From positions 1-57,194 of the forward strand of contig DFFM01000029.1 of the NCBI GenBank assembly GCA_002369515.1: a DNA stretch of 57,194 nt. Direction: 5' to 3'. Numbering within the stretch: the first letter of the stretch is position 1; every line of letters starts with the position of its first letter. This stretch comes from Prevotella sp. UBA3776. GTDB lineage: Bacteria; Bacteroidota; Bacteroidia; Bacteroidales; Bacteroidaceae. Below are positions 1-57,194 of this stretch, one piece after another. Under the pieces are notes generated by a model that worked only from the letters and a program-made list of their open reading frames with translations, did no database searches and was not told the origin of the DNA. The position numbers and the translations under genes are program-made.

Positions 1-327
1 AGCATCAACGCTTGGCCTCCACAGCTAGGAAAGGTTACGGCTTATTGCAGAAAGGCTGCCACGGGCCAGATCATCCACCTGCTGAACTATCGTCAGGCAA
101 ACAGTCTTAGTTGGCGTGACATGGACGGCACGATGCCCGCCCCGCAGGAGGTGACAGGGTTGCCTTTATCGGTAAAGATCACATCGGCGGTGAAGCGTGT
201 CTGGGTGGCATCTCCCGATGCCTTGGCTGGCGCTCCCTTAGAGTTGTCATTCGCTCAGCAAAACGGTGTCGTAACCTTTACGCTTCCCTCACTGAAGTAC
301 TGGTCTATGATAGTGATTGAATCATAA
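1..327 (+). CDS. GH66 dextranase/cyclodextran-forming enzyme, C-terminal fragment
   Basis: The 5' part is cut by the window edge; the frame is open from base 1 to a TAA at 325-327 (108 codons). The visible residues (LLNYRQANSLSWRD, then P.LSVKITSAVKRVWVASPD) match the all-beta C-terminal domain of GH66 enzymes, which end in a 'W.D..gt..aP' stretch followed by 'k..k.vWvASPD'. GH66 proteins cleave alpha-1,6-glucan internally (dextranase) or make cyclic isomalto-oligosaccharides; this fragment lacks the catalytic barrel, so which reaction applies cannot be told. The following GH13 and GH97 genes on the same strand support dextran breakdown. Family identification rests on recalled similarity of a short domain. 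Confidence 0.7.
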   Translation, partial: SINAWPPQLGKVTAYCRKAATGQIIHLLNYRQANSLSWRDMDGTMPAPQEVTGLPLSVKITSAVKRVWVASPDALAGAPLELSFAQQNGVVTFTLPSLKYWSMIVIES

Positions 328-330
328 TTC

Positions 331-367
331 AAGTTTCGAATTTCGAGTTTCTAGTTTCTTGTAGATA
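331..367. repeat. Short-word repeat spacer
   Basis: The 40-bp gap between the GH66 and GH13 genes consists largely of variations of the word 'aagtTTCgaaTTTCgagTTTC'. No promoter box or terminator is seen, so the two genes are probably co-transcribed. It resembles other word-like spacers in this window. Confidence 0.5.
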
Positions 368-4260
<3,893 letters not shown>

Positions 4261-4274
4261 CGATTTAGTTTCGA

Positions 4275-4352
4275 GGATTTTCAAGACAATAGCTTTATTC
4301 CTGTAATCCTTTTAAGAAAGCTGTCAGAGTGAAGACTATTGTCTTGAAATCC
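4275..4352. repeat. Long inverted repeat between convergent genes
   Basis: Arms GGATTTTCAAGACAATAG (4275-4292) and CTATTGTCTTGAAATCC (4336-4352) are complementary apart from one extra A. A second, inner pair AGCTTT/AAAGCT lies at 4291-4296 and 4317-4322. It sits in the 199-bp gap between the convergent GH97 and apiosidase-like genes. No T-run follows either arm, so a standard intrinsic terminator is not clear, but a bidirectional 3'-end hairpin is the simplest reading. Confidence 0.7.
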
Positions 4353-4459
4353 GCGATTAAGTGAGAGCCAAGCAAGCTTGCTTGCAGATGGCCGAGCGAG
4401 AGCGAATTATGCAACTCCATGAACTCTTTATCACTCCTTGCAACTTATTGTTTACATTA

Positions 4460-5851
4460 CTAGTGAAAGTTGAGTTGTTTCATCTTCTTGGCCAGCGTAC
4501 TGTTGGCATCGACGATGATGAGCACCCCGTCGTACGGGCCGCAGAAGAGGAAGCGTTTCTTGATGTGCCTGATGCCGTTCTTCAGTGTCCCCACAAATGT
4601 CAGGGTTCCGTCTGTTGGGCTATAGCGCCACATCTGTTTCTGTTTGCCGCTGATTTTGCTTATGTCGATTTTCATCGTCGTTGGGTAGCCACAGTCGTAG
4701 GTCAGTATGTAGTCCTTTCCGCGGCATGCCAGTATGCGTTGGCGGCGTGTGCCGTTGTCGATGACGAGGGGCGAGTCGCCCACTCTGTGTTCTGGCGGAA
4801 ATTGTTCCATGAGTCTTCGCAGGTATTTCATTTGGCGGCGGCCATTGTCGCTGAGCGCGTCTTGCCATGAGTGCTTGCTGCCGTTGGCGCCGTAGGCACC
4901 TTTCTTGCCTCGGGCTATAAACTGCATGATTTCGTTGTTGCCATAGGTGTGGCCGCAGCTGCCGGCAAAGACCGACCAGTAGGCATAGCGTCGCACGTCG
5001 TGTTCGTTCCATTTGGGTTGGCTTGCATCGTGCAGTCCTTGGGGAATGTTCTCATAGGAAGGCTCGCCGTCGAGCACGGGCTTGGGTGGTTGGTGTTGCA
5101 GGCAGGAGTCAACATACTGCCAGTTGTCTTCTTCTGTGCCCTCGGCAATGGGATAATATTTGTCGCCATTGCGCTGCCCATAGCGGCGGTGCCCACTCTG
5201 AAACATGTTGAAGTCGAGCCAAGGGCGCTGATGAAACCATTTGGCCGAAAAAGTGCGTCCGCGGGGGTGGAACGTCATGAGGTGGCGTCGGTCGGTGCGT
5301 TTGATGGCTGCGGCCATCGAATCCCACACCTCGGGATGGATGTCGCCCTGGATGTCGCCGCCCATCATCCATATTATGTTGGGTTGGTCGCCATAGCGCT
5401 TGGCCAGAAAATGACCGTAGCAGGCTGCCCTTTCGGTTGTCATCCATCCCCTTTTCACCAGCGATCCCCACACCGGCACCATGGCTACGTAGATGCCGCG
5501 TAGGCGGGCTTCGGCCACAATGCTGTCCAGACGTTGCCAAAAAGGCGCGTCGGCCAGCGTGTCGGGATGGAACTCGTCGTTCATGAGCTGCACCTGAACC
5601 ACGTTGAATTCGTTTTGCATGCAGTCGTCGAGATAAATCCGCGCGTCGTTGATGGTCAGTCGGTGGGGCAGCAACCACCCGGTGTCGCCCAACCAGAAGA
5701 ACGGCCGACCGTCAGTGTGTTGAAGGTATCGGCCGTTTTCCGATACCGACAAATCCCACGTCGTGTGGTCGGCTGTCGGGTTGCCCCATGCCGACGGCGT
5801 ATGGCTGAGCAGCAGACAAAGCAAGGAGACAAGGCGGCAGACTTCTTTCAT
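4460..5851 (-). CDS. Secreted GH140-like apiosidase (DUF4038 family)
   Basis: 463 residues from the ATG at 5849-5851; the frame is open further upstream inside folK but only this Met precedes a signal peptide (1-23). The sequence starts with the typical 'GRYLQHTDGRPFFWLGDTGW' strand of DUF4038/apiosidase-like proteins. D166 (MMGGD) and E263 (LDGEP) are spaced 97 residues apart, as are the catalytic Asp187 and Glu284 I recall for the B. thetaiotaomicron apiosidase BT1012. GH140 enzymes release apiose-linked side chains from rhamnogalacturonan II. The C-terminal 90 residues form a small beta domain. It overlaps the folK stop by 4 bp, so it is the last cistron of a housekeeping operon. Exact substrate is inferred. 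Confidence 0.8.
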   Translation of the reverse strand: MKEVCRLVSLLCLLLSHTPSAWGNPTADHTTWDLSVSENGRYLQHTDGRPFFWLGDTGWLLPHRLTINDARIYLDDCMQNEFNVVQVQLMNDEFHPDTLADAPFWQRLDSIVAEARLRGIYVAMVPVWGSLVKRGWMTTERAACYGHFLAKRYGDQPNIIWMMGGDIQGDIHPEVWDSMAAAIKRTDRRHLMTFHPRGRTFSAKWFHQRPWLDFNMFQSGHRRYGQRNGDKYYPIAEGTEEDNWQYVDSCLQHQPPKPVLDGEPSYENIPQGLHDASQPKWNEHDVRRYAYWSVFAGSCGHTYGNNEIMQFIARGKKGAYGANGSKHSWQDALSDNGRRQMKYLRRLMEQFPPEHRVGDSPLVIDNGTRRQRILACRGKDYILTYDCGYPTTMKIDISKISGKQKQMWRYSPTDGTLTFVGTLKNGIRHIKKRFLFCGPYDGVLIIVDANSTLAKKMKQLNFH

Positions 5852-6258
5852 TCCATAATCTCTTTCAGGGGAATCATCACAAAGTCGCGTTGCTGCATGA
5901 GCGGATGGGGGATCTTGAGGTCGGGCTCGTCGATGGTCAGGTCGTCGTAGAGCAGGATGTCGATGTCGATGATTCGGTCGTGGTAGATGCCGTTGACCGA
6001 CTTCTTTTTGCGTCCCATGCTGCGCTCTATCTCCTGCGTGGCGCTCAACAAGGGTCTGGGCAGCAGGGAGGTGCTGACGCAGATCACCACATTGACAAAC
6101 TCGTTTTCCGAGCTGAAGCCCCATGGTTCGGACACATAAAGAGCTGATTGGCGCTCCACGGTGCCAATCAGCTCTCCTATTTTCTTGACGGCTCGCCGAA
6201 TGTTGGCTTTCTTGTTGCCAAGGTTCGACCCGAGCCCCAGATAAACCACGTGTTGCAT
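5848..6258 (-). CDS. folK: 2-amino-4-hydroxy-6-hydroxymethyldihydropteridine diphosphokinase
   Basis: 136 residues, close to the minimal HPPK length. YLGLGSNLG (6-14) is the pterin/ATP-side motif and DRIIDIDILLYDD (94-106) carries the two magnesium-binding aspartates (D98, D100), followed by IPHP (116-119). It transfers pyrophosphate from ATP to the pterin in folate synthesis in the cytoplasm. It starts 5 bp downstream of queA and overlaps the apiosidase-like gene by 4 bp, so it belongs to the ftsX-to-folK operon. Confidence 0.95.
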   Translation of the reverse strand: MQHVVYLGLGSNLGNKKANIRRAVKKIGELIGTVERQSALYVSEPWGFSSENEFVNVVICVSTSLLPRPLLSATQEIERSMGRKKKSVNGIYHDRIIDIDILLYDDLTIDEPDLKIPHPLMQQRDFVMIPLKEIME

Positions 6259-6263
6259 GGTGC

Positions 6264-7421
6264 CTAGTCGTTCACAATGAGCATGGCGTCGCCGTAGCAG
6301 CCAAATTTGTAGCCGTTTTCCAATGCCAGCTCGTAGGCCTTCATCACCAGGTCGTAGCCTCCGAAGGCGGCTGTTGACATGAGCAGTGTTGACAGCGGGT
6401 GATAGAAGTTGGCTATCATGCTGTCGGCCAGTCCGAACTCATAGGGCGGGAAGATGAACTTGTTGGTCCATCCGTCGTATTCTTTCAGCTTTCCGTCGGT
6501 GCCCACGGCGGTTTCGGTGGCTTTGGCCACACTGGTGCCCACCACGCACACGCGGTGGCCGTTGGCCTTGGTGTCGTTGACAATGCGGCAGGCCTCTGCG
6601 CCGATGATCATCTGCTCGGAGTCCATCTTGTGTTTGGTCAGGTCCTCCACTTCTATGTCGTGGAAATTGCCCAGGGCGCAATGGAGGGTGATGTATGCAA
6701 AGTTGATGCCGCGTATTTCCATGCGCTTCATCAGTTCGCGGCTGAAGTGCAGTCCGGTGGCAGGGGCTGTGACGGCTCCTTCGTTGCGGGCGAAGATACA
6801 CTGGAAGTCTTCCATGTCCTCTTCGCGGGCGGGGCGGTGGTCAACGATGTAGTGGGGCAGAGGGGCTTCGCCCAAGCTGTAGAGCTCGCGCTTGAATTCG
6901 TCGTGGGGACAGTCGTAGAGGAAGCGCAGGGTTCGTCCGCGGCTGGTGGTGTTGTCAATGACTTCGGCCACCATGGTGCCGCTGTTGTCGAAGAAGAGCT
7001 TGTTGCCGATTCGTATTTTGCGCGCAGGCTCCACGAGTACGTCCCACAGGCGCATTTCCTCGTTCAGTTCCCTGAGCAGGAACACCTCAATCTTGGCGTC
7101 GGTTTTTTCCTTGGTGCCGTAGAGGCGGGCCGGAAACACCTTCGTGTCGTTGAAGACGAAGGTGTCGCCCTCGTCGAAGTAGTCCAGAATGTCGCGGAAG
7201 TCGAGATAGTCGCCCTCTATGGGGTTTCCGTTCTCGTCTTTGCGGAACATGTCGATGGTCTGCGACTGTTTGTGGAGCACCATGAGGCGGCACTCGTCGC
7301 GGCGTGTAACGCGGAACACCTCGTTTTCGCCGTCCTCGTTTTTGAACGTGCGCTCAATGTAGTGGGGATAGAGCGCTATCTGCTCCTCAGGCAGTTTGAA
7401 CTTGAATTGCGATAGTTTCAT
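6264..7421 (-). CDS. queA: S-adenosylmethionine:tRNA ribosyltransferase-isomerase
   Basis: 385 residues starting [20 protein letters not shown], the standard QueA N-terminus, with [11 protein letters not shown] and the [12 protein letters not shown] block. It transfers and isomerises the ribosyl moiety of SAM to preQ1-tRNA to give epoxyqueuosine. The protein is about 30 residues longer than E. coli QueA, mainly through an N-terminal insertion (around 20-50), as is usual in Bacteroidetes. It follows truB after a 122-bp spacer made mostly of an 18-bp tandem repeat. Confidence 0.96.
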
Positions 7422-7436
7422 TGTTGCTTATTGAGG

Positions 7437-7526
7437 TATTTTGGGAGTAATGGGTCTTATGGGAGTAATGGGTCTTATGGGAGTAATGGGACTTATGGGA
7501 GTAATGGGAGTTGTGGGAGTTGTGGT
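7437..7526. repeat. 18-bp tandem repeat (VNTR-like) in the truB-queA spacer
   Basis: About four to five copies of the unit GGGAGTAATGGGTCTTAT run from about 7437 to 7526, the later copies degenerating to GGGAGTTGT. On the coding (minus) strand this would read as Thr-Pro-Ile repeats but it is in frame with neither neighbour. Copy number is likely variable between strains. Confidence 0.85.
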
Positions 7527-7543
7527 GGGCGGAGGCCCAACGT

Positions 7544-8245
7544 CTATCCCTCGATGGTTTGCTGGTCGAGCCACTCTTGCAGATGGTCGAAGTCTATGCA
7601 TTGCTCGATGCGCACATCTCCCACGCGAGTGCGGGAGAGTGCCGTCAGATAGGCTCCGCTGCCCAGTGCTTCGCCGATGTCGCGGGCCAGGGCGCGTATG
7701 TAGGTGCCTTTGCCGCATACCACGCGTATGCTCATCTGCATGGCCTCAGGGTCGAAGTGGGTCAGTTCGATCTCGTCAATGCGCAGCGTCTTGGGCTTGA
7801 GCTCCACCTTTTCGCCGCGCCGCGCCATCTTGTAGGCTCTGTGGCCGTCCACCATGCAGGCACTGAATGCGGGGGGCACCTGCTGGATTTCGCCCACGAA
7901 ACGGGGCAGCACCTGATCGATGAGCTCGCGGGTGATGTGCTCCGTGGGGTAGGTGGCATCCACAGGGTGCTCCATGTCGTAGCTGGGCGTGGTGGCTCCC
8001 AGCTGCAGGGTGGCGGTGTATTCCTTGGTTTGCAGTTGCATCTGCTCAATGCGCTTGGTGGCTTTGCCCGTGCAGAGGATGAGCACACCCGTAGCCAGCG
8101 GGTCGAGTGTGCCGGCGTGGCCTGTCTTCACGCGCTTCACGCCTGCTTTCTTCGAGATGAGAAAGCGCACGTGGGCCAGTGCGCCGAAACTCGACATGCG
8201 GTAGGGCTTGTTGATGTAGATGATTTCGCCTTCCTTGAAGTTCAT
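7544..8245 (-). CDS. truB: tRNA pseudouridine(55) synthase
   Basis: 233 residues. The TruB signature KTGHAGTLDPLATGVL is present with the catalytic aspartate at D48, plus KEYTATLQLG and RVVCGKGTYIRALARDIG. It isomerises U55 in the T-loop of tRNAs. The PUA-type C-terminal domain is reduced, as in other Bacteroidetes. Its ATG shares one base with the uppP stop codon (TGATG, 8243-8247). Confidence 0.96.
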   Translation of the reverse strand: MNFKEGEIIYINKPYRMSSFGALAHVRFLISKKAGVKRVKTGHAGTLDPLATGVLILCTGKATKRIEQMQLQTKEYTATLQLGATTPSYDMEHPVDATYPTEHITRELIDQVLPRFVGEIQQVPPAFSACMVDGHRAYKMARRGEKVELKPKTLRIDEIELTHFDPEAMQMSIRVVCGKGTYIRALARDIGEALGSGAYLTALSRTRVGDVRIEQCIDFDHLQEWLDQQTIEG

Positions 8246-9102
8246 CAGTCAACCATGGCTAGTGAGTGTCCGGTGAGCAGCAGCACGATGATGATGGTGC
8301 CCACGATGATGCGGTAGTATCCAAAGGCTTTGAAGCCGTATTTGGTCAGGAAGTTGACAAACCACTTCATGGCCAGCAAGGCCACCACAAATGCCACCAA
8401 GCAGCCCAGTGTGAGCATCGTGATGTTGTGGCCCGTGGCCCACGAGGTGTCTTCCTTGAACAAGTCGAGCAGGTCGAGCAGGGTGGCTCCGGCCATGGTG
8501 GGCACGGCCAGGAAGAACGAGAACTCGGCGGCGCGCTTGCGCGTCAGGCCCTGGGTCATGCCGCCCACGATGGTGGCCATCGAGCGCGATACGCCCGGAA
8601 TGACCGAAATGCACTGGAACAGGCCGATGTTGAAGGCGCGGCGCTCGTTCACCCTGTTGGCGTCGCTGCCTTTGTTGAACAGACGGTCGCAGAACAGCAT
8701 GAACAGGCCACCCACCACCAGCATCACGGCCACCACCTCGACGCTGTCGAGCAGCCAGTCGAGCAGGCCCGACTTCTTGGCCAGCAGGCCGATGACCACT
8801 GCGGGCACCACGCCCACGATGAGCAGCCAGTAGAAGTTGAACTTATGTTTCAGCCGTTGCCACAGGTTGCTGCCTGCCGGCGCGGGCGTGTTGTCGAACT
8901 GAAAAAAGCGCTTCCAGTAGAGGCAGACCACCGAGAGGATGGCGCCAAACTGGATGATGAACGTGAAGGCGTGGACAAAAGCGTCGCCCTGCGGAATGCC
9001 CAGCAGGTTCTGGGCGATGATCATGTGGCCTGTTGACGATACGGGCAGAAATTCCGTCAGCCCCTCGACAATGGCGATGATGATAGTTTCTAACCAATCC
9101 AT
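8245..9102 (-). CDS. uppP: Undecaprenyl-diphosphatase (BacA/UppP)
   Basis: 285 residues with about eight membrane segments. The two UppP signatures are present: EGLTEFLPVSSTGH (13-26) and PGVSRS (169-174). It dephosphorylates undecaprenyl pyrophosphate to recycle the carrier lipid for peptidoglycan and surface polysaccharides. The loop around 65-90 is longer than in E. coli. It lies between the DUF3098 gene (48-bp gap) and truB (1-bp overlap). Confidence 0.96.
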   Translation of the reverse strand: MDWLETIIIAIVEGLTEFLPVSSTGHMIIAQNLLGIPQGDAFVHAFTFIIQFGAILSVVCLYWKRFFQFDNTPAPAGSNLWQRLKHKFNFYWLLIVGVVPAVVIGLLAKKSGLLDWLLDSVEVVAVMLVVGGLFMLFCDRLFNKGSDANRVNERRAFNIGLFQCISVIPGVSRSMATIVGGMTQGLTRKRAAEFSFFLAVPTMAGATLLDLLDLFKEDTSWATGHNITMLTLGCLVAFVVALLAMKWFVNFLTKYGFKAFGYYRIIVGTIIIVLLLTGHSLAMVD

Positions 9103-9150
9103 TTCGAAGTGTCGTTAGTGGTTTAATGGGTTTGTTTTCCTTGTCGTCGG

Positions 9151-9381
9151 TCAGTCGTTGTCCTTGGGCTTGCGGATGATGGCATAAATGATTGAAACGA
9201 ATCCCACGAAACAAACAGCTGGAGCCACCTTGATGTGCAGCGGACTGAAAATCTCGGGGTTGTAGTTGGTCTCGGTTGAGCCTGAAGCACTCATGAGAAT
9301 GAAACCGATGATGACCACCAGCATACCCACGGCCAACAGAATGAAGTTGACCTTGTCGAAAGCATAATTTCTTCTATCCAT
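9151..9381 (-). CDS. DUF3098 small membrane protein
   Basis: 76 residues with two predicted membrane helices (about 11-31 and 47-67) and the 'NP.IFSP.hIKVAP..cf.Gf' middle segment typical of DUF3098. The function is unknown. In Bacteroidetes it is regularly found between ftsX and uppP, as here, which suggests a role at the inner membrane linked to envelope growth or division. Confidence 0.9.
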   Translation of the reverse strand: MDRRNYAFDKVNFILLAVGMLVVIIGFILMSASGSTETNYNPEIFSPLHIKVAPAVCFVGFVSIIYAIIRKPKDND

Positions 9382-9394
9382 ATTTCTTTTTAAA

Positions 9395-9434
9395 AAACTC
9401 CTAACTCTTAACTCCTAACTCCTAACTCCTAAAT
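9395..9434. repeat. 7-bp word repeat between ftsX and DUF3098
   Basis: Five to six copies of AACTCCT (one as AACTCTT) fill the spacer between the two cistrons. No promoter box or hairpin is apparent. Confidence 0.8.
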
Positions 9435-10307
9435 CTTATAAAGGTCTCCCGCCTTCATGCGGAGGAACTTGTTCACCGAGAAATAAGAGCAGAGCGTGGA
9501 AATGATGATGCCAAAGAGCAACACCGAAACGCCCGTAATGAGCAGCACGTCCCACGTGATGACCGTCATCACTTCGGGCTCATACGAGTAGAGTCCATAC
9601 ACGCCGCCTGCCAACACCGCATCGGCAATGATGCCGGCTGCAATGCCCGTCACGACGGCTTTCTTGATGAATGGCCGACGGATGAATCCCCACGAGGCCC
9701 CCACCAACTTCATGGTGTGAATGGAGAATCGCCGTGAATAGACACCCAGCCGCACGGTGTTGTTGATGAGCGAGAACGAAACGAACGAGAGCAGCAGCGC
9801 CAGCACCAGCAGCACCAGGTTCACCTTGTTGAGTTTGCTGTTCACGCTGTCCATCAACTCCTGCGGATAGGTGATGTCGGTGATTTGCGGATTTTTGCGC
9901 AGTTGCTTCGAAATCCATTTCACCGAGTCGCTGTTGGCATAGTCCGACTTCAGCTGCACTTCCACCGACCCCACGAAGGGGTTGAAGTCGGTGAATTCGG
10001 TGGGGTCGGTGCCCATTTCCTTCGATTGTTCTTTCAGGGCGTCTTCCTTGCTGATGAAGTTCAGGTGGTGGATATAGGGCTGCTTGGCCAGTTCTTTGCA
10101 GAGAATGCGCGCTTCGGGCGTTGTCATGTCCTCGCCCAGAATGAGCGTGATGGTGAGGTTTTCCTTGACGTAGGTGGAGAGGTTCCGCGCAATGAGCACC
10201 GAAAACACCACCATTCCCAACAAAATGAGCACCATGGCGGTGCTTATGCATAGTGTTACGACCTGCAGCCCTGAGCGGCTGCCGGACTTCTTACGTTTTT
10301 TTCCCAT
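9429..10307 (-). CDS. ftsX: Cell-division permease-like protein FtsX
   Basis: 292 residues from ATG 10305-10307 (MGKKRKKSGSRSG). An upstream in-frame Met at 10352 would start before the promoter box, so I reject it. The layout is an N-terminal helix, an extracellular loop with the 'ITLILGEDMTTPEA' strand and three C-terminal membrane helices, as in FtsX. With FtsE it activates cell-wall hydrolases at the septum; ftsE is not adjacent. It is the first gene of the operon running to 4460. Confidence 0.93.
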   Translation of the reverse strand: MGKKRKKSGSRSGLQVVTLCISTAMVLILLGMVVFSVLIARNLSTYVKENLTITLILGEDMTTPEARILCKELAKQPYIHHLNFISKEDALKEQSKEMGTDPTEFTDFNPFVGSVEVQLKSDYANSDSVKWISKQLRKNPQITDITYPQELMDSVNSKLNKVNLVLLVLALLLSFVSFSLINNTVRLGVYSRRFSIHTMKLVGASWGFIRRPFIKKAVVTGIAAGIIADAVLAGGVYGLYSYEPEVMTVITWDVLLITGVSVLLFGIIISTLCSYFSVNKFLRMKAGDLYKI

Positions 10308-10340
10308 TTCTAAAAAGGCTATAATACACCAAATTTGCTG

Positions 10341-10348
10341 CAAAAGTA
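10341..10348 (-). promoter_or_regulatory. Promoter -7 box for the ftsX operon
   Basis: TACTTTTG on the minus strand, matching the Bacteroidetes -7 consensus TAnnTTTG. It lies 33 nt before the ftsX ATG and is divergent from the promoter of the radical SAM gene. Confidence 0.7.
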
Positions 10349-10443
10349 GCAAAAAAATGACATCTAAACGAGCGTTTAACTACTATTAACACCATTGGCA
10401 AAAAAACTCTCCTCGTGCTGCCGTCGTTCTGCAATTGTTTTGC

Positions 10444-10451
10444 TACTTTTG
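10444..10451 (+). promoter_or_regulatory. Promoter -7 box, likely leaderless transcript
   Basis: TACTTTTG ends 5 nt before the ATG at 10457. Because transcription starts about 5 nt after this box in Bacteroidetes, the predicted first base coincides with the start codon. Confidence 0.65.
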
Positions 10452-10456
10452 CAACC

Positions 10457-11248
10457 ATGAGTACCATCATTTATCCTTCGCCCATCTTCGGGCCAGTACA
10501 TAGTCGGCGGCTTGGCGTCTCGCTGGGCATCAACCTGATGCCTGCCGACGGAAAAGTGTGTTCGTTCGACTGCATTTATTGTGAGTGCGGGCTCAACCAC
10601 CAGCATCGCCCCCATTTGCCGCGCCCCACGCGCGAGGAAGTGCGCGCAGCCCTCGAAACCCAGTTGCAACGCATGGCGGCCGAGGGGGTGTTGCCCGACG
10701 TGCTGACCTTCGCCGGCAACGGCGAGCCGACGGGCCATCCCGATTTTCCGCTGATCATCGACGACACCATCGAGTTGCGCAACCGCTACTGCCCCAGTGC
10801 CAAGGTGAGCGTGTTGAGCAATGCCACCATGTTGGGCCGCCCGGCTGTCCACAATGCCCTCTTGCGCGTTGATAACAACATACAGAAGCTCGACACCGTC
10901 AGTGCCGACTATATAAATAAGGTGGACCGCCCTCAGAGCACTGCCTACGACGTGGGGCGGGTGGTGGAGCAGCTGAGCCGTTTCGACGGCCACGTCATCA
11001 TACAGACCATGTTCATGAAGGGAACAGCCTCCATCGATGGGCAGTCGTACAGCGTTGACAACACGGGTGAAGAATACGTTGCGCCGTGGCTTGAGGCGGT
11101 GCTCGCCGTCCGTCCCCAGCAGGTGATGGTTTACACCATCGACCGCGAAACGCCCACTCCTGGGCTGCTCAAGGCCACGCACGAGGAGTTGGATGCCATC
11201 CGCGACCGCGTCATTGCGGCCGGCATCCCCTGCACGGCCAGCTATTAG
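10457..11248 (+). CDS. Radical SAM protein (COG0731-like)
   Basis: 263 residues. The iron-sulphur cluster motif CxxxCxxC is at C35, C39 and C42 (KVCSFDCIYCECG), followed by a TFAGNGEPTGHPDF segment in the place of the SAM-binding GGE motif. The ATG at 10457 is chosen because the family begins IIYPSPIFGPVHSRRLG and because the promoter box overlaps any earlier start. Homologues are widespread in Bacteroidetes and related to wybutosine-synthesis radical SAM enzymes, but the substrate is unknown. It stands alone as a single-gene unit. Confidence 0.85.
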   Translation: MSTIIYPSPIFGPVHSRRLGVSLGINLMPADGKVCSFDCIYCECGLNHQHRPHLPRPTREEVRAALETQLQRMAAEGVLPDVLTFAGNGEPTGHPDFPLIIDDTIELRNRYCPSAKVSVLSNATMLGRPAVHNALLRVDNNIQKLDTVSADYINKVDRPQSTAYDVGRVVEQLSRFDGHVIIQTMFMKGTASIDGQSYSVDNTGEEYVAPWLEAVLAVRPQQVMVYTIDRETPTPGLLKATHEELDAIRDRVIAAGIPCTASY

Positions 11249-11921
11249 GTCGAAATCCCCCATGGTCGCCTCCCTCGGAATCGGGACTAACCGATGGACA
11301 AAAGCCAATGGCGCAAGGCTGGCAGTGGGAGATGTTTTCGTAGTTCTTTTCTCCATGAAATTATTGTCGTGAGTTACGTCTGAATTTTCTAGAGAATTTC
11401 AACGTAGCGCCGTGCGTTATTTTCGTATCTCCCGGCCATGCGAAAATATCTCCCGACAACAAAAGAATATCTTCCGACAATACGAAATTATTGTCGGAAG
11501 ATAATTTTCTGTAGTCTCGAGTTTGTTTTTCTGTTGTCGTGCTTTACGCGGGAATCCTTGGGAATGATAACGCTTTGCGTCTTTAAAAAACCAATAAAAA
11601 CAAAGAAAAACCAACAAAACAAGGGGCTTTACAAATAAAAACATGTTTTTCCTTGTTCGTTTTTGTTTTTATTGGTTTTTGAAAGACGCGTAGCGTATGC
11701 TTTTCTGCCGAAGAAACAATGTTGGCCTTAAGACAACGAATGTAGCGTCGGGAAATAAAAATTTATCTTCCGACAATTGAATACCATCTCCTGGCAAAAC
11801 GAAAACAACTTGCTGGAATCGTTTCGAGACTGTGTTCTTGATAATAAGGGAACGCCGTTTTGGAATGATTTTCTGTTAATAAGACTAAACGAACGGTGCA
11901 AACTAATTAATTTTCTTAAAT
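11249..11921. other. Gene-free spacer with repeats
   Basis: No convincing gene is seen between the radical SAM gene and the blaI-like promoter. The stretch holds copy A of a dispersed hairpin repeat (11382-11697, listed separately) and, at 11745-11805, further degenerate TCTTCCGACAATTGA and TCTCCTGGCAAAACGAAA units of the same family. Reading frames here are low-complexity products of the repeat. Confidence 0.7.
11382..11697. repeat. Dispersed hairpin repeat, copy A
   Basis: Starts with the near-palindrome GAATTTTCTAGAGAATTTC (11382-11400), continues with tandem units of the form GAAAATATCTCCCGACAA (11430-11490), then a hairpin ATCTTCCGACAAT/ATTGTCGGAAGAT (11469-11481 and 11490-11502). From 11503 to about 11640 it is nearly identical to 56983-57150. 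The right part is itself a 36-bp imperfect inverted repeat (11570-11605 against 11661-11696) built on ACGCTTTGCGTC and CCAATAAAAACAAA. Confidence 0.85.
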
Positions 11922-11966
11922 AACTAAAAGATTTAGTTGTATGAAAAGATTTTTTAGTTATCTTTG
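11922..11966 (+). promoter_or_regulatory. Promoter with BlaI-type operator dyad
   Basis: The -7 box TATCTTTG is at 11959-11966 with TTG at 11937-11939. A perfect dyad AACTAAA-AGA-TTTAGTT (11922-11938) covers the -33 element, and a second half-site TTTAGTT (11953-11959) runs into the -7 box exactly 21 bp, two helical turns, after the first. This arrangement fits autorepression by the BlaI-like protein encoded directly downstream. Operator assignment is inference. Confidence 0.7.
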
Positions 11967-12033
11967 CAAAAGATATTGACAACGACGTGCATTTGATGAA
12001 TAGCAGACAAAAAGAACAAACAATAAGACAATA

Positions 12034-12396
12034 ATGAAAAAACTGACCAACAAAGAAAAGGAAATCATGGAACTGTTCTGGCAACACGGCCCCATGTTTG
12101 TGCGCGAGCTGCTGGAGTGCTACGCCGAGCCGCGGCCCCACTTCAACACACTTTCCACAATCGTGCGGCTGTTGGAGAAGAATGGATTTCTGGATCATCG
12201 GCAGTATGGCAATAGCTACCAGTATTTCGCCAAAGTGACCGAAAAGGAGTATGGCAAGAGCTCGATGGCGGGAGTAGTGAAGAACTATTTCAACAACTCC
12301 TACCTGAGTGCCGTTTCTGCCTTTGTGAAGGAAGAGAAAATCAGCGTTGACGAGCTGAAAGAGCTCATCAGCCAGATTGAGAAAGGCCAAGCATGA
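12034..12396 (+). CDS. BlaI/MecI-family winged-helix repressor
   Basis: 120 residues starting MKKLTNKEKEIMELFWQHGPMFVRELLE, the standard BlaI/MecI N-terminal winged helix, with a C-terminal dimerisation region rich in K/E. Family members repress target promoters as dimers and are inactivated by proteolysis triggered by a BlaR1-like membrane peptidase. The partner gene overlaps by 4 bp (ATGA). No beta-lactamase gene is adjacent, so the regulon is unknown; the operator dyad upstream suggests it controls at least itself. Confidence 0.93.
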   Translation: MKKLTNKEKEIMELFWQHGPMFVRELLECYAEPRPHFNTLSTIVRLLEKNGFLDHRQYGNSYQYFAKVTEKEYGKSSMAGVVKNYFNNSYLSAVSAFVKEEKISVDELKELISQIEKGQA

Positions 12397-14021
12397 GCGA
12401 GTTTCTGATGTACGACTTCCACGTGGCGGTGCTCATAGCCACGTTCTACCTGTTCTGGCGGCTGTTGCTGGCCCGCGAAACGCTCCACCGGCTCAACCGC
12501 GCTGTGCTGCTGATTACGGCGGCGCTGTCGTTCGTGCTGCCGCTGTGCGTCGTTACGCTTCATCGCAGTGTGGTGGTGCCGGTGGCGGAGCGTACCACGG
12601 CGGCAATGCCAACGGCCACGGTGGAACGGGTGGCAACGGGTCAACCCTGGTGGATGACGGCGGCTGTGGCGGTGTTCCTTGCGGGTGCCCTGCTGACGCT
12701 GGCATGGACGCTCCTTTCGGTGGGCCGCGTGTGGCGGCTCGTCAGGAACAGCGAACTGCACCCGCAGGGCGACGGCACGGTGGTGGCCGTGACAGACAGA
12801 GACTTGCAGCCTTTCAGTTGGATGCACTACATTGTAATGAGTCGTAGCGACTACGACCACCCCGATGCCGCCATCTTAGCCCACGAACGAGGCCACGTCA
12901 GCGCGCACCACTCGTGGGACGTGCTGTTGGTGGGGGTGTTCAGCGTGCTGCAATGGTTCAACCCGGCTCTGTGGCTGCTGCGCCGCGACCTGCGCGCCAT
13001 TCACGAGTACGAAGCCGACGCAGCCGTTCTCTCTCAAGGCATCGATGCACGTCAATATCAGTATCTGTTAGTAAGAAAAGCTGTGGCAACTCACGGGTAC
13101 TCCGTTGCCAACAGTCTGAGTCACAGTACCCTGAAACGAAGAATCAACATGATGTTAAGAAAGAAAACCAATCGCCTACAGTGGCTCCGCGCCCTGTATA
13201 TCGTTCCCGTCGTAGCCATTTCGTTGGCCGTCAGTGCCCGCACGGTGGTGGACTACCAGATGCAACTCCCGACTCCCGCCAAAGCGGAGGTGAAAGCCAC
13301 CGCTGGAGTGTCATCAGGGGCATTGCCCAATGCTGACCAGGACAACAAGGTGAAGGACAACAGGAAAAAGGTGAGGATTCCCGACGAGGCGACGAACGCC
13401 CACCCATTGGTCATCGTAAACGGAGCGGAAATGCCCTACGACCGTTTTGTGGAGATCAGTCCCAATATAGTCAAAAGCATAACAGTGCTCAAAGACGAAG
13501 AGGGCCGAAAGAAATATGGAGCAAAGGCCAAGGACGGTGTCATCGTGGTGGAGATTGAAGACCAGCCCAACAAGAAAGGCCACGAGCCCTTCAAGGTGAA
13601 GGGACAGGTGGTGGACGAACAGAACCAGCCCGTCATTGGTGCCACCGTCATGGTGAAGGGCACCAAGCAGGGCACCGTTACCGACATGGATGGCAACTTC
13701 AGCATCGTTGTGCCCGACGGTGCCACCATCGAGGCGGCCTACATCGGCATGGCCACCAGTTCGGTGAAGGCCGACCGCGCTGTCATGGCTCCGAAGGAAG
13801 GCAGCGAGTGTCTCGTCAACTTCAAACTGAAGAAGGACGGTTCGGACGCTGTGCCGACTGCCAAGGCGACAAGCAAGATTGTCACCCGCGTGGTGGTGGA
13901 TGGCAAGGAAATGTCGATGGAGGAGTTTGAAACCACCACCGAGCCTGACAATATAGAGTCGATGAGCATCGACAAGACCGACCCGAAGCACATCAAGATA
14001 AAGGTCAGCACGAAGAAGTGA
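12393..14021 (+). CDS. BlaR1-like M56 membrane peptidase with CarboxypepD_reg-like domain
   Basis: 542 residues. Three N-terminal membrane helices (about 5-25, 30-50, 88-112) are followed by the zinc-peptidase motif HERGH in ILAHERGHVSAHH and the downstream EYEAD ligand, then a fourth helix near 270-290. Instead of the penicillin-binding sensor of true BlaR1, the periplasmic part carries a segment resembling a TonB-receptor plug (VIVNGAEMPYDRF...GAKAKDGVIVVE) and a CarboxypepD_reg-like beta-sandwich (VKGQVVDEQNQPVIGATVMVKG). It probably cleaves the BlaI-like repressor upon an unknown envelope signal. The pair forms one operon. Confidence 0.88.
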   Translation: MSEFLMYDFHVAVLIATFYLFWRLLLARETLHRLNRAVLLITAALSFVLPLCVVTLHRSVVVPVAERTTAAMPTATVERVATGQPWWMTAAVAVFLAGALLTLAWTLLSVGRVWRLVRNSELHPQGDGTVVAVTDRDLQPFSWMHYIVMSRSDYDHPDAAILAHERGHVSAHHSWDVLLVGVFSVLQWFNPALWLLRRDLRAIHEYEADAAVLSQGIDARQYQYLLVRKAVATHGYSVANSLSHSTLKRRINMMLRKKTNRLQWLRALYIVPVVAISLAVSARTVVDYQMQLPTPAKAEVKATAGVSSGALPNADQDNKVKDNRKKVRIPDEATNAHPLVIVNGAEMPYDRFVEISPNIVKSITVLKDEEGRKKYGAKAKDGVIVVEIEDQPNKKGHEPFKVKGQVVDEQNQPVIGATVMVKGTKQGTVTDMDGNFSIVVPDGATIEAAYIGMATSSVKADRAVMAPKEGSECLVNFKLKKDGSDAVPTAKATSKIVTRVVVDGKEMSMEEFETTTEPDNIESMSIDKTDPKHIKIKVSTKK

Positions 14022-14052
14022 CTCTCTCTCTCACTCACTCATAAAGAACATG

Positions 14053-14090
14053 AAAAAAGCCTTGTCACCGTGAGGTGGTCAGGCTTTTTT
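14053..14090. terminator. Bidirectional intrinsic terminator
   Basis: Stem AAAAAAGCC...GGCTTTTTT enclosing TCACC-GTGA-GGTG-type pairing. It lies between the M56 peptidase gene (+) and the phosphatase-GH92 gene (-), with A and T runs on both sides, so it can end both transcripts. Confidence 0.85.
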
Positions 14091-14141
14091 CTGCGCATTC
14101 CAGCGGAGCTTGCGATGAGGAATGCTTCGAGTGCTTGGGCT

Positions 14142-17100
14142 TCATCGCGGCTGGCAGTCTTCCTGTCGGCTGCCCCAGTCGTAGTTGGGCGTCGAGCCCA
14201 TGGAGAGGCGCAGTGTTCCGCCGTTGATGATGTCGTTGTGGGTGATGTAGTTCTTGCTGTAGGGAACGCCGTTGAGCGTGGCGCTCTGGATGTAGTAGCA
14301 GTCGGCCCATGGGTTGTCGTTCTCGATGGTGAAGGTCTTGCCGCTGCTCAGATGTATTTTCACGCTCTTGAAGGCGGTGGTGCCCAGCATGTAGTAAGGT
14401 GTTGCGGGGCAGACGGGATAGAATCCCATTGACGAGAACAAGTACCATGCCGACATCTGTCCGGCGTCGTCGTTGCCGGAGAGTCCTCCGGGCACGTTCT
14501 CGTACTCGCTGTCCAGGATGCGGCGCACTTCGCGTTGCGTCTTCCAGGGTTCACCGGCGTAGTTGTACATGTAGGCCATCTGGTGGCAAGGCTCGTTGCC
14601 GTGCCAGTAGCGGTTGTGCTGGAAAGTGCTGTCCAGACGAGCCACATAGTGGATTTTTCCGCCCATGGCCTCCATCAGTCCGTAAGGGTCGTGGGGAGCG
14701 TAGAAGGTGTAGTGGCAGGGTGCGCCCTCGGTGATGAACTTCACGCGCTGCGCCACGTTGTTGTCGTTGATGAATTGTCCGTTGGCATGGCGTCCCTGTG
14801 CGTAGCCCGTGCGCGGGTCGATGACGTTGCGGTAGTATTGCGAGCGTGCCATGAGTTGCTGGTAGTCGTCGTCCTTGCCCAAGAACTGTGCCACTTGCGC
14901 CAGTGCGAAGTCGTCGTAGGCATACTCCATGGTGCGGCTCACCTGCTCGTCGCCGTGCCAGGCTTCGCGGATGACTTCCTCCACGGGGATGAATCCGTAC
15001 TTCAGGTATGCCGAGATGCCGCGTCGTCCGTTGCCGTTTTTGAATTCGCGCATGGTGGCCGATGTGCGGAAGGCGTTCTTGTACATGCCTTCGTAGGCGT
15101 TGGTGATGTCAAAGTTCTTCACCCCCTTCACGTAAGCGTCGCTCAGGGCCGATATGCAGTGGTCGCCAATCATGGCGCCGGTGTAGCTGTTCCAGCAGGG
15201 GAAGATGGGGAGCCAGCCGCCCTGCTGATACATATCTACGAGGCTCTGCATCATTTCGCCGTTGGTCTTGGGTGCGATGATGTTGAGCAGTGGGTGCAGG
15301 GCGCGGTAGGTGTCCCACATGCTGAAGTCGGTGTAGTATTTTGCGCCGCGGTAGGCCTGCTGGGCTTCCGTTCCGTTGAATCCCGGATAGCGGCCGTCCA
15401 CGTCGCTGAACTCGCGGGGCAAGAACGACGCGCGGTAGAGTGCGCCGTAGAATTTGCTTTCGGCTTCGGTGTCGTCAGTTTCAATCTCGATAAGTCCCAG
15501 TCGCTGCTGCCACAGTTCGTTCAGTTCGTTGCGGGTTTTCTCGAAGTTCCAGTGGGGGATTTCGCTCTGCAGGTTGCGCTGCGCCCCCTCAATGTCGTTG
15601 AACGACGAGGCGGCCTTGACCAGTATCTGGTCGTCGCGCTTGGTGTCGAAACAGAGGTAGAATCCAATGTTCTTTTGGTAGCCTATCTGCGTTTGTCCCG
15701 GATAAACCTGGTCGCCGCAGTAGGTGCCGAAGCTGCTGGGGGCGCGGTCGTACTTCACCACGAAGAAACCGCTGAAGCCGGCCTTTTCGCCCATTCCCTG
15801 ATAGATGCGGTGAACTGGGTTGAAACCATACACCTCGTGGCGCACGGTGTCGATGGCGATGAAGCCTTCGCCCTCGTCGCTGTTGGGATTGATGACCACA
15901 TAGGTGCGCGACGGTCCGTCGCAGGTGAACCTCATGATGGCCGAGTGCGAGCGTCCGGTCAGTTCGGCGGTGATGTGCTCCCAGGGCAGCTGCACCGAGT
16001 AGTAGTCGGGGTGTGACACCTCCTTGTCGTGCTCGAAGGGTGTGGCGCGCCGTTCGGGCGTGGTGCGCAGCGAGTCGCCCAGAGCGGCGATGGTGAACGA
16101 GCCGTAGTCCTGAGTGCATCCGCCGTTGATCCAATGGCTGTTGCGGAATCCCATCCAGCGTGTGTCGCTATAGTAATAAGGTGCCACGCACTTCAGCTCG
16201 GTGTCTCGCGTTTGGGGCGTCCAGAAGTTCATGCCGTTGGGCTCCAGCACTGCGGGAATGGTTTGTCCACTCTGTTCGGTGCCTTGGGCGTAGATGCTGG
16301 CCGAGGGCATTACGGCCTTGTCGGTGCCCACCATGGTGTTGAGCATGGCCACGCGTTCGCGGCGGCGAGCCAGGCTCAGCCACTTGGAGTAGTATTCCTT
16401 CACCTCGTTCCAGTGGTAGAAGGTGCCCATGGTGGTGGGCATGGCGAGTTGCACCTCGCGCTCGTTGTGGAGGAATTTCACGAGCACTTCGCCGCGCTCG
16501 TTGTGGTAGAAAATCATCTGCAAGTTGGCAGCCATGGGAATGATGTTGAACATGTCGTCGCCCAGGTTGATGCCCAGCAGCGTGAGCAGACGGTAGAGGC
16601 TGGTGTCGTGGCCGAAGCGCAGGTCGGCGGCTATGCCGTTGCCGGCGATGGCTGCATCGGCACTCTCGACGATGTTCTGCCAAAGCGAGGTGGCCGACAT
16701 TTCGGGAGCGTCGTTGTTCGAGGCGTCCTCGCCGTTGATGAGGCGCATGCGCTCGTCGTGCCAGTCTTCCAGTTCCTGCATCTCCTGCTGGGTGAAGATG
16801 TCGAAGAGGTTCACCTTCAGTTCCACGTTCTGCATGTCGGCCGCAATGGTGTGGAGCTCTTCCATCAGTCCCAGCGGATCCTTGATGCGCGTGGGGTCGC
16901 GGAACAGCTCGCGCATGAGTCGTTCGCTGCTGCCGTAGAATTTGGGGTGTACCGTGGCGTAAAGTTCCTCTATCTGTGGCGAACTGTAGGCCAAATAGCT
17001 CATGTAGCGCGGGTCGGAGTCCTGAGTGACCCAAAGCTCCTCGTTCATTTTCTTGAGCTGCGCACTGAAGGCGTTCATGCTCTTTATGCAGCGGTTGGAC

Positions 17101-17552
17101 GTGCTCGAGCGAGCCACGACGGTTTTCTTGCCTTTCAGCACTTCGGGGAAACGCTTCATCATGCGCTCGGCAATCTCGCGGTGCTGCTGTGCGCCCAGGG
17201 GCGTGAGCTGTCCGGCGTTGCCTTCGGCGTTGGCCATCACCTTCTGCAGCCGCTGTCGCACCGAAATGCCCAGCTTGGTCAGGTTCTCGCTCTCCATGAA
17301 CTGGTCATACACGCGCTGGTAGCGTTCCTGCTTGGTGAGCCAGCGCGACCCGTGGCGGCCGTAGTGGCTGATGTAGAAGGGCGTGTAGCCCTTGGGGGCA
17401 GCGGTGAGTTTGCCCTCGTAGGGGTGGTAGGCATAGTAAACGCCGCCCGTCTGCTCGGGCGTGTGCTTTTGGCTTTTCTGTGCCGAGCCGTTGGCAGCCA
17501 TTGCCAGGGCGAGCACGGTGAGAATTGTTCTGAAAGCTTTCATTGTCATCAA
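14142..17552 (-). CDS. Secreted histidine phosphatase-GH92 alpha-mannosidase fusion
   Basis: 1136 residues with a signal peptide (1-24). Residues about 35-410 are a histidine phosphatase of the phytase/MINPP branch: the catalytic motif is HYGRHGSRWL (R66, H67, R70) and the distal proton-donor pair is H315-D316 (RFGHD). From about 435 to the end it is a GH92 exo-alpha-mannosidase, with GMGEKAGFSG-type N-domain strands, YRALHPL, EG.P.HYTF.APHD, HGNEPCHQMAYMYN and GGLSGNDDAGQMSAWY motifs; GH92 enzymes need calcium and invert. The two activities in one chain suggest a substrate carrying both phosphate and alpha-mannose, such as phosphomannan or mannose-6-phosphate glycans. It is a single gene with its own promoter. 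An alternative start is M4. Confidence 0.9.
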   Translation of the reverse strand: MMTMKAFRTILTVLALAMAANGSAQKSQKHTPEQTGGVYYAYHPYEGKLTAAPKGYTPFYISHYGRHGSRWLTKQERYQRVYDQFMESENLTKLGISVRQRLQKVMANAEGNAGQLTPLGAQQHREIAERMMKRFPEVLKGKKTVVARSSTSNRCIKSMNAFSAQLKKMNEELWVTQDSDPRYMSYLAYSSPQIEELYATVHPKFYGSSERLMRELFRDPTRIKDPLGLMEELHTIAADMQNVELKVNLFDIFTQQEMQELEDWHDERMRLINGEDASNNDAPEMSATSLWQNIVESADAAIAGNGIAADLRFGHDTSLYRLLTLLGINLGDDMFNIIPMAANLQMIFYHNERGEVLVKFLHNEREVQLAMPTTMGTFYHWNEVKEYYSKWLSLARRRERVAMLNTMVGTDKAVMPSASIYAQGTEQSGQTIPAVLEPNGMNFWTPQTRDTELKCVAPYYYSDTRWMGFRNSHWINGGCTQDYGSFTIAALGDSLRTTPERRATPFEHDKEVSHPDYYSVQLPWEHITAELTGRSHSAIMRFTCDGPSRTYVVINPNSDEGEGFIAIDTVRHEVYGFNPVHRIYQGMGEKAGFSGFFVVKYDRAPSSFGTYCGDQVYPGQTQIGYQKNIGFYLCFDTKRDDQILVKAASSFNDIEGAQRNLQSEIPHWNFEKTRNELNELWQQRLGLIEIETDDTEAESKFYGALYRASFLPREFSDVDGRYPGFNGTEAQQAYRGAKYYTDFSMWDTYRALHPLLNIIAPKTNGEMMQSLVDMYQQGGWLPIFPCWNSYTGAMIGDHCISALSDAYVKGVKNFDITNAYEGMYKNAFRTSATMREFKNGNGRRGISAYLKYGFIPVEEVIREAWHGDEQVSRTMEYAYDDFALAQVAQFLGKDDDYQQLMARSQYYRNVIDPRTGYAQGRHANGQFINDNNVAQRVKFITEGAPCHYTFYAPHDPYGLMEAMGGKIHYVARLDSTFQHNRYWHGNEPCHQMAYMYNYAGEPWKTQREVRRILDSEYENVPGGLSGNDDAGQMSAWYLFSSMGFYPVCPATPYYMLGTTAFKSVKIHLSSGKTFTIENDNPWADCYYIQSATLNGVPYSKNYITHNDIINGGTLRLSMGSTPNYDWGSRQEDCQPR

Positions 17553-17581
17553 TGTTTTCGTCTTGTTTTCGTTTCTGTCTG

Positions 17582-17589
17582 CAAAGGTA
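17582..17589 (-). promoter_or_regulatory. Promoter -7 box for the phosphatase-GH92 gene
   Basis: TACCTTTG on the minus strand, 30 nt upstream of the start codon. Confidence 0.65.
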
Positions 17590-17684
17590 CGATTAAGCGC
17601 GCAAAAAGCAAAATATTTTTTGACTTTTTCGGGCGTGTGTGCCCTCTACGGAAGCATGAGCAATGTTTTTCGGGATAAATCCGT

Positions 17685-17712
17685 TTGGTTTCGAAAATAA
17701 TTTGTAATTTTG
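17685..17712 (+). promoter_or_regulatory. Promoter of typA
   Basis: -33 TTG at 17685-17687 and -7 box TAATTTTG at 17705-17712, 20 bp apart from T to T. The leader before the ATG at 17736 is about 20 nt. Confidence 0.75.
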
Positions 17713-17735
17713 CACGCGAAATAAGGAAAAAGATT

Positions 17736-19541
17736 ATGCAAGACATTAGAAACATAGCGATTATCGCGCACGTTGACCACGGAAAGACTACTCTCGTAGA
17801 TAAGATGATGCTGGCCGGCAACCTGTTCCGCGAAGGGCAGGACTTGAGCAGCCAAGTGCTTGACAACAACGACTTGGAGAGGGAACGGGGCATCACCATT
17901 CTTTCGAAAAACGTTTCCATCAATTATAAAGGAGTGAAGATCAACATCATCGACACTCCGGGACACAGCGACTTCGGCGGCGAGGTGGAGCGTGTGCTCA
18001 ACATGGCCGACGGCTGTTTGCTGCTGGTCGATGCTTTCGAAGGCCCCATGCCGCAGACGCGCTTTGTGCTGCAGAAGGCACTGGAGATTGGGCTGAAGCC
18101 CATTGTGGTGGTGAACAAGGTGGACAAGCCCAACTGCCGGCCGGAGGAAGTTTACGAAATGGTGTTCGACCTGATGTTTTCGCTCAATGCCACCGAGGAC
18201 CAGCTGGACTTCCCGGTGGTGTATGGTTCGGCCAAGCAGGGCTGGATGGGCGAGGACTACAACACGCCAACCGACGGCATCACCTATCTGCTGGACAAAA
18301 TCATCGAGGTGATACCCGCTCCGAAACAACTGGAAGGCACACCGCAGATGCTCATCACGAGTTTGGACTACAGCAGCTATACAGGCCGCATCGCCGTGGG
18401 TCGAGTACACCGCGGAACCCTGAAAGACGGCATGCAGGTGACCATTGCCCATCGCGACGGTTCGCTGGAGAAAACCCGCATCAAGGAACTGCACACGTTC
18501 GAAGGCATGGGCCATGTGCGTACGAAGGAAGTGGCCTGCGGCGACATCTGCGCTGTGATAGGCTTGGAGCATTTCGAGATTGGCGACACCATTTGTGACT
18601 TCGAGAATCCCGAGGCGCTGCCTCCCATCGCCATCGACGAGCCCACCATGAGCATGCTCTTCACCATCAACGACTCGCCTTTCTTCGGCAAGGAGGGCAA
18701 GTATGTCACCTCGCGCCACATCAACGACCGCTTGGAGCGCGAACTGGAGAAGAACCTGGCCCTGCGCGTGGAGCCTTTCGAGGACTCTACCGACCGTTGG
18801 GTGGTTTCTGGCCGTGGTGTGCTGCACCTGAGCGTGCTCATCGAAACCATGCGCCGCGAGGGCTACGAACTGCAAGTGGGCCAGCCCCAGGTGATTTACA
18901 AGGAGATGGATGGAAAGAAGTGCGAGCCCATCGAAGAACTCACCATCAACGTGCCCGAGGAGTTTGCCTCAAAGATGATTGACATGGTGACGCGCCGCAA
19001 GGGCGAGATGACCAGCATGGAAAGTCAGGGCGAACGCGTGAACATCGAGTTCGACATGCCTTCGCGTGGCATCATAGGTCTGCGCACCAACGTGCTCACG
19101 GCCAGCCAGGGCGAAGCCATCATGGCCCACCGCTTCAAGGAGTATCAGCCCTACAAAGGCGACATAGAGCGTAGGCAGAACGGTTCGATGATTGCCATGG
19201 AAACGGGCACGGCCTATGCCTACAGCATCGACAAACTGCAAGATCGCGGCAAATTCTTCATCGACCCCGGCGAGGAAGTGTATATGGGCCAAGTGGTGGG
19301 CGAGCACGTCCACGACAAAGACCTGGTCATCAACGTGACCAAAGCCAAGCAGCTGACCAACGTCCGTGCCAGCGGCAGTGACGACAAGGCGCGCATCATT
19401 CCCAAGACGGTGATGAGCCTGGAGGAATGTCTGGAATACATCAAGGCCGACGAGCTGGTGGAGGTGACGCCCAAGTCGATGCGCATGCGCAAGACCATCC
19501 TCGACCATGACCAACGGAAGAAGGCCATGAAAGAGATTTGA
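17736..19541 (+). CDS. typA: Translational GTPase TypA/BipA
   Basis: 601 residues. The G domain starts at the N-terminus with [11 protein letters not shown] (G1, K17-T18), [16 protein letters not shown] (G3) and NKVDKP (G4); domains II and III and the BipA-specific C-terminal domain follow with [21 protein letters not shown]. It is a ribosome-binding elongation-factor-type GTPase important under stress and low temperature. The start at 17736 puts the protein directly at the usual [19 protein letters not shown]-terminus; the longer reading frame begins at the promoter itself. Confidence 0.97.
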
Positions 19542-19590
19542 TGACTGAAGGTTTTCTGGTTGCTTTTTCTGAGTTAGTTTTTGTGGGGCT

Positions 19591-20445
19591 ATGCGGAAGT
19601 TCTTGTTTTTGTTTTTGGCGATGTTGTTGCTGTCGGGCAGTGTTCATGCCGGATGGCAAGAACGGCTGAGCCACAAGATAGACCGCATTGCCAAGGGCAA
19701 GCAGATGACTATCGGGGTGGCCTTTGCCTACGACGGCAAGAAGTTCGCCTATAACGACAAGGAGCATTTCCCGCTGGCCGGCGTGATGAAATACCACGTG
19801 GCGGTGGCGGCTCTTTTGCAAGAGCTTCCCCTCGATTCGCTGGTGGATGTCGATGCCTCCGAAATGCGCCCCGACACGTACAGCCCTTTGCGTTTGCTCC
19901 ATCCCGGCGCTGATTTCCGAATCACGCTGGCTGACCTGATGCGGTGGAGTGTGAGCCAAAACGACAACAATGCCAACGACCTGATTATCCGTCAGTGCGG
20001 AGGCGTGGCTCGTGTGGCACAGACGCTCGAAGGTCTGGGTATCGGCGATTTTGAAATCAACTACAACGAAGCCCAAATGCAGGCCGACCCCATGCATTGT
20101 TATGACAACTGGACCACACCCTCGGCCATGACCCAATTGTTCATGGCCTACGACCATGAAGTGTTGGGTGCCGTCCTTTCGCAGGCCACCACGGGCGAGG
20201 ACAGAATCAAGTCGGGACTTCCCTACTGGATAGAAATGGGGCACAAGACCGGTACGGGCCCCCTGTTCAACGGTTTGCGCGTGGCCTACAACGATGCCGC
20301 CGTGGTTAAACTGCCCGACGGACAACGTCTCTACCTGGCCGTCTTCATCAAAGATTCCAGTGAAACCGACGACACCAACAGTTTCGTCATTTCATTCATC
20401 ACCAAGACCATTTTCGACATGTTCCTCCGCGAGGAACTCAATTAG
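19591..20445 (+). CDS. Class A beta-lactamase homologue lacking the catalytic serines
   Basis: 284 residues with a signal peptide (about 1-20). The fold matches class A beta-lactamases of the CfxA/PER type (FPLAGVMKYHVAVA, EMRPDTYSPLR, TTPSAM, MGHKTGTG). Aligning by spacing, Ambler S70 is G64 (codon GGC), K73 is K67, S130-D131-N132 is N124-D125-N126, E166 is E160 and K234-T-G is K219-T-G. Both serines that act in acylation and proton relay are therefore replaced, while the rest of the pocket is kept. Hydrolysis of beta-lactams is unlikely; it may bind peptidoglycan or a ligand. It follows typA by 49 bp and could be co-transcribed. The substitutions are seen directly; the function is unknown. 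Confidence 0.85.
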   Translation: MRKFLFLFLAMLLLSGSVHAGWQERLSHKIDRIAKGKQMTIGVAFAYDGKKFAYNDKEHFPLAGVMKYHVAVAALLQELPLDSLVDVDASEMRPDTYSPLRLLHPGADFRITLADLMRWSVSQNDNNANDLIIRQCGGVARVAQTLEGLGIGDFEINYNEAQMQADPMHCYDNWTTPSAMTQLFMAYDHEVLGAVLSQATTGEDRIKSGLPYWIEMGHKTGTGPLFNGLRVAYNDAAVVKLPDGQRLYLAVFIKDSSETDDTNSFVISFITKTIFDMFLREELN

Positions 20446-20479
20446 CCGAACTCCCGACGGCGAGTTCCCAGCAACGAAA

Positions 20480-20541
20480 TACGAGTCCAGGGTTTTGATT
20501 ACCTTCTTTATTAGAGGTGTAATCATAACCCTGGACTCGTA
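20480..20541. repeat. 23-bp inverted repeat between convergent genes
   Basis: Arms 20480-20502 (TACGAGTCCAGGG...) and 20519-20541 (...CCCTGGACTCGTA) are complementary with a single mismatch around a 16-nt loop. It fills the gap between the serine-less beta-lactamase homologue and mtnN, which converge. There is no T-run on either side; it may act as a bidirectional 3'-end structure. Confidence 0.8.
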
Positions 20542-20566
20542 AGTATGCTCTCTGAACTGAAGACTC

Positions 20567-21247
20567 TCAAAGACTTTCCACGAAATGCTTCGTCACCTGG
20601 AACGACCCTTCGGCCATGCGGGCCCAGAAGTCGAAATACTGGCTTGCGTCGGTGTCTTTGAGCGGAATGTCGCTGATGATGCGGAACGAAATGAACGGCA
20701 CCCCATACAGGTGGCACGTATGGGCGATGGCGCAACTCTCCATGTCAACCGCCTTGGCTTCGGGGAATTTCTCCAAGATGGCCTGCATCTTCTCCTTTTT
20801 GTCAACAAACCAGTCGCCCGTCACGATGAGTCCCGGATGCACCGTCTGCGCGTTTCCGCTGCATGCTTTTTCCACCAGTTCCTTGGGCGAGCGGAAACGG
20901 GCGGGTGTGCCCACCAACTGGCCGTATTCCACTTCCTGTCCGCAGTAAACGTCGTGGTAGGTGCATTCGGTGCTCACCACCACGTCCATCACGTTCATAT
21001 CGACATCGGCGCCTCCCGCCACGCCCGACGAAACCACCAGGTCGGGGTTGTAGCAGTCAATCATTTCAACCGTTCCGACGGCTGCATTCACCTTGCCGAT
21101 GCCACACTGCTGCATCACGATGGTGTTGTTGCCCATCTGTCCCACCACGAAGTCCTTTCCGTGGCGGCGTTCTGCCGTGGCGTCGTCGAGCAGCGAGCGC
21201 AGCTGCACAAATTCCTTCTCCATGGCTACGATGATTCCTATTCTCAT
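20567..21247 (-). CDS. mtnN: 5'-methylthioadenosine/S-adenosylhomocysteine nucleosidase
   Basis: 226 residues. It begins MRIGIIVAMEKEF with the catalytic base E12, has SSGVAGGA, AVDMES (substrate ribose and methionine contact) and ISDIP carrying the catalytic aspartate. It hydrolyses MTA and SAH to adenine and the thio-ribose product, detoxifying SAM by-products and feeding methionine recycling. It has its own promoter about 150 nt upstream, and the transcribed leader contains a perfect 27-bp inverted repeat. Confidence 0.95.
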   Translation of the reverse strand: MRIGIIVAMEKEFVQLRSLLDDATAERRHGKDFVVGQMGNNTIVMQQCGIGKVNAAVGTVEMIDCYNPDLVVSSGVAGGADVDMNVMDVVVSTECTYHDVYCGQEVEYGQLVGTPARFRSPKELVEKACSGNAQTVHPGLIVTGDWFVDKKEKMQAILEKFPEAKAVDMESCAIAHTCHLYGVPFISFRIISDIPLKDTDASQYFDFWARMAEGSFQVTKHFVESL

Positions 21248-21323
21248 CCTTGTTGTTTTTTTCTGTTTTTGTTGTTTAAAAGATTATGCTTCTATATAAC
21301 TAAAAGTTATTCGTCTGTTTTTC

Positions 21324-21390
21324 AGTAGGAGGTGACGTGTCCCACGTCACAGATTTATGGATTGTGACGTGGGACACGTCACCTCCTACT
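21324..21390. repeat. Perfect 27-bp inverted repeat in the mtnN leader
   Basis: Arms 21324-21350 and 21364-21390 are perfectly complementary, with a 13-nt loop. Each arm contains its own perfect dyad GTGACGTG-TCC-CACGTCAC, so the RNA or DNA can form one long stem or two small ones. It lies just downstream of the mtnN promoter box on the minus strand and so should be transcribed in the mtnN leader. No T-run follows, so it is not a simple terminator. Confidence 0.85.
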
Positions 21391-21399
21391 TGGACACTG

Positions 21400-21407
21400 C
21401 AAAGGTA
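21400..21407 (-). promoter_or_regulatory. Promoter -7 box of mtnN
   Basis: TACCTTTG on the minus strand, 153 nt before the mtnN start; the inverted repeat begins 9 nt downstream. Confidence 0.65.
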
Positions 21408-21567
21408 CGCATTTTTCTCCACAATGTCGCCTTTCCTGTGGCGAAATCGCTGTGGAGTGCCCTCTTTCCCTGCAAAAAAGGTGCAGCCTTATTCCCAGAT
21501 TAGCAAAAAATCGGCATCCACGGGTGTTTTCTGCGAATTTGGGAATCGAACAAGCAACGGCCGGTCT

Positions 21568-21575
21568 TATCTTTG
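21568..21575 (+). promoter_or_regulatory. Promoter -7 box of the lipoprotein/LysM operon
   Basis: TATCTTTG, 79 nt upstream of the lipoprotein start at 21655. Confidence 0.7.
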
Positions 21576-21654
21576 TAGGGAATTGTGCAGCAGCGATAGG
21601 GGAAAAACCGTGAATCGATCAATTGCGAACATAAAAACAAAACAAACAATTATC

Positions 21655-22500
21655 ATGAAAAAACAAACAGTGAAAAATTTGGCAGGTGCAGCCGCTGTTC
21701 TGCTGCTGACGGCCTGTGGTGGCGGCTCTACCGGGGCCTCCGACGAAGTGGTTGACTCGCTGGCAGCCGAAAACGAGCAGAAAGAGCAGGTGATAGGCGG
21801 CGTGAATGCCGTGCTCGACGACTTGTCGCTGATGATAGACAGTCTTGCGGCTCAGGAAGGCCTGCTCTTTGTGGGCAAGAACAAGGAAGTCATCAAAGAC
21901 CGCAAGCAAATCAGGAACAATCTGGCAGCTTACGGCAAACTGATGGCCAGCCAGAAAGCCAAGCTCAAGGACTTGCAGCAGCGTCTGGCCAAGAGCACCG
22001 GCAGCGAAGCCCATCTGGGCAAGGTCATCGGCATGATGATAGACCAGCTGGACTACAAGGAGTACGAAATTGTGGAGATGGAGCACGAACTGGAGGACGC
22101 CAGCTTCGACGTGGACCATCTGCGCAACCATCTCTGGCGCAAGGACCGCAAGATAGAAGACCAGCAGCGCGTGATGAACGCCCAGGACAAGATGATCAAC
22201 GAGTGCTACTATCTGGTGGGCACCAAGAGCGAACTCAAGGAACTGGGCATTGTCACCAGTGGCAACCTCTTCAAGAAAGGCAAGGTGGATATGGGCAACA
22301 TCCCGCAGGATAAGTTCAAGCCTGTTGACATACGCAAATTCCAGACGCTCAATCTGCCCGGCAAGAAGGTGAAACTCATTTCGCCCGCTCCCGACGGCTC
22401 CTACGAGTTCGAGGAGACGGCCGACGGCAACGTGCTGAAGATTCTCGACCCCACGCAGTTCTGGAGTGTCAGCAACTATCTGGTGGTGCAGTGTGACTAA
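21655..22500 (+). CDS. Coiled-coil lipoprotein of unknown function
   Basis: 281 residues from the ATG at 21655; longer in-frame reading upstream crosses the promoter and is rejected. The lipobox LLLTAC places the lipidated cysteine at C21, followed by GGGSTGASDE. Residues about 35-200 are charged and helical with heptad-like spacing (VIGGVNAVLDDLSLMIDSL, LKDLQQRLAK, YEIVEMEHELEDASFDVDHLR), suggesting a coiled coil. The C-terminal 70 residues look like a small beta domain. I do not recognise a named family. It is followed after 15 bp by a LysM protein, implying a shared envelope role. Confidence 0.8.
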   Translation: MKKQTVKNLAGAAAVLLLTACGGGSTGASDEVVDSLAAENEQKEQVIGGVNAVLDDLSLMIDSLAAQEGLLFVGKNKEVIKDRKQIRNNLAAYGKLMASQKAKLKDLQQRLAKSTGSEAHLGKVIGMMIDQLDYKEYEIVEMEHELEDASFDVDHLRNHLWRKDRKIEDQQRVMNAQDKMINECYYLVGTKSELKELGIVTSGNLFKKGKVDMGNIPQDKFKPVDIRKFQTLNLPGKKVKLISPAPDGSYEFEETADGNVLKILDPTQFWSVSNYLVVQCD

Positions 22501-22515
22501 TCCTACAAACACATA

Positions 22516-23502
22516 ATGAAACTCATGAAACGATACCTATTCATGTTGCTGCTCGCGCTCGTGGTGTTGCCACTGAGTGCGCAGCGGCCCACCAAATACC
22601 GTGTGCAGCGTGGCGAAACGCTGAGTTCCATAGCCCATAAGTTCGGCATGACGGAGCGCGAACTCAAACGCCTCAACGACGACCTGAGCTACTGCTATGC
22701 GGGCATGGTGATTCTGGTGAAGGACAAACGAGGACCGGCAGACGACGAACGCTACGACGACTATGCCGACCGTAGCGACTATGCTGATGATCGCATCGGC
22801 TATTCCGACGACCGAATCGACATGGACGGTTCCACCGCTCTTGGCGCTCCCATGGGCGACCCCTTGCTGGCCGAGGCGCACCAGCTGGAGCAGCGCGGCA
22901 AATTCAAGCAGGCCGTCAAGTGCTACGACAAGGTGCTCGACCGCGGCCCGTCGGCTCCGTTGTTCTTTCAGCGTGGAGTATGCTATTTCCAGATGAAGAA
23001 GTGGAAAAAGGCCATTGACGACTTTGAGCGCGTCACCCGTTCGAGCGATGCTTCGCGCGAGTTGCGTGCGCGCAGCGAGGACTACATCGACGAGGCTTAC
23101 ATGCAGTGGGACGCCAAGAAAGAGCGCAGCACCAACACCGTGGCTGGCATCATTGCCGGAGCCGTGGCCGTGGGCGTGGTGGCCGACGCGCTGAGCGGTT
23201 CGGGCAGTTCCAGCAGCAAGGGCGACTCAAAGCGGGGTGGCAAGAACGGTCAGGCACAAGGCAAGCAGGGCGCACCGCCAAAGGGCAGCGGCCAGCAGGC
23301 AGGCCAGCGTGGCGGTCGTGGCGACAACGGACAGCAGACCTCCCAGCGCGGCGGCAATGGACGAAACCGAAGCGAAGCTGGCCAGCGCGGTGGCAATGGT
23401 GGCTCGCGCGACGGACAGGGTGCCCGCCAGGGCGGCAATGGGCAGCGTGGCAGCCGCGACGCTGGCCGGAGCGGTGGCGAACGCCGCCGCAACCGCCAAT
23501 AG
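22516..23502 (+). CDS. Secreted LysM-TPR protein with Gly/Arg/Gln-rich tail
   Basis: 328 residues with a signal peptide (about 1-22). A LysM peptidoglycan-binding domain occupies about 27-70 (YRVQRGETLSSIAHKFGM). After an Asp/Arg/Tyr-rich spacer come two TPR-like helices pairs (about 125-190: GKFKQAVKCYDKVLDRG, FFQRGVCYFQMKKWKKAIDDF). A hydrophobic stretch TVAGIIAGAVAVGVVADAL (about 207-225) may be a membrane segment. The last 95 residues are a repetitive RGGNG/QRGG tail with strong positive charge. Start could be Met4. It forms an operon with the preceding lipoprotein. The domains are clear; the biological role is not. Confidence 0.82.
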   Translation: MKLMKRYLFMLLLALVVLPLSAQRPTKYRVQRGETLSSIAHKFGMTERELKRLNDDLSYCYAGMVILVKDKRGPADDERYDDYADRSDYADDRIGYSDDRIDMDGSTALGAPMGDPLLAEAHQLEQRGKFKQAVKCYDKVLDRGPSAPLFFQRGVCYFQMKKWKKAIDDFERVTRSSDASRELRARSEDYIDEAYMQWDAKKERSTNTVAGIIAGAVAVGVVADALSGSGSSSSKGDSKRGGKNGQAQGKQGAPPKGSGQQAGQRGGRGDNGQQTSQRGGNGRNRSEAGQRGGNGGSRDGQGARQGGNGQRGSRDAGRSGGERRRNRQ

Positions 23503-23521
23503 CTCCCGACATTGTTTTCCC

Positions 23522-23650
23522 AATTTGCGGCAGTACGAAAATATCTCCCGACAGTACGAAAATAACTCCCGACAGTACGAAAATATCTCCCGACGATACG
23601 CACAAATTCTCTAGAGAATTTCATCGCATCGTCGGGAGATATTTTTGTGT
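23522..23650. repeat. Dispersed hairpin repeat, copy C
   Basis: Three to four tandem units CAGTACGAAAATATCTCCCGA (23531-23597, each at most 21 nt apart) lead into a nested hairpin: ATCTCCCGACGAT (23585-23597) pairs with ATCGTCGGGAGAT (23628-23640), and the loop contains the perfect palindrome AAATTCTCTAGAGAATTT (23604-23621). The same words occur in copies A (11382-) and B (56781-). Confidence 0.85.
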
Positions 23651-23684
23651 TCCGCGCAATGGCCTCGCTGAAGCACGACAAAAG

Positions 23685-23714
23685 AAAAAGCGTCCCCGAA
23701 GGAGGGACGCTTTT
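23685..23714. terminator. Bidirectional intrinsic terminator
   Basis: AAAAGCGTCCC (23686-23696) pairs with GGGACGCTTTT (23704-23714) around an 8-nt loop, between the LysM gene (+) and the small basic protein gene (-). Confidence 0.92.
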
Positions 23715-23752
23715 GCCGTAGTCATCTTGCTGAGAATTTCCAATGTTTATGA

Positions 23753-24103
23753 TTAGTATCTTCTACGGCCACGGCGATGGTCGCGGGGATGGTCGCGACG
23801 GGGTGAGTGGTGGCGATAGTCGCTGCGCGGGGGAGGGCCTTGGCGACGGTCGGTCCAGCGGAACCACTGGCGGTCGTCCATCACGCGGCGGTAGGCGCGG
23901 TCGCGCCGTTCGATGCCTATTTCGCGCAAAGCGTAACGCAGGTTGATGCGGTAGATTTCTTCGTATTGTCCTCTGCTGAGGCCCACCGTGCGGTCAACGT
24001 GGTTGGTCAGTCGGCGAGCTTCTTCCCTGGCTCGTGGCGGTTGAGCCGATACCGAGATAGCCATGAATAGAGCAATGGCGGTGATAAAGATTTTTGTTTT
24101 CAT
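23753..24103 (-). CDS. Small secreted Arg/His-rich protein, DUF4890/Spy-like
   Basis: 116 residues with a clear signal peptide (1-21, ...AISVSAQ). Residues about 32-85 (LTNHVDRTVGLSRGQYEEIYRINLRYA ... RRVMDDRQWFRW) follow the helix pattern of Bacteroidetes DUF4890/LTXXQ-type periplasmic proteins, where 'LT..QY..iy.lNl.ya' is followed by a second 'iLt.eQ...w' helix. The last 30 residues are an Arg/His/Asp/Pro-rich tail. It could be a periplasmic chaperone-like or metal-binding protein; this is inference. It has its own promoter box about 165 nt upstream. Confidence 0.7.
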   Translation of the reverse strand: MKTKIFITAIALFMAISVSAQPPRAREEARRLTNHVDRTVGLSRGQYEEIYRINLRYALREIGIERRDRAYRRVMDDRQWFRWTDRRQGPPPRSDYRHHSPRRDHPRDHRRGRRRY

Positions 24104-24270
24104 GATAATGACAGTTTTTTTTAATGGTTATACATTATTTTTATAGGGTTGTTGCTTTGTCATGCTTGTTCGGCCCGTTGCATGGTGCAGGTCGATGCTG
24201 CAGATGGCGTCATGCTGTTCTTCTTGGAGCCTCACTTTTCGGCCCACGTGGTTGGTTGGACGTCTTTTTG

Positions 24271-24278
24271 CAAAGTTA
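24271..24278 (-). promoter_or_regulatory. Promoter -7 box for the small basic protein gene
   Basis: TAACTTTG on the minus strand, giving a leader of about 160 nt before the start at 24103. Confidence 0.5.
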
Positions 24279-24298
24279 CTCACATTCCTGCTAACCTT

Positions 24299-24391
24299 GT
24301 TCCCAAATTATCACAAATGATTCCCAAATTTGCAGAAATGATTCCCATATTCGCAATTTCTTGTCGTGGCTATTCCCATATTCGCAATTTT
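24299..24391. repeat. Four degenerate 20-bp direct repeats upstream of the AraC-type gene
   Basis: Units begin ATTCCCA at about 24299, 24320, 24341 and 24372, each followed by (A/T)ATT(C/T)GCA-like sequence. Spacing is 21, 21 and 31 bp, i.e. whole helical turns, which fits protein-binding sites for a regulator. Confidence 0.6.
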
Positions 24392-24395
24392 GCCT

Positions 24396-24403
24396 TATCT
24401 TTG
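24396..24403 (+). promoter_or_regulatory. Promoter -7 box, likely leaderless transcript
   Basis: TATCTTTG ends 4 nt before the ATG at 24408 of the AraC-type gene. Confidence 0.6.
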
Positions 24404-24407
24404 CCAC

Positions 24408-25637
24408 ATGTTCACAGGCTTTGTCATTTTTCTGCCCTTGCTGGTGACTATGGTGCTGGCGATGTTGCTGGGTCTCGATTTGCTCGACGAGCCCGACAAC
24501 TACGTGGCGCGCACCAAAACGTGGCTGCTGGTCTTCGTGCTCACCTGCGTTTTCCTCTATGCAGGCCATGCTGCCTATTTCACCTACAGTTACGAACTGA
24601 TACCTGTGAGCGACACGCTTTACAATTATTGCAGTCCCGCCGTCTATCCCGCCTATTATATTTATGTATGCGAGCTGAGCCACTCGCGCCGCCACTGGTA
24701 CAGCGGTTTCGGATGGCTCATTGCGCCTCTGCTGTGTTGTCTGGGTGTCGGTGTTTGCTATGTGCTGATGGACGAGCCGGCCAAGCGCGTCTTCTACGAC
24801 AACTATCTCTATGCCAATGATTTATCCGACTTGTCGGGCATGGCCTTGGTGCAGGCCTATGCCCACGAGGTGGAAAAGTGGGTGTTCTGCCTGGAGATTG
24901 TTCCGTTGGCCATGTTGGCTTTGCGCCGAATCCGCCGCTACAACGATCTCGTGCAGAGCAACTACGCTGATGCCAGCCAGCACAGCCTGGTCATGGTGAG
25001 GCTCATGTTTGTGCTTTTCTTGGTGACGTCGGTACTTTCTGCTTTCAGCAACATGCTGGGACGCTACCGTTTTCTCGACGACACATCCTTGCTGGCGTTC
25101 CCTTCGGTGGTGTTCTCTCTCCTCATCTTCATGCAGGTTTACATCGGCATGCGCTACAACTACCCGGCCATAGCGGACGACGGTGCAGACACCGGCCCAC
25201 AGGAAGGCATGCTGGAAAAAACGGCTGCTGCCGCCCCTCAAGTTAGCGACAGAAACGAAAAAGCGCGCCAAGAAGCCGCCGAACGCATGCGCGAACTGCG
25301 CCGCCGCATAGAAAAGCTCATGGACGAAGAAAAGATTTTCTTACAGAACGGACTGAAAATCAGCGACCTGGCCGAACAACTCTGCTGCAACCGCAACTAC
25401 ATCTACCGCGCCATCAACGTGGAAATGGGCATTTCGTTTGCCGAGTATGTCAACAAAAAACGCGTTGATTACGCCAAGCAAATGATTGAGCAGAAGCCCG
25501 ACCTGCAGATGAACGAACTTTACATGCGTGTGGGGTTCTCGTCGTCCAGCTCGTTCTATCGCTGTTTCCGGCAGTTCGAGGGTTGCACCCCGAAAGAACT
25601 TCAGGACCGCCTGCGCAAGGAGAAAAACGCCCAGTAA
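24408..25637 (+). CDS. Multi-TM membrane protein with C-terminal AraC-type DNA-binding domain
   Basis: 409 residues. The first 250 hold about six or seven membrane helices (MFTGFVIFLPLLVTMVLAML, WLLVFVLTCVFLYAGHAAYF, WLIAPLLCCLGVGVCYVL, and others). A charged linker (about 255-300) leads to an AraC helix-turn-helix pair at about 315-405 (ISDLAEQLCCNRNYIYRAI; YAKQMIEQKPDLQMNELYMRVGFSSSSSFYRCFRQFEGCTPKEL). This is a one-component membrane regulator in which the receptor and DNA-binding parts share one chain. I choose the Met at 24408 because the promoter box excludes the earlier one. Direct repeats upstream could be autoregulatory sites. Ligand and targets are unknown. Confidence 0.88.
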   Translation: MFTGFVIFLPLLVTMVLAMLLGLDLLDEPDNYVARTKTWLLVFVLTCVFLYAGHAAYFTYSYELIPVSDTLYNYCSPAVYPAYYIYVCELSHSRRHWYSGFGWLIAPLLCCLGVGVCYVLMDEPAKRVFYDNYLYANDLSDLSGMALVQAYAHEVEKWVFCLEIVPLAMLALRRIRRYNDLVQSNYADASQHSLVMVRLMFVLFLVTSVLSAFSNMLGRYRFLDDTSLLAFPSVVFSLLIFMQVYIGMRYNYPAIADDGADTGPQEGMLEKTAAAAPQVSDRNEKARQEAAERMRELRRRIEKLMDEEKIFLQNGLKISDLAEQLCCNRNYIYRAINVEMGISFAEYVNKKRVDYAKQMIEQKPDLQMNELYMRVGFSSSSSFYRCFRQFEGCTPKELQDRLRKEKNAQ

Positions 25638-25727
25638 ACGTTTCACCTAACCGTCATCGCCGTTGCAAAGAGCCTAAAAACACTTACTAGGCCCTGCGAC
25701 GGCCATTTTTTTGCAAAATTCTTTTCT

Positions 25728-25753
25728 TTGTCATGTTTTTTTGTGTATTTTTG
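25728..25753 (+). promoter_or_regulatory. Promoter of the YfhO-like gene
   Basis: -33 TTG at 25728-25730 and -7 box TATTTTTG at 25746-25753. The leader to the ATG at 25833 is about 75 nt. Confidence 0.65.
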
Positions 25754-25832
25754 CACTTTGATAGGACACGGGGCCTCCAACAGGCTACCCGGTACCCGTC
25801 ACCAACACCCTTCACCCCAACAAAACACCATC

Positions 25833-28322
25833 ATGAACAGCCAGTTGAGAAAATTTCTGCCCGAAGTGCTCGTTGTAGTGCTTTTTGCCATTATTTCGTT
25901 TGCCTATTTCTTCCCGGCCGACATAGAAGGCCGCATTCTCTACCGACACGACTCGTCGGCCGGGCGCGGAGCCGGGCAGGAGGCGCTGGAATACTATCAG
26001 CGCACAGGCGAGCGGTCGCGTTGGACCAATGCCACATTCAGCGGCATGCCCACCTACCAGACGGCCCCTTCGTACAGCAGCACCGACGGTCTGGCCAAGG
26101 CCATGGAGGCTTACCACTTGTGGCTGCCCGAAAACGTGTGGTATCTGTTTGTTTATCTGTTGGGCTTCTACATTCTGCTGCGCGCCTTCGACTTCCGTTG
26201 GCAGCTGGCTGCGCTGGGCTCGGTCATTTGGGCTTTCAGCAGCTATTTCCTCATCATCATTGCTGCGGGCCACATCTGGAAAGTGATGGCTCTGGCCTAT
26301 CTGCCGCCGCTCATCGGCGGTATTGTGCTGGCCTACAGGGGCAAATACCTGTGGGGACTCTGCGTGACAGCCATCTTTGCGGCCTTTGAGGTGAAGGCCA
26401 ACCATGTGCAGATGACCTATTACTATCTGTTCATTGTGGCCTTCATGATGTTGGCCTGGCTGGTGGAAGCCGTGCGCGAGAAACGCATGGCCCATTTCCT
26501 GAAAGCCACGGCAGCCTGCATGGTGGGTGCGTTGCTGGGCGTGTGCGTCAATCTCTCCAACCTTTACCACACGTGGCAGTACGGACAGGAGTCGATGCGC
26601 GGAAAGAGCGAACTGGTGAAGGAGAACGCCGCCAACCAGACCAGCAGCGGGCTGGACCGCGACTACATCACCCAGTGGAGCTACGGAATCGGCGAAACGT
26701 GGACGCTGCTCATCCCCAATACCAAGGGCGGTGCCTCCATGCCCCTCGTCATGAACGAAACGGCCATGGAGCATGCGCAAAACGACTTCCTCCCCATTTA
26801 CGAACAGCTGGGCCAGTACTGGGGCGAGCAGCCCGGCACCAGCGGCCCCGTCTATGTGGGCGCATTCGTGCTGTTTCTGTTTGTGCTGGGGCTGTTCATC
26901 GTGAAAGGCCCCATGAAGTGGGCGCTGCTGGCGGCCACCATCCTTTCCATCCTGCTCTCGTGGGGCAAGAACTTCATGGGACTGACCGACTTCTTCATCG
27001 ACTACGTGCCCATGTATGCCAAGTTCCGCACCGTGGCCAGCATTCTGGTGATTGCTGAGTTCACCATTCCGCTGCTGGCCATGCTGGCCCTGAAGGAAAT
27101 GGTGACAGGCAAGCGCACACTGAAAGAACTGCAAAAGCCGCTGTTGGCCAGCTTCTGCCTGACGGCAGGCTTCTGTCTGCTCTTTGCCCTGATGCCCGGC
27201 ATGTTCTTCTCCGACTTTGTCTCGTCCAGCGAGATGCAGGCCCTGAGCCAGTTCCCCGCCGACCAACTGAACCCGCTGCTTGCCAACCTGCGCGAGGTTC
27301 GTCAGGCCATGTTTACGGCCGACTGCTGGCGCTCGTTCTGGGTGATTGTGGTGGGAATGGCCGTCCTGGTGGCCTATCTGATGAAGAAACTGAATGCTAC
27401 GTACATGGTGGGTGCCCTGGTGGTGCTCTGTCTGTTCGACCTGTGGCAGGTTGACAAACGCTATCTCAACGACAGCATGTTCGTGGAGAAGAGTCAGCGC
27501 GACGCGCCGCAGCCACTCACGGCCACCGACAAGCAAATCCTGCAAGACAAGAGCCTGGACTACCGTGTGCTGAACCTGGCCACGAACACCTTCAACGAGA
27601 ACGAAACATCTTACTATCATAAGAGCATCGGCGGTTACCACGCAGCCAAGCTGCGCCGCTATCAGGAAATGATCGACGCCCACATCATGCCCGAAATGCA
27701 GGCCATGATGGAGGCCGTGGCCGATGCCCAGGGCGACATGACGCGCGTGGCGGGCGACTCCATCTACCCCGTGCTGAACATGCTGAACACCAAGTATATC
27801 ATCATGCCACTGCAGGGCGGACAGACAGTTCCCATACAAAATCCCTACGCCTACGGCAATGCGTGGTTTGTGGACAAGGTGGAGTATGTGGAAAATGCCA
27901 ACCAGGAAATAGAGCGGGTGGGCAAAATCGACCTGCGCCACGAGGCCGTGGCCGACAAGAAGTTCAGCCAGCAACTGGGAAAGAGCACCGAGCAGGCCAA
28001 TTCGGTGGTGACCATTACGGCCTACGAACCCAACCGGCTGACCTACGACGTGCAGTCTGACAAGGGTGGAGTAGTGGTGTTCTCAGAAATCTACTATCCC
28101 GGCTGGACGGCCACCATCGACGGCCAACCGGCCGAACTGGGACGCGTCAACTATATCCTGCGCGCCCTGAACGTGAAGGCCGGCAAGCACCAAGTAGTGC
28201 TTGCGTTCGACCCCAAGTCGGTGAAAACCACCGAAGCCATTGCCTACGTAGCGCTGGCACTGTTGCTGCTGACCATTTTGGGAGTTGTCTTTTTCGAGTT
28301 CAAACGGAAAAAGACGGCTTAG
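25833..28322 (+). CDS. YfhO-family polytopic membrane protein
   Basis: 829 residues from ATG 25833; it has an N-terminal helix (FLPEVLVVVLFAIISFAYFF), a periplasmic loop with RHDSSAGRGAG...WTNATFSGMPTYQ, then about ten further helices, a large periplasmic domain (about 590-790) and a final helix (AIAYVALALLLLTILGVVFFEF). This matches the Bacteroidetes YfhO/GT-C-like group. YfhO in Bacillus is tied to glycosylation of lipoteichoic acid; by analogy it may transfer a sugar at the outer face of the inner membrane, but no donor or acceptor can be read from sequence. Its stop codon overlaps the msrC stop by 4 bp on the opposite strand. Confidence 0.85.
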   Translation: MNSQLRKFLPEVLVVVLFAIISFAYFFPADIEGRILYRHDSSAGRGAGQEALEYYQRTGERSRWTNATFSGMPTYQTAPSYSSTDGLAKAMEAYHLWLPENVWYLFVYLLGFYILLRAFDFRWQLAALGSVIWAFSSYFLIIIAAGHIWKVMALAYLPPLIGGIVLAYRGKYLWGLCVTAIFAAFEVKANHVQMTYYYLFIVAFMMLAWLVEAVREKRMAHFLKATAACMVGALLGVCVNLSNLYHTWQYGQESMRGKSELVKENAANQTSSGLDRDYITQWSYGIGETWTLLIPNTKGGASMPLVMNETAMEHAQNDFLPIYEQLGQYWGEQPGTSGPVYVGAFVLFLFVLGLFIVKGPMKWALLAATILSILLSWGKNFMGLTDFFIDYVPMYAKFRTVASILVIAEFTIPLLAMLALKEMVTGKRTLKELQKPLLASFCLTAGFCLLFALMPGMFFSDFVSSSEMQALSQFPADQLNPLLANLREVRQAMFTADCWRSFWVIVVGMAVLVAYLMKKLNATYMVGALVVLCLFDLWQVDKRYLNDSMFVEKSQRDAPQPLTATDKQILQDKSLDYRVLNLATNTFNENETSYYHKSIGGYHAAKLRRYQEMIDAHIMPEMQAMMEAVADAQGDMTRVAGDSIYPVLNMLNTKYIIMPLQGGQTVPIQNPYAYGNAWFVDKVEYVENANQEIERVGKIDLRHEAVADKKFSQQLGKSTEQANSVVTITAYEPNRLTYDVQSDKGGVVVFSEIYYPGWTATIDGQPAELGRVNYILRALNVKAGKHQVVLAFDPKSVKTTEAIAYVALALLLLTILGVVFFEFKRKKTA

Positions 28323-28783
28323 CAATACACAGCCTTGGCGATGAGTGCGCAGAGCTGCTCCAGATAGAATTGGTCGGTAGCGTCGAATGCGGACAAATCC
28401 TTGCTGTCAATATCCAACACGCCCACCACCCGGTGGGCGTTGTTCGTGATGGGCACCACAATCTCCGAGCGGCTCAGCGAACTGCATGCTATGTGGCCGG
28501 GAAACAGCTCCACATCGGGCACTACCTGAGTGCGTGCTTCGGCCCATGCCGTTCCGCAGACGCCACGTCCGTGCTGAATGTGCATGCAGGCCACAGGCCC
28601 TTGAAAGGGGCCAAGTCGCAGTTCGTCGTGGCGCACCAGATAGAATCCTGTCCAGAAAAACGTGTCGAAGGCTTCGTGCAAGGCGGCGCACACGTTGGCC
28701 AGTACGCTGGTTTCATCGGTTTCGCCCTCGATGAGCGATGCTATCTGGGGCAGCAGTTGTTCGTAGGTTTCTTTCTTTTTCAT
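28319..28783 (-). CDS. msrC: Free methionine-(R)-sulfoxide reductase (GAF domain)
   Basis: 154 residues from the ATG at 28781-28783. It is a single GAF domain with the three redox cysteines of fRMsr at C66, C76 and C100; their spacing (10 and 24) equals that of E. coli MsrC C84, C94 and C118. It reduces free Met-R-sulfoxide in the cytoplasm using thioredoxin. The reading frame stays open upstream through a 9-bp tandem repeat that would encode a collagen-like Gly-X-Y stretch; I treat that as non-coding. It follows rsmA on the same strand. Confidence 0.93.
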   Translation of the reverse strand: MKKKETYEQLLPQIASLIEGETDETSVLANVCAALHEAFDTFFWTGFYLVRHDELRLGPFQGPVACMHIQHGRGVCGTAWAEARTQVVPDVELFPGHIACSSLSRSEIVVPITNNAHRVVGVLDIDSKDLSAFDATDQFYLEQLCALIAKAVYC

Positions 28784-28812
28784 TGGGAGCTTTTTGGGGG
28801 TGGGGCGGTTTT

Positions 28813-28901
28813 TTCCGGAGATTCCAGAAAGTCCGGCAAATCCGGGAAATCCGGGAAATCCGGGAAGTCCGGAAAATCCGGATGCTCCGGAAATTCCGGG
28901 G
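28813..28901. repeat. 9-bp tandem repeat in the rsmA-msrC spacer
   Basis: About ten degenerate copies of TCCGGGAAA (with TCCGGCAAA, TCCGGAAAA, TTCCAGAAA variants). Because the unit is three codons long, the minus strand reads as Gly-Phe-Pro/Gly-Leu-Ser triplets in frame with msrC. Confidence 0.88.
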
Positions 28902-28913
28902 CTTATGGCTTCG

Positions 28914-29714
28914 CTAGCATTCCTTTGGAAGGTTGTCAACCATGTTGGTGAGCTCGACGAACTCGGCAATACTGAGCTGCTCGGGTCGGCGTGTCATGAA
29001 CGGGTGCTCCTTGAAGTTGTCGTCGGTCACTTTGCCGCCGGGCAACATTTGGCGCAGACTCACGCGCAGCATTTTGCGCCGCTGGTTGAACACCGTTTTC
29101 ACCAGGCGCTTGAACAGCTGTTCGTCGCAGCCCAGGTGGGCAACGTTGTTGCGCGTCATGCGGATGACGGCACTCTGCACTTTGGGCGGCGGATTGAACA
29201 CCGACGGCTCGACGGTGAAGAGATACTCCACGTCGTACCAGGCTTGCATCAGCACCGACAGAATGCCATACTGCTTGTTGCCGGGCTTGGCTGCCATGCG
29301 CAGGGCCACCTCGTGCTGAATCATGCCTGTGCAACAGGGAATGAGGTCGCGGTTGTCGAGCATCTTGAAGAATATTTGCGACGAGATGTCGTAGGGATAG
29401 TTGCCCGTCAGCACGAAAGGCTTGCCTTGGAACACCTTCGTCAGGTCCATGCGCAGAAAGTCTTCGCCAATGATGTCTTCGCTCATGAAGGCGAAGTGCT
29501 CGTGCAGATAGGCCACCGACTCGCTGTCTATTTCGACCACGCGCACCTGTCGGTTCTTCTTCACCAGAAACTGTGTCAGCACACCCATGCCGGGCCCCAC
29601 TTCGAGTACGGGCAGCCCGGGGCATGCGTCAACAGTGTCGGCAATGCGGCTGGCAATGTTCTGGTCGGTCAGAAAGTGCTGGCCGAGGTTCTTCTTGGGT
29701 CTCACTTGTTTCAT
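28914..29714 (-). CDS. rsmA: 16S rRNA (adenine1518-N6/adenine1519-N6)-dimethyltransferase
   Basis: 266 residues. It begins MKQVRPKKNLGQHFL (the usual KsgA start), has SAM-binding LEVGPGMGVLT (37-47) and the catalytic NYPYDIS at 105-111 (N-[LY]-P-Y). It dimethylates two adenosines in helix 45 of 16S rRNA late in 30S assembly. The Met at 29714 is chosen over one at 29750, which lies upstream of the promoter box. The -7 box ends 5 nt before this ATG, so the mRNA is probably leaderless. Confidence 0.96.
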   Translation of the reverse strand: MKQVRPKKNLGQHFLTDQNIASRIADTVDACPGLPVLEVGPGMGVLTQFLVKKNRQVRVVEIDSESVAYLHEHFAFMSEDIIGEDFLRMDLTKVFQGKPFVLTGNYPYDISSQIFFKMLDNRDLIPCCTGMIQHEVALRMAAKPGNKQYGILSVLMQAWYDVEYLFTVEPSVFNPPPKVQSAVIRMTRNNVAHLGCDEQLFKRLVKTVFNQRRKMLRVSLRQMLPGGKVTDDNFKEHPFMTRRPEQLSIAEFVELTNMVDNLPKEC

Positions 29715-29719
29715 GGCTG

Positions 29720-29727
29720 CAAAGTTA
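29720..29727 (-). promoter_or_regulatory. Promoter -7 box of rsmA, likely leaderless
   Basis: TAACTTTG on the minus strand ends 5 nt before the rsmA start; a TTG lies about 23 nt upstream. Confidence 0.6.
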
Positions 29728-29771
29728 GCGTAAATATCGGTTTGTTCCAAGGAAAAAACGAACGAAAAACC

Positions 29772-29820
29772 GAAAAAAATAAAGGCAGGTTCACCATTGT
29801 TGGTGGTTGGACCTGCCTTT
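29772..29820 (-). terminator. Intrinsic terminator of the micro-protein gene
   Basis: AAAGGCAGGT (29781-29790) pairs with ACCTGCCTTT (29811-29820); on the minus strand the stem is followed by a run of Ts (29772-29780), so it ends the minus-strand small gene. Confidence 0.88.
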
Positions 29821-29871
29821 TGCTGATATTGTTTGTTTCATTTGCGGAAGAGGCTTCCGCTACCTGCTTTC

Positions 29872-29967
29872 TTACTTTTGGGCATCCAGGTCGATGTCTT
29901 TGCTGACCTTTACTGCCTCTGCCAAAGTAATGGCGACAACTGCCAATACAAATAATGTTGCTGTCAT
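29872..29967 (-). CDS. 31-residue single-helix micro-protein
   Basis: The frame MTATLFVLAVVAITLAEAVKVSKDIDLDAQK starts at 29965-29967, preceded by an A/G-rich stretch (AAAGGGTAAAAAG) that may help initiation. It has one predicted membrane helix (about 4-20) and a charged C-terminus. A -7 box TACCTTTG on the same strand at 30065-30072 and a strong terminator at 29772-29820 bracket it as an independent transcription unit with a leader of about 95 nt. I do not recognise a family. It could also be a small RNA with an incidental reading frame. Confidence 0.6.
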   Translation of the reverse strand: MTATLFVLAVVAITLAEAVKVSKDIDLDAQK

Positions 29968-30064
29968 CTTTTTACCCTTTCTTTTCTTTAAATTAATACT
30001 GTTATCCTTTTCTTGAAAATATATGTGGTTGAAGTTTCCATTCTGTGTTCCTCTGAACACGGTG

Positions 30065-30072
30065 CAAAGGTA
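30065..30072 (-). promoter_or_regulatory. Promoter -7 box of the micro-protein gene
   Basis: TACCTTTG on the minus strand followed by C, as at other promoters here. Confidence 0.6.
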
Positions 30073-30213
30073 GTGGGTTTTTCGTTATCCACAAACATTT
30101 GGCTCCTCTTTTGAGCGGAATGTACTGTTTTTTTGACGCATGTCAATCGCCATTGGCTGCAAGCGGCAGCGAAAAAAAACGAATAAATCTTTTGTCCTTT
30201 GTTTACTTATTCG

Positions 30214-30221
30214 TATCTTTG
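30214..30221 (+). promoter_or_regulatory. Promoter -7 box of the DUF4421 operon
   Basis: TATCTTTG, 51 nt before the start at 30273. Confidence 0.65.
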
Positions 30222-30272
30222 TCGTCGATTATAGGTTCTTGAGGCCGTCAACAAACAATACTTGAATTTCCG

Positions 30273-31436
30273 ATGAGACGAACAATCATGCTTGCAATGG
30301 TCTTCATGCTGGGAGCATGCCTGCCTTCTGCGGCTGCCGAAGGTGGTGTGTTGCCCTCGGTAGTGGGATTCGTGCGCAAGGTGGGGAGGTTCATCGACAC
30401 AATGGCAGTTTCGGGTGTTGACCCCAACTACATCGTTTCGCCCAAGAAACCGTGGCAGGTGATACTTCAGGGCAATGTCAACCAGTCTGACGTGAAGATG
30501 AACACGGTCATCAACGCCAAGTTGCTCTTCGATGAAAATTGGGGCAACGTCAACTGGGAGTCGCGCATAAAGACCGACATCTCCTCGTACGTGGGTGTGT
30601 GGGCCGGTTACCGCGGTTATGGCATTGGGTACTCCCGCAACGTGGGAGGCGACAAAGGAAGTTTGTTCAAGCTCGGAGCCACGGGGGGCAGCTATGGAGT
30701 CAATCTTCGCATCCACAACTTTGAGACCGACGAGCCCACAGTCAAACTGACGGGCGAATTGCCTTCGACAGAAGAATACAATGGCAATTTTCTGCTGTTC
30801 GACCCCATCAAGGTGCGTACACTCACGCTCGACGGCTATTATCTGTTCAATGGCAAGCGGTTTTCCTATGCGGCCGCCTACGACCAGAGCGTCATACAGA
30901 AGCGTTCGGCTGGTTCGCTGATGGTGGGAGCCATGTATTATCATTCAACCATTGCCTATGACCAAGGGTTCAATGCCGACCTCATCATGCTGATGAACGA
31001 CGTAGGCAAGATGAAACAGTATCAGGTGAGTGTGGGTGCGGGCTATGCCTACAACCTGGTGCCCTGCAAGGGGCTGCTGGTGAGCGGCATGGTCATGCCA
31101 ATGCTTGTTTTCCACAACCGGCTCGACTTGTGGCGATACGATTCCAAGTTGCGCGAGAAAGCCATTGAGGCGGCCAAGAATCCCTCGTATGAGGAGGATT
31201 ACGAGGATTTCGATTTTGACGATTATGTCATTTATCCGATGAAGGACAGACCCAAGGTGACGCAGCACAGCAAGATGATGCCTTTCATCGATGCGCGCCT
31301 GTCGATAACCTACAACATCGGCAACTGGTTTTTCAATGCCAGCGGTCTGTTGTACGAGTTCCGTTACTCCCACGACAGCAACAAAGGGCGACTTGTCGAT
31401 TGGTATGTCAATGCTTCAGTGGGCCTGAGGTTATGA
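30273..31436 (+). CDS. DUF4421 outer-membrane-type protein
   Basis: 387 residues with a signal peptide (about 1-22). The N-terminal 'RFIDTMAVSGVDPNYIVSPKKPWQVILQ' is characteristic of DUF4421. The rest alternates aromatic/hydrophobic and polar residues, with many potential beta-strands and a C-terminal strand ending in L, as in outer-membrane barrels. An acidic loop EEDYEDFDFDDY lies near 310-320. The function is not known. A flippase-like gene follows after 41 bp on the same strand. Confidence 0.8.
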   Translation: MRRTIMLAMVFMLGACLPSAAAEGGVLPSVVGFVRKVGRFIDTMAVSGVDPNYIVSPKKPWQVILQGNVNQSDVKMNTVINAKLLFDENWGNVNWESRIKTDISSYVGVWAGYRGYGIGYSRNVGGDKGSLFKLGATGGSYGVNLRIHNFETDEPTVKLTGELPSTEEYNGNFLLFDPIKVRTLTLDGYYLFNGKRFSYAAAYDQSVIQKRSAGSLMVGAMYYHSTIAYDQGFNADLIMLMNDVGKMKQYQVSVGAGYAYNLVPCKGLLVSGMVMPMLVFHNRLDLWRYDSKLREKAIEAAKNPSYEEDYEDFDFDDYVIYPMKDRPKVTQHSKMMPFIDARLSITYNIGNWFFNASGLLYEFRYSHDSNKGRLVDWYVNASVGLRL

Positions 31437-31477
31437 TTCGCCCTTGTGGGCTTTGGGCCTTCGCAATGTTCTGAAAG

Positions 31478-32470
31478 ATGAAACAAACTCTCAACTACAT
31501 ATTGAAGATAACGCTTCCGCTCCTGTTGGGCGGGGGAATACTCTATTGGATGTACCGCGGGTTCGACTTCCAACGCATCGAGCATGTGCTTTGGCACGAA
31601 ATGAACTGGACGTGGATGCTGCTTTCGTTTCCTTTCGGCATTTTGGCGCAGGCTTTTCGCGGTTGGAGATGGCGGCAGACACTGCAGCCTGTAGGCGAAC
31701 ATCCGCGCACCAGCACCAGCGTCAATGCCATTTTCCTCTCCTATGCGGCCAGCCTGGTGGTTCCCCGCATCGGCGAGTTCACCCGCTGCGGCGTGTTGAG
31801 CCGTTACGACGGTGTCTCGTTCTCGAAGGCCCTGGGCACGGTGGTTACAGAGCGGGCCATCGACTCGTTGCTTGTGCTGGTGGTCACAGGTTTGACGCTG
31901 CTTTTCCAACTGAGCGTCTTCGGCACCTTCTTCGACCGCACGGGCACCAGCATCGACAGTCTGCTGAAACAGTTTTCCTTGACAGGCTATCTGGTTACCG
32001 GCATTTGCGGCTTGGCCGTTCTGCTCTTGGCCGTTTTGCTGCTGCGCAAGCTGCCACTATATAATAAGGTGAAAGACATGTTCCTCGGCATTTGGCAAGG
32101 CATCGTGTCGTTGAAGGATGTGAAGAACATCCCCCTGTTCCTGTTTTTCACACTGGGCGTCTGGGTGAGTTATTTCCTTCATTACTACCTCACTTTTTTC
32201 TGTTTCTCGTTCACCGAGCATCTGGGCATTGCCTGCGCGCTGGTCACCTTCGTTGTGGGCAGCATTGCCGTCATTGTGCCTACGCCCAACGGTGCCGGCC
32301 CTTGGCATTTCGCCGTCAAGACCATGCTCATTCTTTACGGCGTGGCCGACGAACAAGCTCTCTATTTTGTTCTCATCGTCCACACCATCCAAACGATGCT
32401 CGTCATCATCCTAGGCATTTATGCGTGGGTGGCGCTAAACTTCACGAAAGTAAGAAAACAATCTTTATAA
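31478..32470 (+). CDS. Lysylphosphatidylglycerol synthase-like flippase-domain membrane protein
   Basis: 330 residues with about eight membrane helices and the motif RGWRWRQTLQPVGEHP near 60 and PRIGEFTRCGVLSRYDG near 95, typical of the UPF0104/AglD-like family (the membrane half of MprF). No synthase domain is attached, so by family it is a lipid flippase or uncharacterised transporter. It lies between the DUF4421 gene and pepD, 24 bp before the latter. Confidence 0.85.
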   Translation: MKQTLNYILKITLPLLLGGGILYWMYRGFDFQRIEHVLWHEMNWTWMLLSFPFGILAQAFRGWRWRQTLQPVGEHPRTSTSVNAIFLSYAASLVVPRIGEFTRCGVLSRYDGVSFSKALGTVVTERAIDSLLVLVVTGLTLLFQLSVFGTFFDRTGTSIDSLLKQFSLTGYLVTGICGLAVLLLAVLLLRKLPLYNKVKDMFLGIWQGIVSLKDVKNIPLFLFFTLGVWVSYFLHYYLTFFCFSFTEHLGIACALVTFVVGSIAVIVPTPNGAGPWHFAVKTMLILYGVADEQALYFVLIVHTIQTMLVIILGIYAWVALNFTKVRKQSL

Positions 32471-32494
32471 AAAATCCCTTAAAATCTAAGCATT

Positions 32495-33952
32495 ATGTCA
32501 GAAATTCAAAACTTAAATCCGCAGTGCGTATGGAAAAACTTCTATGCGCTGACACAAGTTCCACGTCCGTCAGGACATCTGGAGAAAGTACAGCAATTCC
32601 TTCTCGACTTCGCCAAGAAGGCTGGAGTAGAGGCATTCAAGGATGCCGGCAACAATATCGTGATGCGCAAACCGGCCTTCCCCGGCATGGAGAACCGCAA
32701 GGGCGTCATCCTGCAGGCTCACATGGACATGGTGCCGCAGAAGACTCCCGAGAGCAAGCACAACTTTGAGACCGACCCCATCGAACCGTGGATTGACGGA
32801 GAGTGGGTGAAGGCCCGTGGCACCACGCTCGGTGCCGACAATGGTCTGGGTGTGGCCTCCATCCTGGCTGTCATGGAGGACAAAACACTGAAGCACGGTC
32901 CTGTTGAGGCTCTCATCACCGCCGACGAGGAAACGGGCATGTATGGCGCCAACGACCTGCCCGAGGGCGAACTTAACGGCGACATCCTGCTCAATCTCGA
33001 CTCCGAGACGTGGGGCAAGTTTGTCATAGGCAGTGCAGGTGGTATCGACGTTACCGCCACGCTGGACTACAAAGAGGCCGAGACCGACGCCGACGACGTA
33101 GCTGTGCGCGTCACGCTGAAGGGGCTGCGCGGAGGCCACAGCGGACTGGAAATTCACGAAGGGCGTGGCAATGCCAACAAAATGATGGTGCGCTTCGTGC
33201 GCGAGGCCATCGAAGAGTGCGAAGCCCGGCTGGCCACCTGGCATGGCGGCAACATGCGCAATGCCATCCCGTTCAAGGCCGAGGTGGTGCTCACCCTGCC
33301 CAAGGAAAACTTGGAAGCGCTGAAAGAACTGGTAGAGGACTGGCGGGCCGACTTCACCGACCAATACAAGCACATTGAGAGTGGCATAGAGTTTTTTGCC
33401 GAGGAAGTGGATGCTCCCAAGACCGAGGTGCCCGTGGAGATTCAAGACAATCTCGTCAGTGCCATCTACGCTTGCCACGACGGCGTTGTACGCATGATTC
33501 CCTCGTATCCCAGCGTGGTGGAAACCAGTTCGAACCTGGCCATCATCGACATCGAGGGGGGCAAAGCTTCGCTGAAGATTCTGGCCCGCTCCAGCCGCGA
33601 AGACATGAAGGAATATGTGGTGGGCATGCTTGAGAGCTGCTTCAATATGGCCGGCATGAAGGTGGAAACTGCCGGCAGCTACGGCGGCTGGGATCCCAAC
33701 CCTGATTCGGAAATCCTGCACCTGCTGCTCGACGAGTACAAGCAGCTGTTCCAGCAAGAGGGCATCATCCAGGTGGATCATGCCGGACTTGAGTGTTCCG
33801 TCATCCTGGGCAAGTATCCTCACTTGGACGTCGTTTCGCTCGGCCCCACCATGAAGTCGCCGCACACCACCACCGAGCGCGCCCTCATCAGCACCGTCGA
33901 GCCGTTCTGGAAACTGCTGAAGAAGACGCTCGAGGACGTTCCCGTGAAGTAG
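32495..33952 (+). CDS. pepD: Aminoacyl-histidine dipeptidase (M20 family, PepD)
   Basis: 485 residues. Metal ligands of the M20C type are visible: H76 and D78 (LQAHMDMV), bridging D115 (LGADNGLG), catalytic E145 and ligand E146 (TADEETG); RGGHSGLEIHEGRGNA marks the lid domain. It hydrolyses Xaa-His dipeptides such as carnosine, and broader dipeptides, in the cytoplasm. A strong intrinsic terminator follows. Confidence 0.95.
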   Translation: MSEIQNLNPQCVWKNFYALTQVPRPSGHLEKVQQFLLDFAKKAGVEAFKDAGNNIVMRKPAFPGMENRKGVILQAHMDMVPQKTPESKHNFETDPIEPWIDGEWVKARGTTLGADNGLGVASILAVMEDKTLKHGPVEALITADEETGMYGANDLPEGELNGDILLNLDSETWGKFVIGSAGGIDVTATLDYKEAETDADDVAVRVTLKGLRGGHSGLEIHEGRGNANKMMVRFVREAIEECEARLATWHGGNMRNAIPFKAEVVLTLPKENLEALKELVEDWRADFTDQYKHIESGIEFFAEEVDAPKTEVPVEIQDNLVSAIYACHDGVVRMIPSYPSVVETSSNLAIIDIEGGKASLKILARSSREDMKEYVVGMLESCFNMAGMKVETAGSYGGWDPNPDSEILHLLLDEYKQLFQQEGIIQVDHAGLECSVILGKYPHLDVVSLGPTMKSPHTTTERALISTVEPFWKLLKKTLEDVPVK

Positions 33953-33997
33953 TCGCCCACGGTGCGACTTCCCCTTTTTGTTGAGATGATTCGTCTC

Positions 33998-34032
33998 CTC
34001 CCGGTGCGCCTGGCGCATCGGGAGTTTTTTTT
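33998..34032 (+). terminator. Intrinsic terminator of pepD
   Basis: CTCCCGGTGCG pairs with CGCATCGGGAG around CCTGG, directly followed by eight Ts. Confidence 0.93.
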
Positions 34033-34184
34033 ATGGCTAATAGACCCTATAAGCCTTATGAGCCCAATGGGCTTTGAAGCCTCATTGGCCTTTTCTGATT
34101 TCTTTTGAAAGCAGAAATGGCCCATCATCGCATGCAGATGAAAAAGTTTTTCAAGAACAAAGAGCTTTTTTGGTTTATTTTTTG
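34033..34184. other. Spacer with word-like repeats
   Basis: After the pepD terminator comes a short stretch built from AAGCCTTATGAGCCC / AGCCTCATTGGCC words with a small AGCCCA-ATGGGCT palindrome, then the AT-rich region leading to the corA promoter. No gene is seen. Confidence 0.55.
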
Positions 34185-34192
34185 TACCTTTG
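34185..34192 (+). promoter_or_regulatory. Promoter -7 box of corA
   Basis: TACCTTTG; transcription from here leaves a leader of about 210 nt before the corA ATG at 34407. Confidence 0.7.
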
Positions 34193-34222
34193 CAGCCGAT
34201 AACCAATAAAAACCACAAAAAT

Positions 34223-34258
34223 ATGGACGATTACCCGGCGGATTGTTATAAACAGTAG
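34223..34258 (+). CDS. 11-codon upstream ORF in the corA leader
   Basis: ATG at 34223 opens MDDYPADCYKQ, ending TAG at 34256-34258. The peptide is acidic at its start (two Asp, then Pro-Ala-Asp), a composition that destabilises ribosomes at low magnesium in the MgtL type of leader. It lies about 25 nt after the predicted transcription start and 150 nt before corA, upstream of a terminator-like hairpin. A role as magnesium-sensing leader peptide is inference; translation is not proven. Confidence 0.4.
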   Translation: MDDYPADCYKQ

Positions 34259-34269
34259 GCGGGGGACGA

Positions 34270-34314
34270 GTGGCAAGGCTGCTAATCCCTTTGCCGCAAC
34301 CGTATTTTTTTTTT
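34270..34314 (+). promoter_or_regulatory. Terminator-like attenuator hairpin in the corA leader
   Basis: GGCAAGG (near 34272-34278) can pair with CCCTTTGCC (34287-34295) and a run of about ten Ts follows at 34304-34314, nine nt after the stem. The position inside the leader, downstream of the small upstream ORF, suggests transcriptional attenuation. The stem is modest and the gap to the T-run weakens the case. Confidence 0.4.
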
Positions 34315-34406
34315 CAAGTAAAAAACCTCCTCGGCTTCTGTTCAGGCGGATATGCGAGTATTCCGTTGTGTGGAACAGACGGGGACTAACAAGGATTAGC
34401 ACAACA

Positions 34407-35333
34407 ATGAAGACATTCTGGAACACAACAGGAGGCCTGAAAAAACTCGACCAGTGGCAACCCAACTGCTGGATTCAGGTGACGTGCCCCACCGACGACG
34501 ACCAGCGCGAACTGGAGCAGCGATTCAACATTCCCGACTATTTTTTCCCCGACATCAGCGATGCCGACGAGCGTGCCCGCTACGAATACGACGACGGCTG
34601 GATGCTCATCATCCTGCGCATTCCCTACGTAAAGGAAATCCGTTCGCGCACACCTTACACCACGGTGCCGCTGGGCATCATCCACAAGCGCGACGTGACC
34701 ATCACCGTCTGCTACTACGAAACCAACATGATGATTGACTTCGTGTCGTTCCAACAAAAGCGCGGCGAGGGATTCACCGACTATGTCGATATGATTTTCA
34801 GACTGTTCCTCAGCAGTGCCGTGTGGTACCTGAAGCGGTTGAAGCAAATCAACACCCTCATCGAAAAAGCCAAGCAGAACCTGGACCACGAGGTGAACAA
34901 CGAGAGCCTGATAGGACTCTCGCGCCTGCAAGACTCGCTGACCTTCTTCATCACTTCCATCCGCGGCAACGAGAACTTGCTGCAGAAGTTGAAATTCAAG
35001 CTCCAAGTGGACGAACTGGATGCCGACCTGATTGAGGACGTGACCATCGAGATGACGCAGGCCCGCGAAACGGCCAACATCTACAGCGACATTCTCGAAT
35101 CGACCATGGACACTTACCAGAGCATCATCAACAACAATATGAACACCGTGATGCGAACGCTCACCAGCGTCAGCATTCTCATGATGTTCCCAACGCTCAT
35201 AGCCTCGCTCTTCGGCATGAACCTCATCAACGGCATGGAGTCGTCGCCTTTCGGCTTTGCCATCGCACTCATCATTTCGGTACTGGTTTCGGTGCTCATT
35301 TGGTGGCTTTTCCGACACAAAAGGCTCATCTAA
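34407..35333 (+). CDS. corA: CorA-family magnesium/divalent-cation channel
   Basis: 309 residues from ATG 34407. The N-terminal alpha/beta cytoplasmic funnel is followed by two C-terminal helices; the selectivity motif GMN is at 271-273 (LFGMNL) and the last residues are basic (FRHKRLI). It forms a pentameric magnesium channel in the inner membrane. An upstream Met at 34368 is possible but gives an atypical N-terminus. The long leader with a small ORF and hairpin suggests post-initiation control. Confidence 0.93.
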   Translation: MKTFWNTTGGLKKLDQWQPNCWIQVTCPTDDDQRELEQRFNIPDYFFPDISDADERARYEYDDGWMLIILRIPYVKEIRSRTPYTTVPLGIIHKRDVTITVCYYETNMMIDFVSFQQKRGEGFTDYVDMIFRLFLSSAVWYLKRLKQINTLIEKAKQNLDHEVNNESLIGLSRLQDSLTFFITSIRGNENLLQKLKFKLQVDELDADLIEDVTIEMTQARETANIYSDILESTMDTYQSIINNNMNTVMRTLTSVSILMMFPTLIASLFGMNLINGMESSPFGFAIALIISVLVSVLIWWLFRHKRLI

Positions 35334-35337
35334 TAAG

Positions 35338-38172
35338 ATGAAAGATGAAATATTAAATACGAAAGATGAGTATCTGAAAATGAAAGATGAAAGACAGGAC
35401 ACAGGAAACACTTTCTTTAATCTTTCTTCTTTCATCTTTCCTTTTTTAAAATACACTGCAAACCGTGGGCTGTGCCGCGTGGCACTGCTCACGCTGCTCC
35501 TATTTGCCTTTTTCCGGCAGACAGCAGCCCAGCCTGTTTGTACGGTGACGCGATATAATGAGGATGCGGGCATGTCGCAGTGGCACATCACGCAGATGCT
35601 GCAAGACAAGAACGGCATGATGTGGTTTTCCACTTGGAACGGGCTCGACCGTTTCGACGGCTACGAGTTTGTCAATTTCAAGTCGCATGCCGGCGACGGC
35701 CACAGTATGCCCAACGACCGTATGCGCGACATGCGCATGGACGACGACGGCAGCCTGTGCCTGAAAACCGACACGTCGTGGTATGTGTTTGTCCCGCACG
35801 ACGGCACCTTCCGCAAGGCCGACGCAGCGCGAAACAACCATCTGAATGCCAGCCTGAAGGGGCGCGGCGCGGTGGGCGCCAAGGCGCGCACCGTGGAGCA
35901 TCGCGACGCCAACGGCTACTCGTGGACCATCGATGCCACAGGGCAGTTGTTCTACCAAAAGCAAGGCGTTCCGCCAACGGCCTACGCCATGGAGTATCCG
36001 TTGGCGGACATTAAATTCTTTATGAGCGACCGTCAGCACAACTTGTGGCTCCTCACCGGCAAGGAAGTCTTTAAGCTGAGTTTTGCCGTGCGCCCATCCA
36101 CTCGCTTGCCGATGGACAGCCGCTCGCAGGTGCGCGCCGTCTTCATCGACCGCAAGCAACGTTACTGGGTGGCCACCAAAGACGATGCCCGGCTGCGGCT
36201 CTACGACCGGAACAACCGCCTGCTGGGCTTTGTCGGTCCCGACGGAAGTCTCTCGCAGCATCCTGTAGCTTTCGGTGCCTCGGTCTATTGCATCGCGCAG
36301 ACCCGCGACGGGGCCTTCTGGATGGGCACCAAGCCCGACGGTCTCTTCCGTCTGCAAGAAACGGCACCGCAGCGTTTCGCCGTGGAGCACCTGACCGATG
36401 CCGTGCCCTGCAGCAACATCTACGACCTGAAGGAAGACAAGCAAGGACGGCTTTGGGTGGCTACCATGGACGGCGGAATCAGGTGTGTCAACGATACGCG
36501 ACACCCGACGACATCCCTTGCGTTGCCCGCCGTATTCCACGAAAAACTGTCGGCGGAAGCGAACCCGCAAACCGCTACCCCCCGCCAGATACGCTTTCTG
36601 CACATCACCCGCGAAAACGTGCTGCTGGCCGCCACCACCGAAGGACTGCTGGTAGGACAGATTCCCGCTTCGGGCGACCTGCGGCAAATGCGCTTCAAAC
36701 TGCACCGCAAGGAGGCCGACCGGCCGTCGAGTCTCAGCTGCAATGCTACGATGGACGTGCTCGAGACCCCCGACCACCAACTGTTTGTGAGCACAGAGAG
36801 CGGAGGAGTAAACGAAATCTGCTCCACCGATATCTTGGCCGACCGGCTGGATTTTCGGCACTATAACCAGAAAAACGGGCTGAACTCAGACATTGCCTTA
36901 TCGCTGACATGGCACGACGGCCAGATTGTCATTGTGAGCAGCAACCAGCTCATGACGCTCTGTCCCGGCAGCGATTCGTTTGGTTTCTACAATGCCAGTT
37001 TTTTTCACGAGCCTTTCCAGTTCTCCGAGTGCCATCCACAACAGTTGCCCGACGGCCGGTGGGTGTTTGGACTGATGGACGGAGGCATCAGCCTGTCGCC
37101 CGATTTCTTCCGCAAGAGCAACTATGTGCCCCCTATTGTGCTGACGGGCATTGATACGCCGGGCACCAGCACCACGCTGCGCCCTTCTCCCGACTTGCGC
37201 TCGTTTACTCTGCAGCCCCGCGAGCGCAGCCTGACGGTTTATTTCGCAGCACTCGACTACGAAAATCCCGAAGCCATCAGCTATGCCTACAAACTGGCCG
37301 ATGACTCTGTGTGGAACTATATCGGCCACAACCGTGTGGCCTCGTTTGCCAATCTGAAGCCCGGCAATTACGAGCTGCAGCTCCGCTCCACCAATGCCGA
37401 CGGTGTGTGGGTGGACAACGTTCGGGCGCTCACCATTGTGGTGCGTCCCACCTTTCTGGAAGCCTGGTATGGCCAACTGCTGATGTGGCTGCTGGCCATG
37501 GCTCTTGTCGGTGCGGTGCTTTATACCTATTTTTATGTGAGGCGCATCAAAAGGCAGCAACACGACACCCTCGAGAAATATCTGGCATTGGTTTCTGCCC
37601 AATCAGGCCCCTTCACTGCCCCATCTTCTTCCTCCGACAATGCGCCCCTTTCGGTTGCCGAGGGGACTACAAATACTTCGTACACTGATAATACTGCCGG
37701 GAGAACTATTGAAGCCTCATCGGTGGCAGTAGGAGGAGCCTCTGCGGGGACAACAGGAGAAACTTTCTCTGGCACCGAAGTTGGGCCTTCACTAGCGAGA
37801 ACACAAGTCGGGATTTCGGGGGGAGGCACGCCCTTGAAGCGCGAGGACGAAGCCTTCATGGCACGTGTCATGGCGTTTGTGGAAGCACACATCGGCGATG
37901 CCGACGTGAACATGGGCGACATGGCCGATGCTACTGCCACCAGCCGTTCGGGACTCAACCGCAAAATGAAAACTCTGGTGGGACTCACTCCTGCCGACTT
38001 TCTTCGTGAGGCACGGCTCAAACGGGCAGCACGGCTGTTGCTCGACACCGCCGACCCCGTATCAGACATTGCCTACCGCTGTGGCTTCACCGACCCGAAG
38101 TATTTCGGCAAGTGCTTTAAGACTTCCATGGGTGTTTCTCCCACTGAGTACAGAAGTGGCAGAGAAGGGTGA
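35338..38172 (+). CDS. Membrane-anchored beta-propeller sensor fused directly to an AraC DNA-binding domain
   Basis: About 944 residues from ATG 35338 (Met at 35380 is an alternative). After a helix near 45-65 come two-component-regulator propeller repeats (DKNGMMWFSTWNGLDRFDG, DGAFWMGTKPDGLFRL, DKQGRLWVATMDGGI), a Y_Y_Y domain (YAYKLADDS.WNYIG...YELQLRSTN), a membrane helix (LLMWLLAMALVGAVLYTYFY) and, after a Ser/Thr/Gly-rich linker of about 90 residues, an AraC domain (ATSRSGLNRKMKTLVGLTP; VSDIAYRCGFTDPKYFGKCF). This is the sensor and output of a hybrid two-component system without histidine kinase or receiver. It starts 4 bp after corA and precedes two pectin genes, which are its likely targets. 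Confidence 0.88.
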   Translation: MKDEILNTKDEYLKMKDERQDTGNTFFNLSSFIFPFLKYTANRGLCRVALLTLLLFAFFRQTAAQPVCTVTRYNEDAGMSQWHITQMLQDKNGMMWFSTWNGLDRFDGYEFVNFKSHAGDGHSMPNDRMRDMRMDDDGSLCLKTDTSWYVFVPHDGTFRKADAARNNHLNASLKGRGAVGAKARTVEHRDANGYSWTIDATGQLFYQKQGVPPTAYAMEYPLADIKFFMSDRQHNLWLLTGKEVFKLSFAVRPSTRLPMDSRSQVRAVFIDRKQRYWVATKDDARLRLYDRNNRLLGFVGPDGSLSQHPVAFGASVYCIAQTRDGAFWMGTKPDGLFRLQETAPQRFAVEHLTDAVPCSNIYDLKEDKQGRLWVATMDGGIRCVNDTRHPTTSLALPAVFHEKLSAEANPQTATPRQIRFLHITRENVLLAATTEGLLVGQIPASGDLRQMRFKLHRKEADRPSSLSCNATMDVLETPDHQLFVSTESGGVNEICSTDILADRLDFRHYNQKNGLNSDIALSLTWHDGQIVIVSSNQLMTLCPGSDSFGFYNASFFHEPFQFSECHPQQLPDGRWVFGLMDGGISLSPDFFRKSNYVPPIVLTGIDTPGTSTTLRPSPDLRSFTLQPRERSLTVYFAALDYENPEAISYAYKLADDSVWNYIGHNRVASFANLKPGNYELQLRSTNADGVWVDNVRALTIVVRPTFLEAWYGQLLMWLLAMALVGAVLYTYFYVRRIKRQQHDTLEKYLALVSAQSGPFTAPSSSSDNAPLSVAEGTTNTSYTDNTAGRTIEASSVAVGGASAGTTGETFSGTEVGPSLARTQVGISGGGTPLKREDEAFMARVMAFVEAHIGDADVNMGDMADATATSRSGLNRKMKTLVGLTPADFLREARLKRAARLLLDTADPVSDIAYRCGFTDPKYFGKCFKTSMGVSPTEYRSGREG

Positions 38173-38233
38173 TTTTTGCAGCAAAAAGCTTCTTTGGCAC
38201 TTTTTTACCCCCATACCGACACTTTTTTCACCC

Positions 38234-38305
38234 GTTTCTTTAGGTTTTTAGTAGTACTTTTGCAGCAGAATTTGCAAAAAAGTATTATTAAAAACCTAAA
38301 GAAAC
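38234..38305. repeat. 17-bp inverted repeats bracketing a promoter
   Basis: GTTTCTTTAGGTTTTTA (38234-38250) and its exact complement TAAAAACCTAAAGAAAC (38289-38305) flank a 38-bp segment that carries the -7 box TACTTTTG. The inner sequence continues the symmetry (TACTTTTGCA against TGCAAAAAAGTA). The left arm is upstream of the predicted transcription start, so the dyad acts as DNA, not RNA. Confidence 0.9.
38255..38262 (+). promoter_or_regulatory. Promoter -7 box of the pectin esterase genes
   Basis: TACTTTTG inside the inverted repeat element, 50 nt before the ATG at 38313. Confidence 0.7.
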
Positions 38306-38312
38306 AACTACG

Positions 38313-40208
38313 ATGAAACGATTTACTTTATTTTGTTTGCTTGCCTTGATGATGGGCTGCTTCGGCTTAAGCATTCAAGCACAGACCGTCCATACGCTGG
38401 GCGATTCCACCATGGCAAATTACGAAGAGGATGCCACCGTCACCCGTGGATGGGGCATGTATTTTGGTAACTTTCTCACGGATGGCTGGAGCTCTATCAA
38501 TTATGCCCTCGGCGGACGAGACACCTACGGCGGCTACAACGAACTCTGGCAGAAAGCCAAGAAACAGGTGAAAGCCGGCGACTACGTCATCATCTCCTTT
38601 GCCCACAACGACGAGAAAAACGATGGCATGGACGGACGGCAACTGAAAGCCTACTACGAAAGCATCGGCGACCAGAATGCAGCAAATGCCGTTGATTTGC
38701 GCGGCAGCATCCCCTCTACCACCTACAAGGAGAACCTTGGCAAAATTGTTGACGAGGCTCGTGAGCTGGGTGCCATACCTATTATATGTTCACCCGTGTG
38801 CCGCAGCTATTTCAGTGGCTCCACCATCTCACGCAAAGGCCGTCATGACCTGGGCGAAGGCTACAAGGTGCTCACAGAAAATGGTCCTGTCGAGGGCCCG
38901 AAACTTCCGGCCGACGATCACACCATGGACTATGCCTGGCATTCAGAGCAGCTGGCCAAGGAGAAGGGCGTCAGTTTTATCGACCTGACCAATGCCACCG
39001 CCAAACTCTATCTGAGCTACGGCACCCGCAGCAAGTGCGAGGAAACGCTCTTCGACGGCACGGGCTCTACCCACTTCAACACGATGGGCGCCCTGTTGGT
39101 GGCCCGCGAGTGTGCCCGACTGATGAAAGAGCAGGGCATTCTGGCCGACAATATCACCATTCCCACCGAACTCACCGTCAGCCCCACCTCTGCCGACTTG
39201 GGCGAAGCCTACAAAGGACAGACGCTCGTCAAGGAACTGACCATCAACGCCTTCAGCATGACTCCCGCTGAGGGTAGCGTCGTGGTGACCGCCAGCGACG
39301 GCATTTTGCTCTCACTCAACAAGTCGGACTGGGCCTCGCAGCTGACCATCGACTACAAGGAAGGCACGCTCGTCAAGACCTTCTATGCCCAGCTGTCGCT
39401 CACCCAGGATGGCGAGAACGCTGGCACTGTCAGCGTGAGCCAGGGTGAAAGCACCGTTGAAGTGGCCCTCACGGCCACGGCCATTATCTTAGAGGGCGGA
39501 GCCGAGATGAACGCCTACTGGCGACTGGAGAGCAACGACAACTGCGAGCTGACCGGCATGGCCAACGTCGTGCCTCAGACCTTTCAGGGCATGTATGTGC
39601 AACGGTACTCCAACCCCAACAAAGCCTCGGAGTGGCCCGAGTGGACAGGCTTTGATGCTTCGCGCAAAATGCAGCGCGACCTGTTGACGGGCGACAAGTG
39701 GCCCGCCGACGAAATAGACGACAACCCCGAACGTTACATTCAATGGGGCGTCAAGCCCGTTGAGGGAACCGAACTGAAGATTGACCTCATTTCGCTCTTT
39801 GTTTCTGGCTGCGGCGGCAACGGCATGTGCTGCCACATCTATTACAGCATCGACGATTTCGCCACCCGCACCACCATTTTCGAAATGAAGAAAATGCCTG
39901 CCAACAATCCGAAGTATGTCGAGGCCAAGCCCGTGCTCACCGTGGGCGAAGGACAGCAGTTGCTAATACGTGTTTATCCCTGGTACAACGGCACGGCCGA
40001 GGGAAAGACCATCTGCCTCTCCGATCTCACCATCCACGGCATGGTTGTCAGCACCTCTACGGGCATCAACAATATTCAACACCCGTCAACCAGCAGTCTG
40101 CAGCCAAAATCTTTTTTTACCGCTGACGGGCGGCAGTTGGCGCAAATGCAGCGTGGTCTGAACCTGGTGCGCTTGGATGACGGAACCGTCATGAAACTGA
40201 TTAAATAA
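38313..40208 (+). CDS. Secreted SGNH/GDSL esterase, rhamnogalacturonan-acetylesterase-like, with C-terminal domains
   Basis: 631 residues, signal peptide about 1-24. The SGNH block is at the N-terminus: GDSTM (D31-S32 with nucleophile S32), GGRDTYGGY, ISFAHND (block III) and STHFNTMG with H254. The usual Asp three residues before the His is not at its standard place (G251-S-T-H); an Asp occurs at 248. About 290-395 is an Ig-like domain, 400-590 a beta-sandwich that may bind carbohydrate, and the tail (FFTADGRQLAQMQRGLNLVRLDDG) resembles sorting-type C-termini of Prevotella. It probably deacetylates pectin ahead of the CE8 enzyme encoded next. Confidence 0.8.
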   Translation: MKRFTLFCLLALMMGCFGLSIQAQTVHTLGDSTMANYEEDATVTRGWGMYFGNFLTDGWSSINYALGGRDTYGGYNELWQKAKKQVKAGDYVIISFAHNDEKNDGMDGRQLKAYYESIGDQNAANAVDLRGSIPSTTYKENLGKIVDEARELGAIPIICSPVCRSYFSGSTISRKGRHDLGEGYKVLTENGPVEGPKLPADDHTMDYAWHSEQLAKEKGVSFIDLTNATAKLYLSYGTRSKCEETLFDGTGSTHFNTMGALLVARECARLMKEQGILADNITIPTELTVSPTSADLGEAYKGQTLVKELTINAFSMTPAEGSVVVTASDGILLSLNKSDWASQLTIDYKEGTLVKTFYAQLSLTQDGENAGTVSVSQGESTVEVALTATAIILEGGAEMNAYWRLESNDNCELTGMANVVPQTFQGMYVQRYSNPNKASEWPEWTGFDASRKMQRDLLTGDKWPADEIDDNPERYIQWGVKPVEGTELKIDLISLFVSGCGGNGMCCHIYYSIDDFATRTTIFEMKKMPANNPKYVEAKPVLTVGEGQQLLIRVYPWYNGTAEGKTICLSDLTIHGMVVSTSTGINNIQHPSTSSLQPKSFFTADGRQLAQMQRGLNLVRLDDGTVMKLIK

Positions 40209-40311
40209 CCGTAGTTACGGGAAAAATTAAAGAAAAGGAACAAGGCTGAAAGAATTATTCTCAGGCTCCCGCAAAATGTATCAAAACAAATAATCAAATA
40301 CTAACCTGACA

Positions 40312-43300
40312 ATGCAAAACAAATCATTTTTCAACCGATGGCTGGTGGCTCTGCTGGCTCTGCTGGCCCTGCAGCCCATGGCAGCCGTGGCCCAGAGCGT
40401 GAAACTGGCCCAATGGACGTTCGATACGGGCTATACTGTAGCGGGCAATGTATATACACCCAACACCGACGAGTGGGCCCAAGTAGGATGGAACGGATTC
40501 AGTACGCTTCCCCAAATCCTTCCTGACGAGTGCGCAGGCACCGCCACCGACTATTATGTTTCGGCGAAAGGCACTCGCTATTGGGGCATCATGAACAACA
40601 ATGGCGACAGGATTCTTTCGCTCTATCAAGACCAGGATCCCAACAACATCAGCGACTACACCGATGGTGAACAACACAACCAGTATTTCGAGATTGTGTT
40701 TCCCACCAAAGGCTACAAGAACGTACAGTTCACCTTCTCTTTCACCTGTGGTGACAATACGGTGCGCGCCATGGAAATGGTGGTCAGCACCGACGGCGGC
40801 CAAACCTGGTTTGACGCCGGAAGCTACGAAGGAGCTGCCAACTGGTGGATTTACAAGACCCACACGGTCAGCCTCTCGGCCAACAACAAAGACAGGGTGA
40901 CGGTGAGGCTCATTTCACCCAACGGAGCCACTGCCCAATGGCGCATGAACGAAATCAGCATCAGCGGCGAAGCCTCCGGTGAGGCGCAGACGGTCAGCCA
41001 AAAAGACTTTACCCTCAGCTGGCCCCTCGGCAAGGGTACCGACGACAACCTGACAGCCGAGGTGAAGACCGAAGGCCTCTTCAAGGTGGCCGCCATGGAC
41101 TACGGCCAGCTGACGGTTTCGACGCAGCGCGCCGCCGGCACCGCCCAGGAGACGCTCTACAAACCGTCGAACAACAACGCCGCCATCAACGAGGACGACG
41201 TGCTCACGTTCACCATGATTCCCAAGAAAGGACTTTCGTTCAGCCCTAAGACATTCTCGTTCAATGCCAGCCGCTGGGGCACTGGCGGCGGTATGTTCGA
41301 CGTCACCGCCATAGCCCAGGGCAAAGAGACCACCCTGGCTGAGAGCGTTCTGCCAGTCTCCGGAAACGACGGCGAATACACCACCTGCACCTACGACCTC
41401 TCTGGCCTGCAGACCGACGAGTCTGGACTCGTGCTGAAAATCAAGGTCTATAGACTGGCCAACAATAAGGAGTATGGCTTTGGCAGCGTGGTGGTCAGCG
41501 GCGATGTGACGGGCAGAGTCGAGGCCGTTCCTTCCTACACGATGAGCGTGAAGCTGGGCACACCGGGTGCCGGAACCGTATCGAGCAACCCCGCCGGTGG
41601 CGAGTTTGACGAGGGCACCGAGATCACCGTCAGTGCCACCGACAACTTTGGCTATCACTTCGCCGAATGGGTGGATGCCGAAGGCAACACCGTCTCCACC
41701 GAGCGCACCTATAAGTTTGAGATTAGCCAGAACACCGAGCTCACCGCCACCTACACCCAGAACAATGTGTATGCACTGAACGTGACGCTCGAGGGCGGTG
41801 CCAACGCCAACCTGGTGCAGTTCCTTCCCGAGGGCAACGTGGTGGATGGCATCCACTACTACGAAGAAGGCACCGAAGTGAAGCTGACCGCCCTGAACAA
41901 CCGCATCCTCACCTTCACCGGCTGGGACGGCGATGCCACGGGCACACAGTCGAGCACCGACCTGACCATTGACGGCGAGAAGAACGTGACGGCCACCTTC
42001 TCTGCCACCGACTTTATTGTGGGTTGGGACTTCTACACCGATGCCCCCAAGCAAGACCGTGCTGCCGACTATAAGGCCGACACCGAGAACGCCGGTCTCT
42101 TGCAGTTGCGTAAGGCCGACGGTACCAGCAGCACCTGGCTGGCCAACGGCGTGGCCGCCGGAAAGACGAATGGCAAGTATGGCATCCGCGTGTGGAAACC
42201 CATTGCCGAGAAATGGTATTTCCAGCTGCAGTTCTCGTCGAAGGGCTACCAGAACCTGAAACTGTCGGCCTCGGTGGGCGACGATTACAACGCCTACGGT
42301 GTGATGTATGCTCAGTACAGCACCGACGGCGAAACGTTCACCACCTTCGGCACCTACCATCTGCCTAACCGTGGGTGGGACTCGCAGGAGTTCGACCTTC
42401 CTGGCGATGCCGCCAATCAGGACCGCGTGTATATACGCTTCATGCCCGACTACGAGTCTGAGCTGGTGGGCGTCATCGATTCGCGCGACGGCACGTCGCT
42501 GGCCGAAGTGTTTGTGCTGGGCGACTCGGCTGGCGCTGCCGACGAAGTGGCCACGCTCGTGTCGAGCACCCCTGCCGACGGCGACGGCGACGTGACGGCT
42601 AACGGCAACATCATATTGACCTTCGACAACAAGGTGAAGGTGGGCGAGGGCAAGGCCACGCTCAACGGCGAGGAGATTGCCCCCATCGTGAGCGGCAAGA
42701 CCGCCATCTTCGGCTACAGCGGACTGAAATATAACACTACCTACACCTTCATGATGCCCGAGGGCGTACTGCTGAGCCGCAGCGGCAATGCCGTGGCTGC
42801 CGTAGAAATAAGCTTCACCACCATGGAGCGCCAGCAGCCCGACGCCCGTCTCTACGATGCCATCGTGGCACAGGACGGCAGCGGCGACTACACCACCGTG
42901 CAGGCCGCCATCGACGCAGCCCCCGAGGGACGTGTCAAGCCGTGGCTCATTCTCATCAAGAACGGACGCTACAACGAGCACGTGGACGTGCCGGCTGCCA
43001 AAACCTCGCTCCATTTCATCGGACAGGAGCGCAACAAGGTGGTCATCTACGACAACCGCCTCTCTGGCGGCGAAAATGCCTACACCGTTGACCCCGGAGC
43101 CACCGTCGTGGTGAAGGGCAACGACACCTTCTTCGAGAGCCTCACCATAGAGAACAGCTACGGCTACGAGAAACTGGCAGGTCCGCAGGCGCTGGCCCTG
43201 AACACCGTGGGCGACCGCATAGCCCTGAACAACGTGGCACTGCTCTCCTATCAGGACACCTGGATCACCACCAGCAAACAGCAGAACCGTCACTACATCA

Positions 43301-44190
43301 AGAACTCGCTCATCGAGGGAGCCGTTGACTTCATCTACAACGGTGGCGATGTTTATTTCGACGGCGACACCCTGCAGATCAACCGCCAGTCGGGAGGTTA
43401 CATCGTGGCTCCCAACCACACGGCAGACACCAAGTGGGGCTACGTGTTCCAAAACAATGTCATTCGTCCGCGGCCGGGCATCAACGTCACCGACGTATGG
43501 CTGGGCCGCCCCTGGCACAACCAGCCCAAGACCGTGTTTATCAACACCAAGACCTACATCAACATTCCCGCCAAGGGATGGTATAACACCATGGGCGGAC
43601 TGCCCGAGCTCTGGGCCGACTACAACACCGTGGATGCCAACGGCAACCCCGTAGATCTGAGCCAGCGCGAGTCGTACTACTACTATATCGACCGTAACAC
43701 AGGCGAGAAGGTAGAAAAGTCGGGCGTGAAAAACTTCCTGACCGCCGACGAGGCTGCCCAATACACATTGAAGAACGTCATGAGCGGCAGCGACAACTGG
43801 CAGCCCGACCAGCTCTGCGAGCCCGTGGATGCTCCGCAGCCCATGCAGGACGGCAGCACACTTTCCTGGCAGCCTGTTCCCTACGCCATTTGCTACGTGG
43901 TGTCGCAGGGCGACGAGATTCTGAGCATACAGACCGAAACCACCTACGAGATGGCCGCCGGGGCCCGTGCGTCGAGCCCTGACGCCGAAGCCATCAAGGT
44001 GCAGGCCGTCAACGAGCAGGGCGGACTGAGCAAGGCCGCTACGGCCAGCAATGCCACGGCCATTGTCACCCTTTCGGCCGCCCGCCAGCAGGCAGCAGAC
44101 CATGCCACCTACAACCTGGCCGGACAGCGTGTAGATGACAGCTTTCGCGGTGTGGTGATTGCCGACGGAAAGAAATTCATCAGGAAATGA
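40312..44190 (+). CDS. Large secreted CE8 pectin methylesterase with accessory domains
   Basis: 1292 residues with signal peptide (1-28). Order: two jelly-roll-like domains (about 30-220 and 225-410), a Gly/Thr-rich 'bacterial repeat' pair (about 405-570: YTMSVKLGTPGAGTVSSNP, GYHFAEWVD, FTGWDGDATG), another jelly-roll (570-745), an SbsA-type Ig-like domain (about 750-840), the CE8 beta-helix (about 850-1140) and a fibronectin-like end. Catalytic signatures are SYQDTW (D982), AVDFIYNGG (D1006) and LGRPW (R1066). It removes methyl esters from homogalacturonan. The tail YNLAGQRVDDSFRGVVIADGKKFIRK (split here for reading) is a common Prevotella secretion-type C-terminus. No promoter box lies in the 103-bp gap, so it is co-transcribed with the esterase. 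Confidence 0.9.
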   Translation: MQNKSFFNRWLVALLALLALQPMAAVAQSVKLAQWTFDTGYTVAGNVYTPNTDEWAQVGWNGFSTLPQILPDECAGTATDYYVSAKGTRYWGIMNNNGDRILSLYQDQDPNNISDYTDGEQHNQYFEIVFPTKGYKNVQFTFSFTCGDNTVRAMEMVVSTDGGQTWFDAGSYEGAANWWIYKTHTVSLSANNKDRVTVRLISPNGATAQWRMNEISISGEASGEAQTVSQKDFTLSWPLGKGTDDNLTAEVKTEGLFKVAAMDYGQLTVSTQRAAGTAQETLYKPSNNNAAINEDDVLTFTMIPKKGLSFSPKTFSFNASRWGTGGGMFDVTAIAQGKETTLAESVLPVSGNDGEYTTCTYDLSGLQTDESGLVLKIKVYRLANNKEYGFGSVVVSGDVTGRVEAVPSYTMSVKLGTPGAGTVSSNPAGGEFDEGTEITVSATDNFGYHFAEWVDAEGNTVSTERTYKFEISQNTELTATYTQNNVYALNVTLEGGANANLVQFLPEGNVVDGIHYYEEGTEVKLTALNNRILTFTGWDGDATGTQSSTDLTIDGEKNVTATFSATDFIVGWDFYTDAPKQDRAADYKADTENAGLLQLRKADGTSSTWLANGVAAGKTNGKYGIRVWKPIAEKWYFQLQFSSKGYQNLKLSASVGDDYNAYGVMYAQYSTDGETFTTFGTYHLPNRGWDSQEFDLPGDAANQDRVYIRFMPDYESELVGVIDSRDGTSLAEVFVLGDSAGAADEVATLVSSTPADGDGDVTANGNIILTFDNKVKVGEGKATLNGEEIAPIVSGKTAIFGYSGLKYNTTYTFMMPEGVLLSRSGNAVAAVEISFTTMERQQPDARLYDAIVAQDGSGDYTTVQAAIDAAPEGRVKPWLILIKNGRYNEHVDVPAAKTSLHFIGQERNKVVIYDNRLSGGENAYTVDPGATVVVKGNDTFFESLTIENSYGYEKLAGPQALALNTVGDRIALNNVALLSYQDTWITTSKQQNRHYIKNSLIEGAVDFIYNGGDVYFDGDTLQINRQSGGYIVAPNHTADTKWGYVFQNNVIRPRPGINVTDVWLGRPWHNQPKTVFINTKTYINIPAKGWYNTMGGLPELWADYNTVDANGNPVDLSQRESYYYYIDRNTGEKVEKSGVKNFLTADEAAQYTLKNVMSGSDNWQPDQLCEPVDAPQPMQDGSTLSWQPVPYAICYVVSQGDEILSIQTETTYEMAAGARASSPDAEAIKVQAVNEQGGLSKAATASNATAIVTLSAARQQAADHATYNLAGQRVDDSFRGVVIADGKKFIRK

Positions 44191-44251
44191 GGTGATTCAT
44201 CAGGAGATGAGGTGCCCAGCCCTATGAATTGACCCCGTATTCCCCCAATGA

Positions 44252-44359
44252 ATTGTAGGGAATCTAGCTTGTCTAATTCCCATGGCACGCCAGTGCCAAT
44301 CTCATCGCGCATTCGGCGCTTCGCACCGACGGAATTAGACAAGCTAAATTCCCTACAAT
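44252..44359. repeat. 29-bp inverted repeat downstream of the CE8 gene
   Basis: Arms 44252-44280 (ATTGTAGGGAATCTAGC...) and 44331-44359 (...GCTAAATTCCCTACAAT) are complementary with one mismatch. The 50-nt loop holds a second hairpin TGGCAC-GCCA-GTGCCA (44283-44298). A further TATTCCCTACAA follows at about 44373. Confidence 0.85.
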
Positions 44360-44540
44360 GCGCTGGATTATTATTCCCTACAAAAGCCCCTCTAGTAAGA
44401 GTTTGACTTTTTTCTGACAAAAGTTTGCGGCAGTTTTTGTCCGTTCTAGCGCAGAAAAGCGTCGTTTAGCATTTTTGGAGTCTATTTCCGGGTGCACAAA
44501 AGCAAGAAATGTGTGCAATTGTCGGCGGTAAGAGAATCTG

Positions 44541-44577
44541 AACCTGCACAAAACATCGATTTTGTGCAGGTTTTTGT
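44541..44577 (+). terminator. Strong intrinsic-terminator hairpin
   Basis: AACCTGCACAAAA (44541-44553) and TTTTGTGCAGGTT (44560-44572) form a perfect 13-bp stem with a 6-nt loop, followed by TTTGTTT. It lies 350 bp beyond the CE8 stop, so it ends either that transcript or an unrecognised small RNA. Confidence 0.85.
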
Positions 44578-44619
44578 TTGCGCAGAAGCCGACTTTCTTC
44601 CATTTTTGCTTAGTCAGAA

Positions 44620-45066
44620 AAATAATAACGTCGTGAGATATTTTTTTATTTCACGACGATAATTTTCTGTTTCAAGGCAATAATTCCTAAATAGCTGACA
44701 GCAAGCATTTTGCGCAAAACGCCATTTTTCGCGTATTTGGCTACGAAAAATTTTTGTTGGGTTACACGCCCCTTCTTACCCCACATAAACGATGAAAGTT
44801 CCCAACAAAATTGCTCGAAATTTACACAAAAAATAATGGGTAAAAACACGCAATGGGTGGGGTTATCTTTGCCAGCGGCGCAACGTATATATGCATGAAA
44901 GACTCGTGAAGGAAACGTGAATGATGCATGAATGATGCGTGAATATTTCAGCAGTAAAGCCTCCTGGTTTTTATTGGTTTTTCCTTGTTTTTCTTAGTTT
45001 TTTTAAAGGTGCTACGCGTTAAAGTTTTAGGTGCTACGCGTATCTCGTTTCAAGGCGCTTCGCGTA
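44620..45066. repeat. Diverged parts of the dispersed hairpin repeat
   Basis: CGTCGTGA (44629-44636) pairs with TCACGACG (44651-44658) around a T-rich loop and is followed by ATAATTTTCTGTTT, as after the hairpins of copies A and B. At 44965-45000 TTTTTATTGGTTTTTCCTTG is the reverse complement of the A/B right part, followed by three GGTGCTACGCGT-like units (about 45008, 45031, 45053). Confidence 0.6.
44864..44871 (+). promoter_or_regulatory. Orphan promoter-like -7 box
   Basis: TATCTTTGCC matches the -7 consensus but no gene follows for 470 bp; only very short frames are present. No -33 TTG is evident, so it may be fortuitous or drive a small RNA. Confidence 0.3.
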
Positions 45067-45251
45067 AAAAAACTCAACTTTTGAAAAACTCCCTGTTTAC
45101 TTTCCCTGAGTCATTATTTTTTTTACACAAATTCGCGTTATATTCTCGCACATTCGCGTTTTAACCGCCCTCTGTTTTATAAAAAACAGACATATTTTAT
45201 TGAAAAACAAAAATAATTGAGCAAAAATTAGGAATTTTCATTTTTTTTGTC

Positions 45252-45259
45252 TAAGTTTG
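45252..45259 (+). promoter_or_regulatory. Promoter -7 box of the DUF349 gene
   Basis: TAAGTTTG, 80 nt before the ATG at 45340. Confidence 0.6.
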
Positions 45260-45339
45260 CAATCGCTAATTGTGTGTAAGCCTTTGGCAGTCATTGTCGT
45301 GGCTTCATTTATCACCGAATCATCAACAAAATTACTGAC

Positions 45340-47331
45340 ATGATGAACTCTCAAGACAACGCCCTTGAACAGGCAAAAAACGTAGAAAACATCGTAAAGG
45401 AAACTGCAGAGGAAGTGGTTTCTCAAGTTGAAAACACTGTGGCAGAAGCTGCTCCCGAGGCTGGAAGCACAGAGCCCGAAAAGCCAGCTGCCGCAGAGGT
45501 GGCCGCCGTGGCCGAAGAGGCTCCCGCTGCCGACGAAGCCCCTGTTGCCGACGAAGAGGCTGCAGCCGCCGAGGAACCTGCCGACGAACCCGCCCCAGCC
45601 GCTGAGGAAGAGCCTAAGAAGGTTTATAAGACCAAGGCAGAGATTCTGGAGCGAGTGAAAGAAATTGCCCACGGCGAAGAGACTCCCAACAAGGAGGAAG
45701 TTGACAACCTGAAGACCATCTTCTACAAGCTGCACATCGCTGAGCGCGAAGCGCGCATGAAAGAGTATCTCGACCAAGGCGGCGACCCGGAAAAGTATCA
45801 GGTGCAGCCCGACGAGGACGAAGAAGTGTTCAAGGCCGAAATGAGCGTCATCAAAGAGAAGCGAGCCAAAGTCTTCATGGAGCAGGAAGCCGAGAAACAG
45901 GAAAACCTGAAGAAGAAACTCGCCATCATCGAGCAAATAAAGAACATGGTCACCTCGCCCGAGGAGGCCAACCGAGCTTATCAAGATTTTAAGAAACTGC
46001 AAACCGAGTGGCGCGAGATAAAGAGCGTACCCGCCGACAGGGCCAACGAGTTGTGGCGCAGCTACCAACTCTACGTAGAGCAGTTCTACGACCTGCTGAA
46101 ACTCAACAGTGAGGCCCGCGAATACGACTTCCGCAAGAACCTTGAACTGAAGACCAAACTGTGTGAAGCCGCCGAGAACCTGGCCAATGAGTCCGACGTG
46201 ATCAGTGCGTTCCATCAGCTGCAGAAACTCCATCAGGAGTATCGCGAGATAGGGCCCGTGGCCAAGGAACTGCGCGAGGAAATATGGACGCGCTTCAAGG
46301 CTGCCAGCACCGTCATCAACAAACGCCACCAACAGCACTTCGAGAACCTGCGGGCCCGAGAAGAAGAAAACCTGCAGAAGAAGACCGCTCTCTGCGAACG
46401 CGTAGAGGCCATTGCCAACGAGGAAAGCAAGGGAGCCAGCGACTGGGAGCGCCGCACCAAGGAAATCATGGAGATTCAGGCCGAATGGAAAACCATTGGC
46501 TTTGCCCCGCAGAAGATGAATGTGAAAATCTTCGAGCGTTTCCGCGCCGCTTGCGACGAGTTCTTCGGTAAGAAGGCCCAGTACTTCAAGGATTTGAAAC
46601 AGCGTTTTGCCGAGAATGCCGAGAAAAAGAAGGCCCTTGTGGCACAGGCTCAGGCCCTGCAGGACAGCACCGAGTGGAAATCCACCACCGACAAGCTCAT
46701 CGCCCTGCAGAAAGAGTGGAAAACCATCGGCATGGTGCCCAAGAAACTCGGCGACCAGCTTTGGAACGACTTCCTCGGAGCCTGCAACAAGTTCTTTGAG
46801 GCCCGCAACGCCGCCACTGCCGGCACCCGCAATGAGGAACATGCCAACCTGCAGAAGAAACGCGACATCATTGCCAAACTCAAAGCTGTGGCCGAGGAGG
46901 CTGGCGACAATGTGCAGGAGACGGTGCAGAAACTCGTCGAGGAGTATCAATCCGTAGGCCATGTGCCCTTCCGTGAGAAAGACAAGGTTTACAAGGAGTA
47001 CCACGAGGTGCTCGATAAGCTCTACAAGGAGCTCAACATCTCTACCGCCCGTCGCCGATTGGACAGCTTCAAGAGCAACCTCAAGGACATGGCACGTCGG
47101 GGCGAGGATGCACTTGACAACGAGCGCAGCAGACTGATGCGGCGTTACGAGAGCATGAAGGCGGAGATTCAGACCTACGAGAACAACCTCGGATTCCTCA
47201 ACGCATCGTCGAAGAAGGGCAACTCGCTCATCGACGAGATGAACCGGAAGGTGCAGAAACTCAAAGACGACTGCAACCTGGTGCGCGAGAAAATCAAGGC
47301 CATCGATGCCGAGAATAGCGAGAAGGAATAG
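45340..47331 (+). CDS. DUF349-repeat coiled-coil protein
   Basis: 663 residues. The first 95 are an Ala/Glu/Pro-rich acidic segment (EVAAVAEEAPAADEAPVADEE and similar). The rest is highly helical with about five DUF349 repeats, each with a W in '.EWR.I..vP....elW..f' (for example LQTEWREIKSVPADRANELWRSY, IQAEWKTIGFAPQKMNVKIFERF, LQKEWKTIGMVPKKLGDQLWNDF; sections separated here). DUF349 proteins are cytoplasmic and of unknown function in Bacteroidetes. ATG at 45343 is an equally possible start. It is a monocistronic unit ended by the hairpin at 47369. Confidence 0.9.
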   Translation: MMNSQDNALEQAKNVENIVKETAEEVVSQVENTVAEAAPEAGSTEPEKPAAAEVAAVAEEAPAADEAPVADEEAAAAEEPADEPAPAAEEEPKKVYKTKAEILERVKEIAHGEETPNKEEVDNLKTIFYKLHIAEREARMKEYLDQGGDPEKYQVQPDEDEEVFKAEMSVIKEKRAKVFMEQEAEKQENLKKKLAIIEQIKNMVTSPEEANRAYQDFKKLQTEWREIKSVPADRANELWRSYQLYVEQFYDLLKLNSEAREYDFRKNLELKTKLCEAAENLANESDVISAFHQLQKLHQEYREIGPVAKELREEIWTRFKAASTVINKRHQQHFENLRAREEENLQKKTALCERVEAIANEESKGASDWERRTKEIMEIQAEWKTIGFAPQKMNVKIFERFRAACDEFFGKKAQYFKDLKQRFAENAEKKKALVAQAQALQDSTEWKSTTDKLIALQKEWKTIGMVPKKLGDQLWNDFLGACNKFFEARNAATAGTRNEEHANLQKKRDIIAKLKAVAEEAGDNVQETVQKLVEEYQSVGHVPFREKDKVYKEYHEVLDKLYKELNISTARRRLDSFKSNLKDMARRGEDALDNERSRLMRRYESMKAEIQTYENNLGFLNASSKKGNSLIDEMNRKVQKLKDDCNLVREKIKAIDAENSEKE

Positions 47332-47368
47332 TCTTCGCGATTGCAAGAACACATCCATTCATTCATAG

Positions 47369-47404
47369 AAAAAGGCTGGTGGGATTTGTCTCACTGGCCT
47401 TTTC
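47369..47404 (+). terminator. Intrinsic terminator of the DUF349 gene
   Basis: AAAAGGCTGGTGGGA pairs (with G-U pairs) with TCTCACTGGCCTTTT around TTTG. Confidence 0.82.
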
Positions 47405-47455
47405 TGTTCAATAAACGCGTTGTCGCGGGAAAATTCACGGGAACAATTGACAAAC

Positions 47456-47496
47456 AAAAAAGCCAACCGTCTTGTTTTCAAGCGATTGGCTTTTTA
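47456..47496 (-). terminator. Terminator of tRNA-Gln (bidirectional)
   Basis: AAAAAGCCAA and TTGGCTTTTT flank a 20-nt loop. On the minus strand the stem is followed by TTTTTTG just beyond the tRNA 3' end. Confidence 0.85.
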
Positions 47497-47501
47497 TGTT
47501 G

Positions 47502-47572
47502 TTGGGGTACTCGGACTCGAACCAAGAATGACAGGACCAGAATCTGTAGTGTTACCATTACACCATACCCCA
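47502..47572 (-). tRNA. tRNA-Gln (anticodon CTG)
   Basis: On the minus strand TGGGGTA (47572-47566) pairs with TACCCCA (47509-47503), discriminator A at 47502. The D arm is GTG-TAATGGTAA-CAC, the anticodon loop TTCTGGT gives CTG, and the T arm is CTTGG-TTCGAGT-CCGAG. The last anticodon-stem pair is A31.C39, a mismatch; the usual tRNA-Gln(TTG) has A-T there. No CCA is encoded. Confidence 0.93.
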
Positions 47573-47614
47573 ATGGGCGCAATCTTCATCACCTTGATGA
47601 CTGATTTGCGGGTG

Positions 47615-47622
47615 CAAAGGTA
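47615..47622 (-). promoter_or_regulatory. Promoter -7 box of tRNA-Gln
   Basis: TACCTTTG on the minus strand, 43 nt upstream of the mature 5' end; divergent from the rsfS promoter. Confidence 0.65.
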
Positions 47623-47706
47623 CTGCTTTTTTTTGAACTACCAAATATTTTCGCAAAAAAAACACAAATAAACTCATATTTTTTGCGATATTCAAATATT
47701 ATGGTG

Positions 47707-47714
47707 TACCTTTG
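47707..47714 (+). promoter_or_regulatory. Promoter -7 box of rsfS-ftsH-cdsA
   Basis: TACCTTTG, 24 nt before the rsfS ATG. Confidence 0.7.
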
Positions 47715-47738
47715 TACGCTAAATCATGTAATTATTGA

Positions 47739-48098
47739 ATGGAAGAAATCAAGAAATTAGTCAACACGATTACTAAAGGAATCCAAGAGAAAAAAGGTTC
47801 GCGAATCGTCATTGCCGACCTCACGGAGCTTGATGGTGTCATCTGCAAATATTTCGTCATTTGTCAGGGCAATTCGCCCACACAGGTGGAAGCGATTGCC
47901 GACTCGGTGGAAGAGTTTGCACGTGTGAACAATGGTGAGAAACCTGTCAAGGTGGTTGGACGTGAGAATGCTCAATGGGTGGCCATGGACTATGTCGATG
48001 TGATGGTGCATGTGTTTCTGCCCGACGTACGCGAATACTACAATCTGGAGACGCTCTGGCAGGATGCCAGGCAGACGGTTGTTCCCGATTTGGACTAA
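47739..48098 (+). CDS. rsfS: Ribosome silencing factor RsfS
   Basis: 119 residues of the Iojap/RsfS family, with the core ICKYFVICQGNSPTQVEAIAD, WVAMDYVDVMVHVFLPDVREYYNLE and LW. It binds uL14 and blocks subunit joining when nutrients are low. It heads the rsfS-ftsH-cdsA group, an order common in Bacteroidetes. Confidence 0.95.
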   Translation: MEEIKKLVNTITKGIQEKKGSRIVIADLTELDGVICKYFVICQGNSPTQVEAIADSVEEFARVNNGEKPVKVVGRENAQWVAMDYVDVMVHVFLPDVREYYNLETLWQDARQTVVPDLD

Positions 48099-48158
48099 TG
48101 GTGTCTGTAGTTGTGAATAGAGTTTTGCACATAAAGCGAAATAAGTTAGAATCGAAAA

Positions 48159-50216
48159 ATGAATCAGAAACAAGACAATAATAATCCCAAGATGCCGAGA
48201 TTCAACATGACATGGATTTACGGCATCGTGATTGTTGCCCTGTTGGCGTTCTATTTCTCGAATGGCCAACAAGTGGGAGGAAGTGTGGAACGGAAAGCCT
48301 CATACAACGATTTCAAGATTTTTGTTGACCGTGGGTATGCTTCCAAAGTGGTGGTGAACAAACCTGAAGGTACACTGCAGATGTATGTGAAGCCCGAACA
48401 CATTCGCGATGTGTTCAAGGCTTCGGCCAAGGAAGTGGGTCCCGATCCTTATCTGAACGTAGAGTTTGGTTCGGTGGATAAGCTCGAGGAGTTTCTTGTG
48501 GCTGAGAAAGAGAGCGGAAAGTTCAGTGGCGACTACAGCTACGACAACAAGAAGGGCAACGACCTGATAAACCTGCTCATCAATGTGGCGCCGTTGGTGC
48601 TGTTTGTGCTGTTCATGATTTTCATGATGAACCGCATGGGCGGAAGCGGCGGTGGCCCTGGCGGGGTGTTCAGCGTAGGCAAGAGCAAGGCTAAGATGTA
48701 TGAAAAGGGCGGCGATCTGGGCATCACGTTCAAGGACGTGGCCGGACAGGCTGGCGCCAAACAGGAGATACAGGAGATTGTGGAGTTTCTGAAGAATCCT
48801 AAGAAATACACTGATTTGGGCGGAAAGATACCTAAGGGTGCGCTGCTGGTAGGTCCTCCGGGAACGGGTAAGACGCTGTTGGCCAAGGCTGTGGCCGGCG
48901 AGGCTGGCGTTCCGTTCTTCTCGATGAGCGGTAGCGATTTCGTGGAGATGTTCGTGGGTGTGGGTGCCAGCCGTGTGCGCGACCTGTTCCGCCAGGCCAA
49001 GGAAAAGTCGCCTTGCATCATCTTCATCGACGAGATTGATGCTGTGGGACGTGCCCGTTCGAAGAATCCCTCGATGGGGGGCAACGACGAGCGCGAGAAC
49101 ACGCTGAACGCCCTGCTCACCGAGATGGACGGCTTCGGCACCAACAGTGGCGTGATTATCTTGGCTGCCACCAACCGTGTTGACATGCTCGACTCGGCGC
49201 TGCTGCGCGCTGGCCGTTTCGACCGCGAAATTCATGTTGATTTGCCCGACCTGGCTGAGCGCAAGGAAATTTTCCAGGTTCATTTGCGGCCACTCAAGAC
49301 CGACGACTCGTTGGACATTGACTTCCTTGCCCGTCAGACCCCAGGATTCTCGGGGGCTGACATTGCCAATGTCTGCAACGAGGCGGCTCTGATTGCAGCC
49401 CGAAGGAATGGTGAGGCGGTTGTGAAGCAAGATTTCCTCGATGCCGTTGACCGTATCATCGGCGGATTGGAAAAGAAGACAAAAGTGATGACAGCTGACG
49501 AAAAGCGCAGCATCGCCCTGCACGAGGCAGGCCACGCCACTATTTCTTGGTTCTGCGAACATGCTGCACCCTTGGTGAAAGTCACCATTGTGCCTCGTGG
49601 CCGTGCTTTGGGCGCCGCTTGGTATTTGCCAGAGGAACGCCAAATCACCACCAAAGAGCAACTGCTCGACGAAATGTGCTCGCTGCTGGGTGGACGTGCC
49701 GCCGAAGAACTTTTCACAGGGCACATCTCAACGGGTGCCACCAACGATTTGGAGCGCGCCACGAAGAGTGCATACGGCATGATTGCTTACGCCGGCATGG
49801 GCGACCGTCTGCCCAACATCTGCTATTACAACAACCAGGAATACGGATTCCAGAAACCCTACTCGGAAACCACCGCCCGCATCATGGATGAGGAGGTGCT
49901 CAAGATGATCAACGAGCAGTACGATCGTGCCAAACGCATCCTTACCGAGCATGCCGAGGGACACAATCAGTTGGCAGAGCTGCTGATTGCCCGTGAGGTC
50001 ATCTACACCGAGGATGTGGAGAAAATCTTCGGCAAACGTCCGTGGGTGAGCCGTTCGCAGGAAATTATTGAGGAGAACCAGCGCGCCATGGCCGAGGAAA
50101 TGGCCAAAAAACGTGCCGAGGAGTTGGACCAGCAAGCTCAGGAAGATAAGAACCTGGAAGCACAGCGCCAGGATCCGCAGTCCAATGACGAAACGAAGGA
50201 AGGAGGCAAGGCATGA
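48159..50216 (+). CDS. ftsH: ATP-dependent zinc metalloprotease FtsH
   Basis: 685 residues. Two N-terminal helices (about 13-32 and 133-152) enclose a periplasmic domain. The AAA module has Walker A GPPGTGKT, Walker [12 protein letters not shown] and the second-region homology [19 protein letters not shown]; the protease has HEAGH and a downstream Asp in [15 protein letters not shown]. It degrades membrane and soluble regulatory proteins at the inner membrane. The last 40 residues are a charged tail. It overlaps cdsA by 4 bp (ATGA). Confidence 0.98.
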
Positions 50217-51055
50217 AGAATCTCATTGTCAGAGCCATCACGGGCGTATTCTTCGTGGCGGCCATCGTAACCTGTTTCCTGAACCCCATAGCCATGGTGG
50301 TGCTTTTCGCGCTTATAACGGGACTGACTATCTGGGAGTTCACCGGACTTGTCAACGAGCATGTGGAAAACACCACAGTCAACCGGGCCGTCTGTACGGT
50401 GGCGGGTGTGTTCCTGTTTCTGTCCGTCTTTGGTTTCTGCTGGGGAGTGGTGTCTCCGGCCGTGTTCTTTGCCTACCTGTTCACGATTGTCTATCTGTTC
50501 ATCAGCGAACTCTATACCAAGGCTCCCAATCCCATCAACAACTGGGCCTACACCATGCTTTCGCAGATGTATATCGCCCTGCCGTTCTCGCTTGTCAACG
50601 TGCTAGCGTTCATGGGGGCTCCCGACGGGCAGATACATTTCAACTACATCCTACCGCTGAGTCTGTTCATCTTCCTTTGGACCAACGACACGGGTGCCTA
50701 TTGCGCAGGGTCGTTGCTGGGCAAACACAAGCTGTTTCCGCGCATCAGTCCGGGCAAGAGCTGGGAAGGAAGCATTGGTGGTGCCGTGTTTGTACTCATT
50801 GCCGCCTACATCATCAGCCAAGTTACGCCCGTTGCCGAGCAGCTTTCGCCGCTGAAATGGATGGGGCTGGGGCTGACTGTCGTGGTGTTTGGTACTTGGG
50901 GAGACTTGGTTGAGAGCCTTTTCAAACGAACGCTGGGCATCAAGGACAGTGGCAACATACTGCCTGGCCACGGAGGAATGCTCGACCGTTTCGACTCGTC
51001 GCTCATGGCAATTCCCGCCGCCGTGGTGTATCTCCACGTCATCTCGTTGTTCTAG
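50213..51055 (+). CDS. cdsA: Phosphatidate cytidylyltransferase
   Basis: 280 residues with about seven to eight helices and the CDP-diglyceride synthetase signature in the C-terminal half (GDLVESLFKRTLGIKDSGNILPGHGGMLDRFDS, read in parts), plus NDTGAY and SPGKSWEG. It makes CDP-diacylglycerol from phosphatidate and CTP in the inner membrane. Translation is coupled to ftsH. Confidence 0.95.
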   Translation: MKNLIVRAITGVFFVAAIVTCFLNPIAMVVLFALITGLTIWEFTGLVNEHVENTTVNRAVCTVAGVFLFLSVFGFCWGVVSPAVFFAYLFTIVYLFISELYTKAPNPINNWAYTMLSQMYIALPFSLVNVLAFMGAPDGQIHFNYILPLSLFIFLWTNDTGAYCAGSLLGKHKLFPRISPGKSWEGSIGGAVFVLIAAYIISQVTPVAEQLSPLKWMGLGLTVVVFGTWGDLVESLFKRTLGIKDSGNILPGHGGMLDRFDSSLMAIPAAVVYLHVISLF

Positions 51056-51096
51056 CGCTTCAATTGTAAAAAAATCACTCAATAATCACGTTTATC

Positions 51097-52053
51097 ATGA
51101 AAAAACTGTTATTTACCATGATGTTGGCACTGGCAGTGGTTGGTGCTTACGCTACGGACCCCGTCAAACAGTGGGGACAATTGCAGGTGAAAGGGGCTCA
51201 GCTTTGCGACCAGCAGGGCAATCCCGTTGTTCTGCGCGGTGTCAGTTTCGGTTGGCACAACATTTGGCCGCGGTTCTACAACAAAAAGGCCGTCAAAACC
51301 CTTAAAAACGACTGGCATGCCACCGTCATCCGGGCTGCCATGGGTGTGACCACCGTCGAGGACAACTACTTGGAGAATCCTGAGTTCGCCATCAAGTGCA
51401 TAGAAACGGTGGTGGAGGCTGCCATCAAGAACAACGTCTATGTCATCATCGACTGGCACTCACACGAAATGCACACCCAGAAAGCCGTGGAGTTCTTCGG
51501 GCGAATGGCTCAGAAGTATGGCAAGTACCCCCATGTCATCTATGAACTCTACAATGAGCCCGTGGAAGACAGTTGGGAGAGCCTGAGGCAGTATTGTGAG
51601 ACGGTAAGCAAGGAAATACGCAGGTACGACCCCGACAATGTTATTCTGATGGGCTGCCCCCACTGGGACCAAGACATTCACTTGGTGGCCGAGGACCCCG
51701 TTAAAGGCATTGATAACCTGATGTACACCGTCCACTTCTATGCCGCCACCCACGGCGAGTATCTGCGCCAGCGCATGGAAGATGCCGTCAAGGCCGGCCT
51801 TCCCGTTTTCGTGTCCGAGTCGGGCGCTTGCGAGGCTTCGGGCAACGGCCGGTTGGATGCAGAGTCCGAGCAGCTGTGGGTTGACCGGATGGAGAAGAAC
51901 AAGGTGAGCTGGATTTGCTGGTCGGTTTCCGACAAAGACGAAACATGTTCGATGCTTCTTCCTCGCGCCAATGCCACAGGACCATGGGCCGACGACGTTG
52001 TCAAAAAGTACGGCAAACTGGTGAAAGGCTTGTTGCTGAAGTACAATCCTTGA
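51097..52053 (+). CDS. Secreted GH5 (subfamily 2-like) endo-beta-1,4-glucanase
   Basis: 318 residues with signal peptide (1-19). The barrel shows LRGVSFGWHN, VIRAAMGV, VIIDWHSH, the acid/base in YELYNEP (E154) and the nucleophile in FVSESG (E241). This matches single-domain GH5_2 endoglucanases; no carbohydrate-binding module is attached. It starts 42 bp after cdsA with no promoter box in between, so read-through from the ftsH-cdsA unit is possible. A strong terminator follows. Confidence 0.93.
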   Translation: MKKLLFTMMLALAVVGAYATDPVKQWGQLQVKGAQLCDQQGNPVVLRGVSFGWHNIWPRFYNKKAVKTLKNDWHATVIRAAMGVTTVEDNYLENPEFAIKCIETVVEAAIKNNVYVIIDWHSHEMHTQKAVEFFGRMAQKYGKYPHVIYELYNEPVEDSWESLRQYCETVSKEIRRYDPDNVILMGCPHWDQDIHLVAEDPVKGIDNLMYTVHFYAATHGEYLRQRMEDAVKAGLPVFVSESGACEASGNGRLDAESEQLWVDRMEKNKVSWICWSVSDKDETCSMLLPRANATGPWADDVVKKYGKLVKGLLLKYNP

Positions 52054-52069
52054 TGCAGAAAACAATATT

Positions 52070-52119
52070 GCCTCTCTACAGCAGATTCCCTAGTGGAAAG
52101 GCTGTAGAGAGGCGTTTTT
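52070..52119 (+). terminator. Intrinsic terminator between GH5 and GH26 genes
   Basis: GCCTCTCTACAGC (52070-52082) and GCTGTAGAGAGGC (52101-52113) form a perfect 13-bp stem, followed by GTTTTTT. Confidence 0.93.
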
Positions 52120-52179
52120 TATATCCTATAACAAAAGGAAAAAGAACTAACATTATAAAAACTACGAAACTATCCTTCC

Positions 52180-53403
52180 ATGAAACAAAAATCGATCACC
52201 TTCGCTGCCACCACAGTGTGTACATTCCTTCTGGTTGGCTCGCTCACGCTGACTTTCACTTCCTGTTCGGAGAAATATGCCGACGAATTGCCCGACCCGG
52301 CACTCGTTGAGCAAGAGACTGAAACCCCGGCATCGCAACAGCAAAATACAAACAGCGGACCGCAGGCGCAGGCTGCCAAAACCTACGGCGCCACACGTCA
52401 GGTGAAGCGTTCGCCCGAAGCACAGCAGCTGTTCGACTATCTGTGCAGCATTTACGGCAAGAAAATCCTCTCAGGAGCCATGGCCAATGTCAATTGGAAC
52501 ATCAACGAGGCCCAGTGGGTGTATGAGCATACGGGTCGCTGGCCAGCCCTGAACTGTTTCGACTTTATCCACCATCCCTTTTCAAGCCCTGGCGGATGGA
52601 TTGACTATTCCAACACGCAGGTGGTGGAAGATTGGCATAACGCCGGAGGCATCGTGGCCGCCATGTGGCACTGGAACGTGCCTGCCAACAACGGGCGCGA
52701 CTATGCTTTCTATGCGGGGAGCAAGGACAACGAGACCAACTTCGACGTGCGCAAGATTTTCGACCCGCAGTCGGCTGAATACAAACTGATGATAAAAGAC
52801 ATCGACCAGATTGCCGGTTATCTTAAGAAACTGAAGGACAAGGGCATTCCCGTGCTGTGGCGTCCCCTGCACGAGGCTGGCGGAATGTGGTTCTGGTGGG
52901 GTAGGGATGCCAAGGCCTGCTGCGAACTGTGGCGCGTCATGTACCAGCGTTTCGAGGAGGCCGGGCTGGACAACCTCATCTGGGCTTGGACTCACGCTGC
53001 TGGGTGGATGCAGCCATTCTCCGTGGGTATGGATTGGTATCCCGGCGACGAATATGTTGACATCGTGGGCTTCGACCTCTACAATGTCGGCAGCGCTGCC
53101 GAGTGCAACAGCAACTATTTCCAGTGGCTCAGCCAGCAATGCCCCGACAAGCTGGTGGCCATCACCGAGTGCGGCAACATTCCTTCCATCGCCAGCCAGT
53201 GGAATGCAGGGGCCAAGTGGCTTTTCTTCATGCCCTGGTACGACTACGGGCGCACCAACAACCCACATTCGAATGAATTTAAGAAAACCGACCATGGCAG
53301 CGCCAACATCGACTGGTGGAACGGTGCGTGGAGCTTCGACGAAGTGCTCTCCCGCGACCAGGTGGATATGATTCCTAATTCCATCAAGGTGCCAACCATG
53401 TAA
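52180..53403 (+). CDS. GH26 beta-mannanase lipoprotein
   Basis: 407 residues. The lipobox ends TFTSC with lipidated C29, followed by a Gln/Thr/Ala-rich linker (30-75). The GH26 barrel has the acid/base in RPLHEAGG (E232) and the nucleophile in AITECGN (E330), plus WHWNVP and the WTH/WYPGDEYVDIVGFD strands. It cleaves beta-1,4-mannan internally, probably at the cell surface or in the periplasm. It is separated from the GH5 gene by a terminator and has no canonical promoter box in its 66-bp upstream region. Confidence 0.94.
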   Translation: MKQKSITFAATTVCTFLLVGSLTLTFTSCSEKYADELPDPALVEQETETPASQQQNTNSGPQAQAAKTYGATRQVKRSPEAQQLFDYLCSIYGKKILSGAMANVNWNINEAQWVYEHTGRWPALNCFDFIHHPFSSPGGWIDYSNTQVVEDWHNAGGIVAAMWHWNVPANNGRDYAFYAGSKDNETNFDVRKIFDPQSAEYKLMIKDIDQIAGYLKKLKDKGIPVLWRPLHEAGGMWFWWGRDAKACCELWRVMYQRFEEAGLDNLIWAWTHAAGWMQPFSVGMDWYPGDEYVDIVGFDLYNVGSAAECNSNYFQWLSQQCPDKLVAITECGNIPSIASQWNAGAKWLFFMPWYDYGRTNNPHSNEFKKTDHGSANIDWWNGAWSFDEVLSRDQVDMIPNSIKVPTM

Positions 53404-53749
53404 CTTTATTGTTCACGCATCCTTGTTCAATGTTTATGGTGAAGTTTTTCGTTCTTTCCATGGCGATTTTCTTCCTCTCATTCATTACTGCCCCTGAGAG
53501 TCACAGAGTTCTGGAGCACTCTTTTCTCCATGTTCGTCCCGATGGTGGTGGTTGCCAGCATCCTGTTGGCTGCACTGTATTTCCGTGACAAAAAAAGCAC
53601 CACTTTGATTCTGTCCGTCATCATTCTGATTCTGCTGAACACGGCAGGTCATCACGCATGGTCGAACATGCTTCATCACTAAAGTGGCGTGACCATGTAT
53701 TTGCGGAGGGAAAATGTGTAGCTGAAAAAAAAGTCTGCACATTTTCCTC
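53404..53749. other. Spacer with a broken small gene and a 3'-end hairpin
   Basis: Between the GH26 gene and the convergent DUF4252 gene. It holds the frameshifted small membrane protein (53436-53682) and the hairpin at 53705-53750; no promoter box is evident. Confidence 0.6.
53436..53682 (+). pseudogene. Small membrane protein gene, apparently frameshifted at a C4 run
   Basis: Frame 1 from ATG 53436 reads MVKFFVLSMAIFFLSFITA and stops at 53588. The +1 frame, entered at the CCCC run 53491-53494, reads LRVTEFWSTLFSMFVP and then VVVASILLAALYF-RDKKSTT-LILSVIILILLNTAG to TAA at 53680-53682. If the run had three Cs the two parts would join into one 81-residue protein with three membrane helices. 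The second part also has its own ATG (53530) giving 50 residues with two helices, so it may be expressed alone. I do not recognise the family. Confidence 0.5.
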
Positions 53750-53750
53750 C
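53705..53750. terminator. Hairpin between convergent genes
   Basis: GGAGGGAAAATGTG pairs with CACATTTTCCTCC (one bulged G) around a loop containing a run of eight As. It overlaps the end of the DUF4252 gene and may terminate both directions. Confidence 0.6.
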
Positions 53751-54202
53751 TATTTCGTCAGCGACTGAATGTCCTTGAGCGTCAGTGTGCCGAGGATGTT
53801 CACCACGCTGAGGTGGCCCAAGGCGTCGGTGACGAGCACGAACTCGTGCTTGCCGTTCTTGTAGCGTTTCTGATAGATGAACACTTTCTGTCCGCTCTCG
53901 TTGGCCCGCATCACCTCCTCGTAGCCGTTCTTGGCCGTGTAGGTGGATGCGGTTTGTTTTTTCAGTTTTGCAACGAGGTTGGCCTTCTCTGCGCTGAGAA
54001 TCTGTATGTGGTCCAGTTTGCCCGCCATCTTGGCCAAGTCGCGGTTGTTCACCTTCAGGCTAGGCATCATGCTCAGCAGCGATTTCGAGATATAGACTGT
54101 CGAAACGCCGCTCACATTCTCAAAGCTCTTGAACAGCGCGTCCTGTCCGCGCGCGGTGATGCCCATGAGCACTAGCAGGGCTATGAATGCTATTTTCTTC
54201 AT
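53750..54202 (-). CDS. DUF4252 secreted protein
   Basis: 150 residues with signal peptide (1-19). The SFENVSGVSTVYISKSLL start and IQILSAEKANLVAKLKK helix are typical of DUF4252, a Bacteroidetes family commonly encoded with an ECF sigma factor and anti-sigma factor, as here. The function is unknown. It starts 15 bp after the anti-sigma gene in the same operon. Confidence 0.88.
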   Translation of the reverse strand: MKKIAFIALLVLMGITARGQDALFKSFENVSGVSTVYISKSLLSMMPSLKVNNRDLAKMAGKLDHIQILSAEKANLVAKLKKQTASTYTAKNGYEEVMRANESGQKVFIYQKRYKNGKHEFVLVTDALGHLSVVNILGTLTLKDIQSLTK

Positions 54203-54217
54203 ATATATATATGTGTA

Positions 54218-54724
54218 CTAGTTCTTTTTGATTTTTTCCATTTCCTTGATGCCCTTGTTCAGGTTTTCCGAGAGCGTCTGCAGTGCCTTTTCTGTTTCTT
54301 TGTAGGCCATGCGCGGGTCGTTGTAGGTGTCTTCGGGCATGGCCGCCGTCTGTGGCTGCATGCTCTGCTGTTGTTTCTGTCCGGCATAGAAGCTCACGCC
54401 AACGAGCACCAGCATGCCTGCCGCCACGCCCGCCATCCACCGGGTGGCGTGGCTGCGGCTCTTGCGGCGCGTGGAGTTTTCCACGCGGTTCCACTGGTCG
54501 ATCATTCGGCTCATGCGGTGCTCGGTGGCATCGGCCAGCCGGGCGTCCATCTGTGCTTCGGCGGTCTGTTCGAAACGTGCTAGGGCGGCGAACATGGCCT
54601 TTTCGGCCCGCAGTTCAGCGGGCACCTCGCCGTTCATGGTCTGGCGCAGTTGCTGTTCCTCGGCTTCGGTGGTCAGTCCGTCGAGATATTTGTCGAGCAA
54701 TCGTTTGGTTTCTTCTATGTTCAT
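54218..54724 (-). CDS. Anti-sigma factor-like membrane protein
   Basis: 168 residues: a helical N-terminal domain (MNIEETKRLLDKYLDGLTTEAEEQQLRQ) without zinc ligands, one membrane helix (about 95-113, WMAGVAAGMLVLVGVSFYAG) and a helical periplasmic tail. The arrangement sigma factor, this gene, DUF4252 gene indicates that it holds the sigma factor inactive at the membrane. Separated from the sigma gene by 51 bp of ACAATTTCACA word repeats. Confidence 0.8.
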   Translation of the reverse strand: MNIEETKRLLDKYLDGLTTEAEEQQLRQTMNGEVPAELRAEKAMFAALARFEQTAEAQMDARLADATEHRMSRMIDQWNRVENSTRRKSRSHATRWMAGVAAGMLVLVGVSFYAGQKQQQSMQPQTAAMPEDTYNDPRMAYKETEKALQTLSENLNKGIKEMEKIKKN

Positions 54725-54726
54725 AG

Positions 54727-54775
54727 GTTGATTTCACAATTTTCAAAATTCTACAATTTCACAATTTCACAATTG
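54727..54775. repeat. Word-like repeat spacer
   Basis: Four degenerate copies of TTTCACAATT/TTCTACAATT between the sigma and anti-sigma genes. Confidence 0.6.
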
Positions 54776-55285
54776 TCAATCATTATCCATTCTCCATTTC
54801 CCCAGTTGTTCCCTGATTCGTTTGCGCGCCCGGCTCAGTTGCACACGCACATTCACCTGCGAAAAGCCTGTGGCGGCGGCAATGTCCTCGTAAGCCATAT
54901 CGTCAACATCGCGCATCTGAATAATGGTGCGCTGAGGTTCGGGCAACTGAGCTATCAGCCTGAACACGGCCGCCGCCACGTCGCGTTCTTCCACCTGCTG
55001 TTGCACGTCGTCGGTTGCGGCCACTTGCAGTTGGTCAGGCGGTGGATCCACCTCGCCCAAGTGTGCCTTGCGCTGCTGGTCGTAGAACACGTGCTTCAGC
55101 GTAGTGATGCAGTAGGCCTCGTGGCTGACCACGTGCTTCAGCTCGTCGCGCTTGGTCCATAGTTTCAGGAACGTGTCCTGCACAAGATCCTCAGCCGCCA
55201 GGTCGTTGCCTGTCAGCCGCCATGCCACGCTGAACATTTTTCGGCTGCATGGCAAGAAGAGTTTCTTGAACTCAGTGGCGTCCAT
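54776..55285 (-). CDS. ECF RNA polymerase sigma factor
   Basis: 169 residues from ATG 55283-55285. Region 2 is at about 7-75 (FKKLFLPCSRKMFSVAWRLTGNDLAAEDLVQDTFLKLW, in parts) and region 4 at about 108-165 (LPEPQRTIIQMRDVDDMAYEDIAAATGFSQVNVRVQLSRARKRI, in parts). It is the first gene of a three-gene operon with its anti-sigma factor. Its own upstream region has no TAnnTTTG box, consistent with an ECF-dependent promoter. The reading frame continues upstream through the transporter gene but no start there gives a sensible protein. Confidence 0.93.
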   Translation of the reverse strand: MDATEFKKLFLPCSRKMFSVAWRLTGNDLAAEDLVQDTFLKLWTKRDELKHVVSHEAYCITTLKHVFYDQQRKAHLGEVDPPPDQLQVAATDDVQQQVEERDVAAAVFRLIAQLPEPQRTIIQMRDVDDMAYEDIAAATGFSQVNVRVQLSRARKRIREQLGKWRMDND

Positions 55286-55383
55286 TCTGGTGGTGCTATT
55301 ATTTAAGACGTAGGAAAGGTGGTTTTTGTTACAGTGGAAACGCGCCGAAACCGCCGAACAGTGAAAACTGCCGGCGGGCGGGG

Positions 55384-56697
<1,314 letters not shown>

Positions 56698-56731
56698 GGT
56701 TTATTTTGTGATTGGTTATGTTTCAACTTTG

Positions 56732-56739
56732 CAAAGTTA
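56732..56739 (-). promoter_or_regulatory. Promoter -7 box of the sugar transporter
   Basis: TAACTTTG on the minus strand, 35 nt before the start at 56697. Confidence 0.65.
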
Positions 56740-56780
56740 CTCATTTTTTTTGTACTTCCCTTTGCCGCAGGTGTCTTTTT

Positions 56781-57170
56781 GTTGTCGTGAGATAAAAAAC
56801 AGTGCCGCGAGATTGTTTTTTTATCTCACGGCGTTGCGTTGAAATTCTCTAGAAAATTTCAGCGCAGCGTCGGGAGATATTTTCGTGACTCGCGGCAAGA
56901 GAAAAATATCTCCTGGCAACACGAAAATATCTCCCGGCAATAGGAAAATATCTCCCGACAATGATTTCGTGTTGTCGGGAGATAATTTTCTGTAGTCTCG
57001 AGTTTGTTTTTCTGTTGTCGTGCTTTACGCGGGAATCTCTGGGAATGATAACGCTTTGCGTCTGTCAAAAACCAATAAAAACAAAGAAAAACCAATAAAA
57101 ACAAGGAAAAACCAACATAACAAGGGAGCTTTACAAATAAAAACCTGTTTTTCCTTGTCCGTTTTTGTTT
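56781..57170. repeat. Dispersed hairpin repeat, copy B
   Basis: Starts with two stems of type CGTGAGAT-T-run-ATCTCACGG (56781-56832), then GAAATTCTCTAGAAAATTTC (56841-56860), tandem GAAAATATCTCCCGGCAA units (56900-56962) and the hairpin TATCTCCCGACAA/TTGTCGGGAGATA (56949-56961, 56972-56984). From 56983 to about 57150 it is nearly identical to 11501-11640 of copy A. It continues to close to the window edge; nothing else is seen between 56740 and 57194. Confidence 0.88.
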
Positions 57171-57194
57171 TTGAATTATTGCTGTCCGCTAAAA

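Follow-up and report, generated by a model that had tools for sequence, protein, structure and literature searches.

In the 57,194-nucleotide stretch of the gut or rumen bacterium Prevotella sp. UBA3776 analysed here (contig DFFM01000029.1, below called the window), one reverse-strand gene (14142..17552) encodes a signal peptide, a branch-2 histidine phosphatase and a GH92 alpha-mannosidase. The question raised by this locus is what substrate would call for both activities in one exported chain. A sequence-only reading had proposed a substrate bearing both phosphate and alpha-mannose, such as yeast phosphomannan or mannose-6-phosphate N-glycans, on which the phosphatase would first uncap mannose for the GH92 part. 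The genes accompanying relatives of the fusion suggest that it is part of a so far undescribed system for consuming the head groups, made of sugars and phosphate, of sphingolipids in plant membranes (glycosyl inositol phosphoryl ceramides, GIPC).

The fusion gene and its product

The open reading frame comprises 1136 codons counted from the TTG at position 17552 and contains no internal stops; the genome search likewise returns the fusion as one open frame. The true start is probably the ATG at 17549 or 17543, and residues are numbered here from ATG 17549. The hydrophobic N-terminal signal peptide MTMKAFRTILTVLALAMAANGSAQ (17478..17549, reverse strand), read from the sequence and modelled as a helix over residues 3-25, has no lipobox cysteine, and the protein is therefore probably exported in soluble form. 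Just upstream, on the same strand, lies TTTG-N19-TACCTTTG (17582..17612), a match to the Bacteroides-type promoter consensus; five matches to this pattern occur in the window against 0.41 expected.

The histidine phosphatase domain (approximately residues 30-405; 16335..17462, reverse strand) has the catalytic residues RHGSR 65-69, R153 and H314-D315. RHGSR and HD lie where they had been described, H67 counted from the TTG being H66 here. The GH92 N-terminal and catalytic domains (approximately residues 420-1135; 14145..16292, reverse strand) contain the acid E941 and the motifs HGNEPCH (983-989) and GNDDAGQ (1025-1031). In Pfam, the His_Phos_2 match at 66-166 (E 1.1e-9) covers only profile positions 10-116 of 354, and homology to PDB 7r5y extends over residues 31-390 (E 6.3e-49). 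GH92N (424-650, E 1e-40; PF17678 positions 7-236 of 236) and the GH92 catalytic domain (656-1120, E 6e-169; PF07971 positions 1-464 of 464) are both matched full length, so the GH92 part is complete, as had been claimed, and the same half scores 538.7 bits with TIGR01180 (cut-off 249.55). For the whole chain the AlphaFold2 model has a mean pLDDT of 85.9 and a pTM of 0.78, and Foldseek relates its GH92 half to BT2199 (E 5.1e-55) and its phosphatase half to 7r5y (E 5.4e-26). Domain search and structure prediction thus recovered both halves.

The fusion stands alone both in the window and in one related locus (L005). Its convergent neighbour is an M56/BlaR1 peptidase with CarboxypepD_reg (12393..14021, forward strand) and its divergent neighbour is TypA/BipA (17685..19541, forward strand), both assigned by domain search; neither is regarded as a component of the system. 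A similar M56/BlaR1-type gene adjoins the fusion in L006 and TypA/BipA also borders it in L005, both matched by sequence start. SusC and SusD domains were absent from the 22 neighbouring window ORFs scanned. Elsewhere, a SusCD pair lies beside the fusion in G150 and G122 (SusC truncated at the contig edge), and L006 has SusD there. In the genome of the window, SusCD-GH28-GH92c genes are found on contig C17, not adjacent to the fusion; GH89 and HGSNAT gave no match in this genome (66.7% complete; search without a positive control).

Conservation of the fusion

Among the 120 homologs listed out of 1320 matched, 116 carry all three domains, which gives the survey of relatives that had been suggested, and whole fusions are found also in L005, L006, G122 and G150. 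The joining of two genes through misassembly is therefore unlikely. With the uninterrupted frame and the Pfam matches, the same architecture elsewhere confirms that phosphatase and GH92 belong to one frame.

Both active sites are unchanged across 56 aligned fusions. E941 and D1028 are invariant in all 56 and D1027 is kept in at least 90%; these three residues correspond to the catalytic Glu and Asp of GH92. As a GH92 member the mannosidase half would be a Ca2+-dependent, inverting enzyme. The GH92 half forms a separate clade (28 of 80 rows, SH-aLRT 100, by a quick tree method). The phosphatase half possesses the RHGxR motif and the fold of the histidine phosphatase branch 2/MINPP group. Its closest solved relative is the Prevotella sp. 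CAG:617 multiple inositol polyphosphate phosphatase 7r5y (32% identity), which has a 'myo-inositol hex...' ligand, while BtMINPP (4fdt) is 23-24% identical. The HAE proton-donor motif of BtMINPP, an enzyme of which an A324D/E325N mutant is known, is absent, and HD is found instead in 30 of 30 aligned rows. Since 7r5y, deposited as MINPP, has HD as well, this motif does not exclude the wider branch 2/MINPP group.

Split halves and partner enzymes

In four Bacteroides-type genomes (L007-L010), phosphatase and GH92 are separate genes within one SusCD locus. Caecibacteroides pullorum and Bacteroides sp. 519 are among the carriers of the split locus. All four split loci have an HGSNAT-type glucosamine acetyltransferase and a GH28-like enzyme, and three of them (L007-L009) also a GH89 alpha-GlcNAcase, HTCS and a second GH92; in L010 GH89 is absent from the sequence stretch covered, as is the second GH92.

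Partners were surveyed in 24 fusion-type GH92 loci, with 20 other GH92 loci from the same family as controls. GH28 of any subgroup, either no farther than 9 kb away or part of one chain with GH92, accompanied 15 of the 24 against 0/20 controls, a phosphatase of either family (see below) 9/24 against 0/20, GH89 6/24 against 0/20 and HGSNAT 6/24 against 1/20; the compared loci are partly related and hence not independent, so that enrichment statistics are overstated. SusC was no commoner near the fusion-type GH92 (6/24 loci, 9/20 controls). Eight of the 24 loci showed no partner, four of these having a flank below 2 kb. No partner was seen in L011 and L012, whose GH92 is 49% identical, and G140 has the other enzymes and no phosphatase within 36 kb. 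The locus GH28 has the catalytic Asp motifs and lacks the GHG and R.K motifs, which makes a uronidase role unsure.

That phosphate and alpha-mannose would reside on one substrate, the core of the earlier interpretation, is supported by the unfused activities keeping to one locus in L007-L010, a linkage observed directly, and by the lack of a phosphatase of these families in all 20 control GH92 loci. The substrates named for it and the order of attack fared worse, as discussed below.

Metallophosphoesterase, PI-PLC and GH115 variants

In three loci (G028, G121, G135) a metallophosphoesterase follows GH28, visibly in the place of the phosphatase. The two families never occur together in any of 152 regions (151 distinct); in protein P0082 they are united within one chain. 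Members of the metallophosphoesterase family are at least 33% identical in each pair shown, across 508-692 aligned positions. In 9 of 20 loci PI-PLC-C1 is found close to a member of the family, and 10 of the 11 loci with the closer PI-PLC have such a member nearby, G352 being shared by both sets. This neighbourhood is that of Flavobacteria. In five of these 11 loci, and in L067, a GH115 alpha-glucuronidase adjoins PI-PLC, and L067 and G598 have GH89 and HGSNAT in addition. No region combines GH115, present in six, with the locus-type GH28 matched at 50% or above, present in 19. This exclusion partly tracks lineage, as 17 of the 19 GH28 regions come from the family of the window and all six GH115 regions are flavobacterial.

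Of the 20 loci in which nearness to PI-PLC-C1 was counted, just one (L196) shows GH92. PI-PLC and metallophosphoesterase thus also occur in Flavobacteria without these glycosidases, and the pair is not GIPC-specific. A search of 151 genomes from the family to which the window belongs gave no PI-PLC-C1, so no lipid-releasing enzyme was found for the gut version.

The proposed substrate

The GIPC core, as given in passages of PMC6151786, PMC12201980 and PMC9113257, is GlcNAc(a1-4)GlcA(a1-2)Ins-1-PO4-Cer, with variants containing GlcN, GlcNAc and Man. The partner enzymes and the kinship with inositol phosphatases match the bonds of such a lipid, GlcN(Ac)-GlcA-Ins-P-Cer with mannose, which makes a shared phosphate and alpha-mannose substrate probable. 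Judged from sequence, there is about an even chance that the fusion is an exported bifunctional enzyme removing alpha-mannose and a phosphate monoester from an inositol-phosphate glycan within a SusCD-type system, with plant GIPC heads as the likeliest substrate. The phosphate more likely sits on inositol than on mannose. More tentatively, and at somewhat under even odds, Bacteroidota may have a dedicated, transport-coupled GIPC system with one enzyme per head-group bond, in which gut Prevotella joined mannosidase and inositol-phosphate phosphatase in a single secreted enzyme and marine relatives add a phospholipase C and an alpha-glucuronidase of their own, the sphingolipid head serving as a source of both food and phosphate.

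As we infer the steps and their substrate, a phospholipase C would detach the ceramide; Flavobacteria would use their own PI-PLC and Bacteroidaceae an enzyme of other organisms or one of their own yet to be recognised. HGSNAT would acetylate the terminal GlcN, making it removable by GH89, GH92 enzymes would take off mannose, and GH115 or the GH28-like enzyme alpha-glucuronic acid. Inositol and phosphate would then be freed by the phosphatase or the metallophosphoesterase replacing it. A GH92 acting on mannosyl-inositol is not known, and we found no published description of such a locus in the open-access literature.

An exported chain that combines an alpha-mannosidase with a phosphatase would also suit phosphomannan or mannose-6-phosphate N-glycans, GH92 continuing after the phosphatase has stripped the Man-6-P phosphate. 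We consider this quite unlikely, as it leaves GH89, HGSNAT, GH28/GH115, PI-PLC and the MINPP-like fold unaccounted for, all of which fit an inositol-phosphate glycan, best GIPC. Moreover, CcMan5, a GH92 that uncaps Man-P-Man, has Gln in the place of the general acid, unlike the Glu941 of all 56 fusions. Nor is there support for mannose being uncapped first. GPI-anchor glycans or fungal inositol phosphoglycans (Man-Man-Man-GlcN-Ins-P) are unlikely, if somewhat less so: GH92 enzymes would remove the mannoses, HGSNAT and GH89 the glucosamine, and the phosphatase an inositol or mannose phosphate, accommodating two GH92 enzymes, PI-PLC and the inositol-phosphatase kinship. The GPI core (described in part of PMC6151786), however, has no uronic acid and leaves GH28, GH88 and GH115 unexplained, an objection that becomes lighter should the divergent GH28 not act as a uronidase.

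Another phosphorylated uronic-acid glycan, for instance a capsule or LPS core of bacteria in which GlcN-uronic acid occurs together with manno-configured sugars, would account for GH28/GH88/GH115, HGSNAT with GH89, and the phosphatase, but not for PI-PLC beside the shared metallophosphoesterase family or for the inositol-phosphatase kinship, and is very unlikely. Equally improbable is that the domains act on separate substrates, such as phytate and plant N-glycan mannose, the fusion serving co-export alone. The inositol polyphosphate phosphatase deposited as the closest structure and the solitary gene in the window and L005 would agree with this, whereas the unfused halves remain linked, with partners alike, in several genomes, and another phosphatase family replaces the phosphatase in three loci.

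If the GIPC proposal is true, it offers a genetic handle on the fate, in the rumen and gut, of inositol, phosphate and the sphingolipid heads of dietary plants, suggests roles for the HGSNAT-type, GH28-like and metallophosphoesterase genes of the locus, and makes enzymes available for GIPC glycan analysis.

Comparison with known systems

BT2199, BT3990 and BT3130 (PDB 2wvy, 2wvx, 6f8z) share the fold of the entire GH92 half (TM to target 0.87-0.92) and likewise have Glu as the general acid, and the base region is conserved. Identity is approximately 30%, the EGNSW stretch of 2wvx reads EGAPC in the fusion, and the fusion adds the N-terminal phosphatase. The MINPP enzymes 7r5y and 4fdt share the fold and RHG catalytic residues of that phosphatase; they are stand-alone chains, whereas the present one is fused to GH92 and tied to a glycan locus.

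In lysosomes, HGSNAT acetylates terminal alpha-GlcN of heparan sulfate and NAGLU then cuts the alpha-GlcNAc. The same two families are adjacent in L007 (as HGSNAT and GH89), but there they accompany alpha-mannosidases and a phosphatase of the inositol type. Bacteroides mannan and N-glycan PULs have SusCD, HTCS and GH92 enzymes, as do the split loci, and differ in that GH28, GH89 and a phosphatase of these families were found in 0/20 control GH92 loci. A Botrytis GIPC-phospholipase C, as described in passages of PMC11496612, attacks the same proposed lipid; this enzyme is fungal and cleaves the lipid only, and the inositol phosphate glycans that it produces are the substrate proposed for the fusion.

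Architecture and conservation of the fusion

The gene at 14142-17552 (-) is present as a frame of 1136 codons with zero internal stops, which confirms the sequence-only reading of a histidine phosphatase and a GH92 alpha-mannosidase joined in one exported protein. Pfam places His_Phos_2 at residues 66-166 and GH92N plus GH92 at residues 424-1120, and comparison with the sequences of solved structures widened the phosphatase homology to residues 31-390 (7r5y, E 6.3e-49). An AlphaFold2 model from an alignment of 56 fusions reached pTM 0.78 and mean pLDDT 85.9. In Foldseek searches the GH92 half matched GH92 mannosidases (BT2199, E 5.1e-55), and the top match of the phosphatase half was 7r5y (E 5.4e-26, 32% identity), a multiple inositol polyphosphate phosphatase of Prevotella sp. 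CAG:617 complexed with a ligand whose name reads 'myo-inositol hex...' in the shortened title. Judged by eye, the N-terminus is a signal-peptide-like segment without lipobox. A match to the Bacteroides-type promoter consensus, TTTG-N19-TACCTTTG, belongs to this gene (17612-17582) and is one of 5 in the window vs 0.41 expected.

The gene that converges on the fusion gene (12393-14021, +) encodes a membrane peptidase of the M56/BlaR1 type joined in one chain to a CarboxypepD_reg domain. Elsewhere in the window lie GH97 and apiosidase-like genes near its start (2080-6124), a propeller AraC-type regulator, a GDSL esterase and a pectinesterase with Big_5 (35257-44190), and a GH26 (52180-53403).

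A search with residues 20-410 yielded 1320 proteins at E<=1e-10, and 116 of the 120 listed among them have all three Pfam domains. Other arrangements among database proteins are P0018 (644 aa), which is without the GH92 catalytic domain, P0118 without precomputed His_Phos_2, P0039 (849 aa), a tandem double phosphatase, and P0082 (961 aa). In the 56 aligned fusions (55 of these 120 and the window protein), phosphatase residues R65, H66, G67, S68, R69, R153, H314 and D315 and GH92 residues E941, H983 to H989 (HGNEPCH), N1026 and D1028 are invariant; their roles are presumed to be those of their families. The fusion is widespread, with both active sites kept, and the architecture is already abundant in databases; among the papers listed by searches of open-access literature, none describes either the fusion or its locus. 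The window's genome encodes a second, stand-alone branch-2 phosphatase (contig C47, 504-1748) with the HD motif, ~30-33% identical to the fused one.

Gene context within Bacteroidaceae

Judged from its named members, the window's family is probably the GTDB Bacteroidaceae, Prevotella included. A match at E<=1e-60 was found in 97 of 151 genomes of this family, and a listed match of at least 49% identity in 26, the window's own among them. Contexts were fetched for 24 of the other 25 (G090 was left out) and for G075, which has a phosphatase match. They share a recurrent, seldom complete set: SusCD, HTCS, GH89, HGSNAT, the fusion-type GH92 (the clade of the fused mannosidase), GH28, phosphatase, a second GH92 (GH92b) and X180, a protein of ~180 aa. 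X180 (L007:14969-15511 (-), L196:5992-6558 (+) and relatives) belongs to no Pfam family and has 73 homologs at E<=1e-5; its structure, predicted at pLDDT 90.8, gave weak matches including lipid carriers (LolA, LppX, LprG) and MucB/RseB.

Many chain fusions occur within this set. Phosphatase-GH92 is found in G122 and G150, GH92-GH28 in G078, GH92b-X180 in G031 and G001, and X180-phosphatase in locus L009. G100 has a triple GH28-phosphatase-GH92 (L137:2482-7352, -), in which a stop or frameshift, either an assembly error or a sign of decay, detaches the GH92 end. Three genomes (G083, G044, G017) combine three glycosidases per chain, GH28-GH88-GH92, in proteins of 1567-1571 aa (L132:2770-7485, L134:1003-5718, L135/L136; Pfam run on L134 of G044 only); their GH28 carries canonical motifs and their GH92 is fusion-type.

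The partners were compared between 24 fusion-type loci (flanks of at most 9 kb, several on short contigs) and, as controls, 20 loci with other GH92 genes from the same family. GH28 of any subgroup occurs in 15/24 vs 0/20 (Fisher p 9.8e-6), a phosphatase of either family in 9/24 vs 0/20 (p 0.002) and GH89 in 6/24 vs 0/20 (p 0.025), p values that serve as guides only, given the kinship among loci and the double use of some control genomes. HGSNAT occurs in 6/24 vs 1/20; SusC is not enriched (6/24 vs 9/20). The nine phosphatase loci comprise six with histidine phosphatase, three of these in the same chain, and three with a metallophosphoesterase. No partner was seen in eight of the 24 (G072, G053, G066, G106, G060, G084, G006, G019), four of them with a flank below 2 kb.

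When unfused, the phosphatase and GH92 halves travel together. A contig scan gave 74 loci, and the phosphatase domain was found in six (L005-L010); the window's genome adds L001 and L002. Of the six, L005 and L006 carry the fusion. In L007 (Bacteroides merdavium), L008 (Caecibacteroides pullorum), L009 (Bacteroides sp. RGIG4661) and L010 (Bacteroides sp. 519) each half (GH92 60-62%, phosphatase 40-48%) is a gene of its own, the two standing in reversed order within one locus. Neighbors in L007 are, by Pfam, an HTCS regulator, GH89 (NAGLU), HGSNAT_cat acetyltransferase, GH28, a second GH92 and SusD, with SusC and the 180-aa X180 assigned by ORF and similarity. GH89 and the second GH92 were not found in the available stretch of L010, and in L009 another kind of metallophosphatase, 5'-nucleotidase-type, also adjoins the phosphatase.

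In a quick-method GH92 tree of 80 rows (G100, too short, was omitted), fusion-type GH92s form one clade of 28 and GH92b/c a separate clade of 12 (SH-aLRT 100 each); those of phosphatase fusions form one group of six (87) that includes the unfused G060. In a 30-row phosphatase tree, with the window represented by its near-identical kin L005 and P0001, every phosphatase-GH92 fusion falls within one clade of 20 (99/99) along with stand-alone G075 and P0082, and seven split Bacteroides phosphatases form a weaker clade (80/87). These groupings would suit one fusion event followed by losses.

Metallophosphoesterase, PI-PLC and GH115

The place of the phosphatase after GH28 is taken by a metallophosphoesterase in G028, G121 and G135. 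Among 152 regions (151 distinct; fusion-type, control, named and PI-PLC loci) the two families were never seen in one region, and they seem to replace each other; the exception at protein level is P0082, which unites both in one chain. The metallophosphoesterases of these loci and of Flavobacteria are one family (at least 33% identity per reported pair, 508-692 aligned positions). G032 has a different metallophosphatase (317 aa) adjoining GH92, and G140 has GH28, HGSNAT and GH89, though no phosphatase of either family within 36 kb.

Outside Bacteroidaceae, 68 loci from named genomes (L011-L078) were surveyed. L013 (Chitinophagaceae) has in a row GH89, GH2, GH92b, GH28b (another GH28 subgroup), fusion-type GH92 (46%) and GH28 (62%). 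L067 (Wenyingzhuangia marina) holds GH92s, GH28b, GH2, GH89, HGSNAT, PI-PLC-C1 (PF16670, E 3.5e-126), GH115 (E 5.6e-131) and metallophosphoesterase. None of the partners was seen in L011 and L012 (GH92s at 49%).

PI-PLC occurs in 26 of 395 Bacteroidota genomes. Metallophosphoesterase lies near it in 9 of 20 fetched loci (20 of the 26 genomes), only one of which, L196 of G352, also has GH92. A PI-PLC close to that of L067 was present in 13 of 299 genomes; of the 11 loci fetched (G815 was left out, and the G754 protein is identical to that of L067), ten have metallophosphoesterase and five GH115 adjoining PI-PLC. G598 combines PI-PLC, GH115, metallophosphoesterase, GH92b, X180, GH89 and HGSNAT within 34 kb; G734 and G581 have GH29, GH3, a GH115-like protein, GH125 and transporters. 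In G352 the locus-type GH28 is present and GH115 absent across 59 kb. In no region were GH115 (6 regions) and locus-type GH28 at >=50% (19 regions) both seen, partly because of lineage, since 17 of the 19 are from Bacteroidaceae and all six GH115 regions are flavobacterial.

Putative substrate

PI-PLC adjoining metallophosphoesterase points to phosphate on inositol, and the nearest solved relative of the histidine phosphatase is an inositol polyphosphate phosphatase. GH92 points to alpha-mannose, HGSNAT with GH89 to terminal alpha-glucosamine, and GH28/GH88 together with GH115, described as alpha-glucuronidase (PMC3879575), to uronic acid; the locus GH28 is without motifs of canonical polygalacturonases. 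Of the earlier suggestion, a substrate bearing both phosphate and mannose is supported and its identity is revised; phosphomannan or mannose-6-phosphate N-glycans, from which the phosphatase would uncap mannose for GH92, are quite improbable. Glycosylphosphatidylinositol-anchor glycans account for every enzyme of the locus except the uronic-acid ones, which they leave unexplained, and are an unlikely substrate. Plant glycosyl inositol phosphoryl ceramide (GIPC) combines inositol phosphate, uronic acid, glucosamine and mannose, and we give it an even chance of being the substrate.

In the own genome (66.7% complete) GH89 and HGSNAT were not found, and a SusCD-GH28-GH92c part lies on contig C17, apart from the fusion on C26. 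Its genes (9615-19359, L079/L080 joined: GH28, SusC, SusD, a GH28b piece and GH92c with an X180-like tail) are proposed as the rest of the locus. PI-PLC-C1 is present in 0 of 151 Bacteroidaceae genomes, so that GIPC as substrate would need another lipase or glycans released by others.

The GIPC core is given as GlcNAc(a1-4)GlcA(a1-2)myo-inositol-1-PO4-Cer (PMC6151786). The next sugar is described as Man, Glc, GlcN or GlcNAc, with fragments from barley grain indicating hexose on inositol phosphate (PMC12201980), and Man-GlcA-IPC as the main Arabidopsis form (PMC9113257). Phospholipase C is described as converting GIPC to inositol phosphate glycans (PMC11496612), and it is these released glycans that the fusion would meet.
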